Source: Mesotoga infera
GTDB taxonomy: Bacteria; Thermotogota; Thermotogae; Petrotogales; Kosmotogaceae
Reading direction: 5' to 3'
DNA length: 64,000 bases
Assembly (NCBI RefSeq): GCF_900157305.1
Contig: NZ_LS974202.1
Location: 806,001-870,000, forward strand
The notes under the pieces: generated by a model
What the model saw: only the letters and a program-made list of their open reading frames with translations
What the model was told of the DNA's origin: nothing
Database searches by the model: none
Made by a program: the position numbers and the translations under genes
In this document: one piece after another, positions 1 through 64,000 of the stretch
Layout: every line of letters begins with the position of its first letter
Position numbering within the stretch: the stretch's first letter is position 1

Positions 1-61
1 TAAGCGACATTATCCTCTTGATCAGTGTCAACATTTCTTCTATTTTCGAACTCTCTTCCAA
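1..61 (-). CDS. 5' end of an unknown gene running off the left edge
   Basis: An open frame reads leftward from a TTG at 61 (protein begins LEESSKIEEMLTLIKRIMSL) and leaves the window still open. A Shine-Dalgarno-like AGAAGGTGG lies five bases upstream of the TTG, and an in-frame ATG at 34 is the alternative start. A near-consensus promoter sits about 80 bp upstream on the same strand. The visible 20 residues look helical and charged and resemble the N-terminus of a small regulator, but no family can be assigned from so little sequence. Confidence 0.4.
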   Translation of the reverse strand, partial: MEESSKIEEMLTLIKRIMSL

Positions 62-78
62 CTAAACCACCTTCTGAG

Positions 79-168
79 CAGATTATTGGACCTTTCGTAA
101 CCGAATAATCTGTAGTCGAATATTTCGCGTACGAAATATATTTTACAGCAATAAACCGGAAGTGTCAA
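79..168 (-). promoter_or_regulatory. Strong promoter with palindromic operator and leader hairpin for the left-edge gene
   Basis: On the minus strand TTGACA (168-163) and TAAAAT (145-140) are separated by exactly 17 bp. Directly downstream of the -10 lies a perfect 20-bp palindrome, 120-139, with arms ATATTTCG and CGAAATAT around four bases, placed where a repressor would block transcription. Further downstream, 79-87 and 104-112 (CAGATTATT and AATAATCTG) form a 9-bp stem that would fold in the mRNA leader. The pattern suggests an autoregulated gene, but the regulator is not visible. Confidence 0.6.
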
Positions 169-295
169 CGGAAAAATCAAAAAATCGGAACTCAATAAAT
201 TACGGGACTACGGTAAAGGAACTTCGCGATACAGTACGGAGGGAACTTCTCAGAGCTGTTTGCTCTCTTTCAAAGGGCGATTTTCTACACTTGAC

Positions 296-381
296 GTTCG
301 ATATTCATCGATACTTAACAATTATAGTTTGACAACTATCAAACCGGGTGATATGATCTAAATGTAAGAGATACATCGAAC
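296..381 (+). promoter_or_regulatory. Promoter and operator of the first 32-codon gene
   Basis: TTGACA (329-334) and TATGAT (352-357) have a 17-bp spacer. An inverted repeat, GTTTGA and TCAAAC around six bases (327-344), overlaps the -35, so a bound repressor would exclude RNA polymerase. Upstream is TTCATCGATA (304-313). Flanking the promoter are GTTCGATAT (296-304) and its near inverse ACATCGAAC (373-381). The same arrangement with the identical 18-bp operator recurs in opposite orientation at 841-926. Confidence 0.8.
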
Positions 382-399
382 TTAGAGGAGGGAGCATAA

Positions 400-498
400 A
401 TGAAATCTACAAAAGTCAGATCGGTGAAAGAAATCTTCGACCAGATAGAAAAAATCAAGGTAGACGCCCTCAAGTCCGGAGCCTTCTACCGCTTTTAA
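400..498 (+). CDS. 32-residue peptide, paralogue of the peptide at 725-823
   Basis: A 33-codon frame starts at an ATG preceded by GAGGAGGG at ideal distance and ends with TAA; a rho-independent terminator follows 55 bp later. The peptide is basic and probably helical, beginning MKSTKVRSVKEIF and ending KSGAFYRF, without cysteines or an obvious secretion signal. Aligned end to end without gaps with the minus-strand peptide it keeps M1, I12, I16, K18, D22, G27 and F29 plus many conservative changes. A dedicated promoter, strong ribosome site and terminator argue that it is a real gene. Its function is unknown; signalling peptide, toxin, antitoxin or small protein regulator are all possible. Confidence 0.7.
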   Translation: MKSTKVRSVKEIFDQIEKIKVDALKSGAFYRF

Positions 499-553
499 GA
501 AGCGTGAAGATAGCATAACAGAGCCCCTTCAACATAGAGAAAGAAAGTCATTG

Positions 554-580
554 GAGCCCCTAAAAAGGGGCTCGTTTTTT
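554..580 (+). terminator. Rho-independent terminator of the first peptide gene
   Basis: GAGCCCC (554-560) pairs with GGGGCTC (567-573) around a six-base loop, followed by GTTTTTT. It closes a transcription unit of about 210 nt containing only the 32-codon gene. Confidence 0.85.
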
Positions 581-616
581 ATAACCGGATATTTTTGAAC
601 AATTACAAGTACCGGT

Positions 617-650
617 CAAAAGAAAAAAAGAAGGGTCTCGCTGGAGACCC
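617..650 (-). terminator. Rho-independent terminator of the second peptide gene
   Basis: GGGTCTC (633-639) and GAGACCC (644-650) form a 7-bp stem with a four-base loop. On the minus strand it is followed by a T-rich tract (632-617). It closes the minus-strand unit that holds the 725-823 gene, so the two peptide genes converge on back-to-back terminators. Confidence 0.8.
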
Positions 651-724
651 AATGTCATCTTTCTTTCCGTGGGGGAAAAAGGGGGGTTGCTTTGTATGTT
701 CGGTTCTACTGGTGTGCCTTTTAG

Positions 725-823
725 TTAGAGAGCCAGAAAATTACCCAACCTTGCAGAATCCGATCTCGCTTTGTCTATGGCTTTCTGGATATCTCTAATT
801 CTCGTGAAAGTCCTTATTCTCAT
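725..823 (-). CDS. 32-residue peptide, paralogue of the peptide at 400-498
   Basis: A 33-codon frame starts with ATG at 823, preceded on its strand by GGGAGGGATCAGC, and ends with TAA at 727-725. The peptide begins MRIRTFTRIRDIQ and ends RLGNFLAL. It has exactly the length of the 400-498 product and aligns with it without gaps (shared M1, I12, I16, K18, D22, G27, F29; E/D, K/R and V/I exchanges elsewhere). The promoter regions of the two genes are also near-duplicates, so gene plus control region was duplicated and inverted. Sequence divergence with retained length and pattern suggests selection on the peptide. Function unknown. Confidence 0.7.
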   Translation of the reverse strand: MRIRTFTRIRDIQKAIDKARSDSARLGNFLAL

Positions 824-840
824 GCTGATCCCTCCCGCAG

Positions 841-926
841 GTTCGATATTTTTCTTACATAATGATCATATCACTTAGTTTGATAGTTGTCAAACCATAA
901 TTATTAAATATCGATGAACATCAAAC
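841..926 (-). promoter_or_regulatory. Promoter and operator of the second 32-codon gene
   Basis: On the minus strand TTGACA (893-888) and TATGAT (870-865) are 17 bp apart. The 18-bp inverted repeat at 878-895 is identical to the one at 327-344 and again overlaps the -35. Fifteen bases upstream of the -35 is TTCATCGATA (918-909), the same spacing as in the other promoter. The leader contains ATATCGAAC (849-841) just before the ribosome site. The two control regions match at most positions over about 100 bp. Confidence 0.8.
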
Positions 927-1101
927 TATGCTGGTATGAAGGCCATTCCGCTACTATTATTTGTTGATTCTAAAGACTTCGGACCATAGAACGGGTTATG
1001 AGCATACACCATCGACGAACAAACTGCCCTACTGTCAGTATTCACGGATATTTATATACTTTCCGTTCATTTCTTCTGCATCTTTTAGAATGAGTTCTAA
1101 A

Positions 1102-1143
1102 CATATCGAACACCTTGTATGGTATAATTCTATTCATATCGAA
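1102..1143 (+). promoter_or_regulatory. Putative promoter of the regulator pair, flanked by repeats
   Basis: An extended -10, TGGTATAAT (1120-1128), has no good -35. It lies between two direct copies of CATATCGAAC (1102-1111 and 1134-1143), 32 bp apart, about three helical turns. The second copy continues as CCTGGAG, resembling the leader of the minus-strand peptide gene. The repeats may bind a regulator, possibly one encoded here. Confidence 0.5.
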
Positions 1144-1167
1144 CCTGGAGTGTGGCTTCATTTGCGA

Positions 1168-2238
1168 ATGGTTCCCGGATATGTTGAATTAGTTGAAATT
1201 CTCATGGCGTGCGCTTATGCCGACAAAGAGAGTTATTTTGATTCAGTCTCGGAGGATCTGGGCGTCGATTTTAAGCCGGGTGAAGAGCTGGAGCTTTTTC
1301 TCCGGTTCTTGAGAGGCGATTCGAACTGGTCGATAAAGGTGGCCGTGAACGTATTCTCCGAAATAAAGGATAGCGTGATCTTCTTCTGCGACATGCCCCC
1401 CTCTTCTGGAAAGATAGTGACTATCGAAGAGACTATGGAAAGCCTCAAGAACGATTTCAGAGGTAAGGCCAGATGCGTGGTCGAGAGCATCCTTCTGAAC
1501 AACTTGAATTTCTCGAAGGAAGAGGTTGAAAGGGCACTGGGTGGTGATCTAAATATAGTTGCCGAAGCCGTCGATAGGGCTAGCGACCTTTCGGAGAACA
1601 CGACCTGGTTCATTACCCAGCTGGTGAACTTCCCGCAACAATCTCAGGAGATTCTCATGTTTGCCCTGACAGTTCTGAAGAAGTATTACGAAGATTCGGG
1701 GCTCAGGAAGAAAAACCTTGGCTGTATAAACGAGACCATTGAATCCTTTGGTCAGGAGGAATACAAAGAAGTCGCCTCAGGGTTTCTGGAACTCTACGGA
1801 GTAACGGCCAGGGATGAGTCTCCTCTGTACCTACTTCTGCAGAACACGCTCCAGTATCCGGGCGTGAGATACGCCTACGCCTGCGACAAGCAGTTCGTCG
1901 TTCTCAACAATCAGCTCAAGCAACTCGAAGAAATCGTCAACCCTTATATCACCGACCACATTCTCAGACTCTTTCTCAAAAACTTCTCCGATCCTACGAA
2001 AATGCAGATCATGGTGGCCGTTTCTCAGGAACCCAGGTACGTTGACGAGCTGGCCAAACTTTTAGGGCTTTCCAAAGCGACCATCTCTTACCACCTCTCT
2101 TCGCTTGGAGAACTGGCGCTGGTCACCGGTAGAAAGGATCGCAGGAGGATATATTTCTCGCTCAACCGCAAACGGATCGAAAGCATTATCAAGAGGCTGG
2201 AAGTCTTTTACGAAGAGAGTGATGACTCTTGGAAATGA
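1168..2238 (+). CDS. ArsR-like winged-helix regulator with long N-terminal region (paralogue 1)
   Basis: A soluble protein of about 356 residues. The last 90 residues form an ArsR-type winged helix (FSDPTKMQIMVAVSQEP, then LAKLLGLSKATISYHLSSLGEL) followed by a basic wing. The roughly 260 residues before it are unassigned and may be a ligand or protein-sensing domain. I place the start at ATG 1168 because the alignment with the next gene begins there and the putative promoter at 1123 excludes much longer versions; TTG 1162 with GGAG 11 bases upstream is the alternative. No metal-binding cysteine pattern of classical ArsR is visible. It is translationally coupled to the next gene. Its closeness to the peptide genes and a shared ATCGAAC motif suggest they are functionally linked. 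Confidence 0.75.
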   Translation: MVPGYVELVEILMACAYADKESYFDSVSEDLGVDFKPGEELELFLRFLRGDSNWSIKVAVNVFSEIKDSVIFFCDMPPSSGKIVTIEETMESLKNDFRGKARCVVESILLNNLNFSKEEVERALGGDLNIVAEAVDRASDLSENTTWFITQLVNFPQQSQEILMFALTVLKKYYEDSGLRKKNLGCINETIESFGQEEYKEVASGFLELYGVTARDESPLYLLLQNTLQYPGVRYAYACDKQFVVLNNQLKQLEEIVNPYITDHILRLFLKNFSDPTKMQIMVAVSQEPRYVDELAKLLGLSKATISYHLSSLGELALVTGRKDRRRIYFSLNRKRIESIIKRLEVFYEESDDSWK

Positions 2239-3299
2239 TAGCGGGATACTTCGAGATCTACGATCTCACGATGGCCATACACTTCTCTCTCAACACCGGC
2301 CCGGTCGAAAAAGTCCTCAAAACACTCGGTGTCGATTACGAACCTACCAAAGAGTTGATCGACTTCCGGGATACGCTTCTGCAGGACAGCGAATGGACGA
2401 CGAGGATGTACACCACATTCATGGACGAACTGGGCGTCATGGCTCCGATACTCTTTCCAATAAAGCAGAAGATGCTAGACGGGATGGTAGTAACGATAGA
2501 GGAGAGCCTAAATATCTCCGACGAGGGCCTCCAGATGATCAGAGACAGATTCATACAGGTTTTAGCCGACCGGCGGCTTAGGGTTTCGTACGAAACTCTC
2601 CTCAAGATGCTTCTCGAGCAGCCCTCAGAGGTGGCCCGGGCCATAGATACTATAGAGGGAATCAGCGCCGACACTATATGGTTCATAAACCAGTTATTAT
2701 TCTTCCCCAAAACCGCGATGGACTTTCTGGTGGCCAACACTCTAAAGATACTTAAGCTATACGAAAAGAGCGGCTTGCGCGAACTCAATCTCAAAACCAT
2801 AAGAAACTATTTCGAAAACCAGTCCTCTCAGAAGATAAAGGACGCCTTTTTAAACTATCTCGATTATTACGATATAGCTCCCGACGAGAGTAAACCGCTT
2901 TATATAGCGCTTCAGAACTCGGTGTCCCGTACCAATTCTGGCCTGATGACCTATCCTACCTTCCATCTCTTGATAATGGGGTTAGAAGAGGTGACACAGG
3001 ACTTCTCCGGAAGGATTCCCAAAGAAGTGCGTCTTCAAAGCCTGTTGAAGGTACTCTCCGACGAAACGCGTTTCAGGATACTCAAGAGACTCAATTTTCA
3101 GCCTGTACCTCAGAAGCGTCTCGTAGAGTTCACTGGCCTTGCCAAATCGACCATCTCTTACCATATGGGCCTGCTTTTCAAGTCTTCGCTCATAGACATA
3201 GATCCCTTCAGCAATATAGTCTCTGTAAGGAAGGAGACTTTGAGAAAGGCGGCGGCCGATATCAGAAACCTTCTGGCGATAAAGGAGAAAAAGCAATGA
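2235..3299 (+). CDS. ArsR-like winged-helix regulator with long N-terminal region (paralogue 2)
   Basis: Homologous over its full length to the preceding gene (GY-E-V/I near the start, LG-V-D, IEE-L, DTIWFINQLLFFP versus NTTWFITQLVNFP, and the same C-terminal winged helix with SKATISYH versus AKSTISYH). The pair therefore arose by tandem duplication. The start ATG overlaps the upstream stop as ATGA, a sign of translational coupling; TTG 2229 is an alternative. The stop overlaps the start of the HAD gene by four bases, so three genes form one operon. Two diverged paralogues could act as a heterodimer. The effector is unknown. Confidence 0.75.
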   Translation: MIAGYFEIYDLTMAIHFSLNTGPVEKVLKTLGVDYEPTKELIDFRDTLLQDSEWTTRMYTTFMDELGVMAPILFPIKQKMLDGMVVTIEESLNISDEGLQMIRDRFIQVLADRRLRVSYETLLKMLLEQPSEVARAIDTIEGISADTIWFINQLLFFPKTAMDFLVANTLKILKLYEKSGLRELNLKTIRNYFENQSSQKIKDAFLNYLDYYDIAPDESKPLYIALQNSVSRTNSGLMTYPTFHLLIMGLEEVTQDFSGRIPKEVRLQSLLKVLSDETRFRILKRLNFQPVPQKRLVEFTGLAKSTISYHMGLLFKSSLIDIDPFSNIVSVRKETLRKAAADIRNLLAIKEKKQ

Positions 3300-3961
3300 T
3301 CAAAGCTGTGATTTTCGACATGGACGGAGTGATGATAGATTCGGAAAGACTTTACAGGGAGGCCTGTACGGAAATAGTAAGCCGTTACGGCGGGACGGTA
3401 ACGCCGGAACTCTTCGATAAACAGATGGGACTGAAAATGGAAGAGACGCAAAGAGTGGTCGTGGAAATAGCCAGACTTCCCCTAACACCCCAGGAGTTTG
3501 GAAGGATGTATATCGAGCGCTTCCTGGAGATCGCCAGAGAAAGGCTCGGTCCAAATCCCGGCCTTGTAGAGCTTCTGGAGTTTCTTTCTCCCCGTGTAAA
3601 GCTGGGCATTGCCTCTTCGACCGAGAAGAGCGTGATCATGGAGATCGTTGAACAGATAGGCGTTGGCCGGTACTTCCAGACGATAGTTGGGGGAGATGAA
3701 ATCTCCAGATCCAAGCCAGATCCGGCGATTTACCTTCATGCTGCCAGTCTGCTGGGTTGCGATCCGGAAGAGTGTATAGTGATCGAAGATTCCCCGAACG
3801 GTATAAAGAGCGGCACGGCAGCCGGCATGGAGGTTTTTGCAGTTCTGCACGATGAGAACAGACACCTGGATCTCTCGGGTGCCGGCAAGGTATTCGAAAA
3901 CTTGGTCGAAGTTGGAGAGTATCTGCGGCGAAGAGACGGACTGTCGAGTCGCAGATGCTAA
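3296..3961 (+). CDS. HAD-family phosphatase, beta-phosphoglucomutase-like
   Basis: A 221-residue haloacid dehalogenase superfamily protein. Motif I is FDMDGVMIDSE (aspartate nucleophile and acid/base), motif II is GIASST, the lysine lies in SRSKPDP, and motif III is IEDSPNGI. The helical cap between motifs I and II is that of subfamily I, typical of phosphoglycolate or sugar-phosphate phosphatases and beta-phosphoglucomutases. The substrate cannot be told from sequence. It overlaps the regulator gene upstream by four bases, and its stop overlaps that of the opposing acetyltransferase gene by four bases. Confidence 0.88.
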   Translation: MIKAVIFDMDGVMIDSERLYREACTEIVSRYGGTVTPELFDKQMGLKMEETQRVVVEIARLPLTPQEFGRMYIERFLEIARERLGPNPGLVELLEFLSPRVKLGIASSTEKSVIMEIVEQIGVGRYFQTIVGGDEISRSKPDPAIYLHAASLLGCDPEECIVIEDSPNGIKSGTAAGMEVFAVLHDENRHLDLSGAGKVFENLVEVGEYLRRRDGLSSRRC

Positions 3962-4695
3962 ACCTTCACCCTGTACCAGTACTGATAAGCCTCTTCGAAA
4001 CCTAGCGACGAGTATAGCTTTATAGCTACGTCGTTCACTATATCCACCTGAAGATAGGCGATCCGGGCTCCTTCTCTCCCGGCGAGCGCCAACAATTTTT
4101 CGGTAAGTTCTTTGCCGTAACCCATTCTCCTGTACCCCTGACCGATCGTTATGCCGAAAAGACCGAAGTATTCGTCCTCCCTGACTGCCATGGCGCAGCC
4201 TACTGTCTCCTCGCTCTTCTTCAAGATTACGTAAAAAGCCTCTGGGACTATCGAATCGAGTATCCTCCCCAACCAGTATTCGTTTTCCGCGGCTTTTTTG
4301 CTCAACCTTGTGAAGGAACCCAGCCACTCTCTGGACGGAGTAGTGAAGATGTCGAGATCGGAGAGATCCCGTTTCGCTCCGGAGAGCTCCTTGGTCATGA
4401 CTATCGCACGGTCTCTCTCGACGTACCCCTTGCCCTCCAGTGCCCTGTCCAGCTCGGACGGAAGAGATATGGACGTCATCTTGAAGATCGTTTGGAGTCC
4501 CCTGCTCGAGCAGAATAGTTCCGCGTCGTTTATCTTTCGCATCAGGTACTCTCTCGATTCATAAAGAGGGAGTATGGAATTGGCCCTGTTGGTGTAACCT
4601 CCTGCACACCTCATCACCCAGCCGTCGTAGAATCTTACATACACACCCGGCCAGGCGTTCATAGATATCTCTTCGAGCTTGCGTATATCCGTCAT
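3958..4695 (-). CDS. GNAT-family N-acetyltransferase
   Basis: About 245 residues. The C-terminal half carries the GNAT acetyl-CoA loop, LFGITIGQGYRRMGYGKELTEKLL, and the usual final strand motif NDVAIKLYSSLGFEEAYQYWYRV. The N-terminal half (VYVRFYDGWVMRCAGGYTNRANSI) resembles the extra N-terminal region of GNAT proteins that act on small metabolites. I use ATG 4695 because GGAGG lies five bases upstream; an in-frame ATG at 4707 has no such site. The gene is a single minus-strand unit between two plus-strand ones. Acceptor substrate unknown. Confidence 0.85.
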   Translation of the reverse strand: MTDIRKLEEISMNAWPGVYVRFYDGWVMRCAGGYTNRANSILPLYESREYLMRKINDAELFCSSRGLQTIFKMTSISLPSELDRALEGKGYVERDRAIVMTKELSGAKRDLSDLDIFTTPSREWLGSFTRLSKKAAENEYWLGRILDSIVPEAFYVILKKSEETVGCAMAVREDEYFGLFGITIGQGYRRMGYGKELTEKLLALAGREGARIAYLQVDIVNDVAIKLYSSLGFEEAYQYWYRVKV

Positions 4696-4816
4696 CAAAG
4701 CCTCCATATCGTTCGCATCTTTGCAATATTATAGCCTTTCTTCGGCCTCTTTCTCTCGTCCCTCACTTTCTCCAATCGATGATAAAATAACTGCGTGACA
4801 AAGGGGGGTATGAAAG

Positions 4817-5797
4817 GTGGAAGAAAAGCGTCTAGACCAGAACCTGTACTCGACATATCTCTCGAGAATCAACTCAGTCCTCGACTACATAGAGCAGCAT
4901 CTGGCCGAAACTTTGACACTCGAAGAACTTTCCGATGTAGCCAATTTTTCGAGATTCCACTTTCACAGGATCTTTTTCGTATTCATGGGAGAAACGCTTT
5001 CGCATTTCATCTGGCGTCTCCGTCTGGAGAAAGCCGCCGTTCTTCTGGTTAACGACTCGAAAAAAACCGTCTCGGAAATCGCCCTGGACTGTGGATTTTC
5101 AAGCCCCTCCTCATTCAGCCGGAGCTTCAAGAAGTATTTCGAACTCACTCCTCTTGAATGGAGGAAGGAAAAACTCGCACAGAGCAATCTCGATCAAGAG
5201 GAAGGCAACTTCGATCATACACAGAGCAACGAGAGAAAGGCATCTTTTCCCGCTCCTATCTACAATCGTAGTGTGGAAATCATGATGAGGAGGATGAATA
5301 TGGAAAAGATGGGCAAAAGCGTCACCATCAAGCAGTTACCGGAAACTGACGTGGCTTATGTGCGTTACATCGGACCTTACGCGGGCGACGAGAAGCTCTT
5401 CAAAACTCTTTTCAACAAGCTTTGTGCCTGGGCAGGGCCAAGGGGACTTCTCCAGAGACCCGATGCGCAGTACCTGATTATCTACCACGACAACCCCGAT
5501 GTCACCGAAGAAGATAAGTTGAGGTTGAGCGTCTGCGTGACGGTACCGAAAAATACACGTGTCGAAGGCGAGATCGGAAAGATGACCATCATGGCGGGAG
5601 AGTACGCAGTGGCACGTTTCGAACTGGATTCCAGCGAGTACGGAAAGGCCTGGGACTGGCTTTACGGACAATGGTTGCCGCAGAGCGGGTACCTCCCCGA
5701 CGACAGGCTGCCCTTCGAACTGTACCCGACGGACGTAAAAAGTGAGTGCGAAGAAAAGAAAGTGGTGGACATCTATCTGCCGGTCAAGAAGATTTGA
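4817..5797 (+). CDS. AraC-family regulator with GyrI-like effector-binding domain
   Basis: A 326-residue protein with two parts. Residues about 10-115 hold the AraC DNA-binding domain with both helix-turn-helices (LTLEELSDVANFSRFHFHRIF and TVSEIALDCGFSSPSSFSRSFKKYF). After a linker, residues about 170-325 match the GyrI-like/AraC_E_bind fold (VAYVRYIGPYAG, then AGEYAVARFEL, WLPQSGY, DRLPFELYP). This Rob/SoxS-like architecture is typical of regulators that sense amphipathic or toxic compounds. The start is GTG with a GGGGGG run eight bases upstream. A terminator follows directly, so it is monocistronic. Confidence 0.88.
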   Translation: MEEKRLDQNLYSTYLSRINSVLDYIEQHLAETLTLEELSDVANFSRFHFHRIFFVFMGETLSHFIWRLRLEKAAVLLVNDSKKTVSEIALDCGFSSPSSFSRSFKKYFELTPLEWRKEKLAQSNLDQEEGNFDHTQSNERKASFPAPIYNRSVEIMMRRMNMEKMGKSVTIKQLPETDVAYVRYIGPYAGDEKLFKTLFNKLCAWAGPRGLLQRPDAQYLIIYHDNPDVTEEDKLRLSVCVTVPKNTRVEGEIGKMTIMAGEYAVARFELDSSEYGKAWDWLYGQWLPQSGYLPDDRLPFELYPTDVKSECEEKKVVDIYLPVKKI

Positions 5798-5803
5798 AAT
5801 GTG

Positions 5804-5831
5804 GCGGGGAGTTTAGCTCCCCGCTTTTATT
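5804..5831 (+). terminator. Terminator after the AraC-type gene
   Basis: GCGGGGAG (5804-5811) pairs with CTCCCCGC (5817-5824) around a five-base loop, followed by TTTTATTT. It reaches into the last codons of the convergent BMP gene. Confidence 0.85.
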
Positions 5832-6879
5832 TAGGTTCTCCGACCACGTTGCGCACGAACCAGTCCATCGAGAGAAGCTCCTCATCCGAAGGTCTTTCTC
5901 CAGCCGCGTATCTCATATTGCCGCTTTGATCGTAAAGGGGTCCTTCGAAGGGGTGAAGATCGCTGGAGATTATCTTCTCCCTTTCGGCTACGACTATATC
6001 GGCTATTGTCTGGGGTACAAGCGAACTCATCGATATGTCCACGATCTTGTCTTTTATTCCGCCCCAATACTGGTAGCTCTTCCATTTCTTATCCATAACC
6101 TCCCTCACGACCCTCTCGTAAAAGACACCCCAGTTCCACACCGGAGAGGCTAGAAAGGTCTTAGGCGAGAACGCGCTCATGTCGGTGTTATAACCTATCG
6201 CATAGATTCCCCTGTTTCCAGCCGCCTGAACGGCCGCCGGGGAGTCCTGACTCTGGGCTATGATGTCGGCGCCGATGTCCATGAGTGCGATCGCCGCTTC
6301 TTCCTCTTCGGAAGGATCGAACCACGTCTCGGTCCAGATAACGTGAATACGGGCGTCGGGATTGACCTTCTCCACCCCTATTGCGAAGGCGTTTATTCCC
6401 CTTATCACCTCGGGTATCTTGAAAGTTGCCACATAGCCTATTATGTTACTCTTTGTGAGACTGCCGGCTATCAGACCGGTAAGGTAACCCGGTTCGTATA
6501 TCCTGCCAAAATAAGTTCCGAGGTTCTCAGAGGTTTTGTAGCCGGAGCAATGCATGAAAATGGTTTTTGGATAATTCGCCGCGATCTCCACTACATCGTC
6601 CATGAACCCGAAGCTCGTACTGAAGACGATGTCGAAGTCGTGCTCGGCGAAACTTCTCATGATTTCAAGGTCCTGCTCGCCTTCGACCACGTTTTCTGCA
6701 TATTCGGTCTCGATCTCATGACCAAAAACCTTTTCCAGATAGAGTCGCCCTTCGTCGTGCTTTTGAGACCAGCCACCGTCGTCGGTGGGCCCCACATACA
6801 CAAAACCGACCCGAAGAGGCATCGCCTGGATCGATAACGCTAACAACACAAACATCACAAACACCAATCTTACTTTCAA
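5827..6879 (-). CDS. BMP-family (Med-like) ABC-type substrate-binding lipoprotein relative
   Basis: A 350-residue exported binding protein of the BMP/Med family (PF02608 type), whose members bind nucleosides or act as membrane lipoproteins. Seen: a Sec signal (LVFVMFVLLALSIQA) without a lipobox cysteine, then RVGFVYVGPTDDGGWSQKHDEG, the usual first strand, then FSTSFGFMD, GYLTGLIAGSLTKSNIIGYVA, IWTETWFDPSEEEEAAIALMDIGADIIAQSQDSP and IGYNTDMS. I take TTG 6879 as start because GGGGG lies at proper distance; the longer frame to 6939 adds residues before the signal peptide. A TATAAT around 6963-6958 could be its -10. No permease genes adjoin, so partners must be encoded elsewhere. Confidence 0.85.
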   Translation of the reverse strand: MKVRLVFVMFVLLALSIQAMPLRVGFVYVGPTDDGGWSQKHDEGRLYLEKVFGHEIETEYAENVVEGEQDLEIMRSFAEHDFDIVFSTSFGFMDDVVEIAANYPKTIFMHCSGYKTSENLGTYFGRIYEPGYLTGLIAGSLTKSNIIGYVATFKIPEVIRGINAFAIGVEKVNPDARIHVIWTETWFDPSEEEEAAIALMDIGADIIAQSQDSPAAVQAAGNRGIYAIGYNTDMSAFSPKTFLASPVWNWGVFYERVVREVMDKKWKSYQYWGGIKDKIVDISMSSLVPQTIADIVVAEREKIISSDLHPFEGPLYDQSGNMRYAAGERPSDEELLSMDWFVRNVVGEPK

Positions 6880-6979
6880 GTTGATACCCCCTTTTATCCT
6901 CTGCCTTTTGAAACAAACCTTATTGCCCGCAACTTCCAACTCTGCTTGTTAACGCCTGGAATTATAACAAAGATTGGCC

Positions 6980-7524
6980 ATAGCGGGATATCTTTTTAAA
7001 CACCCTCTATGACTGAAAGCGCGCGGTGGAAGCCGCTCTTGGGAAGAAAGAAATGATCCGTTCCCCATTGTCCGGCCAACGTTTGCTGAAAGAGAAAATA
7101 GTATTAAAAGAACGCTTCCGACGCTGCGCAGAAAGAACCGTCCACCGTCCTTCGAAAGAGCGGGATTTTGATCTTCTTACCTCTGACCTCATTCCTCTTA
7201 CCTCTGTTTAGAAACGAACGAGAAGAACAGGAGAGCGAGATCCCGTATAGGAGTCCTGAATTTGATCCCTGAATAAGATCATTTCAGGGCAGGCTCTTCA
7301 GGACAGGCTCCACGGGATGACAATCCCTTGCCGTCATGCCGGACTTGATCCGGCATCCCCGCTCCTTCGAAAGAGCAAGAGCGAGATCCCGTATAAGAGC
7401 ATTACGGGATGACAGGATTGGTGCACTACGGGATGACAGCCCCTCAGGTCATCCTGACGTGCTCCCAGTCAGGATCTCGCCCTTTCCTCCCTTCCCGTCA
7501 TGCCGGACCTGATCCGGCATCTCC
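6980..7524. repeat. Non-coding block of dispersed repeats
   Basis: No credible gene. From about 7150 the sequence is a mosaic of short modules that recur in the window: AGCGGGATTTTGATCTTCTT, GAGATCCCGTATA, CATTACGGGATGACAG, and the palindromic GTCATGCCGGAC-tt-GATCCGGCAT. Related modules are at 13430-13550, 21536-21582 and 22828-23110. The last copy of the CCGGAC/GTCCGG-type palindrome (7500-7520) ends four bases before the group II intron and is the probable integration target. Confidence 0.7.
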
Positions 7525-9459
7525 GTGCGCCCGGCATGGTACACAACTATAGGGTGAAAGACCCGAATGTGGGGAGTCAAAGAAGCATTAGCCAGAGGCA
7601 AGGGTGTCACTGGTAACGGTGAATCTGAAGGAAGCCCGAGGCAAAGTCCGGAACTGAACGAAAGTGAACCAGAGATGGCCGTTACAGAGGGTAACCCTGC
7701 GGGATAAGGGAAAGCCCTGACTCCAGCTGTAAAGGTTCGGATGGCAGGATTCGGATGAAAGTGGTGTATCTTACCCGGGGAAGTCCTCATGAGTCCGAAA
7801 GGGGTAACCGTTAGCAAGGAGGAGATCCAAGTTAAGGGAAAGCTCAGGAGGATGGCAGATGAACCCGTAGTAGTGAAGAACCTCTCCGAAAGGAGAAGGG
7901 ACCTTGGCTATAAGCCAAGGGGGTGATGAGGAGGTCGAAAGGCACCATCACTTGCGAAGGGGAGAAGGATCGAAGAAATGTGATCGGAAGACAGTGAAGA
8001 GATTCAGATTGGACAGTTAAAGACAAGGTACACATTCCCGAAAGGGTAGAGAAGCCAGTCGTTAGTTGTCGCAACGAAATCTGGAACTATAGCTGTTGGA
8101 AGAGAACATGCAGGAGAAAGAGATGAAGTATTACAGTCTAATCGACAAAGTCTATTCGGAGAAGAACCTATTGAAAGCCTATCACAGGGTAAACTCCAAC
8201 AGAGGAGCTCCTGGGATAGACGGAGTAACCGTAAAATCATTCGGGGAGAAACTCCTCGAAGAAATCGAGAGATTATCCGAAGAAGTCAAGAGCGGTGAGT
8301 ACATGCCCATGCCACTCAGGAGGGTAGAAATCCCAAAAGCAGATGGTAAAACAAGGCAATTGGGAATACCTGCTGTGAGAGACAGGGTGGTACAACAATC
8401 TCTCAAGGAGGTACTGGAACCTATATTCGAGGAAAGATTCCATCCCTCCAGTTACGGTTACAGAAAGGGAAGAAATGCCTGGCAGGCGGTGGAGAAGGCG
8501 AAAGCTTTCGCATCCAAATACGGTCTGTGCAATGTAGTGGAACTTGACCTGAGCAAATGTTTCGACACTCTGGATCATGAGAAGATAATAGACTCCGTAG
8601 CAGAGAGAGTGAGTGATGGAAAGATACTCAAACTCATACGCGCAATGCTGAAGAGCGGAGTAATGGAAGATGGAGTCTGGAAGGCAACAGAAACTGGCAG
8701 TCCACAGGGTGGTGTAATAAGTCCCCTGCTGGCGAACATCTACCTGGACGAGTTCGACCAGAAGATGAAAGCCAGAGGAATAAGGATAGTCAGATATGCA
8801 GACGACATATTAATCTTCTCGAAAACCCAGGAAGAAGCCCGAGAGTTTCTGGCAATCGCGATCAACATACTGGAGATTGACATGAAGCTCAAGGTCAACA
8901 GAAACAAGACGAGAATCACAACACTGGAGGAGGGCTTTCACTTTCTTGGCTTCGAAATAAAAGGCGAGAGAGTTGGGATAGAGAAATCCAGATTGAAAAG
9001 GTTCAAGGGAAAGGTCAAGGGACTTACAAGAAGGAACCAGAGCACACCGGTAAAGGAAATAGTGAAAGAGCTAAATCCACTGTTGAGAGGATTTGCCAGC
9101 TATTTCAGGATAGTAGACTTACAATCTACCTTGAGAGGGCTTTTGAGCTGGATAAGGAGAAGGCTTAGAGCCATCATACTACACCAGTGGAAGAGCACAA
9201 AGAAACTGAACAGAGTCCTCAGAAGGGCTGGATGGGAAGAGAAAGTCAATTTGAGAATGAACAAATGGCGCTCTTCTCACACAAAAGCAGTCAATTACGC
9301 CATTCCCAACAGGTTCTTTGAAGAGATGAACTTATTCGATATGACATCGTACTATCATCCCCTGTCGAAGTATCCGATACTCGATCCATGAGCCGTGTAC
9401 GAGGCCCGTACGCACGGTTCTGTGAGAGGACGAGGGGCTCCGCCCCTCTCCTACTCGAT
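7525..9459 (+). mobile_element. Group II intron, copy 1 (complete)
   Basis: 1935 bp beginning GTGCGCCCGG, a typical 5' end, and ending CTACTCGAT. The reverse transcriptase gene lies in the domain IV position. Downstream of it, GAGCCGTG... with CACGGTTC (about 9391-9425) is domain V, and a GAGGGGC/GCCCCTC hairpin precedes the end as domain VI. It sits just behind a palindromic hairpin in the 5' flank and its protein lacks an endonuclease domain; both are features of group IIC introns. The next base after it is the first base of a second copy. Confidence 0.85.
8108..9391 (+). CDS. ltrA: Group II intron reverse transcriptase/maturase (intact)
   Basis: 427 residues. Reverse transcriptase blocks are visible in order: NRGAPGIDGVTV, GKTRQLGIPAVRDRVVQQ, SYGYRKGRNAW, ELDLSKCFDTLDH, GSPQGGVISPLLANIYLDEFD, the catalytic YADD, and FHFLGFEI. 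A maturase (X) domain follows (LNPLLRGFASYF, LLSWIRRRLR, W-kst-kk). The end lacks an HNH endonuclease, as in the short class C-like proteins. ATG 8108 has GGAAGAGA just upstream; TTG 8096 would add four residues. This copy is intact and could serve both introns. Confidence 0.93.
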   Translation: MQEKEMKYYSLIDKVYSEKNLLKAYHRVNSNRGAPGIDGVTVKSFGEKLLEEIERLSEEVKSGEYMPMPLRRVEIPKADGKTRQLGIPAVRDRVVQQSLKEVLEPIFEERFHPSSYGYRKGRNAWQAVEKAKAFASKYGLCNVVELDLSKCFDTLDHEKIIDSVAERVSDGKILKLIRAMLKSGVMEDGVWKATETGSPQGGVISPLLANIYLDEFDQKMKARGIRIVRYADDILIFSKTQEEAREFLAIAINILEIDMKLKVNRNKTRITTLEEGFHFLGFEIKGERVGIEKSRLKRFKGKVKGLTRRNQSTPVKEIVKELNPLLRGFASYFRIVDLQSTLRGLLSWIRRRLRAIILHQWKSTKKLNRVLRRAGWEEKVNLRMNKWRSSHTKAVNYAIPNRFFEEMNLFDMTSYYHPLSKYPILDP

Positions 9460-10965
9460 GTGCGCCCGGCATGGTACACAACTATAGGGTGAAAGACCCG
9501 AATGTGGGGAGTCAAAGAAGCATTAGCCAGAGGCAAGGGTGTCACTGGTAACGGTGAATCTGAAGGAAGCCCGAGGCAAAGTCCGGAACTGAACGAAAGT
9601 GAACCAGAGATGGCCGTTACAGAGGGTAACCCTGCGGGATAAGGGAAAGCCCTGACTCCAGCTGTAAAGGTTCGGATGGCAGGATTCGGATGAAAGTGGT
9701 GTATCTTACCCGGGGAAGTCCTCATGAGTCCGAAAGGGGTAACCGTTAGCAAGGAGGAGATCCAAGTTAAGGGAAAGCTCAGGAGGATGGCAGATGAACC
9801 CGTAGTAGTGAAGAACCTCTCCGAAAGGAGAAGGGACCTTGGCTATAAGCCAAGGGGGTGATGAGGAGGTCGAAAGGCACCATCACTTGCGAAGGGGAGA
9901 AGGATCGAAGAAATGTGATCGGAAGACAGTGAAGAGATTCAGATTGGACAGTTAAAGACAAGGTACACATTCCCGAAAGGGTAGAGAAGCCAGTCGTTAG
10001 TTGTCGCAACGAAATCTGGAACTATAGCTGTTGGAAGAGAACATGCAGGAGAAAGAGATGAAGTATTACAGTCTAATCGACAAAGTCTATTCGGAGAAGA
10101 ACCTATTAAAAGCCTATCACAGGGTAAACTCCAACAGAGGAGCTCCTGGGATAGACGGAGTAACCGTAAAATCATTCGGGGAGAAACTCCTCGAAGAAAT
10201 CGAGAGATTATCCGAAGAAGTCAAGAGCGGTGAGTACATGCCCATGCCACTCAGGAGGGTAGAAATCCCAAAAGGAAATGGTGAAACAAGGCAATTGGGA
10301 ATACCTGCTGTGAGAGACAGGGTGGTACAACAATCTCTCAAGGAGGTACTGGAACCTATATTCGAGGAAAGATTCCATCCCTCCAGTTACGGTTACAGAA
10401 AGGGAAGAAATGCTTGGCAGGCGGTGGAGAAGGCGAAAGCTTTCGCATCCAAATACGGTCTGTGCAATGTAGTGGAACTTGACCTGAGCAAATGTTTCGA
10501 CACTCTGGATCATGAGAAGATAATAGACTCCGTAGCAGAGAGAGTGAGTGATGGAAAGATACTCAAACTCATACGCGCAATGCTGAAGAGCGGAGTAATG
10601 GAAGATGGAGTCTGGAAGGCAACAGAAACTGGCAGTCCACAGGGTGGTGTAATAAGTCCCCTGCTGGCGAACATCTACCTGGATGAGTTCGACCAGAAGA
10701 TGAAAGCCAGAGGAATAAGGATAGTCAGATATGCAGACGACATATTAATCTTCTCGAAAACCCAGGAAGAAGCCCGAGAGTTTCTGGCAATCGCGATCAA
10801 CATACTGGAGATTGACATGAAGCTCAAGGTCAACAGAAACAAGACGAGAATCACAACACTGGAGGAGGGCTTTCACTTTCTTGGCTTCGAAATTGTCAAC
10901 ATCAATCGGAAATGTGAAAAAACATCGATCGGAAATGTGGAAAAACATCAACGATTTTTGTGAAA

Positions 10966-11742
10966 TCAATGACCAGGCGAACTAATCAATTGTGTACCAA
11001 TAAGACCGGTTTTCTGTTTCTCTCTAAGCCTGTAACTCTTTCCTCGTATGTTGACAATGGTACAGTGATGCAATAGTCTGTCAAGAACGGCTGTTGCGAG
11101 TATCTCGTCTTCAAAGATTCTGTTCCATTCTGCAAAGCCTCTGTTTGAAGTAAGAATTATGCTTCCCTTTTCGTATTTCTCACTCACCAGTTCAAAGAAG
11201 AGCTTTGCACCTTCATTTTCAAGTGGGAGATACCCCAACTCGTCTACAATGAGTAGCTCAATCGATTTGAAGTAACCTATCGTCTTTTCAAACCGTCTTT
11301 CAGAAAAGGCCTTCTTCAGTTTGTCCACAAGCGATATTGCATTCACAAAGTAAACTTTCTTCCCTTCTCTGAGCGCTTCCATTCCCAGGGCTACTGCCAG
11401 ATGTGTTTTTCCAACCCCGGGAGGTCCAAGCAGAACGACATTCTCTTTTTCGTACAGGAATCTCAAGCTCTTCAGTTCCATTATCTGTTTCCTGTCTATT
11501 GAAGGCTGAAAGGAGAAGTCGAATTCTTCGAGTGTTTTGTGAAATGGAAGTCCACTGTATTTGAGAGCTGTGAGATATCTTCTTTCACTCTTCTCCTTTA
11601 CTTCAGCCAGCAGTAATTCTTCCAAGAGCTCGGTTACATCTTTCTCTCCTTTGCCCCAATTGTGTAGAGAGAAATCCAGCGAGTTCATCATTCCGGTAAG
11701 CTTGAGCGATTCCATTAACTCTCTCACTCTTTCGTACGCCAT
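10966..11742 (-). CDS. istB: IstB, IS21 transposition helper ATPase
   Basis: 258 residues, the usual IstB length. A DnaC/DnaA-like AAA+ ATPase: Walker A GPPGVGKTHLA, Walker B LLIVDELGYLP, sensor motif IILTSNRGF. It helps IstA choose a target site. The ATG lies four bases after the stop region of istA, so the two are translationally coupled. The reading frame is intact. Confidence 0.95.
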   Translation of the reverse strand: MAYERVRELMESLKLTGMMNSLDFSLHNWGKGEKDVTELLEELLLAEVKEKSERRYLTALKYSGLPFHKTLEEFDFSFQPSIDRKQIMELKSLRFLYEKENVVLLGPPGVGKTHLAVALGMEALREGKKVYFVNAISLVDKLKKAFSERRFEKTIGYFKSIELLIVDELGYLPLENEGAKLFFELVSEKYEKGSIILTSNRGFAEWNRIFEDEILATAVLDRLLHHCTIVNIRGKSYRLREKQKTGLIGTQLISSPGH

Positions 11743-11743
11743 T

Positions 11744-12835
11744 TCATGCCCCCACCAGTTTCTGGTATTCCTTCAAGGACCTTACTTCAACCTGGTCTTT
11801 GAGTGGCTGGCTGTTGATCAGATCATCTTCACAATAAATCTTCAGCATCTGACCTTCCGTTTGCAGGTTGACTTTCTTGCCGGTGTATTTCTCAGGTACC
11901 CTGTAAGCTCTTTCTTTGTAAATGACCTGTCCGGACTCTCTTACCAGCCTTGTGTTTAATCTCCTCAAGGGATAGAATCTAGTTAGTTTATTCAGATGTT
12001 CCTTTTCCCTCTCGAACCTCTCGAGAGGGGTTTCTTTTAGATAGGAATGTAATCTCTGGTTGGCAATGACCAACCAATCGAGAAGAGTGTTCTCTAATTC
12101 AGAGAGGCTTGAGTAGCTTTGAGCATACAGTATGTTGTTTCTCACATACGGAACCATCCTCTCAACCTTCCCTTTGGCCTTCGGGTTGTATGGACGATGA
12201 GTTATTATCCTGAAGCCATAGAAGTCTGCGAAGTCTGTGAACTTGGCATTGTATTCTTTCTTCCTCTCAAGAGACTTGACCACGGCTTTCATGTTGTCGT
12301 ACAGCCCTTCATGTGGATAACCTCCGAAGTATTCGAATGCCTTGTTATGAGCTTGAAGAAGTGTCTCAAGCTTCTCGTCATTGACTATCTGGACATACAA
12401 CATTCGCGAGTATCCTAGGACCATGGTGAAGAACTTTATCACCACCGACTTTCCACCTATCCTGGTCTCACCCTCTCCCCAATCGGCCTGGAATTGCCTG
12501 CCCGGAGCTGTCTCAAATCTTGTGCTCTCAATTTCATCCTCCGGACGTATGGAGTGCACATACATCCGAACTATCGTCATTCCTCCGGTGTAACCTTGAG
12601 CCTTTATCTCTTTGAACAACACTGTGGCTTTTATTGACGGATACTCTTCTAGCCTTTTGATTATGTGCTCTTTGTAAGGATCCAGTTTTGAAATACCCTT
12701 CATCTTCTTCCAATCCTCCTTCAAATACTTGCTGACTGTGTTTTCATGGCAGCCCATTTCTCTGGCTATCTCTCTGTTTGTAATTCCCCTCTTGCTAAGT
12801 ATTCTTATTTCAATGACCTGCTTCTCTCCCAACAT
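11744..12835 (-). CDS. istA: IstA, IS21 transposase
   Basis: About 363 residues. An N-terminal helix-turn-helix (IEIRILSKRGITNREIAREM, GCHENTVSKYLKED) is followed by a DDE integrase core: aspartate in FQADWGEG, aspartate in GLYDNMKAV, glutamate in KAKGKVERMV. A C-terminal beta domain ends at the istB start. ATG 12835 follows GGGGG at good distance; a longer frame to 12868 lacks a ribosome site. The frame is intact, so the element may be active. Confidence 0.95.
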   Translation of the reverse strand: MLGEKQVIEIRILSKRGITNREIAREMGCHENTVSKYLKEDWKKMKGISKLDPYKEHIIKRLEEYPSIKATVLFKEIKAQGYTGGMTIVRMYVHSIRPEDEIESTRFETAPGRQFQADWGEGETRIGGKSVVIKFFTMVLGYSRMLYVQIVNDEKLETLLQAHNKAFEYFGGYPHEGLYDNMKAVVKSLERKKEYNAKFTDFADFYGFRIITHRPYNPKAKGKVERMVPYVRNNILYAQSYSSLSELENTLLDWLVIANQRLHSYLKETPLERFEREKEHLNKLTRFYPLRRLNTRLVRESGQVIYKERAYRVPEKYTGKKVNLQTEGQMLKIYCEDDLINSQPLKDQVEVRSLKEYQKLVGA

Positions 12836-13379
12836 CTGAATACCCCCTTTTTGCCTGAGAATATTCAAATGTTAGTCCACAATTTCTCCCGATGCTTTTT
12901 CACATTTTCTACCGGCGTTTTTCTTATTTTACTGTTGATGTCGACACAAGAAGGAACCAGAGCACACCGGTAAAGGAAATAGTGAAAGAGCTAAATCCAC
13001 TGTTGAGAGGATTTGCCAGCTATTTCAGGATAGTAGACTTACAATCTACCTTGAGAGGGCTTTTGAGCTGGATAAGGAGAAGGCTTAGAGCCATCATACT
13101 ACACCAGTGGAAGAGCACAAAGAAACTGAACAGAGTCCTCAGAAGGGCTGGATGGGAAGAGAAAGTCAATTTGAGAATGAACAAATGGCGCTCTTCTCAC
13201 ACAAAAGCAGTCAATTACGCCATTCCCAACAGGTTCTTTGAAGAGATGAACTTATTCGATATGACATCGTACTATCATCCCCTGTCGAAGTATCCGATAC
13301 TCGATCCATGAGCCGTGTACGAGGCCCGTACGCACGGTTCTGTGAGAGGACGAGGGGCTCCGCCCCTCTCCTACTCGAT

Positions 13380-13747
13380 GCTCCCACGAAAGAGCGGAAT
13401 CAGAGGTGAGAGGGTAGAGGTGTGAGGCGAGAAGAGCGGGATTTTGATCTTCTTACCTCTGACCTCTCCTCCTCTTACCTCTGTTTAGAGACGAACGAGA
13501 AGAACGAGATCCCGTATAAGAGCATTACGGGATGACAGCCCCTTCCCGTCATTCTGAGCTTGACTCAGAATCACGGTTTTCTAAGGAATGGATCCCGGAT
13601 CAGGGTCCGGGATGGCGATATAGAAGCATTATAGGATGACGGTCTTGCCGGAAACCCGTCGGTCCCTGTTTTCGCCAGGAGCTTTGTTCTTAGTTCGGGA
13701 GAGCCTAGGCTGAAGAGAGATTAGCCCCCGTCGTTATGGAATTCCAG
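13380..13747. repeat. Dispersed-repeat block between intron 2 and the GH15 gene
   Basis: No gene. It includes AGCGGGATTTTGATCTTCTT, GAGATCCCGTATA and GTCATTCTGAGCTTGACTC modules. Bases 13548-13747 are repeated almost perfectly at 23111-23310. Confidence 0.75.
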
Positions 13748-13753
13748 GTGTTT

Positions 13754-14770
13754 TTACTGAAGCAACATATCTATGTACGCGGCGTGTGACCAGAGTAGGG
13801 GCGAGGCGATTTCTCCCCATTTCTCGACCCAGGGAGCATACATTCTCTCTTCGAGCAGGTTTTCCGGAACTTGCTCGGGCAGAAAACCGTTGAGGTCGGC
13901 CTTTCTCTCTATCCATGCTTCGATTTCTTCTGAAATATCCCTTTCGCCGTTCGATTTCAGATGACCGGCTAGATAGGCACTCAGCAGTACCCAGCTCCCG
14001 CCACCGTAATAGGTATCTTTTTTGTACCTCTTGAGGCCTCCGTCGAAGTAGAGCTCGCTCATCACGGTTCGTGCCGTCTTTTTAATGAGTAATGAATCGC
14101 CGTCAAGAAGTCCATAAGGGTAAGATGCCCAGATAAGGCTCGAATCGACTTCATCGGCAGTGTTAGATTTCTTGAGCCGGCCATCGCTAGTCAATTCCTT
14201 CAGTATAAAATCCATGATGTCTCTCCAGACGGTCTTTCTGTTTATAATACCTTCGATCGCCTTCAATCCAGCGGCTATGGAGAGTAGTGTAGAGGTATGT
14301 ACCATGTTGGGAGATTCTTCCCAGACATCGTAGCACGGGACTTTCCACACTCGTTCAAGATATTTCGCAGTCATATCACAGATTTCGCAATCGCTCTGAT
14401 CCAGAAGCTCCGGCCTCTGTGCAGCGACCCATAGAAAGGTGCCGTAGCCGTCGCTCTGGGCGTTGGTCCAGTTATCTTCGCTGTAAAATCCCTCCATGGT
14501 GTATCTCGTCGGTAGAAAGTTGTCCAGTGTAACGTTCCCCGCGGTAGCCTTTTGAAGAGAGTCGCGATATCTTTTAAGAACGTTCAGGCCCCACCTTATG
14601 AACCGTGCAGAGCTCTCTTCCCTTCCGGCTTTTTCCATAGCATGGGCCACGAAGGAGCCGTCTCTGAACCAGCAGTAACCGTACTGCGAGAAGTTAGGCG
14701 AGGCTATGTAACTTCCGTGTTTGCTCTGATTAGCTTCAATTATCTCTATCGATCTTTCGAGTAAGTTCAT
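13754..14770 (-). CDS. Glycoside hydrolase family 15-like glucoamylase/glucodextranase
   Basis: A 338-residue cytoplasmic alpha/alpha-barrel protein. GH15-type signatures are YGYCWFRDGSFVAHAM near the start, a WEESPNMVHTSTL segment in the general-acid region, and GFLPEQVPE with the second catalytic glutamate. No signal peptide is seen. It is shorter than many GH15 enzymes, which have an extra N-terminal domain. Its ATG overlaps the stop of the GH31 gene by one base, and it is the last gene of the sugar operon. It would release glucose from alpha-glucosides together with GH31. A fragment of this gene is duplicated at 23311-23382. Confidence 0.85.
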   Translation of the reverse strand: MNLLERSIEIIEANQSKHGSYIASPNFSQYGYCWFRDGSFVAHAMEKAGREESSARFIRWGLNVLKRYRDSLQKATAGNVTLDNFLPTRYTMEGFYSEDNWTNAQSDGYGTFLWVAAQRPELLDQSDCEICDMTAKYLERVWKVPCYDVWEESPNMVHTSTLLSIAAGLKAIEGIINRKTVWRDIMDFILKELTSDGRLKKSNTADEVDSSLIWASYPYGLLDGDSLLIKKTARTVMSELYFDGGLKRYKKDTYYGGGSWVLLSAYLAGHLKSNGERDISEEIEAWIERKADLNGFLPEQVPENLLEERMYAPWVEKWGEIASPLLWSHAAYIDMLLQ

Positions 14771-17076
14771 TATTCAATCTCTCTCCACTCTATTTTTATT
14801 ATTCCCGATTCAACACCGGATATTCTTGCCAGCCGTCTCGCCGGGCTGCTCGGTAGCACTTCGAGGTTTTCTGGAAATTCACTTCCCACAAATAACAGTC
14901 CCGTCTCTTCCTGCGACCAGTTCGTTCCGAAGAGAGTGCCCTCGGGTGGGATGCTGAGAGGTATTAACGCTCCCTTTCTTAGAAAGACTTCCGTTCTATC
15001 TCCCTCTATTACGATCTGTTCCGAGTGAGTTCGACCGTTCCAGAGATTCACCCATTGACCTTCAGGAAGAAAGACTCTTCTCTCTTTCATCTCTTCGTCA
15101 ACTGCTGGCGAGACAACCATATCTCTTCCAAATAGATACGCAAGTCCTTCAGGATCGTTATCTTTCTCTATCAGAAAAAGCGGCAGCGTTAAAGGAAGGC
15201 TTGCCTGTGCAGCGTGGAGAGACTCTCTGTAGATATACGGCGAGAGCGTCATTCTCAGGGAGGCGAAGTTTCTGTAATAATCGATGATACTTTCGTCTTT
15301 CCAGGCCTTTGCAAGGTTCCATGGAGTCCTCTCGGAAGAGGGCGAAGGGTCTCCTGAATCCTCCGAGTGGAGCTGAAAGATAGGCGTGAAGACGGCCAGC
15401 TCTATCGATCTTCTGTACAGTTCCATAGTAGGAACCTCTCCGCTGAAACCGGCTATATCCCATCCCCAGAAGGGGTTGCCTGAAATAGAGACGTTGAGTC
15501 CGGCCGTTATGTTGTCGCGAAGAGCCTCCCAGGTCGAATCTTCGTCGCCTACCCAGAAAAGAGTATGCGCCGGGGATCTGGTGTAGCCGGCGCGGCTGAA
15601 GAGAATCCCTTCCTCTCTCAGTATGCCGGAGACAGTTTCGAAGTATCTTTCAGGATAGGTGTTTCTTACCTTCGCAGCGCTTCCGGCGGCCGTAAGAGTA
15701 TCCCTCCCCCACAGATGCTCGCCGCCGTCGGTCTTGAAGCCATCGACTCCTAGTTCTTCCACGAGGTACTCCCTCTTGGAGGCCCACCATTTAGCCGCTT
15801 CTTCGTTGTAGAAATCAACCACTACATTGCCTTCGTGCCAGCGGGCCGCGGGAATCCTGTAATCGGAACCGTCTCTTGTCCTTGCGAAGTATCCCCTCGA
15901 ACTACCGTAGCGGATATCTATTGCCGGCTGAGGCGTCGATTCGTCGAAAGATTTGATAACGGGGATCTGCCAGAGTACCAGCCTTATGCCTCTCTCGTGA
16001 AGCTTGTTGATCATCTCCACGGGATCGGGCCACGGTTCACGAAATCTGAAGTCTTTCAGACTGAACTTGTCGTCGCCGGAAACGGGATCGTACTCGGCTC
16101 CGTTGAAAATATAGAAAGTCTGCTCATCGGCCCAGGCTTCAATAACTAGCGTGGTTGCAGGAAGATCTCTCTGGACCGTTTCCCTGAGAACTTCCATGAC
16201 TTTTTTCTGGCTGTTCCACTGATTGGCAGATAGCCAGGGGCCGAGCGCCCAGAGAGGTGGCGGGCAGGGTCTGGCGATTTTATGAATCTTTTCGATCGCT
16301 TTCAGAGGGGAGTCTTCTTTCCAGAACTGAATTTCCGTACCTTCAATCGAACAGCCCTTTGTATAAACACTCAGTGTTATCTTCGAACCATCTATTTTGA
16401 ACGAAGAGAGAAAGCCCGTGTCTATAAGAATCGCCCTTCCCCTGTCTGAAAGAATAAAAGGTACCGGAGCGTATCCTCTGGATCTCTGGACCTTGTACTG
16501 GTCGTAAACGTGGATATACCTCTCCTCGCCTTCGGGTATGGTTATAGCATCGAAGTGTTCTCCAAGACCGTAGAAGCGTTCTCCTTCTTCTCTTTCAAGA
16601 ATGATTTTCAGGTCGTAAAGTTCCTTCCCGTCTGTTAAGAGATATGCCTCTTTAAGGCAGTCACAGCTGGTGGCATCACTTCGATTTACCGTCAGCCTGT
16701 TGTTTTTTAGGGAGAGGAATCTCTTTGCTTCTATCCACTTGCAAACGGTGTACTCGTACCACTCTGAAGTAACGTAAGTGGAGGGTCCGCGACCGGCGAT
16801 GAATCTGTACCTGACAGTTACTCCCGCGCTCTCACCGTCTATATTTACTTCCCAGTGAGCCTTGCCGCCATGATTAAGCTGATACTGGGCGCGCCTTTTG
16901 TATCTCTTGCCATCGCTCTGGACTTCGATCCATGCCCTCTGACCGACTACCATGGGGTCGGTCACGAAGCTGACCTTCACACGATCACCCTCCAGAGGCT
17001 CACGCGGTTCTCTTTCGTATCCTTGAACTATGAAATACGGGTCGTCTATCCCGAACGGTGTGTGAATTATCTCCAT
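14770..17076 (-). CDS. Glycoside hydrolase family 31 alpha-glucosidase or alpha-xylosidase
   Basis: A 768-residue enzyme with an N-terminal beta domain, a GH31 barrel from about residue 265, and C-terminal beta domains. The nucleophile segment is VDGFKTDGGEHLWG; the acid/base region is SGNPFWGWDIAGFSGEVPTMELYRR. FTPIFQLHSED is also typical of the family. No signal peptide, so it acts on imported oligosaccharides. It lies between the ROK regulator gene and the GH15 gene in the same direction with small gaps. The family includes alpha-glucosidases and alpha-xylosidases, and the motifs do not settle which; the GH15 neighbour favours alpha-glucosides. Confidence 0.9.
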   Translation of the reverse strand: MEIIHTPFGIDDPYFIVQGYEREPREPLEGDRVKVSFVTDPMVVGQRAWIEVQSDGKRYKRRAQYQLNHGGKAHWEVNIDGESAGVTVRYRFIAGRGPSTYVTSEWYEYTVCKWIEAKRFLSLKNNRLTVNRSDATSCDCLKEAYLLTDGKELYDLKIILEREEGERFYGLGEHFDAITIPEGEERYIHVYDQYKVQRSRGYAPVPFILSDRGRAILIDTGFLSSFKIDGSKITLSVYTKGCSIEGTEIQFWKEDSPLKAIEKIHKIARPCPPPLWALGPWLSANQWNSQKKVMEVLRETVQRDLPATTLVIEAWADEQTFYIFNGAEYDPVSGDDKFSLKDFRFREPWPDPVEMINKLHERGIRLVLWQIPVIKSFDESTPQPAIDIRYGSSRGYFARTRDGSDYRIPAARWHEGNVVVDFYNEEAAKWWASKREYLVEELGVDGFKTDGGEHLWGRDTLTAAGSAAKVRNTYPERYFETVSGILREEGILFSRAGYTRSPAHTLFWVGDEDSTWEALRDNITAGLNVSISGNPFWGWDIAGFSGEVPTMELYRRSIELAVFTPIFQLHSEDSGDPSPSSERTPWNLAKAWKDESIIDYYRNFASLRMTLSPYIYRESLHAAQASLPLTLPLFLIEKDNDPEGLAYLFGRDMVVSPAVDEEMKERRVFLPEGQWVNLWNGRTHSEQIVIEGDRTEVFLRKGALIPLSIPPEGTLFGTNWSQEETGLLFVGSEFPENLEVLPSSPARRLARISGVESGIIKIEWREIE

Positions 17077-17088
17077 GTTTCACTCCTT

Positions 17089-18282
17089 TTATTTGCCAAC
17101 AGTGAAGAGCTCGCTCTCTATAACCCTATAAATACAACCCAGAGTCCAGGCTTTCTCGCCGATTCTGTCAGTATCAAACTTCACAGCGTCGGCCAGACTG
17201 GAGAAGGCGTTTTCCTTTGCATAATCTATTGATTTCTCAAGAAAAAGTGCCGAAAACTCCAGGGCCTCCCCGCCTATAAGCACATAGTCGGGAGCGAATA
17301 TATTCACAAGATTCTTCAGGGCGATTCCGATGTCGGTCGCGTATTGGTCGAATACGCTTTCGGCGCTTGCCCTGTCGATCTCCAGAGCCCGTTTCAAAAA
17401 ATGGATTTCCGAAGTTTCCGTTGCCCTTACAGAACTGTACAGCTCTTTTAGCTCATTGGAAGCGGTTATTGAGAACAGTTTTCGCGCAAGAGCTTCGAAA
17501 GAGGCATGAGCCTCCAGGCAGCCACGACTGCCACACGTGCAGAGGTTACCGTTGTGTTCGATCGTCATGTGGCCGAATTCGCCGCTTCCGGCACCTGTCA
17601 GGTGAAGCTTTCCGTCGATCGCCACGGCACCGCCTATGCCGATCCCCAAAGTGATGAAAACACAGTTCTTGTGATTGTCGACATTCCCCTTCCAGAAATG
17701 GGCCAGCGCGAAGGAATCGACATCGTTCATAACGAAGGTTTTGGCGGCATAGCCCGCTGAAATCATTCTGGCTATGGGTACATCCTTCCAGTCGAGCAGG
17801 AAGGAGTTCTTCACGACTCCTCTTAGAGAATCTACAATACCCGAAACGGCGATCCCGATTCCCAGAAGTCTCTCGCCTATGAGATCGCTCCATTTTGCCA
17901 GAATTTCACCCGTTGCCGATACGACCTCTTCGGGCACCGTATTCTCCATGATTTTTCTCTCGCTAGCCAGAACAGAGCCCGAAAGATCGGTCAGCGAATA
18001 ATCGAGATATCCAACGCCTATTTTTAGGCCCAGTACACACGATTTTCCCGGTCGCACATTCAGGAGAATGGGTTTTCTCCCTCCCGTAGAGTCGGCGACA
18101 CCGGTTTCCTCTACCAGACCAATCTCTATTAAGTCTCCCACTACTTTGGTCACCGTGGCCGGGCTCAGACCCGTCATCTTTGCCAGGCTAGCCCTGTCGA
18201 TACCGTCACTTTCGTAAATAGCTCTCAGGAGCAGTTTTTCGTTTATCTCTTTCATTATCTCTTTGCTGGCTTTGCTCGCCAC
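17089..18282 (-). CDS. ROK-family transcriptional regulator
   Basis: About 397 residues. An N-terminal winged helix (SLAKMTGLSPATVTKVVGDLIEIGLV) is followed by a sugar-kinase-like ROK domain with the zinc motif CTCGSRGCLEAHAS, the sugar-contact segment GSGEFGHMTIEHNG, and the phosphate loop TLGIGIGGAVAI. It probably represses the operon until a sugar binds. I choose GTG 18282 because GGAGG precedes it by eight bases; ATG 18297 contains that GGAGG itself. The gene sits between binding-protein and GH31 genes. Confidence 0.88.
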   Translation of the reverse strand: MASKASKEIMKEINEKLLLRAIYESDGIDRASLAKMTGLSPATVTKVVGDLIEIGLVEETGVADSTGGRKPILLNVRPGKSCVLGLKIGVGYLDYSLTDLSGSVLASERKIMENTVPEEVVSATGEILAKWSDLIGERLLGIGIAVSGIVDSLRGVVKNSFLLDWKDVPIARMISAGYAAKTFVMNDVDSFALAHFWKGNVDNHKNCVFITLGIGIGGAVAIDGKLHLTGAGSGEFGHMTIEHNGNLCTCGSRGCLEAHASFEALARKLFSITASNELKELYSSVRATETSEIHFLKRALEIDRASAESVFDQYATDIGIALKNLVNIFAPDYVLIGGEALEFSALFLEKSIDYAKENAFSSLADAVKFDTDRIGEKAWTLGCIYRVIESELFTVGK

Positions 18283-18302
18283 GACAAAAACCTCCATAGA
18301 GG

Positions 18303-18322
18303 GGGCCGGGTAACCCCGGCCC
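18303..18322 (-). promoter_or_regulatory. Intercistronic GC-rich hairpin after the binding-protein gene
   Basis: GGGCCGGG (18303-18310) pairs with CCCGGCCC (18315-18322) around TAAC, with no T tract after it. It lies between the stop of the binding-protein gene and the ROK gene. Such hairpins usually protect the upstream mRNA and lower downstream expression. Confidence 0.65.
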
Positions 18323-18337
18323 TGATTCAATTAATCG

Positions 18338-19570
18338 TTATTTCAACTTGATAGCTCTTTCGAGTTCGGCCTGGGCATCATCGAGAGCTTTTTGCGGAGT
18401 CTTATCTCCATAACGAGCAGCCTCAAGATGTCTATTGACTATGTCGGCCATTTCGTTGAATTGTTCAATGACAGGCGGTGTCACCAGATAATCCAGCGAT
18501 TTGAAGACAACTTCCTTGCTTGCTGGAGGCGTGGTCCGCTTATATAGCTCAACTATCTCGGGATAGGTTACGGCCGGCAATTCCCAGCCTGCCTCTATCC
18601 TGATTTTGGCCACTTCTTTGCTTCCGGATAGGAAGCTGATCCACCTGAAAGCTGCTTCGACGTTCTTGGAATCCTTACTTATAGCCAGTCCGTTGGCGAA
18701 AAAGTGTGTTGCCTTGCCAGTATTTCCCGGCTCGATGGCTATATCCCATTCAAAGTCGCAGTCTTCCTTGAATGTGGAAAAGGACCAGGTGCCAGTTACG
18801 ATCATACCTATTCGCTCTACCGCGAAGAGGTCCCAGTCACCCATTCCGGCCATCTGAGCGTCATTAGGCATGACATTGTACTTGAGAATCCTATCCACCA
18901 TGAACTGCAGGGTTTCGACGTTTTGCGGAGTGTTCAGGGTGAAGGCCGTTTTGTCTTCGTTGAGAATGCTTCCGCCATTTTGCTGAACCATCTTGTAGAA
19001 TTCCCAGAACTGGATCGGCTGGTTAATACCGAATATCATGGGGCCGAGCGCCCTGATCTTTTTGGCGGCCTCGAGTTCGTCGGCCCATGTCCAATCGTCG
19101 GTTGGATATTCTACGCCGGCTTTGTCGAAGAGATCTTTGTTGTAAATCAGAACAACGTTAGAAAAGCTGAACGGCAGTCCATACTGTACTCCGCCTTCAG
19201 AAAAGGCGTTAAGAGCCTTTTCGTTCAAAACGCTGGTGTCGAAACCGGAAGTCTCCACCAGGTTGTTGAGATTCAACAATATACCCTTTTTGGCATAAGT
19301 GTAGAAGTTTTCGTAGTTCAGTTCGAACGCGTCCGGCGCGTTTCCGCCAGCAACTATCGTCATGAGTTTGGTGAAATAGTCTCCGTAACCTACCGTCTCA
19401 ATATTCACCTTGATATCCGGGTTCTGTTCTTCGAAGACCCTTTTCATCTCTTCAAGGTACTTTGCGTTTGCGTCTGCAGAAGAGAAGTTCATGAACTTGA
19501 TGGTCGTAACGCCTAGAGAGGTTGCCAATGCCATTGAAACGATCGCGAAAATTACCAGAAGCCTTTTCAT
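18338..19570 (-). CDS. ABC sugar transporter, extracellular binding protein (family 1)
   Basis: 410 residues with a Sec signal (RLLVIFAIVSMALATSLG) and a mature protein of the maltose/multiple-sugar binding type (TTIKFMNFSSADANAKYLEEMKRVFEEQNPDIKVNIETV, then VLIYNKDLFDKAGVEYPTDDWTWAD, then IVTGTWSFSTF). No lipobox cysteine. GGAGTG precedes the ATG. It follows the two permease genes and supplies them with ligand. The presence of GH31 and GH15 downstream suggests an alpha-linked gluco-oligosaccharide. Confidence 0.92.
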   Translation of the reverse strand: MKRLLVIFAIVSMALATSLGVTTIKFMNFSSADANAKYLEEMKRVFEEQNPDIKVNIETVGYGDYFTKLMTIVAGGNAPDAFELNYENFYTYAKKGILLNLNNLVETSGFDTSVLNEKALNAFSEGGVQYGLPFSFSNVVLIYNKDLFDKAGVEYPTDDWTWADELEAAKKIRALGPMIFGINQPIQFWEFYKMVQQNGGSILNEDKTAFTLNTPQNVETLQFMVDRILKYNVMPNDAQMAGMGDWDLFAVERIGMIVTGTWSFSTFKEDCDFEWDIAIEPGNTGKATHFFANGLAISKDSKNVEAAFRWISFLSGSKEVAKIRIEAGWELPAVTYPEIVELYKRTTPPASKEVVFKSLDYLVTPPVIEQFNEMADIVNRHLEAARYGDKTPQKALDDAQAELERAIKLK

Positions 19571-19585
19571 TCGATCACACTCCTT

Positions 19586-20413
19586 TTAGCCTTTTATACC
19601 ACCTACACTGAGCCCCTGTTCGAAGTACCTCTGAGCGAACGTGTAGATCAGCAGTATTGGAATCATGGATATCAATGCGCCGGCCATAAGCATGTTGTAA
19701 TCGCTCTGGTGCTGACCGTTGAGCAGGCTTAGACCGACAGGGAGAGTCATCTTGTTCTTGTCGGTGAGAACTATCAGTGGCCACAGGTAATCGTTCCACG
19801 CCCCCATGAACGTGATGACCGTCAATGTTGCTATGGCCGGTTTGGAGAGGGGAAGTATCATTTTGAAGAATATTCTCAGTTGAGAGGCCCCGTCCAAAAC
19901 TGCCGCTTCAACGAAATCATCGGGAATCGTTCTCATGTACTGCCTTATCATGAAGGTTCCGAAAGCGTTGAAAAGCGAGGGTAGCATTATACCCACATAA
20001 CTGTTGAGTAACGAAAGATGCTTGAGGGTGAGGTAGTTGGGTATCATCGTGATGTTCGCAGGGATCATCATCGTGGCGATATATATACCGAACAAGACTT
20101 CTCTGCCTTTGAAGTTAATCTTCGAGAAGACATAGGCGGCCATGCTTGCTGACATGACCGTAACAAACGTGATCAGTACGGATATGAATATGCTGTTGAA
20201 TATGGCCTTGTCAAACGGGAATATATCGAAGATCTTAACGAATCCATCGAAGCTTATCTCATCGGGAAACCACTGGATGGGTAACACAGTAAGGGCCTTG
20301 GTCTTCTTGAGCGATGTGGATACCATCCAGAAAAACGGTAGCAGTGTGAAAAAGGAGAATATCAGCATCACCAGATAATAAGCGGTTCGCCTTGAAATTT
20401 TCTTAAGATTCAT
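19586..20413 (-). CDS. ABC sugar transporter permease, MalG-type
   Basis: 275 residues, about six membrane segments, starting with YYLVMLIFSFFTLLPFFWMVSTSLK. The EAA loop that docks the ATPase is FVEAAVLDGASQLRIFFKMILPLSKP. Its start overlaps the end of the other permease gene by 11 bases. No ATPase gene is in this operon, so a shared MalK/MsmK-like ATPase encoded elsewhere is expected. Confidence 0.93.
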   Translation of the reverse strand: MNLKKISRRTAYYLVMLIFSFFTLLPFFWMVSTSLKKTKALTVLPIQWFPDEISFDGFVKIFDIFPFDKAIFNSIFISVLITFVTVMSASMAAYVFSKINFKGREVLFGIYIATMMIPANITMIPNYLTLKHLSLLNSYVGIMLPSLFNAFGTFMIRQYMRTIPDDFVEAAVLDGASQLRIFFKMILPLSKPAIATLTVITFMGAWNDYLWPLIVLTDKNKMTLPVGLSLLNGQHQSDYNMLMAGALISMIPILLIYTFAQRYFEQGLSVGGIKG

Positions 20414-21281
20414 AATGTACCCACTTCCTTTGCATCTTCCACTGGATAAGAGTTACGGTGAGGATGAAGCAGAAAAGTATCCAGGAAAGGGCGGTTGCGT
20501 AGCCCATCTTGTAATAAGTGAAAGCGTAGTTGTATATCCTTTCCATCATCGCCTGAGTAGATCCATGCGGTCCCCCTCTGGTCATAACCATTACCTGAGG
20601 GAAAAGTTGGAAAGAATTTATTATGGACATGATGAGTACAAAAAACATCGTCGGTGAAATAAGAGGCAGAGTTATAAATCTGAACTTCTGCCATCTTTTT
20701 GCGCCGTCTATCGACGCCACTTCGTAATATGAAGGATCAATGGCCTGCAGGCCGGCCAGAAAAATCAGCCCGAAGAAGCCCATATCCTTCCAGACACTCG
20801 CCAGAACTATACCGGGCATCGCCCAGACTTTATCGTAAAGCCAGGAAGGCCCCTGCAAACCGAAGACACCAAGAATCGAGTTTATCGGACCGTAGTAGGG
20901 GCTCAACAGCCAACGCCAAAGCATCGCCGCGGCAACCCAGGAACTCAAAACGGGAATATAGAATATTGTTCTAAATACACCTGTAAATCTCGTTTTTATG
21001 TTTAGAAGCATAGCAAGGGACAGCGAAGAGATTATCATGAGTGGTATGTAAAGTACTATATAATAGAGAGTGTTTCTCAGTACCCTCCAGAACTCTTCGC
21101 TCGCGAATATCGTTTTGTAGTTCTCGAAACCTATGAAATTGGCCTTGCGCAAAACATCCCAGTCCGTAAGGCTCAGAACAAAGGAATACACTATTGGAAA
21201 GACCTGAAAGAAGATGAACCCGCAGATGCTGGGCAAAAGGAACATTAAAATAACTAGCCTCTTTCTTGCCTTCTTCTTCAT
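20403..21281 (-). CDS. ABC sugar transporter permease, MalF-type
   Basis: 292 residues, six membrane segments (RLVILMFLLPSICGFIFFQVFPIVYSFVLSL at the start). The EAA motif is YYEVASIDGAKRWQKFRFITLPLISP. ATG 21281 has AGGGAGG upstream; the longer frame to 21314 lacks one. It is the first gene of the operon and lies 50 bp downstream of a recognisable promoter. Confidence 0.93.
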   Translation of the reverse strand: MKKKARKRLVILMFLLPSICGFIFFQVFPIVYSFVLSLTDWDVLRKANFIGFENYKTIFASEEFWRVLRNTLYYIVLYIPLMIISSLSLAMLLNIKTRFTGVFRTIFYIPVLSSWVAAAMLWRWLLSPYYGPINSILGVFGLQGPSWLYDKVWAMPGIVLASVWKDMGFFGLIFLAGLQAIDPSYYEVASIDGAKRWQKFRFITLPLISPTMFFVLIMSIINSFQLFPQVMVMTRGGPHGSTQAMMERIYNYAFTYYKMGYATALSWILFCFILTVTLIQWKMQRKWVHYES

Positions 21282-21330
21282 TAACCGGTCCTCCCTGAAA
21301 GATACTTCCTTCACTGAATAAACTAAGTTG

Positions 21331-21358
21331 ATTATACTTCTTACTCACACCTTTACAA
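21331..21358 (-). promoter_or_regulatory. Promoter of the alpha-glucoside operon
   Basis: On the minus strand TTGTAA (21358-21353) and a perfect TATAAT (21336-21331) are 16 bp apart. The start codon of the first permease gene is about 50 bp downstream. No clear ROK operator palindrome was spotted. Confidence 0.6.
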
Positions 21359-21676
21359 ACTCCAAAGAGGGGCAATCAAGAACATTCCTGCCCGGTGATT
21401 GGCGTTTACTGTTCGTAATCTTCTAATTCCTACGGGAATCGACCCTCATTGTAAAAGCCACGATTAAAAAAGTACGCTATGTGGATACTCCTTTCCGTGA
21501 TGTTGAAATCCGATCCGTCATCCAGGTCTTTCCTCGGAAAGAACGAGAACGAAATAGCCTATGAGAGCATTACGGGATGACAGTCCAATTTGAGCTACTG
21601 GCGTCGCTAAGTATTCAAGGGCGATTTTTGAGAGACTTATCTGTAAGTATTGCAGGGATGTACTTTGTAGGGTTAT
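21359..21676. other. Intergenic region with a short dispersed repeat
   Basis: No gene. Bases 21536-21582 carry GAAAGAACGAGAACGAAAT and GAGCATTACGGGATGACAG, modules of the dispersed repeats seen at 7150, 13430 and 22830. Nothing else is recognised. Confidence 0.5.
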
Positions 21677-21713
21677 ACTATCACCAGTGATAGTAACTAT
21701 CAGGGGTGATAGT
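21677..21713 (+). promoter_or_regulatory. Twin 18-bp palindromes abutting the ATPase start codon
   Basis: Two similar palindromes lie one base apart: ACTATCAC-ca-GTGATAGT (21677-21694) and ACTATCA-gggg-TGATAGT (21696-21713). The second ends at the base before the ATG and contains the GGGGTGA ribosome site; the first overlaps a TATACT that may be a -10 (21674-21679). A protein bound here, or the hairpins in RNA, would control transcription and ribosome access. Confidence 0.7.
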
Positions 21714-22817
21714 ATGTATTTCGATCCCAGACCAAAGACTTCAAGAAAAGATCTGTTTTTGAGAGACAGAGAGCTAGAAGAGCTAAGTAATCTCGATGTG
21801 CCTCTCACTCTTGTGCTGGGGCCAAGGCGTCTTGGAAAGACTTCGCTCCTAAGAGTTTTCATGGATGAGAGCGAAATGCCTTTCATATTCACAGACTGCA
21901 GGTCTCTTGTGGCAAGCGGAACATCTGTGAGCAACTATCATCGATTGTTAATGGAACAGCTCAACGATCTTGCAAAGAGCAAGAGCAGCGTTCTGGAAGC
22001 TGTGAAACGGATTAAAGGGCTAAATTTGTTTGGAGTCGAACTGGAGCTCGATAACAAAAGAAGCGACTCGTTTCTGGTTGAGTCATTCAACGCGTTAGAC
22101 AGATGGGCTTTGAAGGAAAACAGGATCCTGTATCTTGTATTCGATGAAGCCCAGCTTCTCAGGCACTTCAAAAGAAATGGCGGTCTGGATTTCAACGAAT
22201 TGTTTTCGTACATCTATGACAATCTCACCGGCTTGCGAATTATACTGACGGGTTCTGAAGTGGGTGTTCTCGAGGATTTCATAGGGCTCGATGATTCTTC
22301 CTCGCCTCTGTATGGAAGATACGCAAAGAAACTATACCTTTCCAGGTTCACGAGAAAAGAGAGCGAAGAGTTTCTTGAGAAGGGTTTTGATGAGGTTAGA
22401 ATGGAGGCTCCAGCAGAGGCGATCAGGGAAGCCGTTGATACACTGGACGGAATAGTCGGATGGCTGGTTTTTTTCGGGAGGGTATGTATCGATGCCAAAG
22501 GAGTCGACAGAAAATCGATTGAACTGACGCTGGAAAAGGCCGAGATCATATTGAACGACGAACTATCGAATCTGAAGCGTAACAGTACCAGGTATATCTC
22601 CATTTTGAAGGCTATAGCCTTTGGATCAAAAGGCTGGAAAGAGATCAAGACGGCGACAGAAATCATAGAAAATAATAACCTCACGGATACGGCCTTCAAT
22701 AGAATTTTGAATAGGTTGATCGAGCTCAGTTATGTCGATATCGAGATTGGCATAGAAGGGAAAACATATAAGCTCGTGGATCCGGTCATTGCAAGCGTAG
22801 TCAGAAAGTTTGGCTAA
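21714..22817 (+). CDS. Archaeal-type ATPase (PF01637-like, STAND/AAA)
   Basis: 367 residues. The AAA core has Walker A LGPRRLGKTSLLRVFMDE and Walker B ILYLVFDEAQLL, a sensor region IILTGSEVGVL, and a C-terminal winged-helix-like region (IKTATEIIENNNLTDTAFNRILNRLIELSYVDIE). Such ATPases are abundant in archaea and Thermotogota, often near mobile DNA, and their cellular role is poorly known. ATG 21714 is fixed by GGGGTGAT upstream and by the YFDPRPK start usual in this family. It stands alone, flanked by dispersed repeats. Confidence 0.85.
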   Translation: MYFDPRPKTSRKDLFLRDRELEELSNLDVPLTLVLGPRRLGKTSLLRVFMDESEMPFIFTDCRSLVASGTSVSNYHRLLMEQLNDLAKSKSSVLEAVKRIKGLNLFGVELELDNKRSDSFLVESFNALDRWALKENRILYLVFDEAQLLRHFKRNGGLDFNELFSYIYDNLTGLRIILTGSEVGVLEDFIGLDDSSSPLYGRYAKKLYLSRFTRKESEEFLEKGFDEVRMEAPAEAIREAVDTLDGIVGWLVFFGRVCIDAKGVDRKSIELTLEKAEIILNDELSNLKRNSTRYISILKAIAFGSKGWKEIKTATEIIENNNLTDTAFNRILNRLIELSYVDIEIGIEGKTYKLVDPVIASVVRKFG

Positions 22818-22827
22818 GAGGGGAAAA

Positions 22828-23110
22828 GCGGGAAGAGCGGGATTTTGATCTTCTTACCTCTTACCTCTGTTTAGAAACGAACGAGAAGAGCGAGATCCCG
22901 TATAGGAGTCCTGAATTTGATCCCTGAATAAGATCATTTCAGGGCAGGCTCTTCAGGACAGGCTATTACGGGATGACACGAGTGTGGCGTTAACGGGATG
23001 ACCCTGAATAAGAGCATTTCAGGTCAGGCTCTCCCTTCAGGTCATCCTGACGTGCTCCCAGTCAGGATCTCGCCCTTTCCTCCCTTCCCGTCATGCCGGA
23101 CCCATTTTAT
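22828..23110. repeat. Dispersed-repeat block downstream of the ATPase gene
   Basis: A mosaic of the same modules as at 7150-7524: AGCGGGATTTTGATCTTCTT, GAAACGAACGAGAAGA, GAGATCCCGTATAGGAG, and a run containing GATCATTTCAGGGCAGGCTC that is shared with 7240-7310. No gene. Confidence 0.75.
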
Positions 23111-23382
23111 GTCATTCTGAGCTTGACTCAGAATCACGGTTTTCTAAGGAGTGGATCCCGGATCGGGGTCCGGGATGGCGATATAGAAGCATTATAGGAT
23201 GACGGTCTTGCCGGAAACCCGTCGGTCCCTGTTTTCGCCAGGAGCTTTGTTCTTAGTTCGGGAGAGCCTAGGCTGAAGAGGGATTAGCCCCCGTCGTTAT
23301 GGAATTCCAGAATATCCCTTTCTTTGTTCGATTTCAGATGACCGGCTAGATAAGCGCTCCGCAGTACCAAGCTCCCGCCACA
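23111..23382. repeat. Duplicate of the GH15 gene's downstream region with a gene fragment
   Basis: Bases 23111-23310 match 13548-13747 at nearly every position. The copy then jumps to 23311-23382, which matches 13934-14005 inside the GH15 gene. The 13748-13933 segment, which includes the gene's stop codon, is missing. The copy is therefore a relic of a larger duplication with an internal deletion. Confidence 0.85.
23311..23382 (-). pseudogene. 72-bp fragment of the GH15 glucoamylase gene
   Basis: Corresponds to 13934-14005 of the intact gene (residues just after the YYGGGSWVLLSAYLAGHLKS region on the minus strand) with roughly 85-90 % identity. It has no start, stop or ribosome site. The divergence here is greater than in the adjoining 200 bp. 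Confidence 0.75.
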
Positions 23383-23629
23383 GCTTCTGCTATTGCATCT
23401 CGGTTCTTCAAAGGAACGGAAAGAACTTTTTATCGGTTTTCCTTAAACTTTTTTATTCCCACAAAATCCCATATTCCTGCCAAATTTCTCCCAAGAAGAG
23501 ATCTTAAAATTACGTTGAAGAAGACGATGAGAATATTGTCTGACATAGATGAGAGCGAACACGAATCTAGAAGTCATCACCCAGAATTTTACCTAACCCT
23601 GAAAGAGGCCGATCGAGAGAGCGGTAACA
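23383..23629. other. Non-coding region upstream of an orphan terminator
   Basis: No reading frame with a ribosome site was found. It precedes a strong plus-strand terminator at 23630, so a small RNA could originate here, but no convincing promoter was seen. Confidence 0.35.
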
Positions 23630-23676
23630 CCGGACCGTATAGGCAGCAAACAATAAGTTAGGCGGTCCGGTTTTTT
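23630..23676 (+). terminator. Orphan rho-independent terminator
   Basis: CCGGACCG (23630-23637) pairs with CGGTCCGG (23663-23670), followed by six T. The loop is 25 bases. No plus-strand gene ends within 800 bp upstream apart from the ATPase gene at 22817. Confidence 0.75.
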
Positions 23677-23737
23677 AGATTCGAAAAGATAGAATATACT
23701 TTAAGTGAGATTTTCTGTCGATACAGAGGTGGTAACC

Positions 23738-24412
23738 ATGTCCATAAGGATAAACCTTGTGGAAGACGAAAAGAGTTTGAACAACGTGTTGACTTCCTAC
23801 CTTCAGAGGGAGGGGTGGGAAGTCAAATCCTTTTACAACGGGAGCGACGCGTTTAAGGAGATAGACGACAGACCGGATCTGTGGATACTGGACATCATGC
23901 TTCCGGGCGTTGACGGATTCGAGTTGTTGAGAGAGATCCGTAGCAGAAATCCGACTATGCCGGTGATCTTCATCTCGGCCAGAGATAAAGATATAGACAG
24001 GGTTATAGGCCTTGAAATGGGAAGCGACGACTATATGCCCAAGCCCTTTCTACCGCGCGAGCTGGTCATAAGGGTTAAAAAGATACTCGAACGTGTACAG
24101 ACCGCAGGAGAGCCGGTATCGATACCTCCCTACACGATAGATGAGAGCAAGCGAAAGGTCACTGTAGATGCTGCATCGGGAACTCGGGTCGAGATCGAGC
24201 TGACGTCGATGGAGTTCGATCTTCTCATGCTATTCGTCAAAGGAAGGGGGAAGCCCTTTTCACGTGATCAGATACTTGACAAGATCTGGGGTTACGATCA
24301 TTACGGAAGCGACAGGGCAGTGGATGATCTGGTCAGGAGATTGAGACGAAAAATGCCAGACTTCAAGATCGAGACCATCTACGGCTTCGGTTACAAAGGC
24401 GTAGATATATGA
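23738..24412 (+). CDS. OmpR/PhoB-family response regulator
   Basis: 224 residues. The receiver domain has the acidic pair in LVEDEKS, the phospho-acceptor aspartate in LWILDIMLPGVDG, the threonine/serine position in ISARD, and the lysine in MPKPF. The C-terminal winged helix carries LTSMEFDLLMLF, FSRDQILDKIWGYDHYGSDRAVDDLVRRLRRK and IYGFGYK. ATG 23738 has GAGGTGG five bases upstream. The stop overlaps the kinase start by four bases, so the pair is co-translated. Confidence 0.93.
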   Translation: MSIRINLVEDEKSLNNVLTSYLQREGWEVKSFYNGSDAFKEIDDRPDLWILDIMLPGVDGFELLREIRSRNPTMPVIFISARDKDIDRVIGLEMGSDDYMPKPFLPRELVIRVKKILERVQTAGEPVSIPPYTIDESKRKVTVDAASGTRVEIELTSMEFDLLMLFVKGRGKPFSRDQILDKIWGYDHYGSDRAVDDLVRRLRRKMPDFKIETIYGFGYKGVDI

Positions 24413-25866
24413 AAAAGTTCGGCCTTTCCAGCCAGATATGGCTTCTCTTCGGTCTGGTCATGCTCTTCTTATGTGTGATACTGGCTGTGGTCTTCAGGTG
24501 GTCCATAAGGGATTTCTTCACGACAGAGGCTTACATGACGATAGAATCGGCCCAGGAAATGAAGTTGCTCGAATTACAGGGTGGGCTGGTTCCGGGTAGC
24601 AATATTTATATGGGCGATCTTAAAAATATAAGAGACGTGGGCCACATAATCGTCTTAAATAAAGAATACGGTCTTCTTGAGGAGTATCTCGAAGGCTGGA
24701 GGTTGAAAATCGGCCCCGACGTAAAGGACGACTTAAAAACGGGTTCCGGCCAGTCCTTAAATCTCGAGATCTCTAGCATAATGATTTGGGGGACCATCTC
24801 CCCGGATATACTTCCCCTTCTTGGTAAGATAAGAGAAAACGCCGAGCTACAAAAGTCAAAATCCGGCCGTTATGAAACTGAAATTGGGAACAGGAAACTC
24901 TTCTATGTCATAAGATCGGAAGAGCTTCTCGACAGAAACATCACTTTCATCTCATATATGTGGGACACATACAAGAATACGCTCTCCAGCACGCTTTTCT
25001 CGCGTCTGTTTTTCGTTATTGCAATCGTTGTGATTCTTAGTCTGATAATCGCCATACTCTTTTCGAGATATCTAACGCGACCGCTGAAAAGACTCTCCGA
25101 AGATGTCAAAGCCATAGCCGCGAGGAACTGGGACAAACCCATCTCTATAAACCGCAAAGACGAGATAGGCGAACTGGCCGATTCGATGGAGATGATGAGA
25201 GCCAGCCTGAGCGAACAGGACAGAGAGCAGCAGGCGATGCTTCAGTTCATTTCTCATGAGCTAAAAACACCGGTTATGGTTATCAGAAGCTATGCCCAGG
25301 CCATAAAGGATGGCATCTATCCCGGTGGAGACCTCGATAGCGCCATAGATGTTATAGACAAAGAAATACAAAGAATGGATATGAGAGTGAAGGATCTGCT
25401 TTTCATCACGCGTCTCGAATACCTATCCAGACACAACCTGCAACTCGAGAAGATAGAACTTTCCGAGCTCATAGAGAGTGTCGCCGGAAGGTTCTACTAC
25501 CAGAGAGGCGATATAGAATGGGATCTGAGGCTGGAGAAAATTCAGGCGTCGGTCAACGAAGAACAGTTCTCGATAGTTATCGAGAACATCCTCACCAACC
25601 AGCTGCGTTATGCCAGGCAGAAAATCGAGATCGAACTCAAGACTATCCAGAAGGACTCAAAAATACTCATCACTTTCAAGAACGACGGAGAGGCCATAGA
25701 AGAAAAAAGATTACAGCAACTCTTCAAACCCTTCAACAAAGGCGCTGGAGGCGAACACGGGCTTGGGCTGAACATAGTGAAGAGAATAGTCGAACTCCAC
25801 AACGGCAGGGTATGGATCGAAAATGAAGATGACGGAGTCTCGACACATATAGAACTGCCCGTTTGA
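24409..25866 (+). CDS. Sensor histidine kinase
   Basis: 485 residues. Membrane segment near residues 9-29, an extracytoplasmic sensor of about 165 residues, a second membrane segment near 200-222, a HAMP linker, the phosphorylated histidine in FISHELKTPVMVIRSY, an N box IVIENILTNQLRYARQ, and the G box GGEHGLGLNIVKRIVELHNG. The sensor domain has no family I recognise and there are no target genes beside it, so the signal is unknown. Confidence 0.93.
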   Translation: MKKFGLSSQIWLLFGLVMLFLCVILAVVFRWSIRDFFTTEAYMTIESAQEMKLLELQGGLVPGSNIYMGDLKNIRDVGHIIVLNKEYGLLEEYLEGWRLKIGPDVKDDLKTGSGQSLNLEISSIMIWGTISPDILPLLGKIRENAELQKSKSGRYETEIGNRKLFYVIRSEELLDRNITFISYMWDTYKNTLSSTLFSRLFFVIAIVVILSLIIAILFSRYLTRPLKRLSEDVKAIAARNWDKPISINRKDEIGELADSMEMMRASLSEQDREQQAMLQFISHELKTPVMVIRSYAQAIKDGIYPGGDLDSAIDVIDKEIQRMDMRVKDLLFITRLEYLSRHNLQLEKIELSELIESVAGRFYYQRGDIEWDLRLEKIQASVNEEQFSIVIENILTNQLRYARQKIEIELKTIQKDSKILITFKNDGEAIEEKRLQQLFKPFNKGAGGEHGLGLNIVKRIVELHNGRVWIENEDDGVSTHIELPV

Positions 25867-26297
25867 AGACCTGGCAGCCTAAAGGTACTGGAGCTTATTG
25901 CATTTGACGTCGCGAACTTCGTGGCGATGCTCCGGTCTTTTCAACCCAGAGGCGATTCCGCTTCTAAATCTAGAGTTGCAGATACTCTGCGAATGCTGGA
26001 GAGATCCGGATGGATAAATAAAGAGCATGGGAAATATTCGATCACTTACTGCGTGCATGCGGAATTAAATAGGAAACCACGGATTCTAATAAAGCACTCT
26101 TCCATAAACTGCTATTGTACTGAAAGCCGGCACTAATTCGGGGAAAACACGACTCTTCCAGCTCCTCTAAGCAGACGAAGGGGAGTTTCTAATGCTCTTT
26201 TTGCTCTTCTGACTTCATTAATTAAGCTTCTGACCTCAGATCTTCCAGGAACGACTCGATACTTCAACTTGGAAATACTCTCTACAGATATCTTTTT
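25867..26297 (+). other. Intergenic region with a possible regulator remnant
   Basis: A frame open from the kinase stop to about 26136 encodes LELIAFDVANFVAMLRSFQPRG then SKSRVADTLRMLERSGWINKEHGKYSI, which reads like the recognition helix and wing of a DNA-binding protein. There is no ribosome site and no start before GTG 25921. It may be a degenerate gene end. The rest of the interval, to the operator at 26298, shows nothing. Confidence 0.3.
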
Positions 26298-26315
26298 ATT
26301 GTGATCGCTCACAAT
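26298..26315. promoter_or_regulatory. Distal LacI-type operator
   Basis: ATTGTGA-tcgc-TCACAAT is a perfect inverted repeat with 7-bp arms, close to the E. coli lac operator. It lies 162 bp upstream of a second operator with the same arms (26460), a spacing compatible with DNA looping. Confidence 0.85.
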
Positions 26316-26429
26316 ACTTAGATAATAGCGAGACTACTGACAATGCTAGTTCATAACAAATGAAGATATATATTTCTATAATTGTCTTTAATAGTAGCAA
26401 ACAGAAAATAGTTCACTCGAGTCTAAGAA

Positions 26430-26477
26430 TTGACTTTTACTGATCGGTTATGTTATAGTATTGTGAGCCCTCACAAT
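26430..26477 (+). promoter_or_regulatory. Promoter and proximal LacI-type operator of the maltodextrin operon
   Basis: TTGACT (26430-26435) and TATAGT (26454-26459) are 18 bp apart. The operator ATTGTGA-gccc-TCACAAT (26460-26477) begins immediately after the -10, where bound repressor blocks initiation. The lacI-type gene starts 35 bp further on, so it represses itself and the genes behind it. Confidence 0.85.
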
Positions 26478-26511
26478 ATTCAAATTATGTTTCTCAGCAA
26501 GGAGTGAGATT

Positions 26512-27507
26512 ATGAAACCGATAACGATAGAAGATGTCGCCAGACTCAGCGGCGTATCGCGAGGAACGGTATCGAGGGTAATCAACGGAAGTCAGAATGT
26601 TAACAGCGAAACTAGAAAGAAAGTGCTCGAAGTAATAGAAAAACTCGGTTACCGCCCAAACCAGAGCGCCCGGAGAACGGCCGGTGGAAGATCCTCCACA
26701 ATCGGCATAGTGATTCCTATGATCGGTACGGAATTCTATGAAAGACTCATCAAGAGCATGGAAGAGAAGCTCAGAGCGCAGTGGTACACCATGATGCTCT
26801 TCCCCGTTCTCAAAAGGGACTGGCTCTCGAAAGTCATGATGCACGACATCCCCAATTCAGACGCGGCTGGAATGTTTCTTTGTTCGTTCGATATCGAGCG
26901 TCTCTTTTCATCTTTCCGTAAACCCTTCGAAGGGCCAACGGTCCTGGTTGACAGCTACTCACCCCTGTACGACTCGATCTATATAGACAACGAGCTCGGA
27001 GGATACCTCGTAGGAAGAAAGTTCTCGCATCTAGAAGGGAGCACGCATGTCATAATGATGCAAGAATACATAGATTCGGGCTTCTGGCCCGTCTTTAATT
27101 CAAGATTCAAAGGTTTTCAGAAAGCGCTCCTCGAAAACGGGAAAAGCCTTCCGCATAGAAACGTTCACTCCTACGACTTCAGCTGGAGCGCTGGAGCCCT
27201 CGCAGCCCGCGATATCTTCGACAACGACCGGCCTCCCTTCAACATCTTTGCTATGAGTGATCTTTACGCATTTGGAGTTATGCGCGAGGCACAGCTCAGA
27301 GGCCTTCGCATCGGTCGGGATGTGAAGCTGGTCGGTTACGACGATCAATCGGTCGCCAGAGACTGGGGGATTACCACGGTAAGGCAGCCTATAGAGGAGA
27401 TGGGAGAGAAAGCCGTAGATTTGATGTTCAAGCGCCTCGAGAGACCGGGAAAGGAAGTCGAAAGTCTGTGTTTGAAACCTGAAATTGTGGAACGTGAATC
27501 CGCTTAA
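26512..27507 (+). CDS. LacI-family repressor of the maltodextrin operon
   Basis: 331 residues. The N-terminal helix-turn-helix and hinge read TIEDVARLSGVSRGTVSRVINGSQNV, then LGYRPNQSARRTAGGRSS. The periplasmic-binding-protein-like domain follows, with the typical VGYDDQSVARDWGITTVRQP near the end. A GGAGTG site precedes the ATG. Two operators of the LacI type lie directly upstream. It is the first gene of an operon with malE-malF-malG-GH13, so the inducer is probably a maltooligosaccharide. Confidence 0.92.
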   Translation: MKPITIEDVARLSGVSRGTVSRVINGSQNVNSETRKKVLEVIEKLGYRPNQSARRTAGGRSSTIGIVIPMIGTEFYERLIKSMEEKLRAQWYTMMLFPVLKRDWLSKVMMHDIPNSDAAGMFLCSFDIERLFSSFRKPFEGPTVLVDSYSPLYDSIYIDNELGGYLVGRKFSHLEGSTHVIMMQEYIDSGFWPVFNSRFKGFQKALLENGKSLPHRNVHSYDFSWSAGALAARDIFDNDRPPFNIFAMSDLYAFGVMREAQLRGLRIGRDVKLVGYDDQSVARDWGITTVRQPIEEMGEKAVDLMFKRLERPGKEVESLCLKPEIVERESA

Positions 27508-27508
27508 G

Positions 27509-27525
27509 CCTGGAATAATTCCAGG
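27509..27525 (+). promoter_or_regulatory. Small hairpin between lacI-type gene and malE
   Basis: CCTGGAA-taa-TTCCAGG forms a 7-bp stem with a three-base loop, two bases after the repressor stop codon and 19 bases before the malE start. There is no T tract. It may set the ratio of repressor to binding protein. Confidence 0.5.
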
Positions 27526-27544
27526 ATACAGAAAGGAGGAGAAT

Positions 27545-28741
27545 ATGAGAAGAAAGGTTCTGATCGTTCTTGCGGTTTCGATGTTATTTCTGAGTTCGGT
27601 GATAACTGCCACGGTCGATGGAAAGCTAATAATCTGGGCAGATGACACGAGAACTCCGATCTTCAAGGAACTGGCCAGAGAGTACACCGAAATGACCGGT
27701 ATAATCGTGACGGTCTACGAAATGACCATGGATGCGATTGCCGAGCAGGTTGTTACGGCCTCTCCGGCAGGCGAGGGCCCCGATCTAATCGTCGGAGCTC
27801 ACGATTGGATAGGAAGACTGGTCCGCAACGGTACCATCGCCTCTATCGATCTTCCCGAAGATCTACTCTTGCAGTTCGATCCCGTGACTATTGCTGCCAT
27901 GTCCTTCGAAGGAAAGCTTTACGGTGTCCCTTACAGCAGGGAGGGAGTCGCACTGCTGTACAACAAAGATCTCGTTCCTGAACCTCCTCAGACCTGGGAT
28001 GAGTTGATCGATATCACAAGAGAGATTACCAACCCCGCTATCGGACAGTACGGATTCATCGTCGAACTCCCCTTCCCTTACAACAGCTTCCCTGTGCTTT
28101 CGGCCCTTGGAGGATATATATTCGGGCAGCGTTCGGACGGAACGCTTTTGATGGACGATATCGGTCTTGACTCCGTAGGCATGATTCTAGGAGCTACTCT
28201 TATAGACTGGCTTATCGAGGAAGGTCTCATGCCGGGAGAGATACCCTGGGAAACTATGACGGGACTTCTCTCCGAAGGAAAGGCAGGAATGGTAATTACC
28301 GGACCCTGGAGTATCCCCATCGCAGAAAGCGGAGGAGTAAACGTTGGAGTTGCACCCATACCGACAATATGCGGGCAACGGCCACGGCCTTTCGTAGGAG
28401 TGTCGGGCATCATGGTCAACGCGTACTCCCCCAACAAAGCAATTATACAGGACTTCATCGAGAACCAATATGCAACCAAAGAGTCGATGTTGAAGATCTT
28501 CGAAATGGACCCGAGACCGTCGGCGTTCATACCGGCCTTTGAAGAGACCAGGGACGATCCCGTCATGAATGCCTTCGCAGAATCGATCTCTTTCGGTATG
28601 CCACTTCCAAATGTTCCGGAAATGAACACGGTCTGGTCTGTCTGGACGGACGCGATGACTTTGATATGCAACCAGACGCTTTCTCCTCATGAAGCTCTAA
28701 GGCAGGCTGCAAAAGTGCTCGAAGATACCTTTTCCAACTGA
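27545..28741 (+). CDS. malE: Maltose/maltodextrin ABC binding protein
   Basis: 398 residues with a signal peptide (VLIVLAVSMLFLSSVITA) and the MalE fold: GKLIIWADDTRTPIFKELAREY at the start, GPDLIVGAHDWIGRL, YGVPYSREGVALLYNKDLVPEPPQTWDEL, and GKAGMVITGPWSIP. These segments are close to maltose-binding proteins of Thermotogota. AAGGAGGAG precedes the ATG at 27545. It is followed by a long-range hairpin and by malF and malG. Confidence 0.93.
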   Translation: MRRKVLIVLAVSMLFLSSVITATVDGKLIIWADDTRTPIFKELAREYTEMTGIIVTVYEMTMDAIAEQVVTASPAGEGPDLIVGAHDWIGRLVRNGTIASIDLPEDLLLQFDPVTIAAMSFEGKLYGVPYSREGVALLYNKDLVPEPPQTWDELIDITREITNPAIGQYGFIVELPFPYNSFPVLSALGGYIFGQRSDGTLLMDDIGLDSVGMILGATLIDWLIEEGLMPGEIPWETMTGLLSEGKAGMVITGPWSIPIAESGGVNVGVAPIPTICGQRPRPFVGVSGIMVNAYSPNKAIIQDFIENQYATKESMLKIFEMDPRPSAFIPAFEETRDDPVMNAFAESISFGMPLPNVPEMNTVWSVWTDAMTLICNQTLSPHEALRQAAKVLEDTFSN

Positions 28742-28756
28742 CGAATGCAAGTAGAC

Positions 28757-28833
28757 CTGTATCCCCCGGCACTGGATACAGAAAGCGTACTCAATGGAAA
28801 AGAGATCTGAGCTGAGTATTCCGGGGGATACAG
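28757..28833 (+). promoter_or_regulatory. Long-range hairpin between malE and malF
   Basis: CTGTATCCCCCGG (28757-28769) is the perfect inverse of CCGGGGGATACAG (28821-28833), enclosing 51 bases. It starts 15 bases after the malE stop and ends just before malF. The position matches the REP hairpins between malE and malF in enteric bacteria, which hold back transcript decay and favour binding-protein synthesis. Confidence 0.7.
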
Positions 28834-28848
28834 TTTATGGAGAAAGTA

Positions 28849-30390
28849 ATGGAGAGACGTTTGCTGCGATTTCTTGTGAAAATAACCTTAATATCTCTGT
28901 TCAATGCGCTCGCCATTTTTGCGTGCGTGTTTTTTGCGATCTCAGGCGATCTGTACCTTTCGACAGCCGGAGTCGTGATGCTGGTAGCGGTAAATTCAAT
29001 TGCCTTCAAAAAGAAGAGTTACCCTTTAAAATACTTACTACCCGGACTCTTCTTCTTGACGGCCATGGTCGTTATTCCAATCTTTTACAACGTGTATCTC
29101 TCACTAACTAACTACTCTACAGGTCACGTCATAGGGAAGAATGACGCGATAAATCTCTTTCTCAACCGCGAATATCTGAGGCCCGACTCCAAAAAATACA
29201 GTTTCAAGGCGTACGGAAACGATTCGGATATCGTGCTTCTCCTGCTGAAATCCGATGAAGAGCTTCTTGTGGATATGAATGGGGAGATTCACGATCCCGT
29301 TGAATTTGATATCGTTGACTGCGATCTTGACGGAACGCCCGATAAGATTGGTCAATGGAAAGCTATGGAGGCGTCAAAAATCGTTTCAAAGATCTCTCTA
29401 TTGCAGAAATTAAGAATACCCTATGGCAATGGGTGGCTGAGGCTAAGTACCCTGCGCGAGTTCAGACAGTACGAGCATCAATACGTATACGACGAAGCGA
29501 CTGACACGCTGACCGATCTCAAAACCGGGAAGACTTACAGACCCGAAAAGGCCCGATTCATCTCTAGCGACGGTGAGGTCCTGGATCCTGGCTGGACGGA
29601 ATATGTCGGTCTTCAAAACTATCTAAGAATAATAAACACCGAAAAATACAGGAAGCCTTTCTTCGGGGTTTTCATTTGGACCATCGAATGGTCGCTTTTT
29701 ACGGTTCTTATCAGCTTTGCCATCGGTCTGTTTCTGGCCATTATGCTGAATGACAGTAAACTCAGGTTTAGAAAACTCTACAGATCTCTTCTGATCGTTC
29801 CGTACGCGATGCCGTCATTCATCTCTCTGTTGGTCTGGCGGTACGGCTTTTACAGCGGCGAGTTCGGCTTTTTCAACAGGATGCTCAAAAACCTTGCCGG
29901 TATATCCATACCCTGGCTGGACACGGTCTTCTGGGCGAGGTTCTCGGTGCTGCTCACCAATATCTGGCTTACATTTCCCTACATGATGCTGGTTTCATTA
30001 GGGGCTTTACAGGCAATTCCGCCCCATCTTCTTGAAGCCGCGAAGATCGACGGCGCCGGAAGCTGGCAAAAGTTCAGGAAGGTGACCTTTCCGCTGGTGA
30101 TCGTGACGCTGGCTCCGCTTCTAATAGGTTCATTTGCGACGACTTTCAACAATTTCACCGTGATCTGGTTACTAACCGAGGGCCGTCCGGTTACGGGAAT
30201 CGGAGATGTAGCCGGCGCAACGGATATCCTTATCTCTTACGCCTATAAACTGGCCTTCTCGGGAAGAGAGGGAAGCGAAATGGCCCTCTCGGCCGCGGTA
30301 TCTGTGGTGATCTTCGCGATCGTGGTTACTATATCGATTATCAGTTTTAGAAGAACCAGAGTGCTTGAGGATGTTTCCAATGAGATATAA
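28849..30390 (+). CDS. malF: Maltodextrin ABC transporter permease MalF
   Basis: About 513 residues, much longer than the other MalF-type permease in this window (292). It has an N-terminal membrane segment pair, then MVVIPIFYNVYLSLTNYS, a soluble insertion of about 170 residues, then five more segments. The insertion corresponds to the large periplasmic P2 loop of classical MalF. The EAA loop is LLEAAKIDGAGSWQKFRKVTFPLV. ATG 28849 has GGAG six bases upstream; ATG 28837 is possible, with its ribosome site in the hairpin. Confidence 0.92.
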   Translation: MERRLLRFLVKITLISLFNALAIFACVFFAISGDLYLSTAGVVMLVAVNSIAFKKKSYPLKYLLPGLFFLTAMVVIPIFYNVYLSLTNYSTGHVIGKNDAINLFLNREYLRPDSKKYSFKAYGNDSDIVLLLLKSDEELLVDMNGEIHDPVEFDIVDCDLDGTPDKIGQWKAMEASKIVSKISLLQKLRIPYGNGWLRLSTLREFRQYEHQYVYDEATDTLTDLKTGKTYRPEKARFISSDGEVLDPGWTEYVGLQNYLRIINTEKYRKPFFGVFIWTIEWSLFTVLISFAIGLFLAIMLNDSKLRFRKLYRSLLIVPYAMPSFISLLVWRYGFYSGEFGFFNRMLKNLAGISIPWLDTVFWARFSVLLTNIWLTFPYMMLVSLGALQAIPPHLLEAAKIDGAGSWQKFRKVTFPLVIVTLAPLLIGSFATTFNNFTVIWLLTEGRPVTGIGDVAGATDILISYAYKLAFSGREGSEMALSAAVSVVIFAIVVTISIISFRRTRVLEDVSNEI

Positions 30391-31243
30391 AATGACCGCC
30401 AGATATGTTGGTAGGATAATTCGACACGGGGTAATCTGGGTTGCGATCGTGTTTGCAGTCTTACCGGCGCTTTTCATAATAGGAACCTCTTTCAATCCGG
30501 CCAATTCGATCAACTCGACGGGAATATTCCCGGCCAAACCGACGCTCGATAATTACACAAGCCTTCTCTTTGGAGCCAACAGAGTGTTTACGATGTGGAT
30601 GTGGAACACCCTGAAAATCTGTTTCGTGACCTCGTCTATAAGCGTATTTCTGTGCGCACTGGGTGCGTACGCCTTTTCCCGGTTCAGCTTTCGTGGAAGG
30701 AGAGCGGGATTGTTGATGATTCTCCTGGTTCAAATGTTTCCACAGACACTGGGAATGACGGCGATCTTCCTGATTATGGCGTGGTTCAATAAGAACCTTC
30801 CCCTGCTCGGTCTCAACACTCACGCAGGGCTGATCTTCGTCTATCTGGGAGGCGCCATAGGCTTCAACACATGGCTCATGAAAGGATATTTCGACAGTAT
30901 TCCCCGTTCGCTTGAGGAGGCGGCCTTCGTCGACGGAGCCACCCCCTTCAAAACTTTTTTGAGCATTGTGCTGCCACTGGCCAAACCCATTCTTGTTGTA
31001 GTCTTTATCATTCAATTCATCGCCACTTATTCCGAATACATGATCGCGAGCACCCTGCTCAAGGGTGACAATATGTACACATTGGCCGTAGGATTGCGTC
31101 TGTTTGTCGGTCAACATTACGACGACAGATGGGGACCCTTCGCCGCGGCCGGTGTCCTTGGTTCTCTGGTTATAGTGGCAATCTTCTATTCGTTGCAGGG
31201 TCAAATCGTCTCCGGTTTGACGGGCGGAGCGGTCAAAGAATAA
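30380..31243 (+). CDS. malG: Maltodextrin ABC transporter permease MalG
   Basis: About 287 residues, six membrane segments. The start region overlaps the end of malF; ATG 30380 has GAGG eight bases upstream. The EAA loop is LEEAAFVDGATPFKTFLSIVLPLAKPI. As in the other sugar operon, no ATPase gene is present, pointing to a shared MalK-like ATPase. Confidence 0.93.
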   Translation: MRYKMTARYVGRIIRHGVIWVAIVFAVLPALFIIGTSFNPANSINSTGIFPAKPTLDNYTSLLFGANRVFTMWMWNTLKICFVTSSISVFLCALGAYAFSRFSFRGRRAGLLMILLVQMFPQTLGMTAIFLIMAWFNKNLPLLGLNTHAGLIFVYLGGAIGFNTWLMKGYFDSIPRSLEEAAFVDGATPFKTFLSIVLPLAKPILVVVFIIQFIATYSEYMIASTLLKGDNMYTLAVGLRLFVGQHYDDRWGPFAAAGVLGSLVIVAIFYSLQGQIVSGLTGGAVKE

Positions 31244-31258
31244 AAAAGGAGGATATGA

Positions 31259-32629
31259 ATGCAGCTCAAACCACCGGAATGGACAAGCGACGCCATTATT
31301 TATCAGATATTTCCCGACTCTTTCTTCAACGGTGAACCGTACAACGATCCTCCGGAAACCCTTAACTGGGGTGCCTCGCCCGAGAGAAATCGTTTCTATG
31401 GAGGAGACTTGCAAGGAATCATCCATAAGCTTGATTATTTGCGGAAACTTGGAGTCAATTGCATATACCTGACTCCCATCTTCGATGCGCCTTCGAACCA
31501 CAAGTACGATACTCGCAATTACTTCAAAGTAGACGACGCTCTGGGCGGGGATGAGGCACTCATGGAACTGGTAGAACAGGTTCATGCGAGAGGGATGAGG
31601 ATCTTGCTTGATGGTGTTTTCAACCATTGCGGTGTTGAACACCCGTTCTTTATCGATGCAACGAGCAGGGGCAAAGAGTCCCGCTACTGGAACTGGTTTC
31701 ACATCGATTCTATACCGGTTACCGAAAGCCCCGAACCGAATTATCGTTGTTTTGCCGGCTACGGAAAGATGCCCGAGTTCGATCTTTCCAACCCTCAAGT
31801 AAGAGAGTATTTGCTTGGAGTGGTCCGATACTGGTTCGAGAAGGCCGATATCGATGGCTGGCGGCTCGACACTGTGGAATACCTGCATCCCGATTTTGTT
31901 CGTGCTGTCCGAGAGACATCCAAAGAGATGAAGCCGGAGGCTTACGTTCTAGGCGAGCTTCTCCATCTTGGAACTTCCTGGTTCAAGGGAGGTTATCTGG
32001 ATGGAGCGATGAACTACAGATTGAGAAAGTATCTTCTCTCTTTTTTCGTCTTCAACAACATAGATGCGAAGACCTTTGGAGAAAAGCTCTATGTCTTGCG
32101 ACGTAGCTACCCCGACTGGGCCAATTATGCTATGTACAACATGATTGACAGCCACGATCGCCCCAGAATCACCACACTCTGCAACGGTAAGAAGGAGATA
32201 GTCAGACTCATTCTGTTATTCTTGTTCGCCTACCCGGGCGTTCCTGCGATCTATTACGGTGACGAGATAGGCATCGAAGGCGGCAGTGATCCGGACTGCC
32301 GAAGATCGATGATATGGGACGAGAAACTCTGGGACCGGGAACTTCTTGAGTTCTACAAAAAGCTCATAGAGCTTCGAAAAACCAGTCAGGCTCTGAGAAA
32401 GGGAGTTTTCATACCCGGTACAGCCGACAATGGACTTTTCACCTTCGAGAGAGGGTACGGGAATGAACGGGTTGTGGTGTGTTTGAATAACTCACCTGTC
32501 GCCGTAGAATACGAAATCGGGAAACCCTACGATATCCTGCTTTCACGATCTGCCAGGATCGATACATGTACTCTTCTGCTAGATCCATACGCTTTTGCCG
32601 TATTGAGAAAGACCACGGAAAACGTCTGA
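31259..32629 (+). CDS. Glycoside hydrolase family 13 (cyclomaltodextrinase/neopullulanase-like)
   Basis: 456 residues, cytoplasmic. The four GH13 regions are visible: DGVFNHCG; DGWRLDTVEYLHPDF with the nucleophile aspartate; a general-acid region LGELLHLGTSWF; and NMIDSHDRPRI. The N-terminal carbohydrate-binding domain of larger neopullulanases is absent. A strong AAAGGAGG precedes the ATG. As last gene of the operon it would cut imported maltodextrins. The bidirectional terminator after it ends the unit. Confidence 0.92.
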   Translation: MQLKPPEWTSDAIIYQIFPDSFFNGEPYNDPPETLNWGASPERNRFYGGDLQGIIHKLDYLRKLGVNCIYLTPIFDAPSNHKYDTRNYFKVDDALGGDEALMELVEQVHARGMRILLDGVFNHCGVEHPFFIDATSRGKESRYWNWFHIDSIPVTESPEPNYRCFAGYGKMPEFDLSNPQVREYLLGVVRYWFEKADIDGWRLDTVEYLHPDFVRAVRETSKEMKPEAYVLGELLHLGTSWFKGGYLDGAMNYRLRKYLLSFFVFNNIDAKTFGEKLYVLRRSYPDWANYAMYNMIDSHDRPRITTLCNGKKEIVRLILLFLFAYPGVPAIYYGDEIGIEGGSDPDCRRSMIWDEKLWDRELLEFYKKLIELRKTSQALRKGVFIPGTADNGLFTFERGYGNERVVVCLNNSPVAVEYEIGKPYDILLSRSARIDTCTLLLDPYAFAVLRKTTENV

Positions 32630-32641
32630 TCGAAATCGCAC

Positions 32642-32672
32642 AAAAAAACCGGCAGTCAAGGATGGCTGCCGG
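32642..32672 (-). terminator. Terminator of the repeat-domain gene, possibly bidirectional
   Basis: CCGGCAG (32649-32655) pairs with CTGCCGG (32666-32672). On the minus strand seven T follow (32648-32642), ending the 32688-36746 gene. On the plus strand only TTCT follows, so it ends the GH13 transcript weakly. Confidence 0.8.
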
Positions 32673-32687
32673 TTCTAGTTACTGAAC

Positions 32688-35600
32688 TCATTTCAACTCT
32701 ATTCTGACAAACCCTTTCGTTTCTCCCCTTTCCGATACGAGGGGAATGTTTCTCGAAGATGAGCTGGCAGTTATTTTGGCCGTTCCGATTAACTCCGCGC
32801 TCTCTTCGAGAAAACTCCACAAAGACACGGTATCGAAATCCAGAGGCCAGTCGATTTCTAACTCTGCGCGTTGCCCGCTCGAAATGATCTCGTGCGAACC
32901 GGCGATCAGTTTCACTTTATCGATCCCCGAAGAGAATAACGCGTATGTTATGGAAACCACCCGATGACCCGCTTCCACAAAGATCCTTAAGGGAACAGTT
33001 AACTCGCCCTTTCCATCACTCACCTTTATCAGAACTTCTTTCTGACCGATATCTCCTATGCGAGGCTCGAAAATGTATTTACTTCCCGTAATGCTTCCGG
33101 GACCCTCTAGAATCTCAAAAAGCAAATCATCCCCGTCGGGATCGTTCAGGTGATCCATAAGATCTATTTCAACTACTTTTTCCGCCTGGACCGTGATTTC
33201 AGGAAGAGACGAGGTTATTAGGGGCACTCTGTTTTCGTCAACGATTTCTATCTCGAAGACGAGTATCTTTTCTTCGCCGACGGCATCGGAGACCTTTATC
33301 TTGACTTCCTTAAGACCGGCCGATTCAAAATCCGGCTCGTAGGTGTAACTATCGCCCTCTACGCTTCCAGGTCCTTCAAGCAGTTCGAAGAATATCTCGT
33401 CGCCGTCTGGATCGTAGGCAAAGGCTTTGAGGTAAAGATTCAATTTTTCGCCTTCGGAGATGGTTTCGTTAGCTATCGATCCTTCGGGAGGCCTGTTTAC
33501 ATCGTTTACGAGTATGGTGAAACTGGCCTCTTTCGTGGCTCCTCTTTCATCTCTCACATGGACTTTCACCGTGTGCTCGCCACTATCGTTGTATCCCGGT
33601 TTGAAGGTGTAAATTCCATCTTTTATAGATCCAGGTCCTTCGATACTGATTTCAACGCTGTCACCATCCGGGTCTATGACCCATCCGTTGAAATCTATTG
33701 TTAGCGGCTCGTTTTCGTCGATCGAAACATCGCTCGTCAGAACTCTGGGTTCTCTGTTAAGATCCATCACAGAGACGGTCACGGGTAGATTTGTTGAGAG
33801 ACCTGACGGATCGCTCGCAACTATCGTTATCTTCTTTTCTCCCTGATCGTTGTACAACGGCGTATATTTGTAATTACTCCCCTCGATGCTCCCCGGTCCT
33901 TCCAAAATGGCGAAGGACAGCTCCTCGCCATCTGGATCGGTGAAGAAGCTCTTGAGATCCAGGCCCAATGTGAAGGTCTCCCTTATACTCGCTGCAATCG
34001 AAGGCAGAACAGCCACGGGAGCTCTATTTACATCGACGACAGCTATCTCGAAGACGAGTATCTTTTCTTCGCCGCCGGCGTCGGAGACCTTTATCTTGAC
34101 TTCCTTAAGACCGGCCGATTCAAAATCCGGCTCATAGGTGTAACTATCGCCCTCTACGCTTCCGGGTCCTTCAAGCAATTCGAAGAATATCTCGTCACCG
34201 TCTGGATCGTAGGCAAAGGCTTTGAGGTAAAGATTCAATTTTTCGCCTTCGGAAATGGTTTCGTTAGCTATCGATCCTTCAGGCGGCCTGTTTATATCGA
34301 GAACCGATATGATAATGGGCAGTGTCACACTGCCACCTCTTCCGTCATTGGCGGTCACGAGTACGGATTTCTCGCCGGAATCCTCGTAACCGGGGCTGTA
34401 TGTGTAGCCATTCCCTTCCAGTGTTCCCGGTCCTTCCAGAGAGAATGTCAATTCGTCGCCATCGGGGTCGCCGAAGAAAGTGGCCAGGTTCATCCCTAGA
34501 GAGAACCCCTCTCTTATACTGCTCTTGATCTCTTTGATCGTAGTTTCGGGGGCGCGATTCACATCCACTACTTCTATCATGAATTCACCCGTCACCGACG
34601 TCTGACCATCGGATACCCTTATAGTGACAGTGTAATCTCCGCTCTCCTCGAAAGAAGGTTCGAAAGTGTAGATAGCATTTTCAACGCTTCCGGGTCCTTC
34701 AACGAGAGTGAAGTTCAGTTCATCGCCGTCGAGATCTATCGACTGCATACCAAGATCCACAACTAGGCGGGTCCCTTCGTCTATCATCTTGTCGCTGAGA
34801 AGCATTCTGGGCGGCCTGTTTACATCGTTTACGAGTATGGTGAAACTGGCCTCTTTCATGGCTCCTCTTTCATCTCTCACATGGACTTTCACCGTGTGCT
34901 CGCCACTATCGTTGTATCCCGGTTTGAAGGTGTAAATTCCATCTTTTATAGATCCAGGTCCTTTGATACTGATTTCAACACTGTCACCATCCGGGTCTAT
35001 GACCCATCCGTTGAAATCTATTGTTAGCGGCTCGTTTTCGTCGATCGAAACATCGCTCGTCAGAACTCTGGGTTCTCTGTTAAGATCCATCACAGAGACG
35101 GTCACGGGTAGATTTGTTGAGAGACCTGACGGATCGCTCGCAACTATCGTTATCTTCTTTTCTCCCTGATCGTTGTACGACGGCGTATATTTGTAATTAC
35201 TCCCCTCGATGCTCCCCGGTCCTTCCAAAATGGCGAAGGACAGCTCCTCGCCATCTGGATCGGTGAAGAAGCTCTTGAGATCCAGGCCCAATGTGAAGGT
35301 CTCCCTTATACTCGCTGCAATCGAAGGCAGAACAGCCACGGGAGCTCTATTTACATCGACGACAGCTATCTCGAAGACGAGTATCTTTTCTTCGCCGCCG
35401 GCGTCGGAGACCTTTATCTTGACTTCCTTAAGACCGGCCGATTCAAAATCCGGCTCATAGGTGTAACTATCGCCCTCTACACTTCCGGGTCCTTCAAGCA
35501 ATTCGAAGAATATCTCGTCACCGTCTGGATCGTAGGCAAAGGCTTTGAGGTAAAGATTCAATTTTTCGCCTTCGGAGATGGTTTCGTTAGCTATCGATCC

Positions 35601-36746
35601 TTCGGGCGGCCTGTTGACATCCTGCACCCGAATCGTGAAAGAGGCTCTGCCGATTCCACCTTTGCCATCGGAAATCGTTATTGCAACGTCCTTGTCACCG
35701 GCATCACGATAGCCTGGAGTAAAGACGTATCTGTTGTCTTCCACCGCACCGGGCCCTTCCACTATGATCTCTAAAGGATCGTCGTCGGGATCGAGCATGC
35801 GACTCGAGAGGTCAACTACTAGTTCTTCGCCTTCGGAAATCACCATATCGCTCAAGAAGATTCTGGGCGGTCTGTTCGTCTCGGTAACCGTTACTTTGAA
35901 AGTCGAGGTCGATTCGCCTCCCCTGCTATCCCTGGCGGAGATCGAAACCACGCTTTCACCGGCCTCCTCAAAGCCCGGCTTATAGACGAAGACTCCATCT
36001 ACGATCCCTCCCGGCCCACCGATGAGAGACAGTGTCACCGCGTCACCATCCGTATCCGAAACGAGAGACGCGAGATCTACGGTTAGAGAGTCTCCTTCCC
36101 TGACCGTTTGATCCGATACCACGAGAGTTGGTGGCGCGTTCACATCCACCACTTCGAGTTGCACATCCCTCACTGTTTCATTGCCCTCGGAATCTTTTGC
36201 GGTGATTCTCAGGACTTTCTTACCGGCATCCATATAACCTGGAGCGTACACATATGTCCTTCCTTCGAGATTTCCAGGACCATCGACTTTGAGAGATATC
36301 TCATCGTTATCCGGATCTTTCACGATCGTCAAAAGGTCGAGAGACATACTCTCTCCCTCGAAAACCTTGAGCGGCGTTGTATCGATTTCCGGAGGTCTGT
36401 TGACCCTTATGACGTTTATCTTCAGCTCTCCCGTGGAGTTTTTCCCCTGTTTGTCGGTTGCCTTTATCTTTACGATCACTTCGCCTACATACTTGAAAGC
36501 AGGCTCGAATGTGAATACCGATCCGGTTATTGTTCCGGGGCCATCGACCTTTTCGAGCGTGACTTCATCGGCCTTTTCATCTTTTATAAAGGCCTTCAAA
36601 TCGACACTGAGTTTTTCTCCCTGGTTAACTACCTGAACCGGCAGTTCCATAACGGGTTCTTTGTTCAGCAGTGCCGGAATCGTCGCTATGAGAACGATCG
36701 CCACAGCGACCGCGACGATTAGCGTATAGATCATCCATTTCTTCAT
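32688..36746 (-). CDS. Giant membrane-anchored protein of tandem cadherin/Ig-like domains
   Basis: About 1352 residues. One N-terminal membrane helix (MIYTLIVAVAVAIVLIATIPALL) anchors or exports it. About 14 beta-sandwich repeats of roughly 88 residues follow, each with DPDGDE-type acidic loops, EGPGS, YTYEP and VSD, and linked by VNRPP-like motifs; these resemble Ca2+-binding cadherin/Ig-like adhesin domains. A short divergent C-terminal domain ends the protein. ATG 36746 follows GAGGGGGGAG; an extension to 36782 lacks one. Adjacent repeats are nearly identical at the DNA level, showing recent internal duplication. Likely a cell-surface or outer-sheath adhesin, but no partner is known. Confidence 0.85.
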   Translation of the reverse strand: MKKWMIYTLIVAVAVAIVLIATIPALLNKEPVMELPVQVVNQGEKLSVDLKAFIKDEKADEVTLEKVDGPGTITGSVFTFEPAFKYVGEVIVKIKATDKQGKNSTGELKINVIRVNRPPEIDTTPLKVFEGESMSLDLLTIVKDPDNDEISLKVDGPGNLEGRTYVYAPGYMDAGKKVLRITAKDSEGNETVRDVQLEVVDVNAPPTLVVSDQTVREGDSLTVDLASLVSDTDGDAVTLSLIGGPGGIVDGVFVYKPGFEEAGESVVSISARDSRGGESTSTFKVTVTETNRPPRIFLSDMVISEGEELVVDLSSRMLDPDDDPLEIIVEGPGAVEDNRYVFTPGYRDAGDKDVAITISDGKGGIGRASFTIRVQDVNRPPEGSIANETISEGEKLNLYLKAFAYDPDGDEIFFELLEGPGSVEGDSYTYEPDFESAGLKEVKIKVSDAGGEEKILVFEIAVVDVNRAPVAVLPSIAASIRETFTLGLDLKSFFTDPDGEELSFAILEGPGSIEGSNYKYTPSYNDQGEKKITIVASDPSGLSTNLPVTVSVMDLNREPRVLTSDVSIDENEPLTIDFNGWVIDPDGDSVEISIKGPGSIKDGIYTFKPGYNDSGEHTVKVHVRDERGAMKEASFTILVNDVNRPPRMLLSDKMIDEGTRLVVDLGMQSIDLDGDELNFTLVEGPGSVENAIYTFEPSFEESGDYTVTIRVSDGQTSVTGEFMIEVVDVNRAPETTIKEIKSSIREGFSLGMNLATFFGDPDGDELTFSLEGPGTLEGNGYTYSPGYEDSGEKSVLVTANDGRGGSVTLPIIISVLDINRPPEGSIANETISEGEKLNLYLKAFAYDPDGDEIFFELLEGPGSVEGDSYTYEPDFESAGLKEVKIKVSDAGGEEKILVFEIAVVDVNRAPVAVLPSIAASIRETFTLGLDLKSFFTDPDGEELSFAILEGPGSIEGSNYKYTPLYNDQGEKKITIVASDPSGLSTNLPVTVSVMDLNREPRVLTSDVSIDENEPLTIDFNGWVIDPDGDSVEISIEGPGSIKDGIYTFKPGYNDSGEHTVKVHVRDERGATKEASFTILVNDVNRPPEGSIANETISEGEKLNLYLKAFAYDPDGDEIFFELLEGPGSVEGDSYTYEPDFESAGLKEVKIKVSDAVGEEKILVFEIEIVDENRVPLITSSLPEITVQAEKVVEIDLMDHLNDPDGDDLLFEILEGPGSITGSKYIFEPRIGDIGQKEVLIKVSDGKGELTVPLRIFVEAGHRVVSITYALFSSGIDKVKLIAGSHEIISSGQRAELEIDWPLDFDTVSLWSFLEESAELIGTAKITASSSSRNIPLVSERGETKGFVRIELK
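33490..34292 (-). repeat. Intragenic three-domain block, copy B
   Basis: About 803 bp nearly identical to 34813-35615, shifted by exactly 1323 bp (441 codons, five domains). Only scattered substitutions separate the copies. A third, shorter copy of the first unit is at about 33250-33496. Confidence 0.9.
34813..35615 (-). repeat. Intragenic three-domain block, copy A
   Basis: Partner of 33490-34292. Both start at a GGCCTGTTTACATCG junction in the linker codons and end in the next GGCCTGTT linker, so whole domains were copied in frame. Confidence 0.9.
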
Positions 36747-36828
36747 TTTTCTCCCCCCTCTTGCTTTATTTTTATCAACCAAATACTTCTCATAATTTTA
36801 TAATCGCCTAAGTCATAAAACCTTTTAT

Positions 36829-37458
36829 TCAGCGGATCACAGGGTTTGGGCTCTCCCGGAGGCTTTGCGGTCTTTCCGATTCTTTGAACAGTACAACCAC
36901 CTCATCGAATCCCATCCCCAGGAGAAGCCCGTGGAAGAAGTTCTTGGCGCTCTCTCTAGAAGTCTCTTCAATACCCATTTCTTGTGCGCTGATCAACGCC
37001 TGTTGTTCTATCTCTTTGCTATAAGACTGGAATGTCTTGAGCATATCCCTGTTCCCGAAAACCTTAACCAGAACACCGCTCTGATTTATCACACGTATAT
37101 CCGGTATCTTGCTCTGGGGTATGGTCACTTCGAGTTCCGGAGGAGGAAGAACGAGCTTTATTCTTCTGCTCTCCCCTTCGTAAATCTCGATGGAATTACT
37201 ATCTATACTTTTGAGATCGAGATAACCGCGAACTTGAAAGGGAACTATAAAAATATATCTCTGTGAAGTGCCCGGTACTATGCTTTCCTTTTCAGGTTCG
37301 AATATGAGCAATGTGGTCATTCTTGCCGTGCTCAACTCGGCGATTCGTTCGATCCTGTGAATCACCGATTCGGTTCTGACGGTCGTCTTCTTGCGCGACT
37401 GTAATAGTATCAGCAACAGTATGCAGACCGCGATTATCAGAACGATATTTAGAACGAT
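36829..37458 (-). CDS. DUF4230-like membrane-anchored protein
   Basis: About 209 residues. It resembles DUF4230: TTVRTESVIHRIERIAELSTARM, then GYLDLKSIDSNSIEIYEGESRRIKLVLPPPEL, then a helical stretch IEQQALISAQEMGIEETSRESAKNFFHGLLLGMGF. The first codons encode a membrane helix (IVLNIVLIIAVCILLLILL), usual for the family. The start is odd: GGGGAGG (37473-37467) stands eight bases before an ATC codon at 37458, and no ATG, GTG or TTG is in frame until TTG 37416, which lacks a ribosome site and would delete most of the helix. A rare ATC start is thus suggested. The function of DUF4230 is unknown. Confidence 0.65.
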   Translation of the reverse strand: MVLNIVLIIAVCILLLILLQSRKKTTVRTESVIHRIERIAELSTARMTTLLIFEPEKESIVPGTSQRYIFIVPFQVRGYLDLKSIDSNSIEIYEGESRRIKLVLPPPELEVTIPQSKIPDIRVINQSGVLVKVFGNRDMLKTFQSYSKEIEQQALISAQEMGIEETSRESAKNFFHGLLLGMGFDEVVVLFKESERPQSLRESPNPVIR

Positions 37459-37481
37459 AGGTAAAACCTCCCCGTTGCCAT

Positions 37482-37898
37482 CTATGTGTTATAGAAATCG
37501 AAATTGAAATTGAAAGCCGCCCCCATTACGATCACGGCGATCACGGTAATAAGAATGAAGACGATGGCCAGAATTATAAGGACACCCTGGATCCTGAAAT
37601 ACTTCATCATGCTGTCGAGACCTATTTCGAGATTCAGAGGAGCCTTTGTGTGAATGAAAGTTTCCAGCTCATTCTTCGTTCTTCTTAGTCTGAGACCCAT
37701 CACAAGGGCAACGATAGCACTGATAAGACCGAATATGGAAAAGGGGTTCGCTATCATTCCTGCGATCGAGCCTATTATTCCGAGCGTAGCGCCGATGAGA
37801 GTCCATATGCCGACGAATCCGGCCCAGTAGCTCAACCTGCTAAGAGTCTGGTAAGAGATTCCTTCGATGCCAGAATTACCTTCGCTTCTTTCATACAT
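37482..37898 (-). CDS. Small membrane protein of unknown function (DUF5362-like)
   Basis: 138 residues with four membrane segments (WAGFVGIWTLIGATLGIIGSIAGMI, IFGLISAIVALVMGLRL, and two near the end). After a short cytoplasmic N-terminus the sequence LSRLSYWAGF and a hydrophilic loop of about 30 residues are seen, as in small Thermotogota membrane proteins of the DUF5362 type. ATG 37898 has GGGGG eight bases upstream; GTG 37907 is too close to it. The DUF4230-like gene begins about 25 bp downstream, so the two probably form an operon. Confidence 0.65.
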   Translation of the reverse strand: MYERSEGNSGIEGISYQTLSRLSYWAGFVGIWTLIGATLGIIGSIAGMIANPFSIFGLISAIVALVMGLRLRRTKNELETFIHTKAPLNLEIGLDSMMKYFRIQGVLIILAIVFILITVIAVIVMGAAFNFNFDFYNT

Positions 37899-38019
37899 AC
37901 GAAACACCCCCTTTTATTCACAAATTAAGTTTATCAGAGAAAGCCAAAAAACTGTAATGCTTTGCCGTGTTGGAATATCTGTTGAACTATCATTAGTGGG
38001 AAGAGTTTCGATCTATATA

Positions 38020-38047
38020 TTGTTAGTAAAGCTTACGGTGGTATAAT
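38020..38047 (+). promoter_or_regulatory. Promoter of the aldo/keto reductase gene
   Basis: TTGTTA (38020-38025) and an extended TGGTATAAT ending at 38047 are spaced by 16 bp. The start codon is about 55 bp further on, preceded by AAGGAGG. Confidence 0.65.
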
Positions 38048-38102
38048 CAAAGCAAACAAAGTATATCGGAATTAAAATCATCATGAATGAAGGAGGTTAT
38101 TT

Positions 38103-39056
38103 ATGGAATATCGCAAAGTTGGAAAAAGTGGCTTAAGGATAAGTGAACTGTCGCTCGGTTCATGGTTGACTTTCGGAGCACAGCTGGATATCGAAAACGC
38201 CAGAGAGGCTATGCGCAGGGCATACAGAGAGGGAATAAACTTTTTTGACAACGCCGAGGCCTACGCCAGCGGGATGTCTGAATCGATGATGGGCGAGATC
38301 CTCAAAGAGTTCAAACGAGAGGAAGTAGTCGTTTCCACCAAGATCTTCTGGGGGGGAAACAAGCCCAACCAGAAAGGCCTTTCCCGGAAGCATCTTCTCG
38401 AGGGTACCTGGAACTCTTTGAAACGACTTCAGTTAAGCTATGTCGATCTTCTGTACGCTCACAGGCCTGATCCAGAGACTCCCATGGAGGAGGTGGTTCT
38501 GGCGATGGACTATATAGTCAGGAATGGACTGGCCTTCTACTGGGGAACTTCGGAGTGGAGCGCCGGCGAACTTGAAGAGGCTCACCGTGTGGCAGAAAAG
38601 CTAAACGCAATTCATCCCGTTGTTGAACAACCCCAGTACAATTTGCTCTCCAGAGAGAGAGTCGAGAAGGAATATCTCCCCCTGTATGAAAAATACGGAA
38701 TGGGATTGACTGTCTGGAGCCCACTGGCGAGTGGATTGCTCACCGGCAAATATAACGACGGAATTCCTCAAGACAGTAGGCTCGCCAGATTCCCCGGTTT
38801 GAAGAAGCACCTGGAAGAAAACGGTATGCTGTCCAAGGAAAATCTGGAAAAAGTCGGAAAACTGGCCAATGTAGCGAAAGAACTTGGGATCGGTTTACCC
38901 CAACTGGCTCTCGCCTGGATTCTGAAAAACGAGAACGTGAGTTCCGTGATTCTCGGCGTCAGCAGGGTCGAACAACTCGAAGAAAACTTGAAAGCTCTTG
39001 AAGCCAAAGAAAAGCTGACCGATGAAGTAATGAAAGAGATAGAGAGTATAATCTAA
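38103..39056 (+). CDS. Aldo/keto reductase, potassium-channel-beta-like
   Basis: 317 residues, an NADPH-dependent TIM-barrel reductase. The catalytic aspartate and tyrosine are in FFDNAEAYASGMSE, the lysine in VVSTKIFWGG, the histidine in LLYAHRPDPETP. The coenzyme region LAWILKNENVSSVILGVSRVEQLEENL is clear. The group resembles Kv-beta/YghZ-type enzymes acting on aldehydes. AAGGAGG precedes the ATG. It stands alone between a promoter and a terminator. Confidence 0.92.
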   Translation: MEYRKVGKSGLRISELSLGSWLTFGAQLDIENAREAMRRAYREGINFFDNAEAYASGMSESMMGEILKEFKREEVVVSTKIFWGGNKPNQKGLSRKHLLEGTWNSLKRLQLSYVDLLYAHRPDPETPMEEVVLAMDYIVRNGLAFYWGTSEWSAGELEEAHRVAEKLNAIHPVVEQPQYNLLSRERVEKEYLPLYEKYGMGLTVWSPLASGLLTGKYNDGIPQDSRLARFPGLKKHLEENGMLSKENLEKVGKLANVAKELGIGLPQLALAWILKNENVSSVILGVSRVEQLEENLKALEAKEKLTDEVMKEIESII

Positions 39057-39076
39057 ATTACAGTCCTGAACATCTT

Positions 39077-39131
39077 GCCCGGTGCGCTTCTCGAGTAGAA
39101 ACTCCCGTTCGATCCACACCGGGCTTTCTTG
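39077..39131 (+). terminator. Probable terminator after the aldo/keto reductase gene
   Basis: GCCCGGTG (39077-39084) pairs with CACCGGGC (39117-39124), enclosing 32 bases, followed by TTTCTTG. The T tract is short. Confidence 0.5.
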
Positions 39132-39171
39132 AAGATAAAGCGGCGAAAATTTCTAGAGGGGAGAGATTTAT

Positions 39172-39768
39172 ATGAAGAGATGGTTTTTCGTTTCGGCGAC
39201 ACTTTTAATGGTACTGGTATTGAGCGGGTGTCTATACATAATGCCAGTTCCAATACCTATAACAGAGAGCCTTATCGAACCCATAGTCTTTCAGCTACCT
39301 GGCACCCCTTCCCCGATAAATAGCTTTGCCTTTGGCAGCCAGAGCATCCCGACTCTCGACGAGATTATCGCAGAGGCTCAAAAAAGCAGCCCGATTCAAA
39401 TTCCAGACAACTTCAGAATAACCTCCGTTCAGGTGAAGGCCAGGGTAATCTGGGAGAGCGAAGATGGCCAGATCGATCTCAAGTTTTACATCTCCCGCGA
39501 TCCCTTCACCGATATACCTCTACTGATAACCGATCCGGAAAGCATAGAAGACAACGAACTTTTCGACGATACGATTCTTCCTGGAGAAAATATCTTCGAG
39601 AGGGATTCCGGTTCAACTCCGGCATTTTCGATGATAATCGACATACTCAACAGTGGAGTCTCCGAGGACATAAACTGGCTGGCTCTGTACGATTACAGCG
39701 CCACTCATGATTCGACAATGACCATATTCGTGAGCGGAACCGTCTGGGTCAAGAGGTTTGTGGAATAG
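39172..39768 (+). CDS. Putative lipoprotein of unknown function
   Basis: 198 residues. The signal peptide ends in a lipobox, LVLSGC, so the mature protein should be lipid-anchored. The rest has a beta-rich look (VQVKARVIWESEDGQIDLKFYIS, then TMTIFVSGTVWVKRFVE) with no recognised family. GGGGAG precedes the ATG. No operon partner. Confidence 0.7.
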   Translation: MKRWFFVSATLLMVLVLSGCLYIMPVPIPITESLIEPIVFQLPGTPSPINSFAFGSQSIPTLDEIIAEAQKSSPIQIPDNFRITSVQVKARVIWESEDGQIDLKFYISRDPFTDIPLLITDPESIEDNELFDDTILPGENIFERDSGSTPAFSMIIDILNSGVSEDINWLALYDYSATHDSTMTIFVSGTVWVKRFVE

Positions 39769-40232
39769 ATTTTTTGATTTAACGCATTTCACATTGAAGT
39801 CCTTGCCAATTGGCTGGTGCCATGCGCTTTTGAAGTGAAAACCAGCAGTGTTTCGATGACCGAGCTTTAGTCTTGGGATTTGTGACTTCTCACCGTTTCG
39901 TATAATTTTGCAGTCTTTCTAAACAGCATGCCTGATAGGTATGTTGGACTACTATATATATCAGATGGAGATTTTTTGCCTTTAAGTAATGGCTGAAAAT
40001 GCTTGCGATTTGTCCAGGCTCGAAACAGTTTGGAAGACAGGGCCATGAGTCGCATGTCGTTTTGTACAGCAATTCCGATACGAGACCGTATTGAAATTAG
40101 TGAATACTCGCGAGTTGAGTTTTGGAAATATCGATATTCAATACTAAGAATGCTTTACCCATACAGGGTTATGGTATTATAAACAATATAAACTCAATGC
40201 ATTTCACAAATTTCATTATAAGGGGTGGTGGT
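39769..40232 (+). other. Intergenic region with the probable Mbx operon promoter
   Basis: No credible gene. An extended -10, TGGTATTAT (40172-40180), with a weak TTTACC 15 bp before it, is the best candidate promoter for the operon that begins at 40233. The rest shows nothing recognisable. Confidence 0.4.
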
Positions 40233-40727
40233 ATGGCCCTGCAGTTTTTGTCGGTTTACGTAATTGGTTTTTTCATCTGGCTCGGTTTTACAGGGAGCTT
40301 CGATCCATTGGAGTTGCTCCTGGGATTGATTATAACAGCCATCGTGGCGGCTATCTTCAGCAGGTATTCGAATTTTCGTTTCGGGCTGGATTTTCCGCTG
40401 CGTGTTTTCAAATTCATATTTCGCTTTCTACCGGTATTCATAGTTGAAATGGTAAAGGCAAATATCGATGTTGCCCGCAGGGTACTAAACCCCGATCTTC
40501 CGATCAATCCAGGTATGTTCAGGATAGATACAGACCTGAAGGGAGACTTCGCCAAATTATGTCTGGCTAATTCCATTACTCTGACTCCAGGAACGCTGAC
40601 CGTGGATACGGACGAAAAGGGACTTTTAATTCATTCCATCGATTTGAAGGAAGATCTACAGTCAGCAGAAGTAACCGGATTAATTCCAGAAAGCTTTGAA
40701 CAACGGATAAAGGAGGTTTTCGAATGA
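40233..40727 (+). CDS. mbxA: MrpE-like antiporter subunit of the Mbx complex
   Basis: 164 residues with an N-terminal pair of membrane helices (LQFLSVYVIGFFIWLGFTGSFDPLELLLGLIITAIVAAI) and the MrpE motif region RFLPVFIVEMVKANIDVARRVLNP, ending in SITLTPGTLTVDTDEKGLLIHSID. ATG 40233 follows AGGGGTGG; the longer frame from 40122 has no support. It is the first gene of the operon and overlaps mbxB by four bases. In the Mrp-type module it helps form the ion-translocating part. Confidence 0.85.
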   Translation: MALQFLSVYVIGFFIWLGFTGSFDPLELLLGLIITAIVAAIFSRYSNFRFGLDFPLRVFKFIFRFLPVFIVEMVKANIDVARRVLNPDLPINPGMFRIDTDLKGDFAKLCLANSITLTPGTLTVDTDEKGLLIHSIDLKEDLQSAEVTGLIPESFEQRIKEVFE

Positions 40728-40978
40728 TTGCCTTCTCCATCTTTTTTTCCTTGATATTGCTCGGTGCTTTCCTTACTCTTTACAGACTCTTCAAAGGGCC
40801 GACGACTCCAGACAGGGTGGCCGCTCTTGATATCTTGAATGTAATGGTAACGGGCGCGATAGTTCTCTTCTCGCTCATCGATAGAAACTCACTTTTCCTC
40901 GATATCGCTCTTGTCTATGCGGCCCTTTCATTTCTGGAGACCGTTGTGGTTATCCGGTATCTGGAGGGGAGAAAATGA
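40724..40978 (+). CDS. mbxB: MrpF-like antiporter subunit
   Basis: 84 residues, three membrane helices, with the MrpF signature FKGPTTPDRVAALDILNVMVTGAIVL. Overlaps mbxA and mbxC by four bases on each side (ATGA). Confidence 0.88.
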   Translation: MIAFSIFFSLILLGAFLTLYRLFKGPTTPDRVAALDILNVMVTGAIVLFSLIDRNSLFLDIALVYAALSFLETVVVIRYLEGRK

Positions 40979-41319
40979 TCGTATTGGATATTCTGGGATA
41001 CATAATGATCTCTATCGGGGCCTTCTTCTACTTTCTGGGGGGATTGGGTATGTTTAGAATGCCCGATGTATATAACAGGCTTCAGGCAGGAACGAAGGCT
41101 ACAACGCTCGGTTCATTCTCTCTCATACTCGGCGTAGGACTGGCAAATCCTGCCTGGCTTATGAAAGCTATAATCATAGTCACTTTCATCGCGATCACAA
41201 ATCCGGTGGGGAGCTCTGTAATCGCCAGAGCTGCCATGAAAAAGGGCATAAAGCCGGTCGGTAGAAAAGAAATAGCCGAAGTTAACCAAAAGCCCTCTGA
41301 AGGGGGTGAAGACGAATGA
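40975..41319 (+). CDS. mbxC: MrpG-like antiporter subunit
   Basis: 114 residues, three membrane helices. Signature GLGMFRMPDVYNRLQAGTKATTLGS is typical of MrpG/MnhG. Overlaps the start of mbxD by four bases. Confidence 0.88.
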   Translation: MIVLDILGYIMISIGAFFYFLGGLGMFRMPDVYNRLQAGTKATTLGSFSLILGVGLANPAWLMKAIIIVTFIAITNPVGSSVIARAAMKKGIKPVGRKEIAEVNQKPSEGGEDE

Positions 41320-41431
41320 ACGTCTTCTCGCTAATAACCGGGGTAGCCATAGTAGTACTGGCTCTGGTGGCTATCGAGGCCAGGAGGCTGATAACATCGG
41401 TTATAATGCTGTCGGCCGTGGGATTGCTCTC

Positions 41432-41459
41432 GGTAGTTCTATTTGTTATTATGAATCAT
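41432..41459 (+). other. Left attachment junction (host/element)
   Basis: The left arm is host sequence (GGTAGTTCTAT), the centre is TTGTTA, the right arm is the element's TTATGAATCAT. The 13-bp core shared by all three junctions is 41443-41455. Confidence 0.8.
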
Positions 41460-41531
41460 TTTCACTCACTATGTCAAAAAGCATGGTACAATGCATTTGC
41501 ACTTACATAAAATATGAAAGGAGTGAGCAAA

Positions 41532-41885
41532 GTGCTTACGTGGAACGGTGAGAATTATTACACGACTGCGGAGATAGCGGAGATACTGCACGTTACTCCA
41601 GGAACGGTACGGAGAAAGATGGCTAGCGGAGAACTGAAAGCTATAACGCTTGGAAAGATGCTATACGTCTTAGAAAGCGAGCTAGGCAAAGCTCTAGAGT
41701 GGAAAGATGCGAACTCTAATATCGACATGTATCAAAGGATTCTAGAGCATGCTGCTAGCGTTAAGCAACTGCCCAGCGGTGAATGTATATTCTATAACGA
41801 CGACGGAGAACCGTTGATGCAAGCAAAGATAGCGACTGCAAGCGGAGTGGCGCAAAGCATTGGAGACGATGTAGATGCTGAATAA
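41532..41885 (+). CDS. Helix-turn-helix (HTH_17/excisionase-type) protein, copy 1
   Basis: 117 residues. The N-terminal MerR/excisionase-like helix-turn-helix reads YYTTAEIAEILHVTPGTVRRKMASGELKAITLGKMLYVLESEL. The C-terminal half is unassigned. I use GTG 41532 since GGAG lies eight bases before it; ATG 41514 has no such site. A TACAAT with TGG context (41487-41492) may be the -10. As the first gene of the element it probably controls replication or copy number, or acts in recombination directionality. Confidence 0.75.
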   Translation: MLTWNGENYYTTAEIAEILHVTPGTVRRKMASGELKAITLGKMLYVLESELGKALEWKDANSNIDMYQRILEHAASVKQLPSGECIFYNDDGEPLMQAKIATASGVAQSIGDDVDAE

Positions 41886-41897
41886 GGATGGTGCATT

Positions 41898-42203
41898 ATG
41901 AAAAATGGAACCGTGTGCAACCCGTGGCGAAAAAGCAAAGGACTGCCGGAATTAAATATCGAAAAAGTCTATGCTACGGCTGCGTGGATAATTGGCAAGC
42001 TGACGGACGGAGAGCCGAAAGAGAGAGTATTACAGCTATTATGGCTGCAATACGTGATGGAGATGCTAGCGGAATTGTGTTGCGATACGCAGCTATTAGA
42101 CTTTGAAACTCGATATTCTCTGAATGTTGGCATGAGAGCATTAGAGAAAGCTCTCGACAAAAAAAAGAGCCCGCAATATGGTTATGCAGACTCTCTCATG
42201 TAA
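41898..42203 (+). CDS. Small unknown protein of the element, copy 1
   Basis: 101 residues, probably helical (VYATAAWIIGKLTDGEPKERVLQLLWLQYVMEMLAELC), no recognised family. The ATG has GGATGG nine bases upstream, and the gene starts 12 bases after the helix-turn-helix gene. A hairpin follows. Confidence 0.65.
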   Translation: MKNGTVCNPWRKSKGLPELNIEKVYATAAWIIGKLTDGEPKERVLQLLWLQYVMEMLAELCCDTQLLDFETRYSLNVGMRALEKALDKKKSPQYGYADSLM

Positions 42204-42213
42204 TATGTTGGTT

Positions 42214-42242
42214 GAGCCGTATAGTCGCCATCTATGCGGCTC
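42214..42242 (+). promoter_or_regulatory. Hairpin between the small gene and the ATPase gene
   Basis: GAGCCGTATAG pairs with CTATGCGGCTC (one G-T pair) around seven bases, followed by TTACTC. It lies 36 bases before the ATPase start codon and may attenuate its expression. The same hairpin is at 45340-45368. Confidence 0.55.
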
Positions 42243-42278
42243 TTACTCTCACTAAAAAAGTGAAAGGACGTGTCAGTC

Positions 42279-43601
42279 ATGACAATTATAGCAGATAACT
42301 ACTTTAGTACCAGTAGTAATGAGCGATATCTACTCTGGGCATTGTTGTACGATGCTCAATTCTATGAACTCTTTCCGGACGTGTACCGTTCCGACTTTCA
42401 ACGCTGCGAGATATACGACTTTATGGCGGAGTCTTATCACGCAAAAGCTGACGAGACGGACATTATCAAAGACTTTCGCAAGCGGTTTCCAACGGTGGCG
42501 GAGACGATGGACGGTGAACATCACGAGAGCCTGCCGAGTTATTACAGCTTACTGGACACGGTGCGAAAAGAGAGCAAAGAACTACTGCGGCAAAGACTCG
42601 CAAGTCTCCGAGATCCTGATGACGCTTTCCGAGATCTCGACAATTATAGGAAGAACCAACACGGCATCAAACACGCTGGAATTAAGTATCTATCAGCGAT
42701 GGAGCTAATGGAGAAAGTATTTGAGCCGATAAAGTGGTGCGTTCCAGGACTCATACCGGACGGACTCATAATGCTTGCTGGAAAGCCGAAAGTCGGCAAG
42801 TCGTGGCTTGCTTTGCATCTTTGCCATGCAGTGGCTTTCGGTGGCTACGCCTTCGGCAGTATAGATGTTCCACGTGGAAAAGCTCTTTACTACGGACTAG
42901 AGGACTCCGAAAGACGGCTCAAAGAGAGACTCAAAGCTATATCGTGTGAATTGCCAGTGCCGGACGGACTGTATCTGAGTACAAAATTATCCAGGCTGGA
43001 TGATGGCGGACTTGACGAGATCTCGACATGGCTTGACGATAACGCAGACGCACGGCTAGTGGTAATCGACACACTTGCGAGAGTCAAGCCGAAAGCCAGA
43101 CGGAGTAATGATGCTTACGAGAACGACACCGAGATAATGAGCGGCCTGCAAGAGTTGGCCATGAGATACGGCATAACGGTGTTGGTAGTGCATCATATGC
43201 GGAAGAACACGAGAGACTCTGATGACGTGTTCGATGGAGTACTCGGAAGTACCGGACTTACTGGGACTGCCGATGCCACGTTGCTTTTGCAACGTGGACG
43301 GCAGACCAAAGAGATAGTCATGAGCATCACCGGACGAGATGTAGATGAGCAAGAGTTATCAATAGCTTTCTCTCTAGCTGATAGAGTACCGTTCAGACTA
43401 CTCGGAAGTACGGATGAGATACATATGAGCGATACACGCAAAGAGATACTAGAGTATCTCCAGGAGAACGGAAAGACTACACCGAAAGAGCTAGCAACGG
43501 CTCTAGGAAAGAATTACAGCACAACTAAAACCATGCTGCAAAGGATGCTAGCGGACGGAGTGGTGAGCAATAACAATGGCAAGTATGAAATATATACCTG
43601 A
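42279..43601 (+). CDS. DnaB/RepA-like replicative ATPase of the element, copy 1
   Basis: 440 residues. The first 90 resemble the helical N-terminal domain of DnaB (ERYLLWALLYDAQFYELFPDVY). Residues about 140-360 form a RecA-like core: Walker A LAGKPKVGKSWLALHL near 168, Walker B ARLVVIDTLARVKP near 258, and VLVVHHMRKN, GVLGSTGLTGTAD motifs. A C-terminal winged helix follows (TPKELATALGKNYSTTKTMLQRMLADGVV). This AAA_25/RepA-type protein is usual for plasmid or phage replication. ATG 42279 is preferred because AAAGGAC lies 10 bases before it. Confidence 0.85.
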   Translation: MTIIADNYFSTSSNERYLLWALLYDAQFYELFPDVYRSDFQRCEIYDFMAESYHAKADETDIIKDFRKRFPTVAETMDGEHHESLPSYYSLLDTVRKESKELLRQRLASLRDPDDAFRDLDNYRKNQHGIKHAGIKYLSAMELMEKVFEPIKWCVPGLIPDGLIMLAGKPKVGKSWLALHLCHAVAFGGYAFGSIDVPRGKALYYGLEDSERRLKERLKAISCELPVPDGLYLSTKLSRLDDGGLDEISTWLDDNADARLVVIDTLARVKPKARRSNDAYENDTEIMSGLQELAMRYGITVLVVHHMRKNTRDSDDVFDGVLGSTGLTGTADATLLLQRGRQTKEIVMSITGRDVDEQELSIAFSLADRVPFRLLGSTDEIHMSDTRKEILEYLQENGKTTPKELATALGKNYSTTKTMLQRMLADGVVSNNNGKYEIYT

Positions 43602-43614
43602 ATATATATAAAAG

Positions 43615-43868
43615 TTGTAGTCTTTGTAGTCTTTGTAGTCCGTGTAGTCTTTGTAGTCTTTGTAGTCCCAGACTACAGGAGACTACAGCGAGACTACAGC
43701 GACTCTTTTTGTAGTCTCTCTATAAGCTGCTATTATAGACGGTTATAGAGAGTGAGACTACAGAGACTACAGAGACTACAGAGTCTACACTATTTGAATT
43801 TTTAGATGCTTTTCGGTACTTTTTCGGACTACGCAGAGACTACGCAGAGACTACACCGGACTATGCGG
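43615..43868 (+). repeat. Iteron array, copy 1 (putative replication origin)
   Basis: Six direct 9-bp repeats of the TTTGTAGTC type run without gaps from 43615, then three GACTAC units, one more GTAGTC, and two further groups of three GACTAC units spaced 9 or 11 bp. Altogether 7 GTAGTC and 9 GACTAC cores lie within 250 bp, right behind the ATPase gene. This is the expected place and structure of a plasmid origin bound by an initiator. Confidence 0.8.
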
Positions 43869-43873
43869 ATATG

Positions 43874-43898
43874 GTATCCGTACTAGTAATACGGATAC
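43874..43898 (+). other. Perfect hairpin downstream of the iterons, copy 1
   Basis: GTATCCGTA and TACGGATAC form 9-bp arms around CTAGTAA. It ends the iteron region and could be part of the origin or a priming structure. Copy 2 is at 47000-47024. Confidence 0.6.
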
Positions 43899-44148
43899 AA
43901 AGCTTATTTACAGTCTAGTAATATTCAAGCTGCTATCTGCTGCTAATGAGCTATACAGAGAAAGCCCACGATCTCCATTATGGGGATTATTTAGTCTTCC
44001 GGAAGAAAGACAGAATTTTGATGAGCAAATCGAGTAAGGAAATAATCAATTGAACTATTCTCATCGATCGCAATCTTCCTTTTCATCAGATGTATTAAAA
44101 ATAACAAGGAGAATTTGGTCACTCTGACATTTATCATTTTTGTCCAAA

Positions 44149-44367
44149 ATGCTAGACGAGATCTCCGCCACCGGAGAAGACAGAGCCGTGAAAAGTAATT
44201 CTTTTTTATCTGCTTTCGCTCAATGTTGCCAGTCTTTGAACTGCAGGGCGGAACGTTCAAAGTCAAAGACGGCAACAATAGCGGACTATCTTCGAGATCT
44301 CGACTTTTTAAGAGTTCAAAGACGTGGCGTTATCCTTGCCAGGATGCCCCAGGATGAGACTTTATGA
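44149..44367 (+). CDS. Doubtful small ORF in the element tail, copy 1
   Basis: 72 codons beginning LDEISATGEDRAVKSN, overlapping a structured region with repeated TCAAAGAC motifs. No good ribosome site, no family. It may not be a gene; an identical frame is at 47275-47493. Confidence 0.2.
   Translation: MLDEISATGEDRAVKSNSFLSAFAQCCQSLNCRAERSKSKTATIADYLRDLDFLRVQRRGVILARMPQDETL
44224..44277 (+). other. Structured inverted-repeat region of the element tail, copy 1
   Basis: CTTTGAAC (44234-44241) can pair with GTTCAAAG (44255-44262), and TGTTGCC (44224-44230) with GGCAACA (44271-44277). An alternative stem uses GTCTTTGA with TCAAAGAC (44263-44270). A further GTTCAAAGAC lies near 44314. This may be a regulatory RNA or a single-strand origin. 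Copy 2 is at 47350-47403. Confidence 0.5.
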
Positions 44368-44557
44368 CTCGATAAGTAGAATTGCACTACTGCCACACCG
44401 AAAATGCAATACGGAGCATCCTGCGATGCCATCTACAAGCTGCTATGGATGAGACTTATAGAGACTAACAGAGAGAGAAAGAGCATAATATATGCAGTAA
44501 CTTGATGCTTTCTGTAAGTGGCTTTAAATGCCATACATAAGCAAAAGAGTGCATTAT

Positions 44558-44585
44558 ATGAGTCATAATTGTTATTATGAATCAT
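44558..44585 (+). other. Dif-like recombination site at the junction of the two copies
   Basis: The left arm ATGAGTCATAA and right arm TTATGAATCAT are inverse to one another at 10 of 11 positions and enclose a 6-bp centre, TTGTTA. The inner CATAA and TTATG match those of Xer/dif sites. This is the complete element-borne site (attP); the outer junctions each keep only one of these arms. Confidence 0.8.
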
Positions 44586-44657
44586 TTTCACTCACTATGT
44601 CAAAAAGCATGGTACAATGCATTTGCACTTACATAAAATATGAAAGGAGTGAGCAAA

Positions 44658-45011
44658 GTGCTTACGTGGAACGGTGAGAATTATTACACGACTGCGGAGA
44701 TAGCGGAGATACTGCACGTTACTCCAGGAACGGTACGGAGAAAGATGGCTAGCGGAGAACTGAAAGCTATAACGCTTGGAAAGATGCTATACGTCTTAGA
44801 AAGCGAGCTAGGCAAAGCTCTAGAGTGGAAAGATGCGAACTCTAATATCGACATGTATCAAAGGATTCTAGAGCATGCTGCTAGCGTTAAGCAACTGCCC
44901 AGCGGTGAATGTATATTCTATAACGACGACGGAGAACCGTTGATGCAAGCAAAGATAGCGACTGCAAGCGGAGTGGCGCAAAGCATTGGAGACGATGTAG
45001 ATGCTGAATAA
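44658..45011 (+). CDS. Helix-turn-helix (HTH_17/excisionase-type) protein, copy 2
   Basis: Identical product to 41532-41885. Start and ribosome site are the same. Its promoter region includes part of the dif-like junction, so expression may differ slightly from copy 1, which lies behind the mbx promoter. Confidence 0.75.
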   Translation: MLTWNGENYYTTAEIAEILHVTPGTVRRKMASGELKAITLGKMLYVLESELGKALEWKDANSNIDMYQRILEHAASVKQLPSGECIFYNDDGEPLMQAKIATASGVAQSIGDDVDAE

Positions 45012-45023
45012 GGATGGTGCATT

Positions 45024-45329
45024 ATGAAAAATGGAACCGTGTGCAACCCGTGGCGAAAAAGCAAAGGACTGCCGGAATTAAATATCGAAAAAGTCTATGC
45101 TACGGCTGCGTGGATAATTGGCAAGCTGACGGACGGAGAGCCGAAAGAGAGAGTATTACAGCTATTATGGCTGCAATACGTGATGGAGATGCTAGCGGAA
45201 TTGTGTTGCGATACGCAGCTATTAGACTTTGAAACTCGATATTCTCTGAATGTTGGCATGAGAGCATTAGAGAAAGCTCTCGACAAAAAAAAGAGCCCGC
45301 AATATGGTTATGCAGACTCTCTCATGTAA
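45024..45329 (+). CDS. Small unknown protein of the element, copy 2
   Basis: Identical product to 41898-42203. Confidence 0.65.
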   Translation: MKNGTVCNPWRKSKGLPELNIEKVYATAAWIIGKLTDGEPKERVLQLLWLQYVMEMLAELCCDTQLLDFETRYSLNVGMRALEKALDKKKSPQYGYADSLM

Positions 45330-45404
45330 TATGTTGGTTGAGCCGTATAGTCGCCATCTATGCGGCTCTTACTCTCACTAAAAAAGTGAAAGGACGTGTC
45401 AGTC

Positions 45405-46727
45405 ATGACAATTATAGCAGATAACTACTTTAGTACCAGTAGTAATGAGCGATATCTACTCTGGGCATTGTTGTACGATGCTCAATTCTATGAACTCTTT
45501 CCGGACGTGTACCGTTCCGACTTTCAACGCTGCGAGATATACGACTTTATGGCGGAGTCTTATCACGCAAAAGCTGACGAGACGGACATTATCAAAGACT
45601 TTCGCAAGCGGTTTCCAACGGTGGCGGAGACGATGGACGGTGAACATCACGAGAGCCTGCCGAGTTATTACAGCTTACTGGACACGGTGCGAAAAGAGAG
45701 CAAAGAACTACTGCGGCAAAGACTCGCAAGTCTCCGAGATCCTGATGACGCTTTCCGAGATCTCGACAATTATAGGAAGAACCAACACGGCATCAAACAC
45801 GCTGGAATTAAGTATCTATCAGCGATGGAGCTAATGGAGAAAGTATTTGAGCCGATAAAGTGGTGCGTTCCAGGACTCATACCGGACGGACTCATAATGC
45901 TTGCTGGAAAGCCGAAAGTCGGCAAGTCGTGGCTTGCTTTGCATCTTTGCCATGCAGTGGCTTTCGGTGGCTACGCCTTCGGCAGTATAGATGTTCCACG
46001 TGGAAAAGCTCTTTACTACGGACTAGAGGACTCCGAAAGACGGCTCAAAGAGAGACTCAAAGCTATATCGTGTGAATTGCCAGTGCCGGACGGACTGTAT
46101 CTGAGTACAAAATTATCCAGGCTGGATGATGGCGGACTTGACGAGATCTCGACATGGCTTGACGATAACGCAGACGCACGGCTAGTGGTAATCGACACAC
46201 TTGCGAGAGTCAAGCCGAAAGCCAGACGGAGTAATGATGCTTACGAGAACGACACCGAGATAATGAGCGGCCTGCAAGAGTTGGCCATGAGATACGGCAT
46301 AACGGTGTTGGTAGTGCATCATATGCGGAAGAACACGAGAGACTCTGATGACGTGTTCGATGGAGTACTCGGAAGTACCGGACTTACTGGGACTGCCGAT
46401 GCCACGTTGCTTTTGCAACGTGGACGGCAGACCAAAGAGATAGTCATGAGCATCACCGGACGAGATGTAGATGAGCAAGAGTTATCAATAGCTTTCTCTC
46501 TAGCTGATAGAGTACCGTTCAGACTACTCGGAAGTACGGATGAGATACATATGAGCGATACACGCAAAGAGATACTAGAGTATCTCCAGGAGAACGGAAA
46601 GACTACACCGAAAGAGCTAGCAACGGCTCTAGGAAAGAATTACAGCACAACTAAAACCATGCTGCAAAGGATGCTAGCGGACGGAGTGGTGAGCAATAAC
46701 AATGGCAAGTATGAAATATATACCTGA
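45405..46727 (+). CDS. DnaB/RepA-like replicative ATPase of the element, copy 2
   Basis: Identical product to 42279-43601, with the same Walker motifs and winged helix. Two intact copies in the chromosome mean that both units could still fire their origins. Confidence 0.85.
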   Translation: MTIIADNYFSTSSNERYLLWALLYDAQFYELFPDVYRSDFQRCEIYDFMAESYHAKADETDIIKDFRKRFPTVAETMDGEHHESLPSYYSLLDTVRKESKELLRQRLASLRDPDDAFRDLDNYRKNQHGIKHAGIKYLSAMELMEKVFEPIKWCVPGLIPDGLIMLAGKPKVGKSWLALHLCHAVAFGGYAFGSIDVPRGKALYYGLEDSERRLKERLKAISCELPVPDGLYLSTKLSRLDDGGLDEISTWLDDNADARLVVIDTLARVKPKARRSNDAYENDTEIMSGLQELAMRYGITVLVVHHMRKNTRDSDDVFDGVLGSTGLTGTADATLLLQRGRQTKEIVMSITGRDVDEQELSIAFSLADRVPFRLLGSTDEIHMSDTRKEILEYLQENGKTTPKELATALGKNYSTTKTMLQRMLADGVVSNNNGKYEIYT

Positions 46728-46740
46728 ATATATATAAAAG

Positions 46741-46994
46741 TTGTAGTCTTTGTAGTCTTTGTAGTCCGTGTAGTCTTTGTAGTCTTTGTAGTCCCAGACT
46801 ACAGGAGACTACAGCGAGACTACAGCGACTCTTTTTGTAGTCTCTCTATAAGCTGCTATTATAGACGGTTATAGAGAGTGAGACTACAGAGACTACAGAG
46901 ACTACAGAGTCTACACTATTTGAATTTTTAGATGCTTTTCGGTACTTTTTCGGACTACGCAGAGACTACGCAGAGACTACACCGGACTATGCGG
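46741..46994 (+). repeat. Iteron array, copy 2
   Basis: Identical to 43615-43868: six abutting GTAGTC repeats followed by GACTAC groups. Confidence 0.8.
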
Positions 46995-47683
46995 ATATGG
47001 TATCCGTACTAGTAATACGGATACAAAGCTTATTTACAGTCTAGTAATATTCAAGCTGCTATCTGCTGCTAATGAGCTATACAGAGAAAGCCCACGATCT
47101 CCATTATGGGGATTATTTAGTCTTCCGGAAGAAAGACAGAATTTTGATGAGCAAATCGAGTAAGGAAATAATCAATTGAACTATTCTCATCGATCGCAAT
47201 CTTCCTTTTCATCAGATGTATTAAAAATAACAAGGAGAATTTGGTCACTCTGACATTTATCATTTTTGTCCAAAATGCTAGACGAGATCTCCGCCACCGG
47301 AGAAGACAGAGCCGTGAAAAGTAATTCTTTTTTATCTGCTTTCGCTCAATGTTGCCAGTCTTTGAACTGCAGGGCGGAACGTTCAAAGTCAAAGACGGCA
47401 ACAATAGCGGACTATCTTCGAGATCTCGACTTTTTAAGAGTTCAAAGACGTGGCGTTATCCTTGCCAGGATGCCCCAGGATGAGACTTTATGACTCGATA
47501 AGTAGAATTGCACTACTGCCACACCGAAAATGCAATACGGAGCATCCTGCGATGCCATCTACAAGCTGCTATGGATGAGACTTATAGAGACTAACAGAGA
47601 GAGAAAGAGCATAATATATGCAGTAACTTGATGCTTTCTGTAAGTGGCTTTAAATGCCATACATAAGCAAAAGAGTGCATTAT

Positions 47684-47711
47684 ATGAGTCATAATTGTTA
47701 TTATGAAAGCT
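47684..47711 (+). other. Right attachment junction (element/host)
   Basis: The left arm is the element's ATGAGTCATAA, the centre TTGTTA, and the right arm is host TTATGAAAGCT. The 13-bp core is 47695-47707. Host arms on left and right together give the reconstructed empty site, in which only the right arm is dif-like. Confidence 0.8.
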
Positions 47712-47806
47712 CCGGACGTCGCTATAACCGAAGCTTCAGTGGGAGCCGGACTAACTACCGCCATCTTTCTTCTGTCTTTGAGAAAGCTTAAGAGAGATGA
47801 TGTCGA

Positions 47807-48565
47807 ATGAAAAGGATTATCGCCGGGATCATCGCTCTTCTCTTCTTCTTCACAGTGAGTATCGTACTCAATACCGATTCACAGACCGTTTCGGGAGTAC
47901 CACGGTACGGAGAGTTTGATCTATCGGAAAGAAACTCTCATAGTTACGTTACTAAATCTGTAAACGATACTTTGAAAGAAGTGAAGTTCGGTTCAACCAT
48001 CGATGCTGAAACCGGTTCGGCCAACTTCGTCACTTCGATCGTCGTTAATTACAGGTCCTTCGATACGCTTGGCGAAGTTACGGTTTTGTTCCTCTCGGCA
48101 ACAGGCGTTGGTCTTCTACTGGGTGGAGACAAAAAGCGTCTTCTAAGTCCAATCAAAGCCAGCCCAGTCGTAAAAACAGCGGCCAAAATCGTTTCTCCTC
48201 TCCTGCTGATACTCGGGGCTTATGTTTTCACACACGGTCATTTAACTCCCGGTGGCGGGTTCCCGGGTGGCGCGATTATAGCAGCTGCCTTTCTGCTTCT
48301 TGTGATGGTCGATGATGAGAAACGTGCTCCGGCTTTGCTAAAAGTCCTGGAAGGTTCTATGGGACTAGCTTATATTTTGCTGGGAATCGGGGGTCTGTTG
48401 ATTTCCGGTTCGTTTCTGCAGAACTTTCTCCCGACCGGGGTTGTCGGAAATCTTTTCAGCGCCGGTCTGATCCCAATCGTCTATTCTCTTATAGGATTGA
48501 AAGTTGGGGCAGAGCTTTCAGGAATTGTGGACGATTTCGTTTCGGAAGGGGGCGATAATATATGA
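47807..48565 (+). CDS. Fused MbxE-MbxF (MrpB-like) subunit
   Basis: 252 residues. The first 110 match MbhE/MbxE-like subunits (a signal-like helix, then VVNYRSFDTLGEVTVLFLSATGVGLLL). The second half is MrpB/MbhF-like (GHLTPGGGFPGGAIIAAAFLLLVM, with later membrane helices). The two are separate genes in archaeal mbx/mbh operons, so this is a fusion. The start overlaps the mbxD stop and the end overlaps the next start by four bases. Confidence 0.85.
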   Translation: MKRIIAGIIALLFFFTVSIVLNTDSQTVSGVPRYGEFDLSERNSHSYVTKSVNDTLKEVKFGSTIDAETGSANFVTSIVVNYRSFDTLGEVTVLFLSATGVGLLLGGDKKRLLSPIKASPVVKTAAKIVSPLLLILGAYVFTHGHLTPGGGFPGGAIIAAAFLLLVMVDDEKRAPALLKVLEGSMGLAYILLGIGGLLISGSFLQNFLPTGVVGNLFSAGLIPIVYSLIGLKVGAELSGIVDDFVSEGGDNI

Positions 48566-48912
48566 TCCAGTACTTCTCTTTGTTGTTGACGGCCATAGGT
48601 ATCTACGGCCTCCTTTCGCAGAAGAATCTTGTGAAGCTGATAGTATCTCTGAATATCGCCGAGATAGGTGTAAATCTCTTTATAGTCTCGATAGGCTATA
48701 TAGAAAAAGGGTTAGTCCCTATACTTTCATCTGAGAACAATTCATCGACGCTGCTCTTTGTCGACCCTCTTCCTCAGGCACTCGTTCTGACATCCATAGT
48801 GATCGGCGTGGGTATTACTGCTCTGGCACTTGCAATAATAGTTACTATAAACCATTCTAAGGGAACGATAGATATCGATGAACTGATAGAACGAGGAGGT
48901 GCTGAAGAATGA
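48562..48912 (+). CDS. mbxG: MrpC/NuoK-like subunit
   Basis: 116 residues, three membrane helices. Signature KNLVKLIVSLNIAEIGVNLFIVSIG near the start and DPLPQALVLTSIVIGVGITALALAI identify the MrpC/NuoK family. Overlaps both neighbours by four bases. Confidence 0.9.
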   Translation: MIQYFSLLLTAIGIYGLLSQKNLVKLIVSLNIAEIGVNLFIVSIGYIEKGLVPILSSENNSSTLLFVDPLPQALVLTSIVIGVGITALALAIIVTINHSKGTIDIDELIERGGAEE

Positions 48913-50351
48913 ATCCCGTCTGGCTCATAGCCGTACCTTTAGCACTGGCTTTTATCAGCACTTTCGCAAATAGGATATCGAACTGGCTGCTTTTTCTTTC
49001 GGCTATCTTCAATGCAGTTGCGGGCGTCTTTCTCTCTTTTTCTTCGGGCACCGTGAGCTACTCTATCGGTGGCTGGAGAAGCCCTTTCGGCATCGATCTG
49101 ATCGTGACAGACGCGACGAGAATACTCCTTCCTGTGGCAAATATCCTTTTCTTTTTCGCAGTTATCATACACTTAAGTAAGAAGAGGGCTTTGGAAAAGT
49201 TTTCGGTCGTCTATACGATTTCGTTAGCCTCGCTGAACGGAATTCTCCTCACAAACGATCTCTTCAATCTCTTTGTTTTTCTCGAAATCGCAGGGGTCGC
49301 CGCCTACCTATTAGCCATGACGGGCAAGGAAGGAGAGAGTAAGGTCGCCGCTTTCAAGTATCTATTGCTCGGTTCAGTAGGTTCGCTGCTGTATCTTCTC
49401 GGAGTTGCCGTGCTTTATGCCGCTGCGGGGACTCTCAACATCTCAGCGATAGCTACAAAGGTTTCAGATGGTCTGTTGAACGGCGATGTTATGCTCGTAT
49501 CTTCTTTGCTGATGATAGCGGGCCTGGGAGTTGAGTCGAAGTTGGTACCTTTCAACGGCTGGGTACCGGGGGTTTTTACGAAATCATCGAATATGGCCAC
49601 TCTGGTTCTCGCTTCAGTTTATCCTGTCGCCATGATCTCAACCTTCAGCAGGGTCATATTGGCGGTGGGGGACCGGCGTGCTCTAGATCTGGTAATCGTT
49701 CTGGGTGTTGCGACGGTTCTAATCGGAGAAGTTATTGCCTTCAAACAAAGGAATTTGAGATCAACACTCGCCTATTCGAGCATTGCTCAATCGGGTCTTG
49801 CAATCTTCCTGGTCGGTATAGGAACTGTCGAGGCGTTGACTGCAAGCGTTATGTTGATCATAAATAATGCCCTCGCCAAATTCGTTCTCTTCTCGGTGGA
49901 CAGCTACACTACCGAAGAACTGGGTGCAGATGACCTGGAAAGCCTTTACGGCCTGGGAAAGGTGGCGCCCGTTGCCGGGTTGATTTTTACAGTATCGGCT
50001 CTTTCGATATCGGGAATGCCCCTCTTTTTGGGGTTCAGAGCGAAGCTTCTTGCGATCTCCTCAAGCTTCGAGTCGTTGCTCGTAGTTCCGATCGTGATTT
50101 TGCTGGCCGCGGCGATAGAGATAACTTACTACTTCAGGTGGATTTTCGCCCTTTATAGACCTTATAAAGGAGAGGAGAGGGCAAGGCTTTCTCTTCCGCT
50201 GGAGTTAATGGCGATAGGCGTTGTTCTTGCAGCGATTCTCGTGTTTCTGGGATCAAGCTCACATGAGACTTTGATGGCGTTCAGCAAAGCGGGCAACGCT
50301 ATGGTCGATGCGATCATCACACTGGGAAAAAACCTGATTGGAGGGGTATAA
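48909..50351 (+). CDS. mbxH: MrpD/NuoN-like antiporter subunit (first of two)
   Basis: 480 residues, about 14 membrane helices. Typical Proton_antipo_M features: NDLFNLFVFLEIAGVAAYLLAM with the key glutamate, FKYLLLGSVGSLLYLLGV, and the lysine in SKLVPFNGWVPGVFTKSSN. It is one of two consecutive antiporter-like subunits; this doubling separates Mbx/MBS from Mbh hydrogenases. Confidence 0.92.
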   Translation: MNPVWLIAVPLALAFISTFANRISNWLLFLSAIFNAVAGVFLSFSSGTVSYSIGGWRSPFGIDLIVTDATRILLPVANILFFFAVIIHLSKKRALEKFSVVYTISLASLNGILLTNDLFNLFVFLEIAGVAAYLLAMTGKEGESKVAAFKYLLLGSVGSLLYLLGVAVLYAAAGTLNISAIATKVSDGLLNGDVMLVSSLLMIAGLGVESKLVPFNGWVPGVFTKSSNMATLVLASVYPVAMISTFSRVILAVGDRRALDLVIVLGVATVLIGEVIAFKQRNLRSTLAYSSIAQSGLAIFLVGIGTVEALTASVMLIINNALAKFVLFSVDSYTTEELGADDLESLYGLGKVAPVAGLIFTVSALSISGMPLFLGFRAKLLAISSSFESLLVVPIVILLAAAIEITYYFRWIFALYRPYKGEERARLSLPLELMAIGVVLAAILVFLGSSSHETLMAFSKAGNAMVDAIITLGKNLIGGV

Positions 50352-52184
50352 ATGAGCATCCTGACCCTACTGGTGGCTTCGTTGTTGGCTACACCGATCT
50401 TATACCTTATAGCGAAGTTCAATACAAAGATCGCTTACGGAGCTTATGCTGTGCTTCAGGTCTTTTCGTTCATTTACGTTTTTTTCACCGGAAGAAGTAA
50501 CGTTTCGTACGAAGTGATCGGAATAACCGAGAGGCTGAATTTTAACTTCGGCATCACTCCAACCAACTGGTTTTTTGCCTCTATCGTGCTACTCATTATA
50601 TCCATGAGTGCAATCTTCATGTTTCCGCTAAAGAAAAGTCCGGTGAAGATTTTCCTGCTCGGTCTTGTCTCGGCCGGCACACTTGGAGCGGTTTTTTCAC
50701 AAGATTTCCTCACATTAATGATCTTCTGGGAGATTTCGACATGGGCTTCACTCATCCTGATAATTCAGGACAAGGAGAAATCGCTGAAAGAGGCTATAAA
50801 ATACGTCGCAATAGCTTCGATAGGTACTTATTCGATGCTTTTTGCGATCTTTTATATGCTCGATAAATTAGGTTCGATAGAATTCTCAACCGTTGCCGCT
50901 AGAATCGGAGGCGCGACTGCTGAGGTACAATTGGTTATCTTGATTTCCCTGGGCGTGATGGTTCTGGCAAAGATGGGAGTCTTTCCACTGCACATCTGGC
51001 TCAGAGGTTCTCACTCTTCGGCTCCTGATGAATTTAGCCCCATACTCTCTGGTGCGCTCACCAAGATAGGTGCTTTTTTGCTGTTCATTATCACCTCGGC
51101 CTTGCCGTCTTTCATGATTTTCAGCAAGCTTCCCGTTTTCAACGGAATACCCGTAGTGAATTATGCTTTCGCCCTCCTGGGAGGGATATCCATTGTAGTG
51201 GGAACGGTTATGGCAATAAGGATGGAGGATGCAAAGGAACTGATAGCCTTTTCAACCGTAAGCAATTCCGGTTATATAGTGATGGCACTCTCGATCGGGG
51301 GCACATACGCCACAGCAGGAGGCTTGATGCATGTTCTCAATCATGCCATGGCCTCGGCCGCTATGTTCATGGCTATAGCCGCCGTAGCTTATAGAACTGG
51401 TACAACGAAAATGCACGAAATGGGTGGTCTGATACTCAAAATGCCTGTAACCTTTGCCACCTACCTGGTGGCAATAATCTCTATAGCGGGGATTCCACCG
51501 ACCAGCGGTTTCGTATCAAAGTGGCTCATATACCAGCAGCTCGTACAGAACGGCCTTCCCTTCCTGGCCTTTGCAGCCTTCTTTGGAAGTATAGGTTCGT
51601 TCATGTACGTCTTCAAACCATTGGCCGGGATCTTTCTAGGTCAATTGAAGCCCCGGCACAGAAATTTAAAGGAAGTACCGTTCGTGATGGTTGTCCCGAT
51701 GACAATCCTTACACTGTTGACTGTTTTCTGGGGAATACTGCCCAGTAACGCCATTAAGACTATTAACGCCGTTACGGCTTCGGTCGGAATCAACGCGGTA
51801 GAGGTTACCTTTTCCAGGATCGTAGCGCTCACTGGCGAATGGGATTCGATATTGGTTACGACCGTTTTCGCTATTGGGTTTTTCATATCACTCTTCATAT
51901 TCATGAGGGCGAAGAAAGCCAGGCAGGTAGATCTGATGGACAACTATACTGCAGGAGATTTTCTGTACACGAGCGAGTTATACCATTTCTCGTACAGGAT
52001 GTACAGACCCTTCGACAGGTTGTTCGAAAAATGGCCGTCAATGGAGGACTGGCTTTCTTCTCTATCGGATAAAATCAAGGAACTGGGAGCGTTGCTGAAA
52101 GCGATCTTTTATCCGGCCAATCCGCAACTGTACATAGGTCTCGCGATAGTCGCCATTATCGGGACCTTCTGGTGGTTGAGGTGA
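50352..52184 (+). CDS. mbxH': NuoL/MrpA-like antiporter subunit (second of two)
   Basis: 610 residues, about 14-16 membrane helices with an extended C-terminus. Key region DFLTLMIFWEISTWASLILI with the conserved glutamate; KMGVFPLHIWLRGSHSSAPDEFSPILSGALTKIGAFL with conserved lysines and histidine. The C-terminal part (about 480-610) includes a long amphipathic helix and a final membrane helix, as in the second antiporter-like subunit of Mbx. It begins one base after the mbxH stop. Confidence 0.92.
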   Translation: MSILTLLVASLLATPILYLIAKFNTKIAYGAYAVLQVFSFIYVFFTGRSNVSYEVIGITERLNFNFGITPTNWFFASIVLLIISMSAIFMFPLKKSPVKIFLLGLVSAGTLGAVFSQDFLTLMIFWEISTWASLILIIQDKEKSLKEAIKYVAIASIGTYSMLFAIFYMLDKLGSIEFSTVAARIGGATAEVQLVILISLGVMVLAKMGVFPLHIWLRGSHSSAPDEFSPILSGALTKIGAFLLFIITSALPSFMIFSKLPVFNGIPVVNYAFALLGGISIVVGTVMAIRMEDAKELIAFSTVSNSGYIVMALSIGGTYATAGGLMHVLNHAMASAAMFMAIAAVAYRTGTTKMHEMGGLILKMPVTFATYLVAIISIAGIPPTSGFVSKWLIYQQLVQNGLPFLAFAAFFGSIGSFMYVFKPLAGIFLGQLKPRHRNLKEVPFVMVVPMTILTLLTVFWGILPSNAIKTINAVTASVGINAVEVTFSRIVALTGEWDSILVTTVFAIGFFISLFIFMRAKKARQVDLMDNYTAGDFLYTSELYHFSYRMYRPFDRLFEKWPSMEDWLSSLSDKIKELGALLKAIFYPANPQLYIGLAIVAIIGTFWWLR

Positions 52185-52189
52185 TCGGT

Positions 52190-53092
52190 ATGATTATAAC
52201 TATTCTATCTGCAATCGCATTACTCATATTGGCCTTCGCCTATACTGTAACTCTCGAAGGAATCGCGAGGAAGATCGAGGCTAGAATACATAGAAGATGC
52301 GGTCCTCCATTCTGGCAGAACTTCATAGATATCTTCAAGAGTCTTACAAAACATTCGATCTCTCACGGTTTCATATTTGATTTTGGAGTCCTTATGGCTT
52401 TGGGTGGCACAATAGCCACCGTACTTTTCATACCAGCAGGAAATCTCGTCGTCTTCCCAGGTCTTGACAACGTCTTCGTTATTATCTATCTGCTGGCTAT
52501 AGGTCTACTGGGAATGGCGATGTCGGCAGTAGGCTCGGGAAATCCCAACGCCTCAATCGGGATAGGCAGGGCATTAACACAGATGCTGGGATACGAGCTC
52601 CCCTTCATGATAGTGTTGTTGGGTGTCTTCTTCCATTTCAGAACCTCATCCCTATCTGAGCTGGCAATGCTGCAGAACTCCGGAGGAACCTACAATGTCT
52701 TAATCATGCCTATCGGGGCAGTTGTTGGCTTCGTATCTCTGATGGGCATGCTTGGCAAGAAGCCTTTCGATACATTTATTGCACCTGCCGAGATAGCTTC
52801 CGGGCCACTTGTAGAGTACAGCGGGAAGTACCTGGGATTGCTCATGACCCAACACGCTTTCGGGACCTTTATAGAGATTGGGCTTTTCGTCAACCTCTTT
52901 CTGGGTGGCGGAAAGACTATATGGGAATTTCTTTTGAAGTTCTTCCTGGTTTACTTTCTTGCTGTTATCATCTCGTCCATTATGCCGCGTTTCAGGGTCG
53001 AACAGGCAGTCAAATTCTACTGGAAATGGCCACTCATACTATCCTTCATTCAAGTGGTTATTGTCGTTTTCATAATGGGGAGGCGAGTTTAA
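52190..53092 (+). CDS. mbxM: NuoH-like membrane anchor of the Mbx complex
   Basis: 300 residues, about eight membrane helices. Signatures VTLEGIARKIEARIHRRCGPPFWQNFIDIFKSLTKH and KKPFDTFIAPAEIASGPLVEYSGKYLGLL match the NuoH/EchB/MbhM family, which docks the peripheral arm and forms part of the ion path. ATG 52190 has GAGGTGAT upstream; a GTG at 52172 would add six residues. Confidence 0.92.
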   Translation: MIITILSAIALLILAFAYTVTLEGIARKIEARIHRRCGPPFWQNFIDIFKSLTKHSISHGFIFDFGVLMALGGTIATVLFIPAGNLVVFPGLDNVFVIIYLLAIGLLGMAMSAVGSGNPNASIGIGRALTQMLGYELPFMIVLLGVFFHFRTSSLSELAMLQNSGGTYNVLIMPIGAVVGFVSLMGMLGKKPFDTFIAPAEIASGPLVEYSGKYLGLLMTQHAFGTFIEIGLFVNLFLGGGKTIWEFLLKFFLVYFLAVIISSIMPRFRVEQAVKFYWKWPLILSFIQVVIVVFIMGRRV

Positions 53093-53631
53093 TGAACAAC
53101 GAGCAGACCGCGTGGGAAAGAGTGGCAAATATGCTAAGGGCAAGATCGCTTTGGATGCTTTATTACTGTACCGGTTGCGGTGCAATAGAACTACCACCGA
53201 CAATGACAGCTCGCTTCGATATGGAGAGGTTTGGTATAGGACCGATGGCGACACCGCGTCAGGCCGATATACTCCTCGTAACGGGATACCTCAGCACCAA
53301 AACCCTGCGCAGAGTCATCTACTCCTACGAGCAGATGCAGGCTCCAAAATACATAGTCGGGTTCGGTTCCTGCACCATCAACGGCGGCATCTACTATGAC
53401 TCTTACGCGACGATCAACAGGCTCGATCTTTACGTACCTGTAGATCTATATTTGGCTGGCTGTATGCCCAGACCAGAGGCAATTGTAAATGGTTTTAAAA
53501 ATTTGATGGATAAAATCGACCGAGGAGAGGCGACGGGTTGGAAGGATTACGAAGCGAACTACGAATGGTACAGAAAAAATCAAATAGATGCTCTCGGGGA
53601 GGTGTACATCCACGATGAGTTCCATGAATGA
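53092..53631 (+). CDS. mbxJ: NuoB-like iron-sulfur subunit
   Basis: 179 residues. Cysteines of the N2-type 4Fe-4S cluster are in LYYCTGCGAIELPP, GFGSCTINGG and LAGCMPRPEAI. The ATG overlaps the mbxM stop. It would pass electrons between MbxN and MbxL. Confidence 0.93.
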   Translation: MNNEQTAWERVANMLRARSLWMLYYCTGCGAIELPPTMTARFDMERFGIGPMATPRQADILLVTGYLSTKTLRRVIYSYEQMQAPKYIVGFGSCTINGGIYYDSYATINRLDLYVPVDLYLAGCMPRPEAIVNGFKNLMDKIDRGEATGWKDYEANYEWYRKNQIDALGEVYIHDEFHE

Positions 53632-54130
53632 TAAATTGAATGAAATTATGTCGATGGCGGGCCAATTCACCTTTTCGGAGATAACTAAGAGACAATTTTC
53701 TGTAAATATAAAATCCTCTGGATTGCTGTCCGTTCTGGGACTACTCAGGCAGAAAGGTTTCACGCACCTCTCGCTTATCACAGGTATAGATAGGTTGAAC
53801 GATGAAAAATTCGAAGTAGTATACACACTATTCTGTTGGGAGAGCGGAGAGACAATTCTTGTGAGTACCCTTGTAGACAGAAAAACACCCGTTCTCCCGA
53901 CGATCATGGAGATATGGCCGGTTGCCAGGTTCTACGAAAGGGATGTTCATGAATTCTTCGGTATTGTTTTCGATGGCAACCCTGACCTGAAGCCGTTGAT
54001 ACTGGAAAAATGGAGCGAGATACCGCCTATGAGAAAGGACTTCGACCCCCATAAATACTCTAAGGAGCATTTTCCGGATAGAAAGTACAGCGCTGATTTT
54101 TTGCCGGAAGGGGGTGGCGAAGATGAGTAA
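53615..54130 (+). CDS. mbxK: NuoC-like subunit
   Basis: 171 residues. The NuoC signature is IMEIWPVARFYERDVHEFFGIVFDGNPDLKPLILEKW, ending with a short acidic tail. It overlaps mbxJ and mbxL. ATG 53615 has GGGGAGGTG about ten bases before it; ATG 53624 is possible. Confidence 0.9.
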   Translation: MSSMNDKLNEIMSMAGQFTFSEITKRQFSVNIKSSGLLSVLGLLRQKGFTHLSLITGIDRLNDEKFEVVYTLFCWESGETILVSTLVDRKTPVLPTIMEIWPVARFYERDVHEFFGIVFDGNPDLKPLILEKWSEIPPMRKDFDPHKYSKEHFPDRKYSADFLPEGGGEDE

Positions 54131-55229
54131 GGAAGTAAAGCTCTTTATCGGACCTAACCATCCTGGAATGCATGGAAACGCCAGCGTCCATCTCTATGTA
54201 GAAGGCGATACAGTGGTAAAATCCAGGTTAGTACCAGGATTCCTGCACAGAGGTTTTGAAAAGCTCATGGAACGAAGGACCTGGATGCAAAACCTCGCAT
54301 TGATTCCCCGAATTTGCGTTCCTGAACCGGATATAAACGAGATGGTGTACGCGATGGCGATAGAAGCGCTCGCTAAAGTCGAAGTGCCCGAACGGGCGCA
54401 CTGGATTAGGATGTTGATCTTGGAACTTGCCAGAATAGCCTCACATCTCATGGCCCTTGGTGGTATCGGAGGCTCTACGGGTCTTTACACAATGCCGAAC
54501 TGGACCCTTGCCGATAGAGATCTCATCCTGGATATATTCGAAAAGATCACCGGTGCAAGAATATATCACATGTATATTGTGCCGGGTGGTGTCAGGAAGG
54601 ATTTGCCTGAAGGCATAAAGGCAGACATACTAAAACTGGTCGATTACATCGAAGGCAGAAGTGAAGAGTTCGAAAACCTGCTCCTGAAAAACAGGATAAT
54701 TAGAACCAGAACGAAAGGTCTGGGTGTGTTGACACGGGAAGATGCACTGAAGCTAGGTATAAGCGGAGTAGCCCTGAGGGCTACCGGCCTACCTAACGAT
54801 CTGAGAAAGATCGCCCCTTATGCTAGATACGACCACGTGCAGTTCGAAGTACCGACAGCAACGGAGGGGGATGCCTTCGCGAGGTTTACCCTTAAGTACT
54901 ATGAAATAGGACAGAGCTTGAGGATATTGAGACAGATCGTTGAGAAGATTCCGGACGGACCGGTAAACATTAGAATCAGCGAAGGGAGCGCTTTAAGATG
55001 GAAAGTCCCTGCCGGCAGCGTTTATGCTCACGTGGAATCTTCCAGAGGAGAATACGGCTACTTCGTAGTTTCCGATGGAAGCGAGAGACCTTATAGAATA
55101 AACGTAAGGGGTGCCTCCTTCCCGCAGGGACTCTACGGTATTGAAAAGCTGCTTCCGGGTACAAGAATTGAAGATGTTGCTCTCTGGCTGGCAACTATGG
55201 ACTTTTGTCCGCCCGAAATCGATCGATAG
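54123..55229 (+). CDS. mbxL: NuoD-like large subunit of the Mbx complex
   Basis: 368 residues, homologous to NuoD and [NiFe]-hydrogenase large subunits (GPNHPGMHGNASVHLYVEGDTV, RGFEKLMERRTW, RMLILELARIASHL). In hydrogenases two CxxC pairs bind nickel. Here the first is CVPE (in RICVPEPDI) and the second is CPPE (in MDFCPPEIDR at the end): the second cysteine of each pair is glutamate. The protein is therefore not a hydrogenase and fits the Mbx/MBS group. ATG 54123 is one choice; GTG 54114 is another. Confidence 0.9.
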   Translation: MSKEVKLFIGPNHPGMHGNASVHLYVEGDTVVKSRLVPGFLHRGFEKLMERRTWMQNLALIPRICVPEPDINEMVYAMAIEALAKVEVPERAHWIRMLILELARIASHLMALGGIGGSTGLYTMPNWTLADRDLILDIFEKITGARIYHMYIVPGGVRKDLPEGIKADILKLVDYIEGRSEEFENLLLKNRIIRTRTKGLGVLTREDALKLGISGVALRATGLPNDLRKIAPYARYDHVQFEVPTATEGDAFARFTLKYYEIGQSLRILRQIVEKIPDGPVNIRISEGSALRWKVPAGSVYAHVESSRGEYGYFVVSDGSERPYRINVRGASFPQGLYGIEKLLPGTRIEDVALWLATMDFCPPEIDR

Positions 55230-55241
55230 GAGGCTGGTAGT

Positions 55242-57071
55242 GTGAGCATATATGATGGGTTAAAAAAGACTTTCTGGGGTCCAACAATAGCCTGGAAGAG
55301 GCTCTTCACCAGACCGGTTACCATAAAAGTTCCAGAAGTCTACCGTGAAGCGGCAGAAAGGTACAGGGGATTTCACGTAAACGACTGGGATAAATGCTCG
55401 GGTTGTTCCACCTGTTCGAAGATCTGTCCGACCGACGCAATAAGGATGGTGCCTGTCGATATCACTGTAGAATCGGGAAAAAAAGCACAGAGACCGGCCA
55501 TAGATTACGGTCGCTGCTCCTTCTGCGCCATGTGTGTCGATATATGCACCACTGGCTCTTTAAATATGACCAGGGAGTACATACATATATCCGACGATCC
55601 CGGCACTTTCTTCTTTTTGCCGGACGAGACCGGTATACACCACGATATTCAACCGATAGGTTATTCTCGCGACGAAGACTCTGAACTTCTCGATCTGGAA
55701 AGAGTTGTGATGAAAGAGCTTCCCGGAGAGGAACGCGTTGACTCCTTTATTGAGTTCGTGAAGGGTTATTCGAGAGAACAAGCCATAGCGGAAGCATCCA
55801 GATGCGTTGATTGCGAGCTATGCGTAGAGGCCTGCCCCGTTAACATGGACATTCCCCGATACATAGAGAGTGTATTCCATGATGACACGGAGGAAGGAGT
55901 CAACTGGATTTACAAAACCAACCCGCTTCCATCAGTTTGTGGAAGAGTATGTACCCACAAATGCGAAACTGTATGCTCGATTGGTAATAGAGGAAAACCT
56001 CTTGCGATAAGGTGGCTGAAACGTTACATCATGGATCAGGAGAAAACTGAAGACGTGATACGTTATGCTTTGAACGGAGAGGTAGTGAAGAAGGTTCGCG
56101 GGAAAGTAGCCATAATAGGTGCGGGCCCTGCCGGACTTTCGGCCGCTTACTATCTTTCACTGATGGGATACTCTACGACCATATTCGAAAGCAAAGCCCT
56201 TGCCGGAGGAGTTATGAGGTACGGAATACCGAGATATAGACTGCCTGACGAAGCCCTGGATAAAGACATAGAAGTAATAGAGTCGCTCGGGGTTGAAATC
56301 AAGTGTCTCACTACCGTCGGGAAGGATGTAACTTTGGAGGAAATACGCGACGAATACGATGCGGTTTTCCTGGGAACCGGATTCTCTAAGGGTAGGAGTA
56401 CCGGTGTCAAAGGGGTAGATAGTGAAGGGGTAATCATGGCGATACCTCTTCTAGAAAAGATTCGCGACTACCTAAGGCAAGAAAGTGGAGAGAAGCCACC
56501 AGTAACCGATAGCGTTATCGTTATAGGCGGTGGTAACGTCGCGATGGATGCAGCCAGAAGCGTAGCCCGCATACAGAAAATGGAAAGGAATCACATCGAT
56601 GTGAAGGTGACATCGCTAGAGTCAATGGAAGAGATGCCGGCCGACCTGGAAGAGATTCTCGAAGGTAAGGAAGAAGGCATAAAATACTTTCCATCTCGTG
56701 GACCAAAAGAAGTTTTGTTGAAAGATGGAAAGATCTGCGGATTAAAAACTATAGCTTGTACAAGAGTCTTTGACGACGACGGTAGATTCAATCCGCAATT
56801 CGATGAATCAGATCTCTCGACCATAGAGGGCACGATGATTATTGAAGCGATTGGTCAAGCACCAGATTATGACTTTATTCCTGTCGAAATAAAGGAAGAG
56901 ATTCAATTCATAAGGGGCAGAATTCTTGTTAACGAAAAGGGACAGACTGCTTTACCGTGGTTATTTGCTGGAGGAGATATAGTGAACGGACCGGATATAA
57001 TTCATGGCGTTGCCGACGGTCATAGAGCTGCGATAGGTATCGATGAATTCTTGGCGGGGGTGAAGAAGTGA
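55242..57071 (+). CDS. MbxN-type ferredoxin subunit fused to an NfnB/GltD-like flavoprotein
   Basis: 609 residues. Residues about 45-110 hold two 4Fe-4S motifs, CSGCSTCSKICP and CSFCAMCVDIC, as in MbxN/NuoI. From about residue 185 a second unit follows: CVDCELCVEACP with CGRVCTHKCETVC (two more clusters), the FAD site IIGAGPAGLSAAYYL, the NAD(P) site VIVIGGGNVAMDAARSV, and the GDIVNGPDIIHGVADGHRAAIGI end motif of GltD/NfnB/SudB. The fusion would carry electrons directly between the membrane complex and NAD(P). It starts with GTG after TAGGAGG, 12 bases behind mbxL. Confidence 0.9.
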   Translation: MSIYDGLKKTFWGPTIAWKRLFTRPVTIKVPEVYREAAERYRGFHVNDWDKCSGCSTCSKICPTDAIRMVPVDITVESGKKAQRPAIDYGRCSFCAMCVDICTTGSLNMTREYIHISDDPGTFFFLPDETGIHHDIQPIGYSRDEDSELLDLERVVMKELPGEERVDSFIEFVKGYSREQAIAEASRCVDCELCVEACPVNMDIPRYIESVFHDDTEEGVNWIYKTNPLPSVCGRVCTHKCETVCSIGNRGKPLAIRWLKRYIMDQEKTEDVIRYALNGEVVKKVRGKVAIIGAGPAGLSAAYYLSLMGYSTTIFESKALAGGVMRYGIPRYRLPDEALDKDIEVIESLGVEIKCLTTVGKDVTLEEIRDEYDAVFLGTGFSKGRSTGVKGVDSEGVIMAIPLLEKIRDYLRQESGEKPPVTDSVIVIGGGNVAMDAARSVARIQKMERNHIDVKVTSLESMEEMPADLEEILEGKEEGIKYFPSRGPKEVLLKDGKICGLKTIACTRVFDDDGRFNPQFDESDLSTIEGTMIIEAIGQAPDYDFIPVEIKEEIQFIRGRILVNEKGQTALPWLFAGGDIVNGPDIIHGVADGHRAAIGIDEFLAGVKK

Positions 57072-57565
57072 GTGATTTGAAAAAAATTCTGGAACTTGCC
57101 CTTAGTTTTGAGAGATCAGGGCAGGAGTTTTACAAAAGCAACATGGAGAAAGTTAAGCAAGCACTGGCAAGGGAAACCTTTAAGTATCTGATGGATATGG
57201 AATCCTCACATGTGGAATTTATAAGGAAAATGATCGAAAAACTCAAGACCGATGAGACCATAAATATCGAAGCAACCGGGGAAAAGGACGAAATCTTCAA
57301 AGAACGTCTGAAGTCACAGGCTCTTTCCAGTAACACCTACAGCAACGATTTGGCCGATCTTTCGATACTGAGAATGGCTTACCTTATAGAGAAAGACTTC
57401 GTGGAGTATTACGGCAAGGCCTCGGAAAAGATAGAAGATGACCGGGCCAAGAAACTGCTGACAACTCTAAGAGTTTGGGAAGAGGGACACATGGAATTGT
57501 TGAAAAGACTTATGGAACGTATCTATGAAAAAAACGCGCTGGATCTGGGCTTCTACCCGTTTTAA
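57068..57565 (+). CDS. Ferritin-like (rubrerythrin-type) diiron protein
   Basis: 165 residues. Two helix pairs with iron ligands: LSFERSGQEFYKS, MDMESSHVEFIRK, LIEKDFVEYYGK and VWEEGHMELLKR, the E-ExxH pattern of the ferritin-like superfamily. There is no rubredoxin domain. The start overlaps the preceding gene by four bases, so it belongs to the Mbx operon. It may protect the iron-sulfur clusters against oxygen or peroxide. This is inference. Confidence 0.85.
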   Translation: MSDLKKILELALSFERSGQEFYKSNMEKVKQALARETFKYLMDMESSHVEFIRKMIEKLKTDETINIEATGEKDEIFKERLKSQALSSNTYSNDLADLSILRMAYLIEKDFVEYYGKASEKIEDDRAKKLLTTLRVWEEGHMELLKRLMERIYEKNALDLGFYPF

Positions 57566-57798
57566 TCGAAGGTGATTATCGATCTACACCGGTGAATTTC
57601 GGAGACGGACAGAGCCGATGAATGGAACCTGAATGTTTGAAAAGTGATAGTATCTTTCTATACGAGCGTAAGATCATAGTGGAATTTAACTCTTGCTGCC
57701 ATTACACTGTCCATACGCTCTTTCTTTCGTGTCATATACTTGGCGTTCAATGCAGTATAGAATGATCATAGTTTTTCTATTTGAGAGGAGGTTGTACA
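57566..57798 (+). promoter_or_regulatory. Intergenic region upstream of the protease gene
   Basis: Non-coding. A promoter is expected here, but no box pair reaches consensus; GTATAGAAT near 57752 with poor upstream sequence is the best candidate. GAGAGGAGG immediately before the protease ATG is a strong ribosome site. Confidence 0.3.
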
Positions 57799-60700
57799 AT
57801 GAAAAGGAAGCTTTTGTTCTTCGCATCGGTGGCGGCTCTGTTGATGTTGCTTCTTACCGGTTGTCCAAACGGTCCGAAAAGTTTCACTTTGACAATAACC
57901 ACTTCTCCCGATACGGGGCTCCAGATAACTATCAATTTTGTCAATCAACAGACACCTTTCAGCCAGAAGTACGCGGAAGGAACGAATGTGAACGTTCAGG
58001 TTACAAGTCCTCAGGAAAAAGACGGTTCCGCGTTCGTGGTCGGTAACGATACCAAATACACCTTCCAGCAATGGAACGATTCAAACAACAACAACCCGAG
58101 AGATTTCACCGTCAACGGTAATTTCTCATACACGGCCCAGATGAATGTTCAGTACAAAGTCGATGTATCCTCCAATCCTGTCGGTGCGGCGGTAACAGGC
58201 GGAGGCTGGTACAACAAAGACACGAACGCCACGTTGACGGCACCGGCTATGGCCGGCTACACTTTCAGCCACTGGGTAATAAACGGTGTGAACGCCGGCA
58301 ATACGAATCCTATGATCGTTCAGGTAAACGAACCCAAAAACGTCGTCGCTCAGTACAACGCTGATGTACAGTACACCTTGACGGTAACCACCCTTCCCGA
58401 CATCGCTCTGGACGTGAGAATAGACGGAACGACTTATCCCTCTCCCAAGAGCATGGTGGTACAGGGCGGAAGCAACAAGCAGATCGCCGTGGTCGCCTAC
58501 CAGGAGAAGGATGTATCGCCGTGGATGACGGGAATCGATTCCAAATATACATTCGCCAACTGGAACGACGGCAGCGCCCAGAACCCGAGAAATGTCACCA
58601 TCGATTCCGATAAGACCTTCACCGCCAACATGACTACCGAGTACAGGATCGATGTCAGCGCCTCGCCCACACTGTGGGAGACAGGGACTTACTGGACACC
58701 TAGAGGAGCCGTCTGGCAGTTCGATTTCTCGGGTGATCTCGGACCTTACAACTTCAGTTACTGGCTGGTCAACGGCCAGAACGTGGGAAGCGCGAGACCT
58801 CTGGAATTGACCATAGACAGGCCCCATCAGGTAACCGCCGTTTTCGCCCTGCAGGAACCCGATTACACGCTGACGGTCACCACCTCGCCCCACACGAATC
58901 TGAACATAAGTATCGGGGGAACCCCTTACACCTCTCCCAAGAGCGTGGTGCTCGGAAGCGGAACAGCCACACTGATAGCCGTGACTTCTCCGCAGAGCAA
59001 GGATACCTCCGGTCAGGTCGCCGGAGACGATACGAGATACACCTTCCAGCAGTGGAACGATCTCAACACGCAGAACCCGAGAAACATCACCGTGTATTCG
59101 GATATAACCTACACGGCCCAGATGAAGCTGGAGTATCTGGTGGCGACTTCATCGAACCCTGTGGGAACGGCTATAGCTGGTGCAGGTTGGCACATAGTCG
59201 GAGAGATAGTGAACTTCTCGGCACCCCAAAAGGCCGGGTTCAATTTCAGTCACTGGGTTGTGAACGGTGTCAATGCAGGATCTGCCAATCCGCTTGCCGT
59301 CACAATAGATGCTCCGAAAAACGTCGTGGCCCATTACGTCGCGGCGGCCGGAAGGAACATCTGGGGAAATGTGACTCCTTACACAGGAGACGTGAAGACC
59401 GCCGATCTCGATGAATACGAGATAGTGTCCAACCCTGATATAAGAACGGTTCCCGAAGAGGCCGAGTACGTCGAGGGAGAATACATACTGAAAGTGGACT
59501 CCTTCAAAGATGCGGAAAGCTCCTTCAAGACCGCGACTACCGGAAGTATCGAGATCTTGAGAAGGATCGAATCGGCCGACGGTTCTCTGAGGTTCCTTCT
59601 GGTGAGCACGGATCTTTCAATGAAGGAACTCGAAAATCTGACCGGCGTGGTGAACGTATCGCGTAACTACCTCTTCTACCCACTGGCTACAACACCGAAC
59701 GACACGTATTACCCCGTACAGTGGAACTACCCGCTTATTAACCTGCCGCAGGCCTGGGACTACACCGTAGGTTCGAGGAGCGTCGTGGTTGCCATAATCG
59801 ATTCGGGGTTCAGTATCAACCATCCCGACCTGACGGGGGTTTTCACTGCCGGGTACAATTTTATAGACAACAACACGAACGTTTCAGAGCCCAACACCTC
59901 GGAAGACAGCCACGGCACTCACGTAGCCGGAACTGTAGCGGCGCTTTCGAACAACGCACAGGGAGTGGCCGGTGTCACTTGGGGAGGTTTCGGTATCTCC
60001 ATAATCCCGATAAGAGGGATAAAAGACTCCAGCACTCTTATTAGCAGCCTCATATACGCGGTGGATCACGGGGCGAAGATAATCAACATGAGTCTCGGCG
60101 GACCGGCCGGGACCGAACCGCTCCACGATGCCATAAAATACGCCGATAGGAACGGTGTCGTCATGGTGGCGGCCTCGGGCAACAACGGAGACGGTAACAT
60201 ACTGTACCCCGCGAAGTACCCTGAAACGATAGCGGTCGGCGCGGTCTGGAAAGACGGAAGTACCGTCAAGAGATCGAATTACTCCTGCTTCGGTCCAGAA
60301 CTGGACGTCGTTGCACCGGGAGGCTGGATGACATCCTACACCGACCCGAACGGAATATACAGCACCGGCTGGACGCCTGCGGGAAACAACTACATGTACA
60401 TGCAGGGCACATCGATGGCCACGCCACACGTGACCGGGCTCGTCGCGCTACTGATGGGGGCCGGACTCACCGATCCTGACGAGATACGCCAAACGCTACG
60501 GGACACGGCGACTGATCTGGGAACGGCAGGAAGAGACGATTATTACGGTTACGGACTGGTAAACGCGCAGGCGGCTCTCGATTCTATAACCACTCCGCAG
60601 GAATTCAAGGTCTTCCTGAGGAACCCGGCGACCGGTGTAGATATAGCCAACACGACGATATCCGATTCCGGCTCCTACGGCTTCAGCAACGTAACACTGA

Positions 60701-60882
60701 GTCAGGTGAAGGTCTGGGCCTGGAGAGATATGGATGATAGCGGTACGATCAACAAGGGAGACCTGCTCGGCTACTACAACTACAACGGCGGAAAGCCGAA
60801 CATAAATAACGCAACAACGTACGACCTCAGCACGGGCGACAACTGGATCGATTTCAAGTTCGCTCCAATCGTTGAAAATTGA
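57799..60882 (+). CDS. Subtilisin-like (S8) serine protease lipoprotein with N-terminal beta repeats
   Basis: 1027 residues. The signal ends in the lipobox LLLTGC, so the protein should be lipid-anchored. Three double repeats of about 155 residues follow (YTLTVTT-P, KYTF-WND, NPR-ITV, and FSHWVINGVNAG), akin to bacterial surface B-repeats. Then come a fervidolysin-like propeptide region (about 545-645) and the S8 domain: aspartate in VVAIIDSGFS near 667, histidine in DSHGTHVAGT near 703, serine in GTSMATPH near 871. A C-terminal beta domain ends it. GAGGAGG precedes the ATG. A terminator follows. Confidence 0.92.
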   Translation: MKRKLLFFASVAALLMLLLTGCPNGPKSFTLTITTSPDTGLQITINFVNQQTPFSQKYAEGTNVNVQVTSPQEKDGSAFVVGNDTKYTFQQWNDSNNNNPRDFTVNGNFSYTAQMNVQYKVDVSSNPVGAAVTGGGWYNKDTNATLTAPAMAGYTFSHWVINGVNAGNTNPMIVQVNEPKNVVAQYNADVQYTLTVTTLPDIALDVRIDGTTYPSPKSMVVQGGSNKQIAVVAYQEKDVSPWMTGIDSKYTFANWNDGSAQNPRNVTIDSDKTFTANMTTEYRIDVSASPTLWETGTYWTPRGAVWQFDFSGDLGPYNFSYWLVNGQNVGSARPLELTIDRPHQVTAVFALQEPDYTLTVTTSPHTNLNISIGGTPYTSPKSVVLGSGTATLIAVTSPQSKDTSGQVAGDDTRYTFQQWNDLNTQNPRNITVYSDITYTAQMKLEYLVATSSNPVGTAIAGAGWHIVGEIVNFSAPQKAGFNFSHWVVNGVNAGSANPLAVTIDAPKNVVAHYVAAAGRNIWGNVTPYTGDVKTADLDEYEIVSNPDIRTVPEEAEYVEGEYILKVDSFKDAESSFKTATTGSIEILRRIESADGSLRFLLVSTDLSMKELENLTGVVNVSRNYLFYPLATTPNDTYYPVQWNYPLINLPQAWDYTVGSRSVVVAIIDSGFSINHPDLTGVFTAGYNFIDNNTNVSEPNTSEDSHGTHVAGTVAALSNNAQGVAGVTWGGFGISIIPIRGIKDSSTLISSLIYAVDHGAKIINMSLGGPAGTEPLHDAIKYADRNGVVMVAASGNNGDGNILYPAKYPETIAVGAVWKDGSTVKRSNYSCFGPELDVVAPGGWMTSYTDPNGIYSTGWTPAGNNYMYMQGTSMATPHVTGLVALLMGAGLTDPDEIRQTLRDTATDLGTAGRDDYYGYGLVNAQAALDSITTPQEFKVFLRNPATGVDIANTTISDSGSYGFSNVTLSQVKVWAWRDMDDSGTINKGDLLGYYNYNGGKPNINNATTYDLSTGDNWIDFKFAPIVEN

Positions 60883-60896
60883 TAAAAACGACAGAA

Positions 60897-60927
60897 GTGG
60901 GAGCTCTCGCGAGCTCCCACTTTTTTT
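60897..60927 (+). terminator. Terminator of the protease gene
   Basis: GTGGGAGCTC (60897-60906) and GAGCTCCCAC (60911-60920) form a perfect 10-bp stem around TCGC, followed by seven T. Confidence 0.93.
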
Positions 60928-60932
60928 GGCCA

Positions 60933-63053
60933 TTACTTCAAAAACTCTTCCAGCTCTTTTTCATTCTCTATACCCGTATCGCCCGTCTCGAAGAGAGTCC
61001 CCTTGTATATGAACTTGACCTTCTCACCGAGGGAGAGGACTTCTTTCAACCAGTCATCAACGTTGAATAGATCGAAATAAGCCTGACTGAACGCTTTTAC
61101 CTTTACCGGTACGAGTTTTTCGACCTCTGGATTGTCCTCTATCCAAACTTCATCCTTTAGGTAGAATCCGATACTTCCGACGAACCTGTAATCGGACGTA
61201 CCGCCTTCGACGAACTGGTCCATTTCCATTTCGGCGACTGATTTGGCCGCCATTACCGATCCCGTAGTCTGTGGGGCGACTCCCAAACCCCCTCTGTCAA
61301 CCACTGCATTGTATGACAGGTGTCTTTCGGGAGCTATGAGGAAGGAAGTGAATTCATTTATTATATTGAACTTCTTCGAAAGTGCGATTATCTCCTGTGC
61401 GACTTCCTCCCTGGCCTTTTCGCTCAGACTGCTGTCGTAGCGATAGATATTGGCCAGCAAGGCGATTCTCTTCTGTGCCCATATCCTTGAGACGAATTCA
61501 TTCCCTGCGATCTTGTCGATCTGGAAATAATACTCGTATGTGTGCCTTTCACCACCACGCGTGCCCTCTACCGTCACTTTCAGATCTCCCTCTTCGAAGA
61601 AGAGACCGGATAACCTCAGCGCATAACCGGAAAAGAGAGAATGAGGGCCAGTCGGTAGTACTTTCGCGGTCTCTATGCCTTCCATAGAGATCACCACGTT
61701 CTCGAGCGCGGGGGTTTCGATCGACCTGTAAAGTTCGGTCACTTTGCTCTCGATATTTTCGCCTTCAACTATGTAACTGACCCTTCCGGCGTTCTCCTGA
61801 ACGAGCCGATCCAGAAGTTCGGCAACGACTCCCGTACCCACACCGAACGAGAAGAGATGTACATTCCTGGCCCTGGCTTCGTTGGTTGCATCGCTGACTA
61901 TTCTGCCGGTTTCAGTTATTCCCGAAGTTGGAGCACCGTCTGTCAGGAAGAGAAGAACCTTGAACCTCCCTTCGTCGCCCCTGCTAAACATATCTATACT
62001 GGTTTGAAGGGCGCCGTAAATGTTCGTCATACCGTCGGCCTGAATCCTTCTGACTTTCTCTATCCATACACCCTTTTCAGAAGCGCTCAGCAGCCCCCCT
62101 GTCAGGTCGTAAATTCCGTCGTCGAAGGTCACGATCGCAAAGCGGTCGTCACTTCGCAGCATCTGCAACACCTGTTCTAGAGCCTTCTTCGCCTGTTCTA
62201 TCTTTTCGCCGTACATCGAGCCTGATATGTCAAGTACGAAGACAACATCCTTGGGAATGATGCGCTCTTCCTTCAATCTCGGTATGAGAGTCAGCAGGAA
62301 GTAACCCTCCCCAGCTTTCTCATCCCAGAAAGTGGCGACAGAGGAGGGAATCTCTTCAGTTGAAGCCGTGAAGACCATTGCAACATCGGAAGACGGCACA
62401 AAGTCTACCGCCTGGAAGATGTACTCTCTTCCAGATACCCCGGATACCTGGACCTCTTTCAGGGTATGTGTTGGTGAAAAGACCTCGGCTATTTCATCGG
62501 TTGTCTTGATTCTTATGCTCACCCTACCTATCGGAGCAGTAAGAAAGCTGTCGATTTTCAAGGGATAGATCATGGTGTATGCGTTGGAAGAGATCTCCAG
62601 CGGTTGTGTATATTCTATATGGAATTGCCGCTTTTCACCCGGCTCGAAGGGAAAGACGCTCAGACGGATCAACTGGCTGCCGACGTATTCGAGAAGAGCC
62701 GGGTCTTTCAACTTGGCTACGATCTCCTGGTATATCTTTCTTGCCTCGTCGGCCGGAAGAACCTCGCCCTTAAAGACCTGGTCTCCCACTTTCATCACGA
62801 AGTCGCTTATAACTGCCGAAGAAGGTATGGGAAAGAGATAAACAGCTTCCAGTCTGTGACTGGAAACATTTTCGAACTCTTCCTCGATTTTTACCCTCGC
62901 TATCCCATTGTCGAGAGTGATATCGACATTGTGATAATTCATCTTGAAACCACCGATTCCCGGTTCAACCGGATGCGGAGGTATTACCACTCCGTTGGCG
63001 GCCAGCGGGGCCACCATCAACAACAAGAACGCTATGACACTCATTTTTTTCAC
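60933..63053 (-). CDS. VIT and VWA domain protein, exported
   Basis: About 706 residues. A signal peptide (VIAFLLLMVAPLAANG) is followed by a VIT domain at about 25-160 (HNVDITLDNGIARVKIEEEFEN, EAVYLFPIPSSAVISDF), a VWA domain from about 265 with the MIDAS residues in VLDISGSMYGEK, and FLTDGAPTSG, and a C-terminal beta region. The combination is that of inter-alpha-trypsin inhibitor heavy chains and bacterial homologues, thought to bind extracellular proteins. GTG 63053 has GGGGG eight bases upstream; GTG 63062 is too close to it. Confidence 0.9.
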   Translation of the reverse strand: MKKMSVIAFLLLMVAPLAANGVVIPPHPVEPGIGGFKMNYHNVDITLDNGIARVKIEEEFENVSSHRLEAVYLFPIPSSAVISDFVMKVGDQVFKGEVLPADEARKIYQEIVAKLKDPALLEYVGSQLIRLSVFPFEPGEKRQFHIEYTQPLEISSNAYTMIYPLKIDSFLTAPIGRVSIRIKTTDEIAEVFSPTHTLKEVQVSGVSGREYIFQAVDFVPSSDVAMVFTASTEEIPSSVATFWDEKAGEGYFLLTLIPRLKEERIIPKDVVFVLDISGSMYGEKIEQAKKALEQVLQMLRSDDRFAIVTFDDGIYDLTGGLLSASEKGVWIEKVRRIQADGMTNIYGALQTSIDMFSRGDEGRFKVLLFLTDGAPTSGITETGRIVSDATNEARARNVHLFSFGVGTGVVAELLDRLVQENAGRVSYIVEGENIESKVTELYRSIETPALENVVISMEGIETAKVLPTGPHSLFSGYALRLSGLFFEEGDLKVTVEGTRGGERHTYEYYFQIDKIAGNEFVSRIWAQKRIALLANIYRYDSSLSEKAREEVAQEIIALSKKFNIINEFTSFLIAPERHLSYNAVVDRGGLGVAPQTTGSVMAAKSVAEMEMDQFVEGGTSDYRFVGSIGFYLKDEVWIEDNPEVEKLVPVKVKAFSQAYFDLFNVDDWLKEVLSLGEKVKFIYKGTLFETGDTGIENEKELEEFLK

Positions 63054-63182
63054 GTGTTTCACCCCCTTTTCTTTCTACGGACTTATGACGCCTCTAAAAG
63101 CCAGAAAGTTTTCAGAAGAGAGTAACAAAACCCTCCGACCCCTTTCGAAATCAAAGTCCGCAGAGGAGCTACACGGTGAAAA

Positions 63183-63208
63183 CCCGGAGATCGATATCGA
63201 TCTCCGGG
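63183..63208 (-). terminator. Terminator-like hairpin of the sugar-binding protein gene
   Basis: A 26-bp perfect palindrome with arms CCCGGAGATCGAT and ATCGATCTCCGGG. On the minus strand it is followed by only GTTTTC, so termination is likely but not certain. Confidence 0.6.
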
Positions 63209-63233
63209 AATGTGTTCAGGGTAGGAAGGCAGT

Positions 63234-64000
63234 TTAGAATATCGAATCCGGTTCGTAGTAATTGGCCGCGTTTTCCGGTACGATCAGTTCAGCGGCAAGA
63301 ATGATCTTAGAAGGAATCTGCTGCTGGTAGAAGCCGTTCAATTGTTCCCCTCTCATCGCCATCACGGCCATCGATATGCCCGTTGCGATCATCGAAGGAG
63401 GATAAGTCACATCGGCCTTGACGAGAGGATCGTTGTCCATAACCTTCTTGATCATTTCTTTGGAGCCGGCGCCACCGAGGAAGATCTTAATATCGTTTCT
63501 GCCGGATTCCTTGTAGGCCTGGAGAACGCCTTTCAGCACATCGTCATCCTGCGCCCAGACCGCATCGATCTTCTTGTACTTCTGGAGGTAATTCTCCATT
63601 ATTTCCAGACCCTTTTCCGTCTGCCAGTACGCGGGTTGAGAGTCGAGAATCCTTATATCTGGATACTTAGCGATAACAGCTTTGAAGGCGTCGACTCTTT
63701 CGCTGTTGATAACACAGGGGATTCCCTCCAGCACGACGATGTCGCCTTTGTAATTGAGAGCTTTCGCGAGCCACTCTCCAGAAACACGGCCCAGACCTGG
63801 GTTGTCTCCTGCAACGTAAACGTTCTCGACAGGCTTGGTAAGGCCTCTGTCAACCGATACCACGAAGATTCCACTGTTGTAGGCCTTTTCAACAACCGGG
63901 GTAAGAGGTTCGGAATCGTGTGCCAGTATTACCAGGGCATCGATACCCTTTACCATAAGATCTTCAACGTCTCCGACCTGTTTCGCTGCCGAATCGGCCG
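63234..64000 (-). CDS. Periplasmic sugar-binding protein (Peripla_BP_4 type), 5' end beyond the window
   Basis: 255 residues visible; the frame is open to the right edge (ADSAAKQVGDVEDLM before the first internal ATG at 63956). It belongs to the ribose/xylose-binding cluster: GIDALVILAHDSEPLTPVVEKAYNSGIFVVSVDRGL, VYVAGDNPGLGRVSGEWLAKAL, GDIVVLEGIP, AVWAQDDDVLKGVLQAYKESG and DVTYPPSMIATGISMAVMAMRG. Ligand contacts usual in the family (aspartate-arginine in SVDRG, arginine in INSERVDAF) are present, so it probably binds a pentose or similar sugar. Its transporter partners would lie outside the window. Confidence 0.88.
   Translation of the reverse strand, partial: ADSAAKQVGDVEDLMVKGIDALVILAHDSEPLTPVVEKAYNSGIFVVSVDRGLTKPVENVYVAGDNPGLGRVSGEWLAKALNYKGDIVVLEGIPCVINSERVDAFKAVIAKYPDIRILDSQPAYWQTEKGLEIMENYLQKYKKIDAVWAQDDDVLKGVLQAYKESGRNDIKIFLGGAGSKEMIKKVMDNDPLVKADVTYPPSMIATGISMAVMAMRGEQLNGFYQQQIPSKIILAAELIVPENAANYYEPDSIF

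Follow-up and report, generated by a model that had tools for sequence, protein, structure and literature searches.

What reaction does a membrane complex catalyze when its ferredoxin subunit runs on, in one polypeptide, into an FAD/NAD(P) module? We addressed this question for the mbx operon of Mesotoga infera in a window of 64,000 nucleotides (contig NZ_LS974202.1, positions 806,001 to 870,000 of the forward strand, from a genome of 2.97 Mb in a single contig); all coordinates below are window positions and all features lie on the + strand. The accessible portions of the literature equate bacterial Mbx with the ferredoxin-driven MBS complex of archaea. An initial annotation had instead proposed that the fusion makes the complex a direct, ion-pumping ferredoxin:NAD(P) oxidoreductase and an alternative to Rnf, an interpretation that is partly supported by the results described here.

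The mbx operon (40,122–57,565) consists of Mrp-like genes, two antiporter-like subunits and subunits M, J, K and L, followed by the 609-aa fusion and a rubrerythrin-like gene. Gene order and similarity between loci place MbxA, MbxB and MbxC (Mrp E/F/G-like) at 40,122–41,319. Pfam identifies MbxE/F (MbhE and MnhB domains; 47,807–48,565), MbxG (NuoK/MrpC-like; 48,562–48,912), the first and second antiporter-like subunits MbxH (48,909–50,351) and MbxH′ (50,352–52,184), MbxM (NuoH-like; 52,172–53,092), MbxJ (NuoB/MbsJ-like; 53,095–53,631), MbxK (NuoC-like; 53,588–54,130), MbxL (NuoD/MbsL-like; 54,114–55,229) and the rubrerythrin-like gene (57,068–57,565), which overlaps the 3′ end of the fusion. 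The window thereby contains the antiporter set of MBS-type complexes: two Proton_antipo_M proteins (H and H′), MnhB and Oxidored_q2 proteins, and the Mrp-like A, B and C.

One feature of MBS, an intact MbxD, is missing in this genome, where mbxD is split by a 6.25-kb insertion into a 5′ fragment (41,316–41,450) and a 3′ fragment behind the inserted element (47,703–47,810). The insertion consists of two tandem copies of a 3,126-bp mobile element (41,440–47,691), the only ones in the genome, each encoding a helix-turn-helix protein and an AAA/DnaB-like ATPase. A 13-base repeat, TTGTTATTATGAA, is found at 41,443, 44,569 and 47,695, and the downstream mbxD fragment starts with an ATG inside it. 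Both parts of mbxD are contiguous in a Mesotoga relative (L079), and the interruption bears on this strain, not on the kind of complex.

Positions 55,242–57,071 form a single unbroken open reading frame with a GTG start, encoding 609 amino acids and assigned to the NF010590/PRK13984 family from its reading frame, Pfam, NCBIfam, structural relatives and a structural model. Pfam places a Fer4 dicluster at residues 48–105, Fer4_20 at 166–270 and Pyr_redox_2 at 288–588, and NF010590 spans residues 7–606 as a full-length match that passes the cut-off (992.1 bits versus 946). The closest solved relative of residues 8–114 is MbsN from the MBS complex of Pyrococcus furiosus (6u8y_N, E = 3e-29), and residues from about 150 to 606 match the large subunits of Nfn/Xfn as well as NfnA/StnC. 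An AlphaFold2 model of the monomer, made from a 40-sequence input, reached a mean pLDDT of 89.5 and a pTM of 0.85, and its residues 148–606 matched the large subunit of P. furiosus Nfn (Z 46.3; rmsd 1.9 Å over 443 residues). Structural relatives and the model delimit a linker of about 50 residues (115–165; 55,584–55,736) between the two parts. The fusion is real: a two-cluster ferredoxin of the MbxN/NuoI type continues into a GltD/NfnB-like FAD/NAD(P) module with two further clusters.

That one protein carries four clusters, FAD and an NAD(P) site, as the initial annotation had predicted, is supported by its conserved motifs. Alignment located four groups of cysteines, namely cluster motifs 1 (Cys 52/55/58/62; 55,395–55,427) and 2 (Cys 92/95/98/102; 55,515–55,547) of the MbxN domain and two groups in the GltD-like module (Cys 188/191/194/198, 55,803–55,835; Cys 233/237/241/245, 55,938–55,976). 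These 16 cysteines are invariant in 69/69 Thermotogota fusions and also across a wider set of 119 rows, except for one row that is gapped at positions 52 and 55. The FAD Rossmann motif VAIIGAGPAGLSAAYYLS, which contains GAGPAG, lies at 56,106–56,159 (Pfam and alignment) and the NAD(P) Rossmann motif GGGNVAMD at 56,526–56,549 (alignment).

An MbxL of this kind (at least 383 bits) is encoded in 70 of 103 Thermotogota genomes, and 69 of these 70 carry the fusion in one frame at the same locus, tens of bases behind MbxL in the cases whose coordinates were compared. A sequencing or frameshift artefact at the junction is ruled out, because 68 further Thermotogota genomes have the fused frame. Separate genes for MbxN and the flavoprotein were found in none of the 70 Mbx-bearing genomes, save for one deletion (G017) that has left a 164-aa MbxN and a remnant of the module end, plus NfnA and NfnB genes. 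No full-length fusion without such an MbxL was found in the 103 genomes. The NF010590 cut-off was passed in 55/103 Thermotogota genomes and by the control T. maritima genome; in five genomes from outside the phylum it was passed in 0/5, yet near full-length matches were present in 5/5.

The fusion is neither rare nor confined to Thermotogota. In a scan of named genomes, the best 80 of 344 relatives of the fusion came, according to record titles or taxonomy, from loci of at least 15 phyla, including Cloacimonadota, Spirochaetota, Bacteroidota, Bacillota, Pseudomonadota, Acidobacteriota and Myxococcota; many of the Pseudomonadota loci belong to sulfur-oxidising groups, among them Gammaproteobacteria. 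Some phylum names are titles of metagenome-assembled genomes that are perhaps misbinned: the near-identical loci L125 and L126 are named Sulfurovum and Saprospiraceae. Across loci L061–L180 the fusion was in one frame in 118/120, mostly directly behind MbxL. Two fusions had no mbx genes alongside but an MbxJ elsewhere in the genome (L119 and L142), a third (L166) had a transposase upstream, no mbx genes alongside and no MbxJ in its genome, and one fusion locus (L140) started at a contig end.

Because the 80 loci had been picked by similarity to the fusion, they give no frequency for it, and frequency was estimated from a sample chosen by MbxJ alone. This covered the class of Halanaerobium (7/59 genomes), Cloacimonadota (20/59) and the class of Rectinema in Spirochaetota (20/98), with 7, 22 and 25 places found and 6, 20 and 20 loci taken, respectively. 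Five loci that end too early (L191, L203, L207, L216 and L225) were dropped, and one that is cut but holds both domains (L209) was counted as fused. The fusion was present in 39 of the 41 informative loci; the remaining two, both from Spirochaetia (L220 and L221), encode a short MbxN of 147 and 141 aa followed by an MrpE-like gene, with no flavoprotein. These two operons without the module rule out a fusion universal in bacterial MBS, just as the loci from other phyla rule out a Thermotogota-specific one, and because of them the module is to be seen as an add-on carried by most, but not all, bacterial complexes of this kind.

The catalytic subunits carry the signature of MBS. In P. furiosus, polysulfide is reduced at an MbsJ cluster with only three cysteine ligands (C28, C93 and C123), a state attributed to its loop, which lacks three residues relative to the hydrogenase MBH, and C25 and the two remaining cysteines of MbsL are dispensable (PMC7684303). 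The only cysteines of the window's MbxJ are 25, 28, 93 and 123, numbered identically to those of MbsJ (6u8y_J), to which it aligns without gaps around CTGC and with the loop length of MBS. Across 91 MbxJ rows from many phyla, cysteine occupies position 28 in 88, 93 in 91 and 123 in 90, and the loop is of equal length in 88; position 25 is Cys in only 56 rows and otherwise usually Gly. MbxL has MbsL as its closest solved relative (6u8y_L, E = 1e-104), and alignment shows that each of the two sites that once held [NiFe] ligands now reads CxxE (RICVPE and FCPPE; residues 68–71 and 365–368), which leaves two of the four [NiFe] cysteines. At both sites, Glu or Asp stands second in the former cysteine pair in 111/111 rows, and the two remaining cysteines vary (Cys in 93/111 and 86/111). 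Conservation of this kind would be expected if the three-cysteine cluster serves as the active site in all of these complexes.

A group 4 [NiFe] hydrogenase (MBH/Ech) is ruled out by CxxE/D in MbxL and by its best match to MbsL, and the loss of [NiFe] ligands pointed out in the initial annotation is thereby upheld. With MbxJ positions 28, 93 and 123 kept and position 25 and the MbxL cysteines variable, these alignments place the complex outside both the hydrogenases and the usual quinone reductases. A complex I-type quinone reductase in which the GltD-like module replaces NuoEFG could draw on the histidine at the Nqo4 H38 position in 33/111 MbxL rows, the window's among them. We consider it highly improbable: MbxJ in the window alignment has CTGC and no adjacent cysteine pair of the NuoB type, the Nqo4 Y87 position is Val in 111/111 MbxL rows, and neither cytochrome nor quinone was found to be required in T. 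maritima (PMC9431562).

Two motifs bear on the chemistry of the added module. In NfnB a YRR motif holds the 2′-phosphate of NADP, and enzyme kinetics of DsrL associate YRR with NADP(H) and its absence with use of, or preference for, NAD(H) (PMC7596348). Alignment shows SLE in place of YRR in the window's fusion (56,613–56,621). Among 69 Thermotogota fusions, 59 have xLE (SLE, CLE or ALE), 9 have YRR (all of them Mesoaciditoga-type) and 1 is truncated; the corresponding counts are 50, 28 and 1 in 79 other loci, which include the Thermotogota loci L131, L139 and L157. A single branch (SH-aLRT 99) parts the xLE and YRR classes in a tree of 109 sequences that was built by a quick method, has some long branches and includes three NfnB, all with YRR. 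Some glutamate synthases named for NADPH may be without YRR. If the rule for DsrL and NfnB can be transferred to this protein, the module would be NAD(H)-specific, and the NADP use allowed for in the initial annotation is not borne out by the motif.

The second motif is Lys260 (56,019–56,021). In bifurcating NfnB its place is taken by a glutamate that ligates the FAD-proximal cluster; StnC, a GltD-like module no longer capable of bifurcation, carries Lys170 (PMC10482914). Lys260 is invariant in 69/69 Thermotogota fusions and 119/119 wider rows, and the control NfnB rows have Glu in 10/11. Alignments place it on the lysine of 9n5u and 9bov, and the aligned ranges place it on Lys170 of StnC, where the K170A exchange cuts electron transfer. 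By analogy with StnC, the module is probably non-bifurcating. A confurcating or bifurcating enzyme, in which the module's FAD splits or merges electrons among NAD(P)(H), ferredoxin and polysulfide as in NfnB, would fit the close fold match to Nfn large subunits and the Mesoaciditoga-type loci (G008–G016), where a second GltD/NfnB-like gene follows the fusion with NfnA between them where read. It is nonetheless quite unlikely given the lysine in every fusion row and the lack of an NfnA gene among the open reading frames of the window operon. SLE for YRR and Lys260 together make a simple NAD(H) port the best interpretation of the module, and the fusion suggests that the complex is connected to the NADH pool, either alongside ferredoxin or in its place.

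We favor, with a probability of about 0.58, an NAD(H)-linked, ion-translocating sulfane (polysulfide) oxidoreductase, that is, an MBS-type complex with an NAD(H) port. The C-terminal module would act as a two-electron port at which NADH delivers a hydride to FAD, from where single electrons would pass via the Lys260-type cluster and its neighbor to the two [4Fe-4S] clusters of the MbxN domain, and these would lead to the single MbxJ cluster. With its three cysteines, this cluster at the head of the MbxJ/L/M chamber would reduce polysulfide, and loops of the chamber would drive the antiporter-like subunits. Such a complex would be comparable to complex I with sulfur replacing quinone, its port on MbxN corresponding to NuoEF as the site of entry. 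The cluster wire may also continue to receive electrons from ferredoxin, and the port could run in reverse. Architecture, conservation, synteny and motifs are direct observations; NADH rather than NADPH as cofactor, the absence of bifurcation, the substrate, the direction and the pumping are inferred. Two observations on physiology are consistent with this assignment: T. maritima mbxA is up 4.36-fold with sulfur, in a study that treats Mbx as an MBS homologue (PMC9431562), and sugar oxidation by Mesotoga uses sulfur as the electron acceptor (PMC7795431).

Placement of the port mainly decides between this reading and the ion-pumping ferredoxin:NAD(P)+ oxidoreductase of the initial annotation. 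In P. furiosus MBS, electrons from ferredoxin come in through MbsN and leave from the MbsJ cluster, which lies in the pump-driving chamber (PMC7684303). Since the port would lie on the entry-side MbxN, electrons moving from NADH to polysulfide would cross the coupling site, and those moving from ferredoxin to NAD+ would not. Both reactants of a ferredoxin:NAD(P)+ pump would meet on the entry subunit and bypass the MbxJ/L/M chamber, in which the MBS-type sulfane site is kept. The pump is in line with a single protein that holds FAD, four clusters and a dinucleotide site and with older literature that named Mbx a ferredoxin:NADP oxidoreductase (PMC4596419), but YRR is missing and we judge it unlikely. 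As a substitute for Rnf, Mbx is ruled out because an RnfD-family gene co-occurs in 68/70 Mbx-bearing Thermotogota genomes, this one included (missing in G011 and G097), and in 98/103 Thermotogota genomes overall.

The step from NADH to polysulfide spans a small potential difference, so pumping driven by NADH only would be weak. The complex may therefore need ferredoxin too, pump little or run either way. Also against an NADH port, ferredoxin was predicted as the donor, and a sulfur reductase found to be soluble and to use NAD(P)H could cover the NADH part (PMC9431562). The interrupted mbxD of this strain and the two Spirochaetia operons lacking the module count against the preferred reading as well. 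The strongest rival is accordingly a hub serving both donors: ferredoxin would be the main donor of a sulfane reductase, and the module would balance the NAD(H) pool through the same wire without pumping, making NADH when sulfur is short and taking up NADH electrons when it is plentiful. MBS is fed by ferredoxin through MbsN (PMC7684303), the MbxN domain is intact here, and related GltD-like modules run in both directions (PMC7596348). A leak from ferredoxin to NAD would, however, dissipate energy that these cells conserve with Rnf, given the co-occurrence of RnfD-family genes, and we hold the hub to be possible but doubtful.

The elements of the preferred NAD(H)-linked sulfane oxidoreductase are known separately: MBS, GltD-like modules and the unnamed architecture of NF010590/PRK13984, a full-length match annotated as "putative oxidoreductase", a name that gives neither function nor partner. 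MBS of P. furiosus (6u8y; formerly Mbx) shares the subunit types, the duplicated antiporter subunits, the cysteine numbering and loop length of MbxJ, CxxE and a two-cluster N domain, but its MbsN is a separate chain of 208 aa, whereas here the N subunit continues into the GltD-like FAD/NAD module; the statement in the initial annotation that the archaeal N subunit has just two clusters agrees with the one archaeon compared, P. furiosus (PMC7684303). NfnB/NfnL and Xfn (5jca, 5jfc, 4ylf and 5vj7) share the fold of the C-terminal module (Z 44–46), but they are bifurcating, with a Glu ligand and YRR for NADP, in place of which the fusion has Lys260 and SLE, with no NfnA in the operon. The StnC/NfnA subunits of StnABC and NfnABC (8oh5, 9n5u and 9bov) likewise have a GltD-like module that carries Lys at this position and acts as a two-electron port wired to other clusters; StnC differs in being fused to a NuoG-like domain, in having a HydBC-like bifurcating partner module and in binding NADPH (PMC10482914).

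DsrL, the NAD(P)H partner of sulfite reductase, also links NAD(P)H to sulfur chemistry through a GltD-like module with two extra [4Fe-4S] clusters, and its NAD and NADP types are distinguished by YRR; its extra ferredoxin domain is, however, C-terminal, and its partner is DsrAB, with no membrane complex (PMC7596348). The Mrp-Mbx of a Riftia symbiont, likened here by its published description rather than by its genes, is annotated as a putative sulfur-reducing Mbx, and the accessible part of that report mentions no flavin module (PMC11636981). A search of titles and abstracts, in which subscription journals were mostly uncovered, returned no work on a fused MbxN and neither PRK13984 nor MbxN among the matches listed; within the same scope, no statement was found that bacterial MBS-type complexes carry the module or split into NAD and NADP types. 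In its accessible portions, the literature on these bacteria names no membrane enzyme that couples NADH oxidation to sulfur reduction.

A broader and tentative proposal, rather improbable in our estimate, is that fused Mbx complexes form a widely distributed class of respiratory enzymes in their own right, in which ion pumping is coupled to a reversible NAD(H):polysulfide oxidoreductase ("sulfur complex I"). Fermenting sulfur reducers (Thermotogota and Halanaerobium) would use such an enzyme in the forward direction. In chemosynthetic sulfur oxidisers (Sedimenticola, Thiodiazotropha and tubeworm symbionts) it would work in reverse and draw on the ion gradient to make NADH directly from reduced sulfur without the quinone pool, and a single YRR/xLE switch would define NADPH- and NADH-linked branches. 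The YRR/SLE and Lys260 motifs give clear mutational predictions. Should an NAD(H) module be present in the majority of bacterial MBS-type complexes, models of energy metabolism would change for T. maritima, Mesotoga, Halanaerobium and many uncultured lineages, and the idea of a complex-I-like enzyme with sulfur as the substitute for quinone would be open to direct testing.

In the window, mbxD is disrupted by an inserted element (positions 41316-47810, disrupted gene and insert together) that is present as two tandem copies of 3126 bp each, the only copies genome-wide, and that carries an HTH gene and an AAA/DnaB-like ATPase gene. A 13-base repeat recurs around the copies at positions 41443, 44569 and 47695. 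These repeats resemble attachment sites of the element, and the last of them supplies the ATG for the 3' mbxD fragment.

Elsewhere in the operon, MbxL His20 (54171-54173) falls at the position of Nqo4 H38 in the quinone site of complex I. Histidine occupies this position in 33 of the 111 aligned MbxL sequences, including that of the window, whereas MbsL of Pyrococcus furiosus lacks it. Immediately 3' of the fusion lies a rubrerythrin-like gene (window 57068-57565; L119:7792-8292 and L145:7847-8356 in other loci), found in this place in 39/101 loci with sufficient downstream sequence, from Thermotogota and several other phyla.

In the Thermotogota genome G017, the fusion lacks most of its GltD-like module; what remains is a 164-aa MbxN and a short stretch from the C-terminal end of the module (L061:14000-14494 and L061:14548-14778), through either natural loss or assembly error. 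Halanaerobium saccharolyticum WC1 has a lone fusion gene (L166:4783-5961) with a Mutator-type transposase upstream, and MbxJ was not found in a search of its genome; another locus of this species (L112) has the operon.

Lastly, YRR-class loci, whose fusions carry the NADPH 2'-phosphate motif, include several with an extra GltD/NfnB-like gene downstream of the fusion (L062-L070 from Mesoaciditoga-type Thermotogota, L165 and L168). Where the order was read (L061), NfnA is placed between mbx and this gene. This arrangement hints that the transhydrogenase may be a partner of NADPH-linked complexes.
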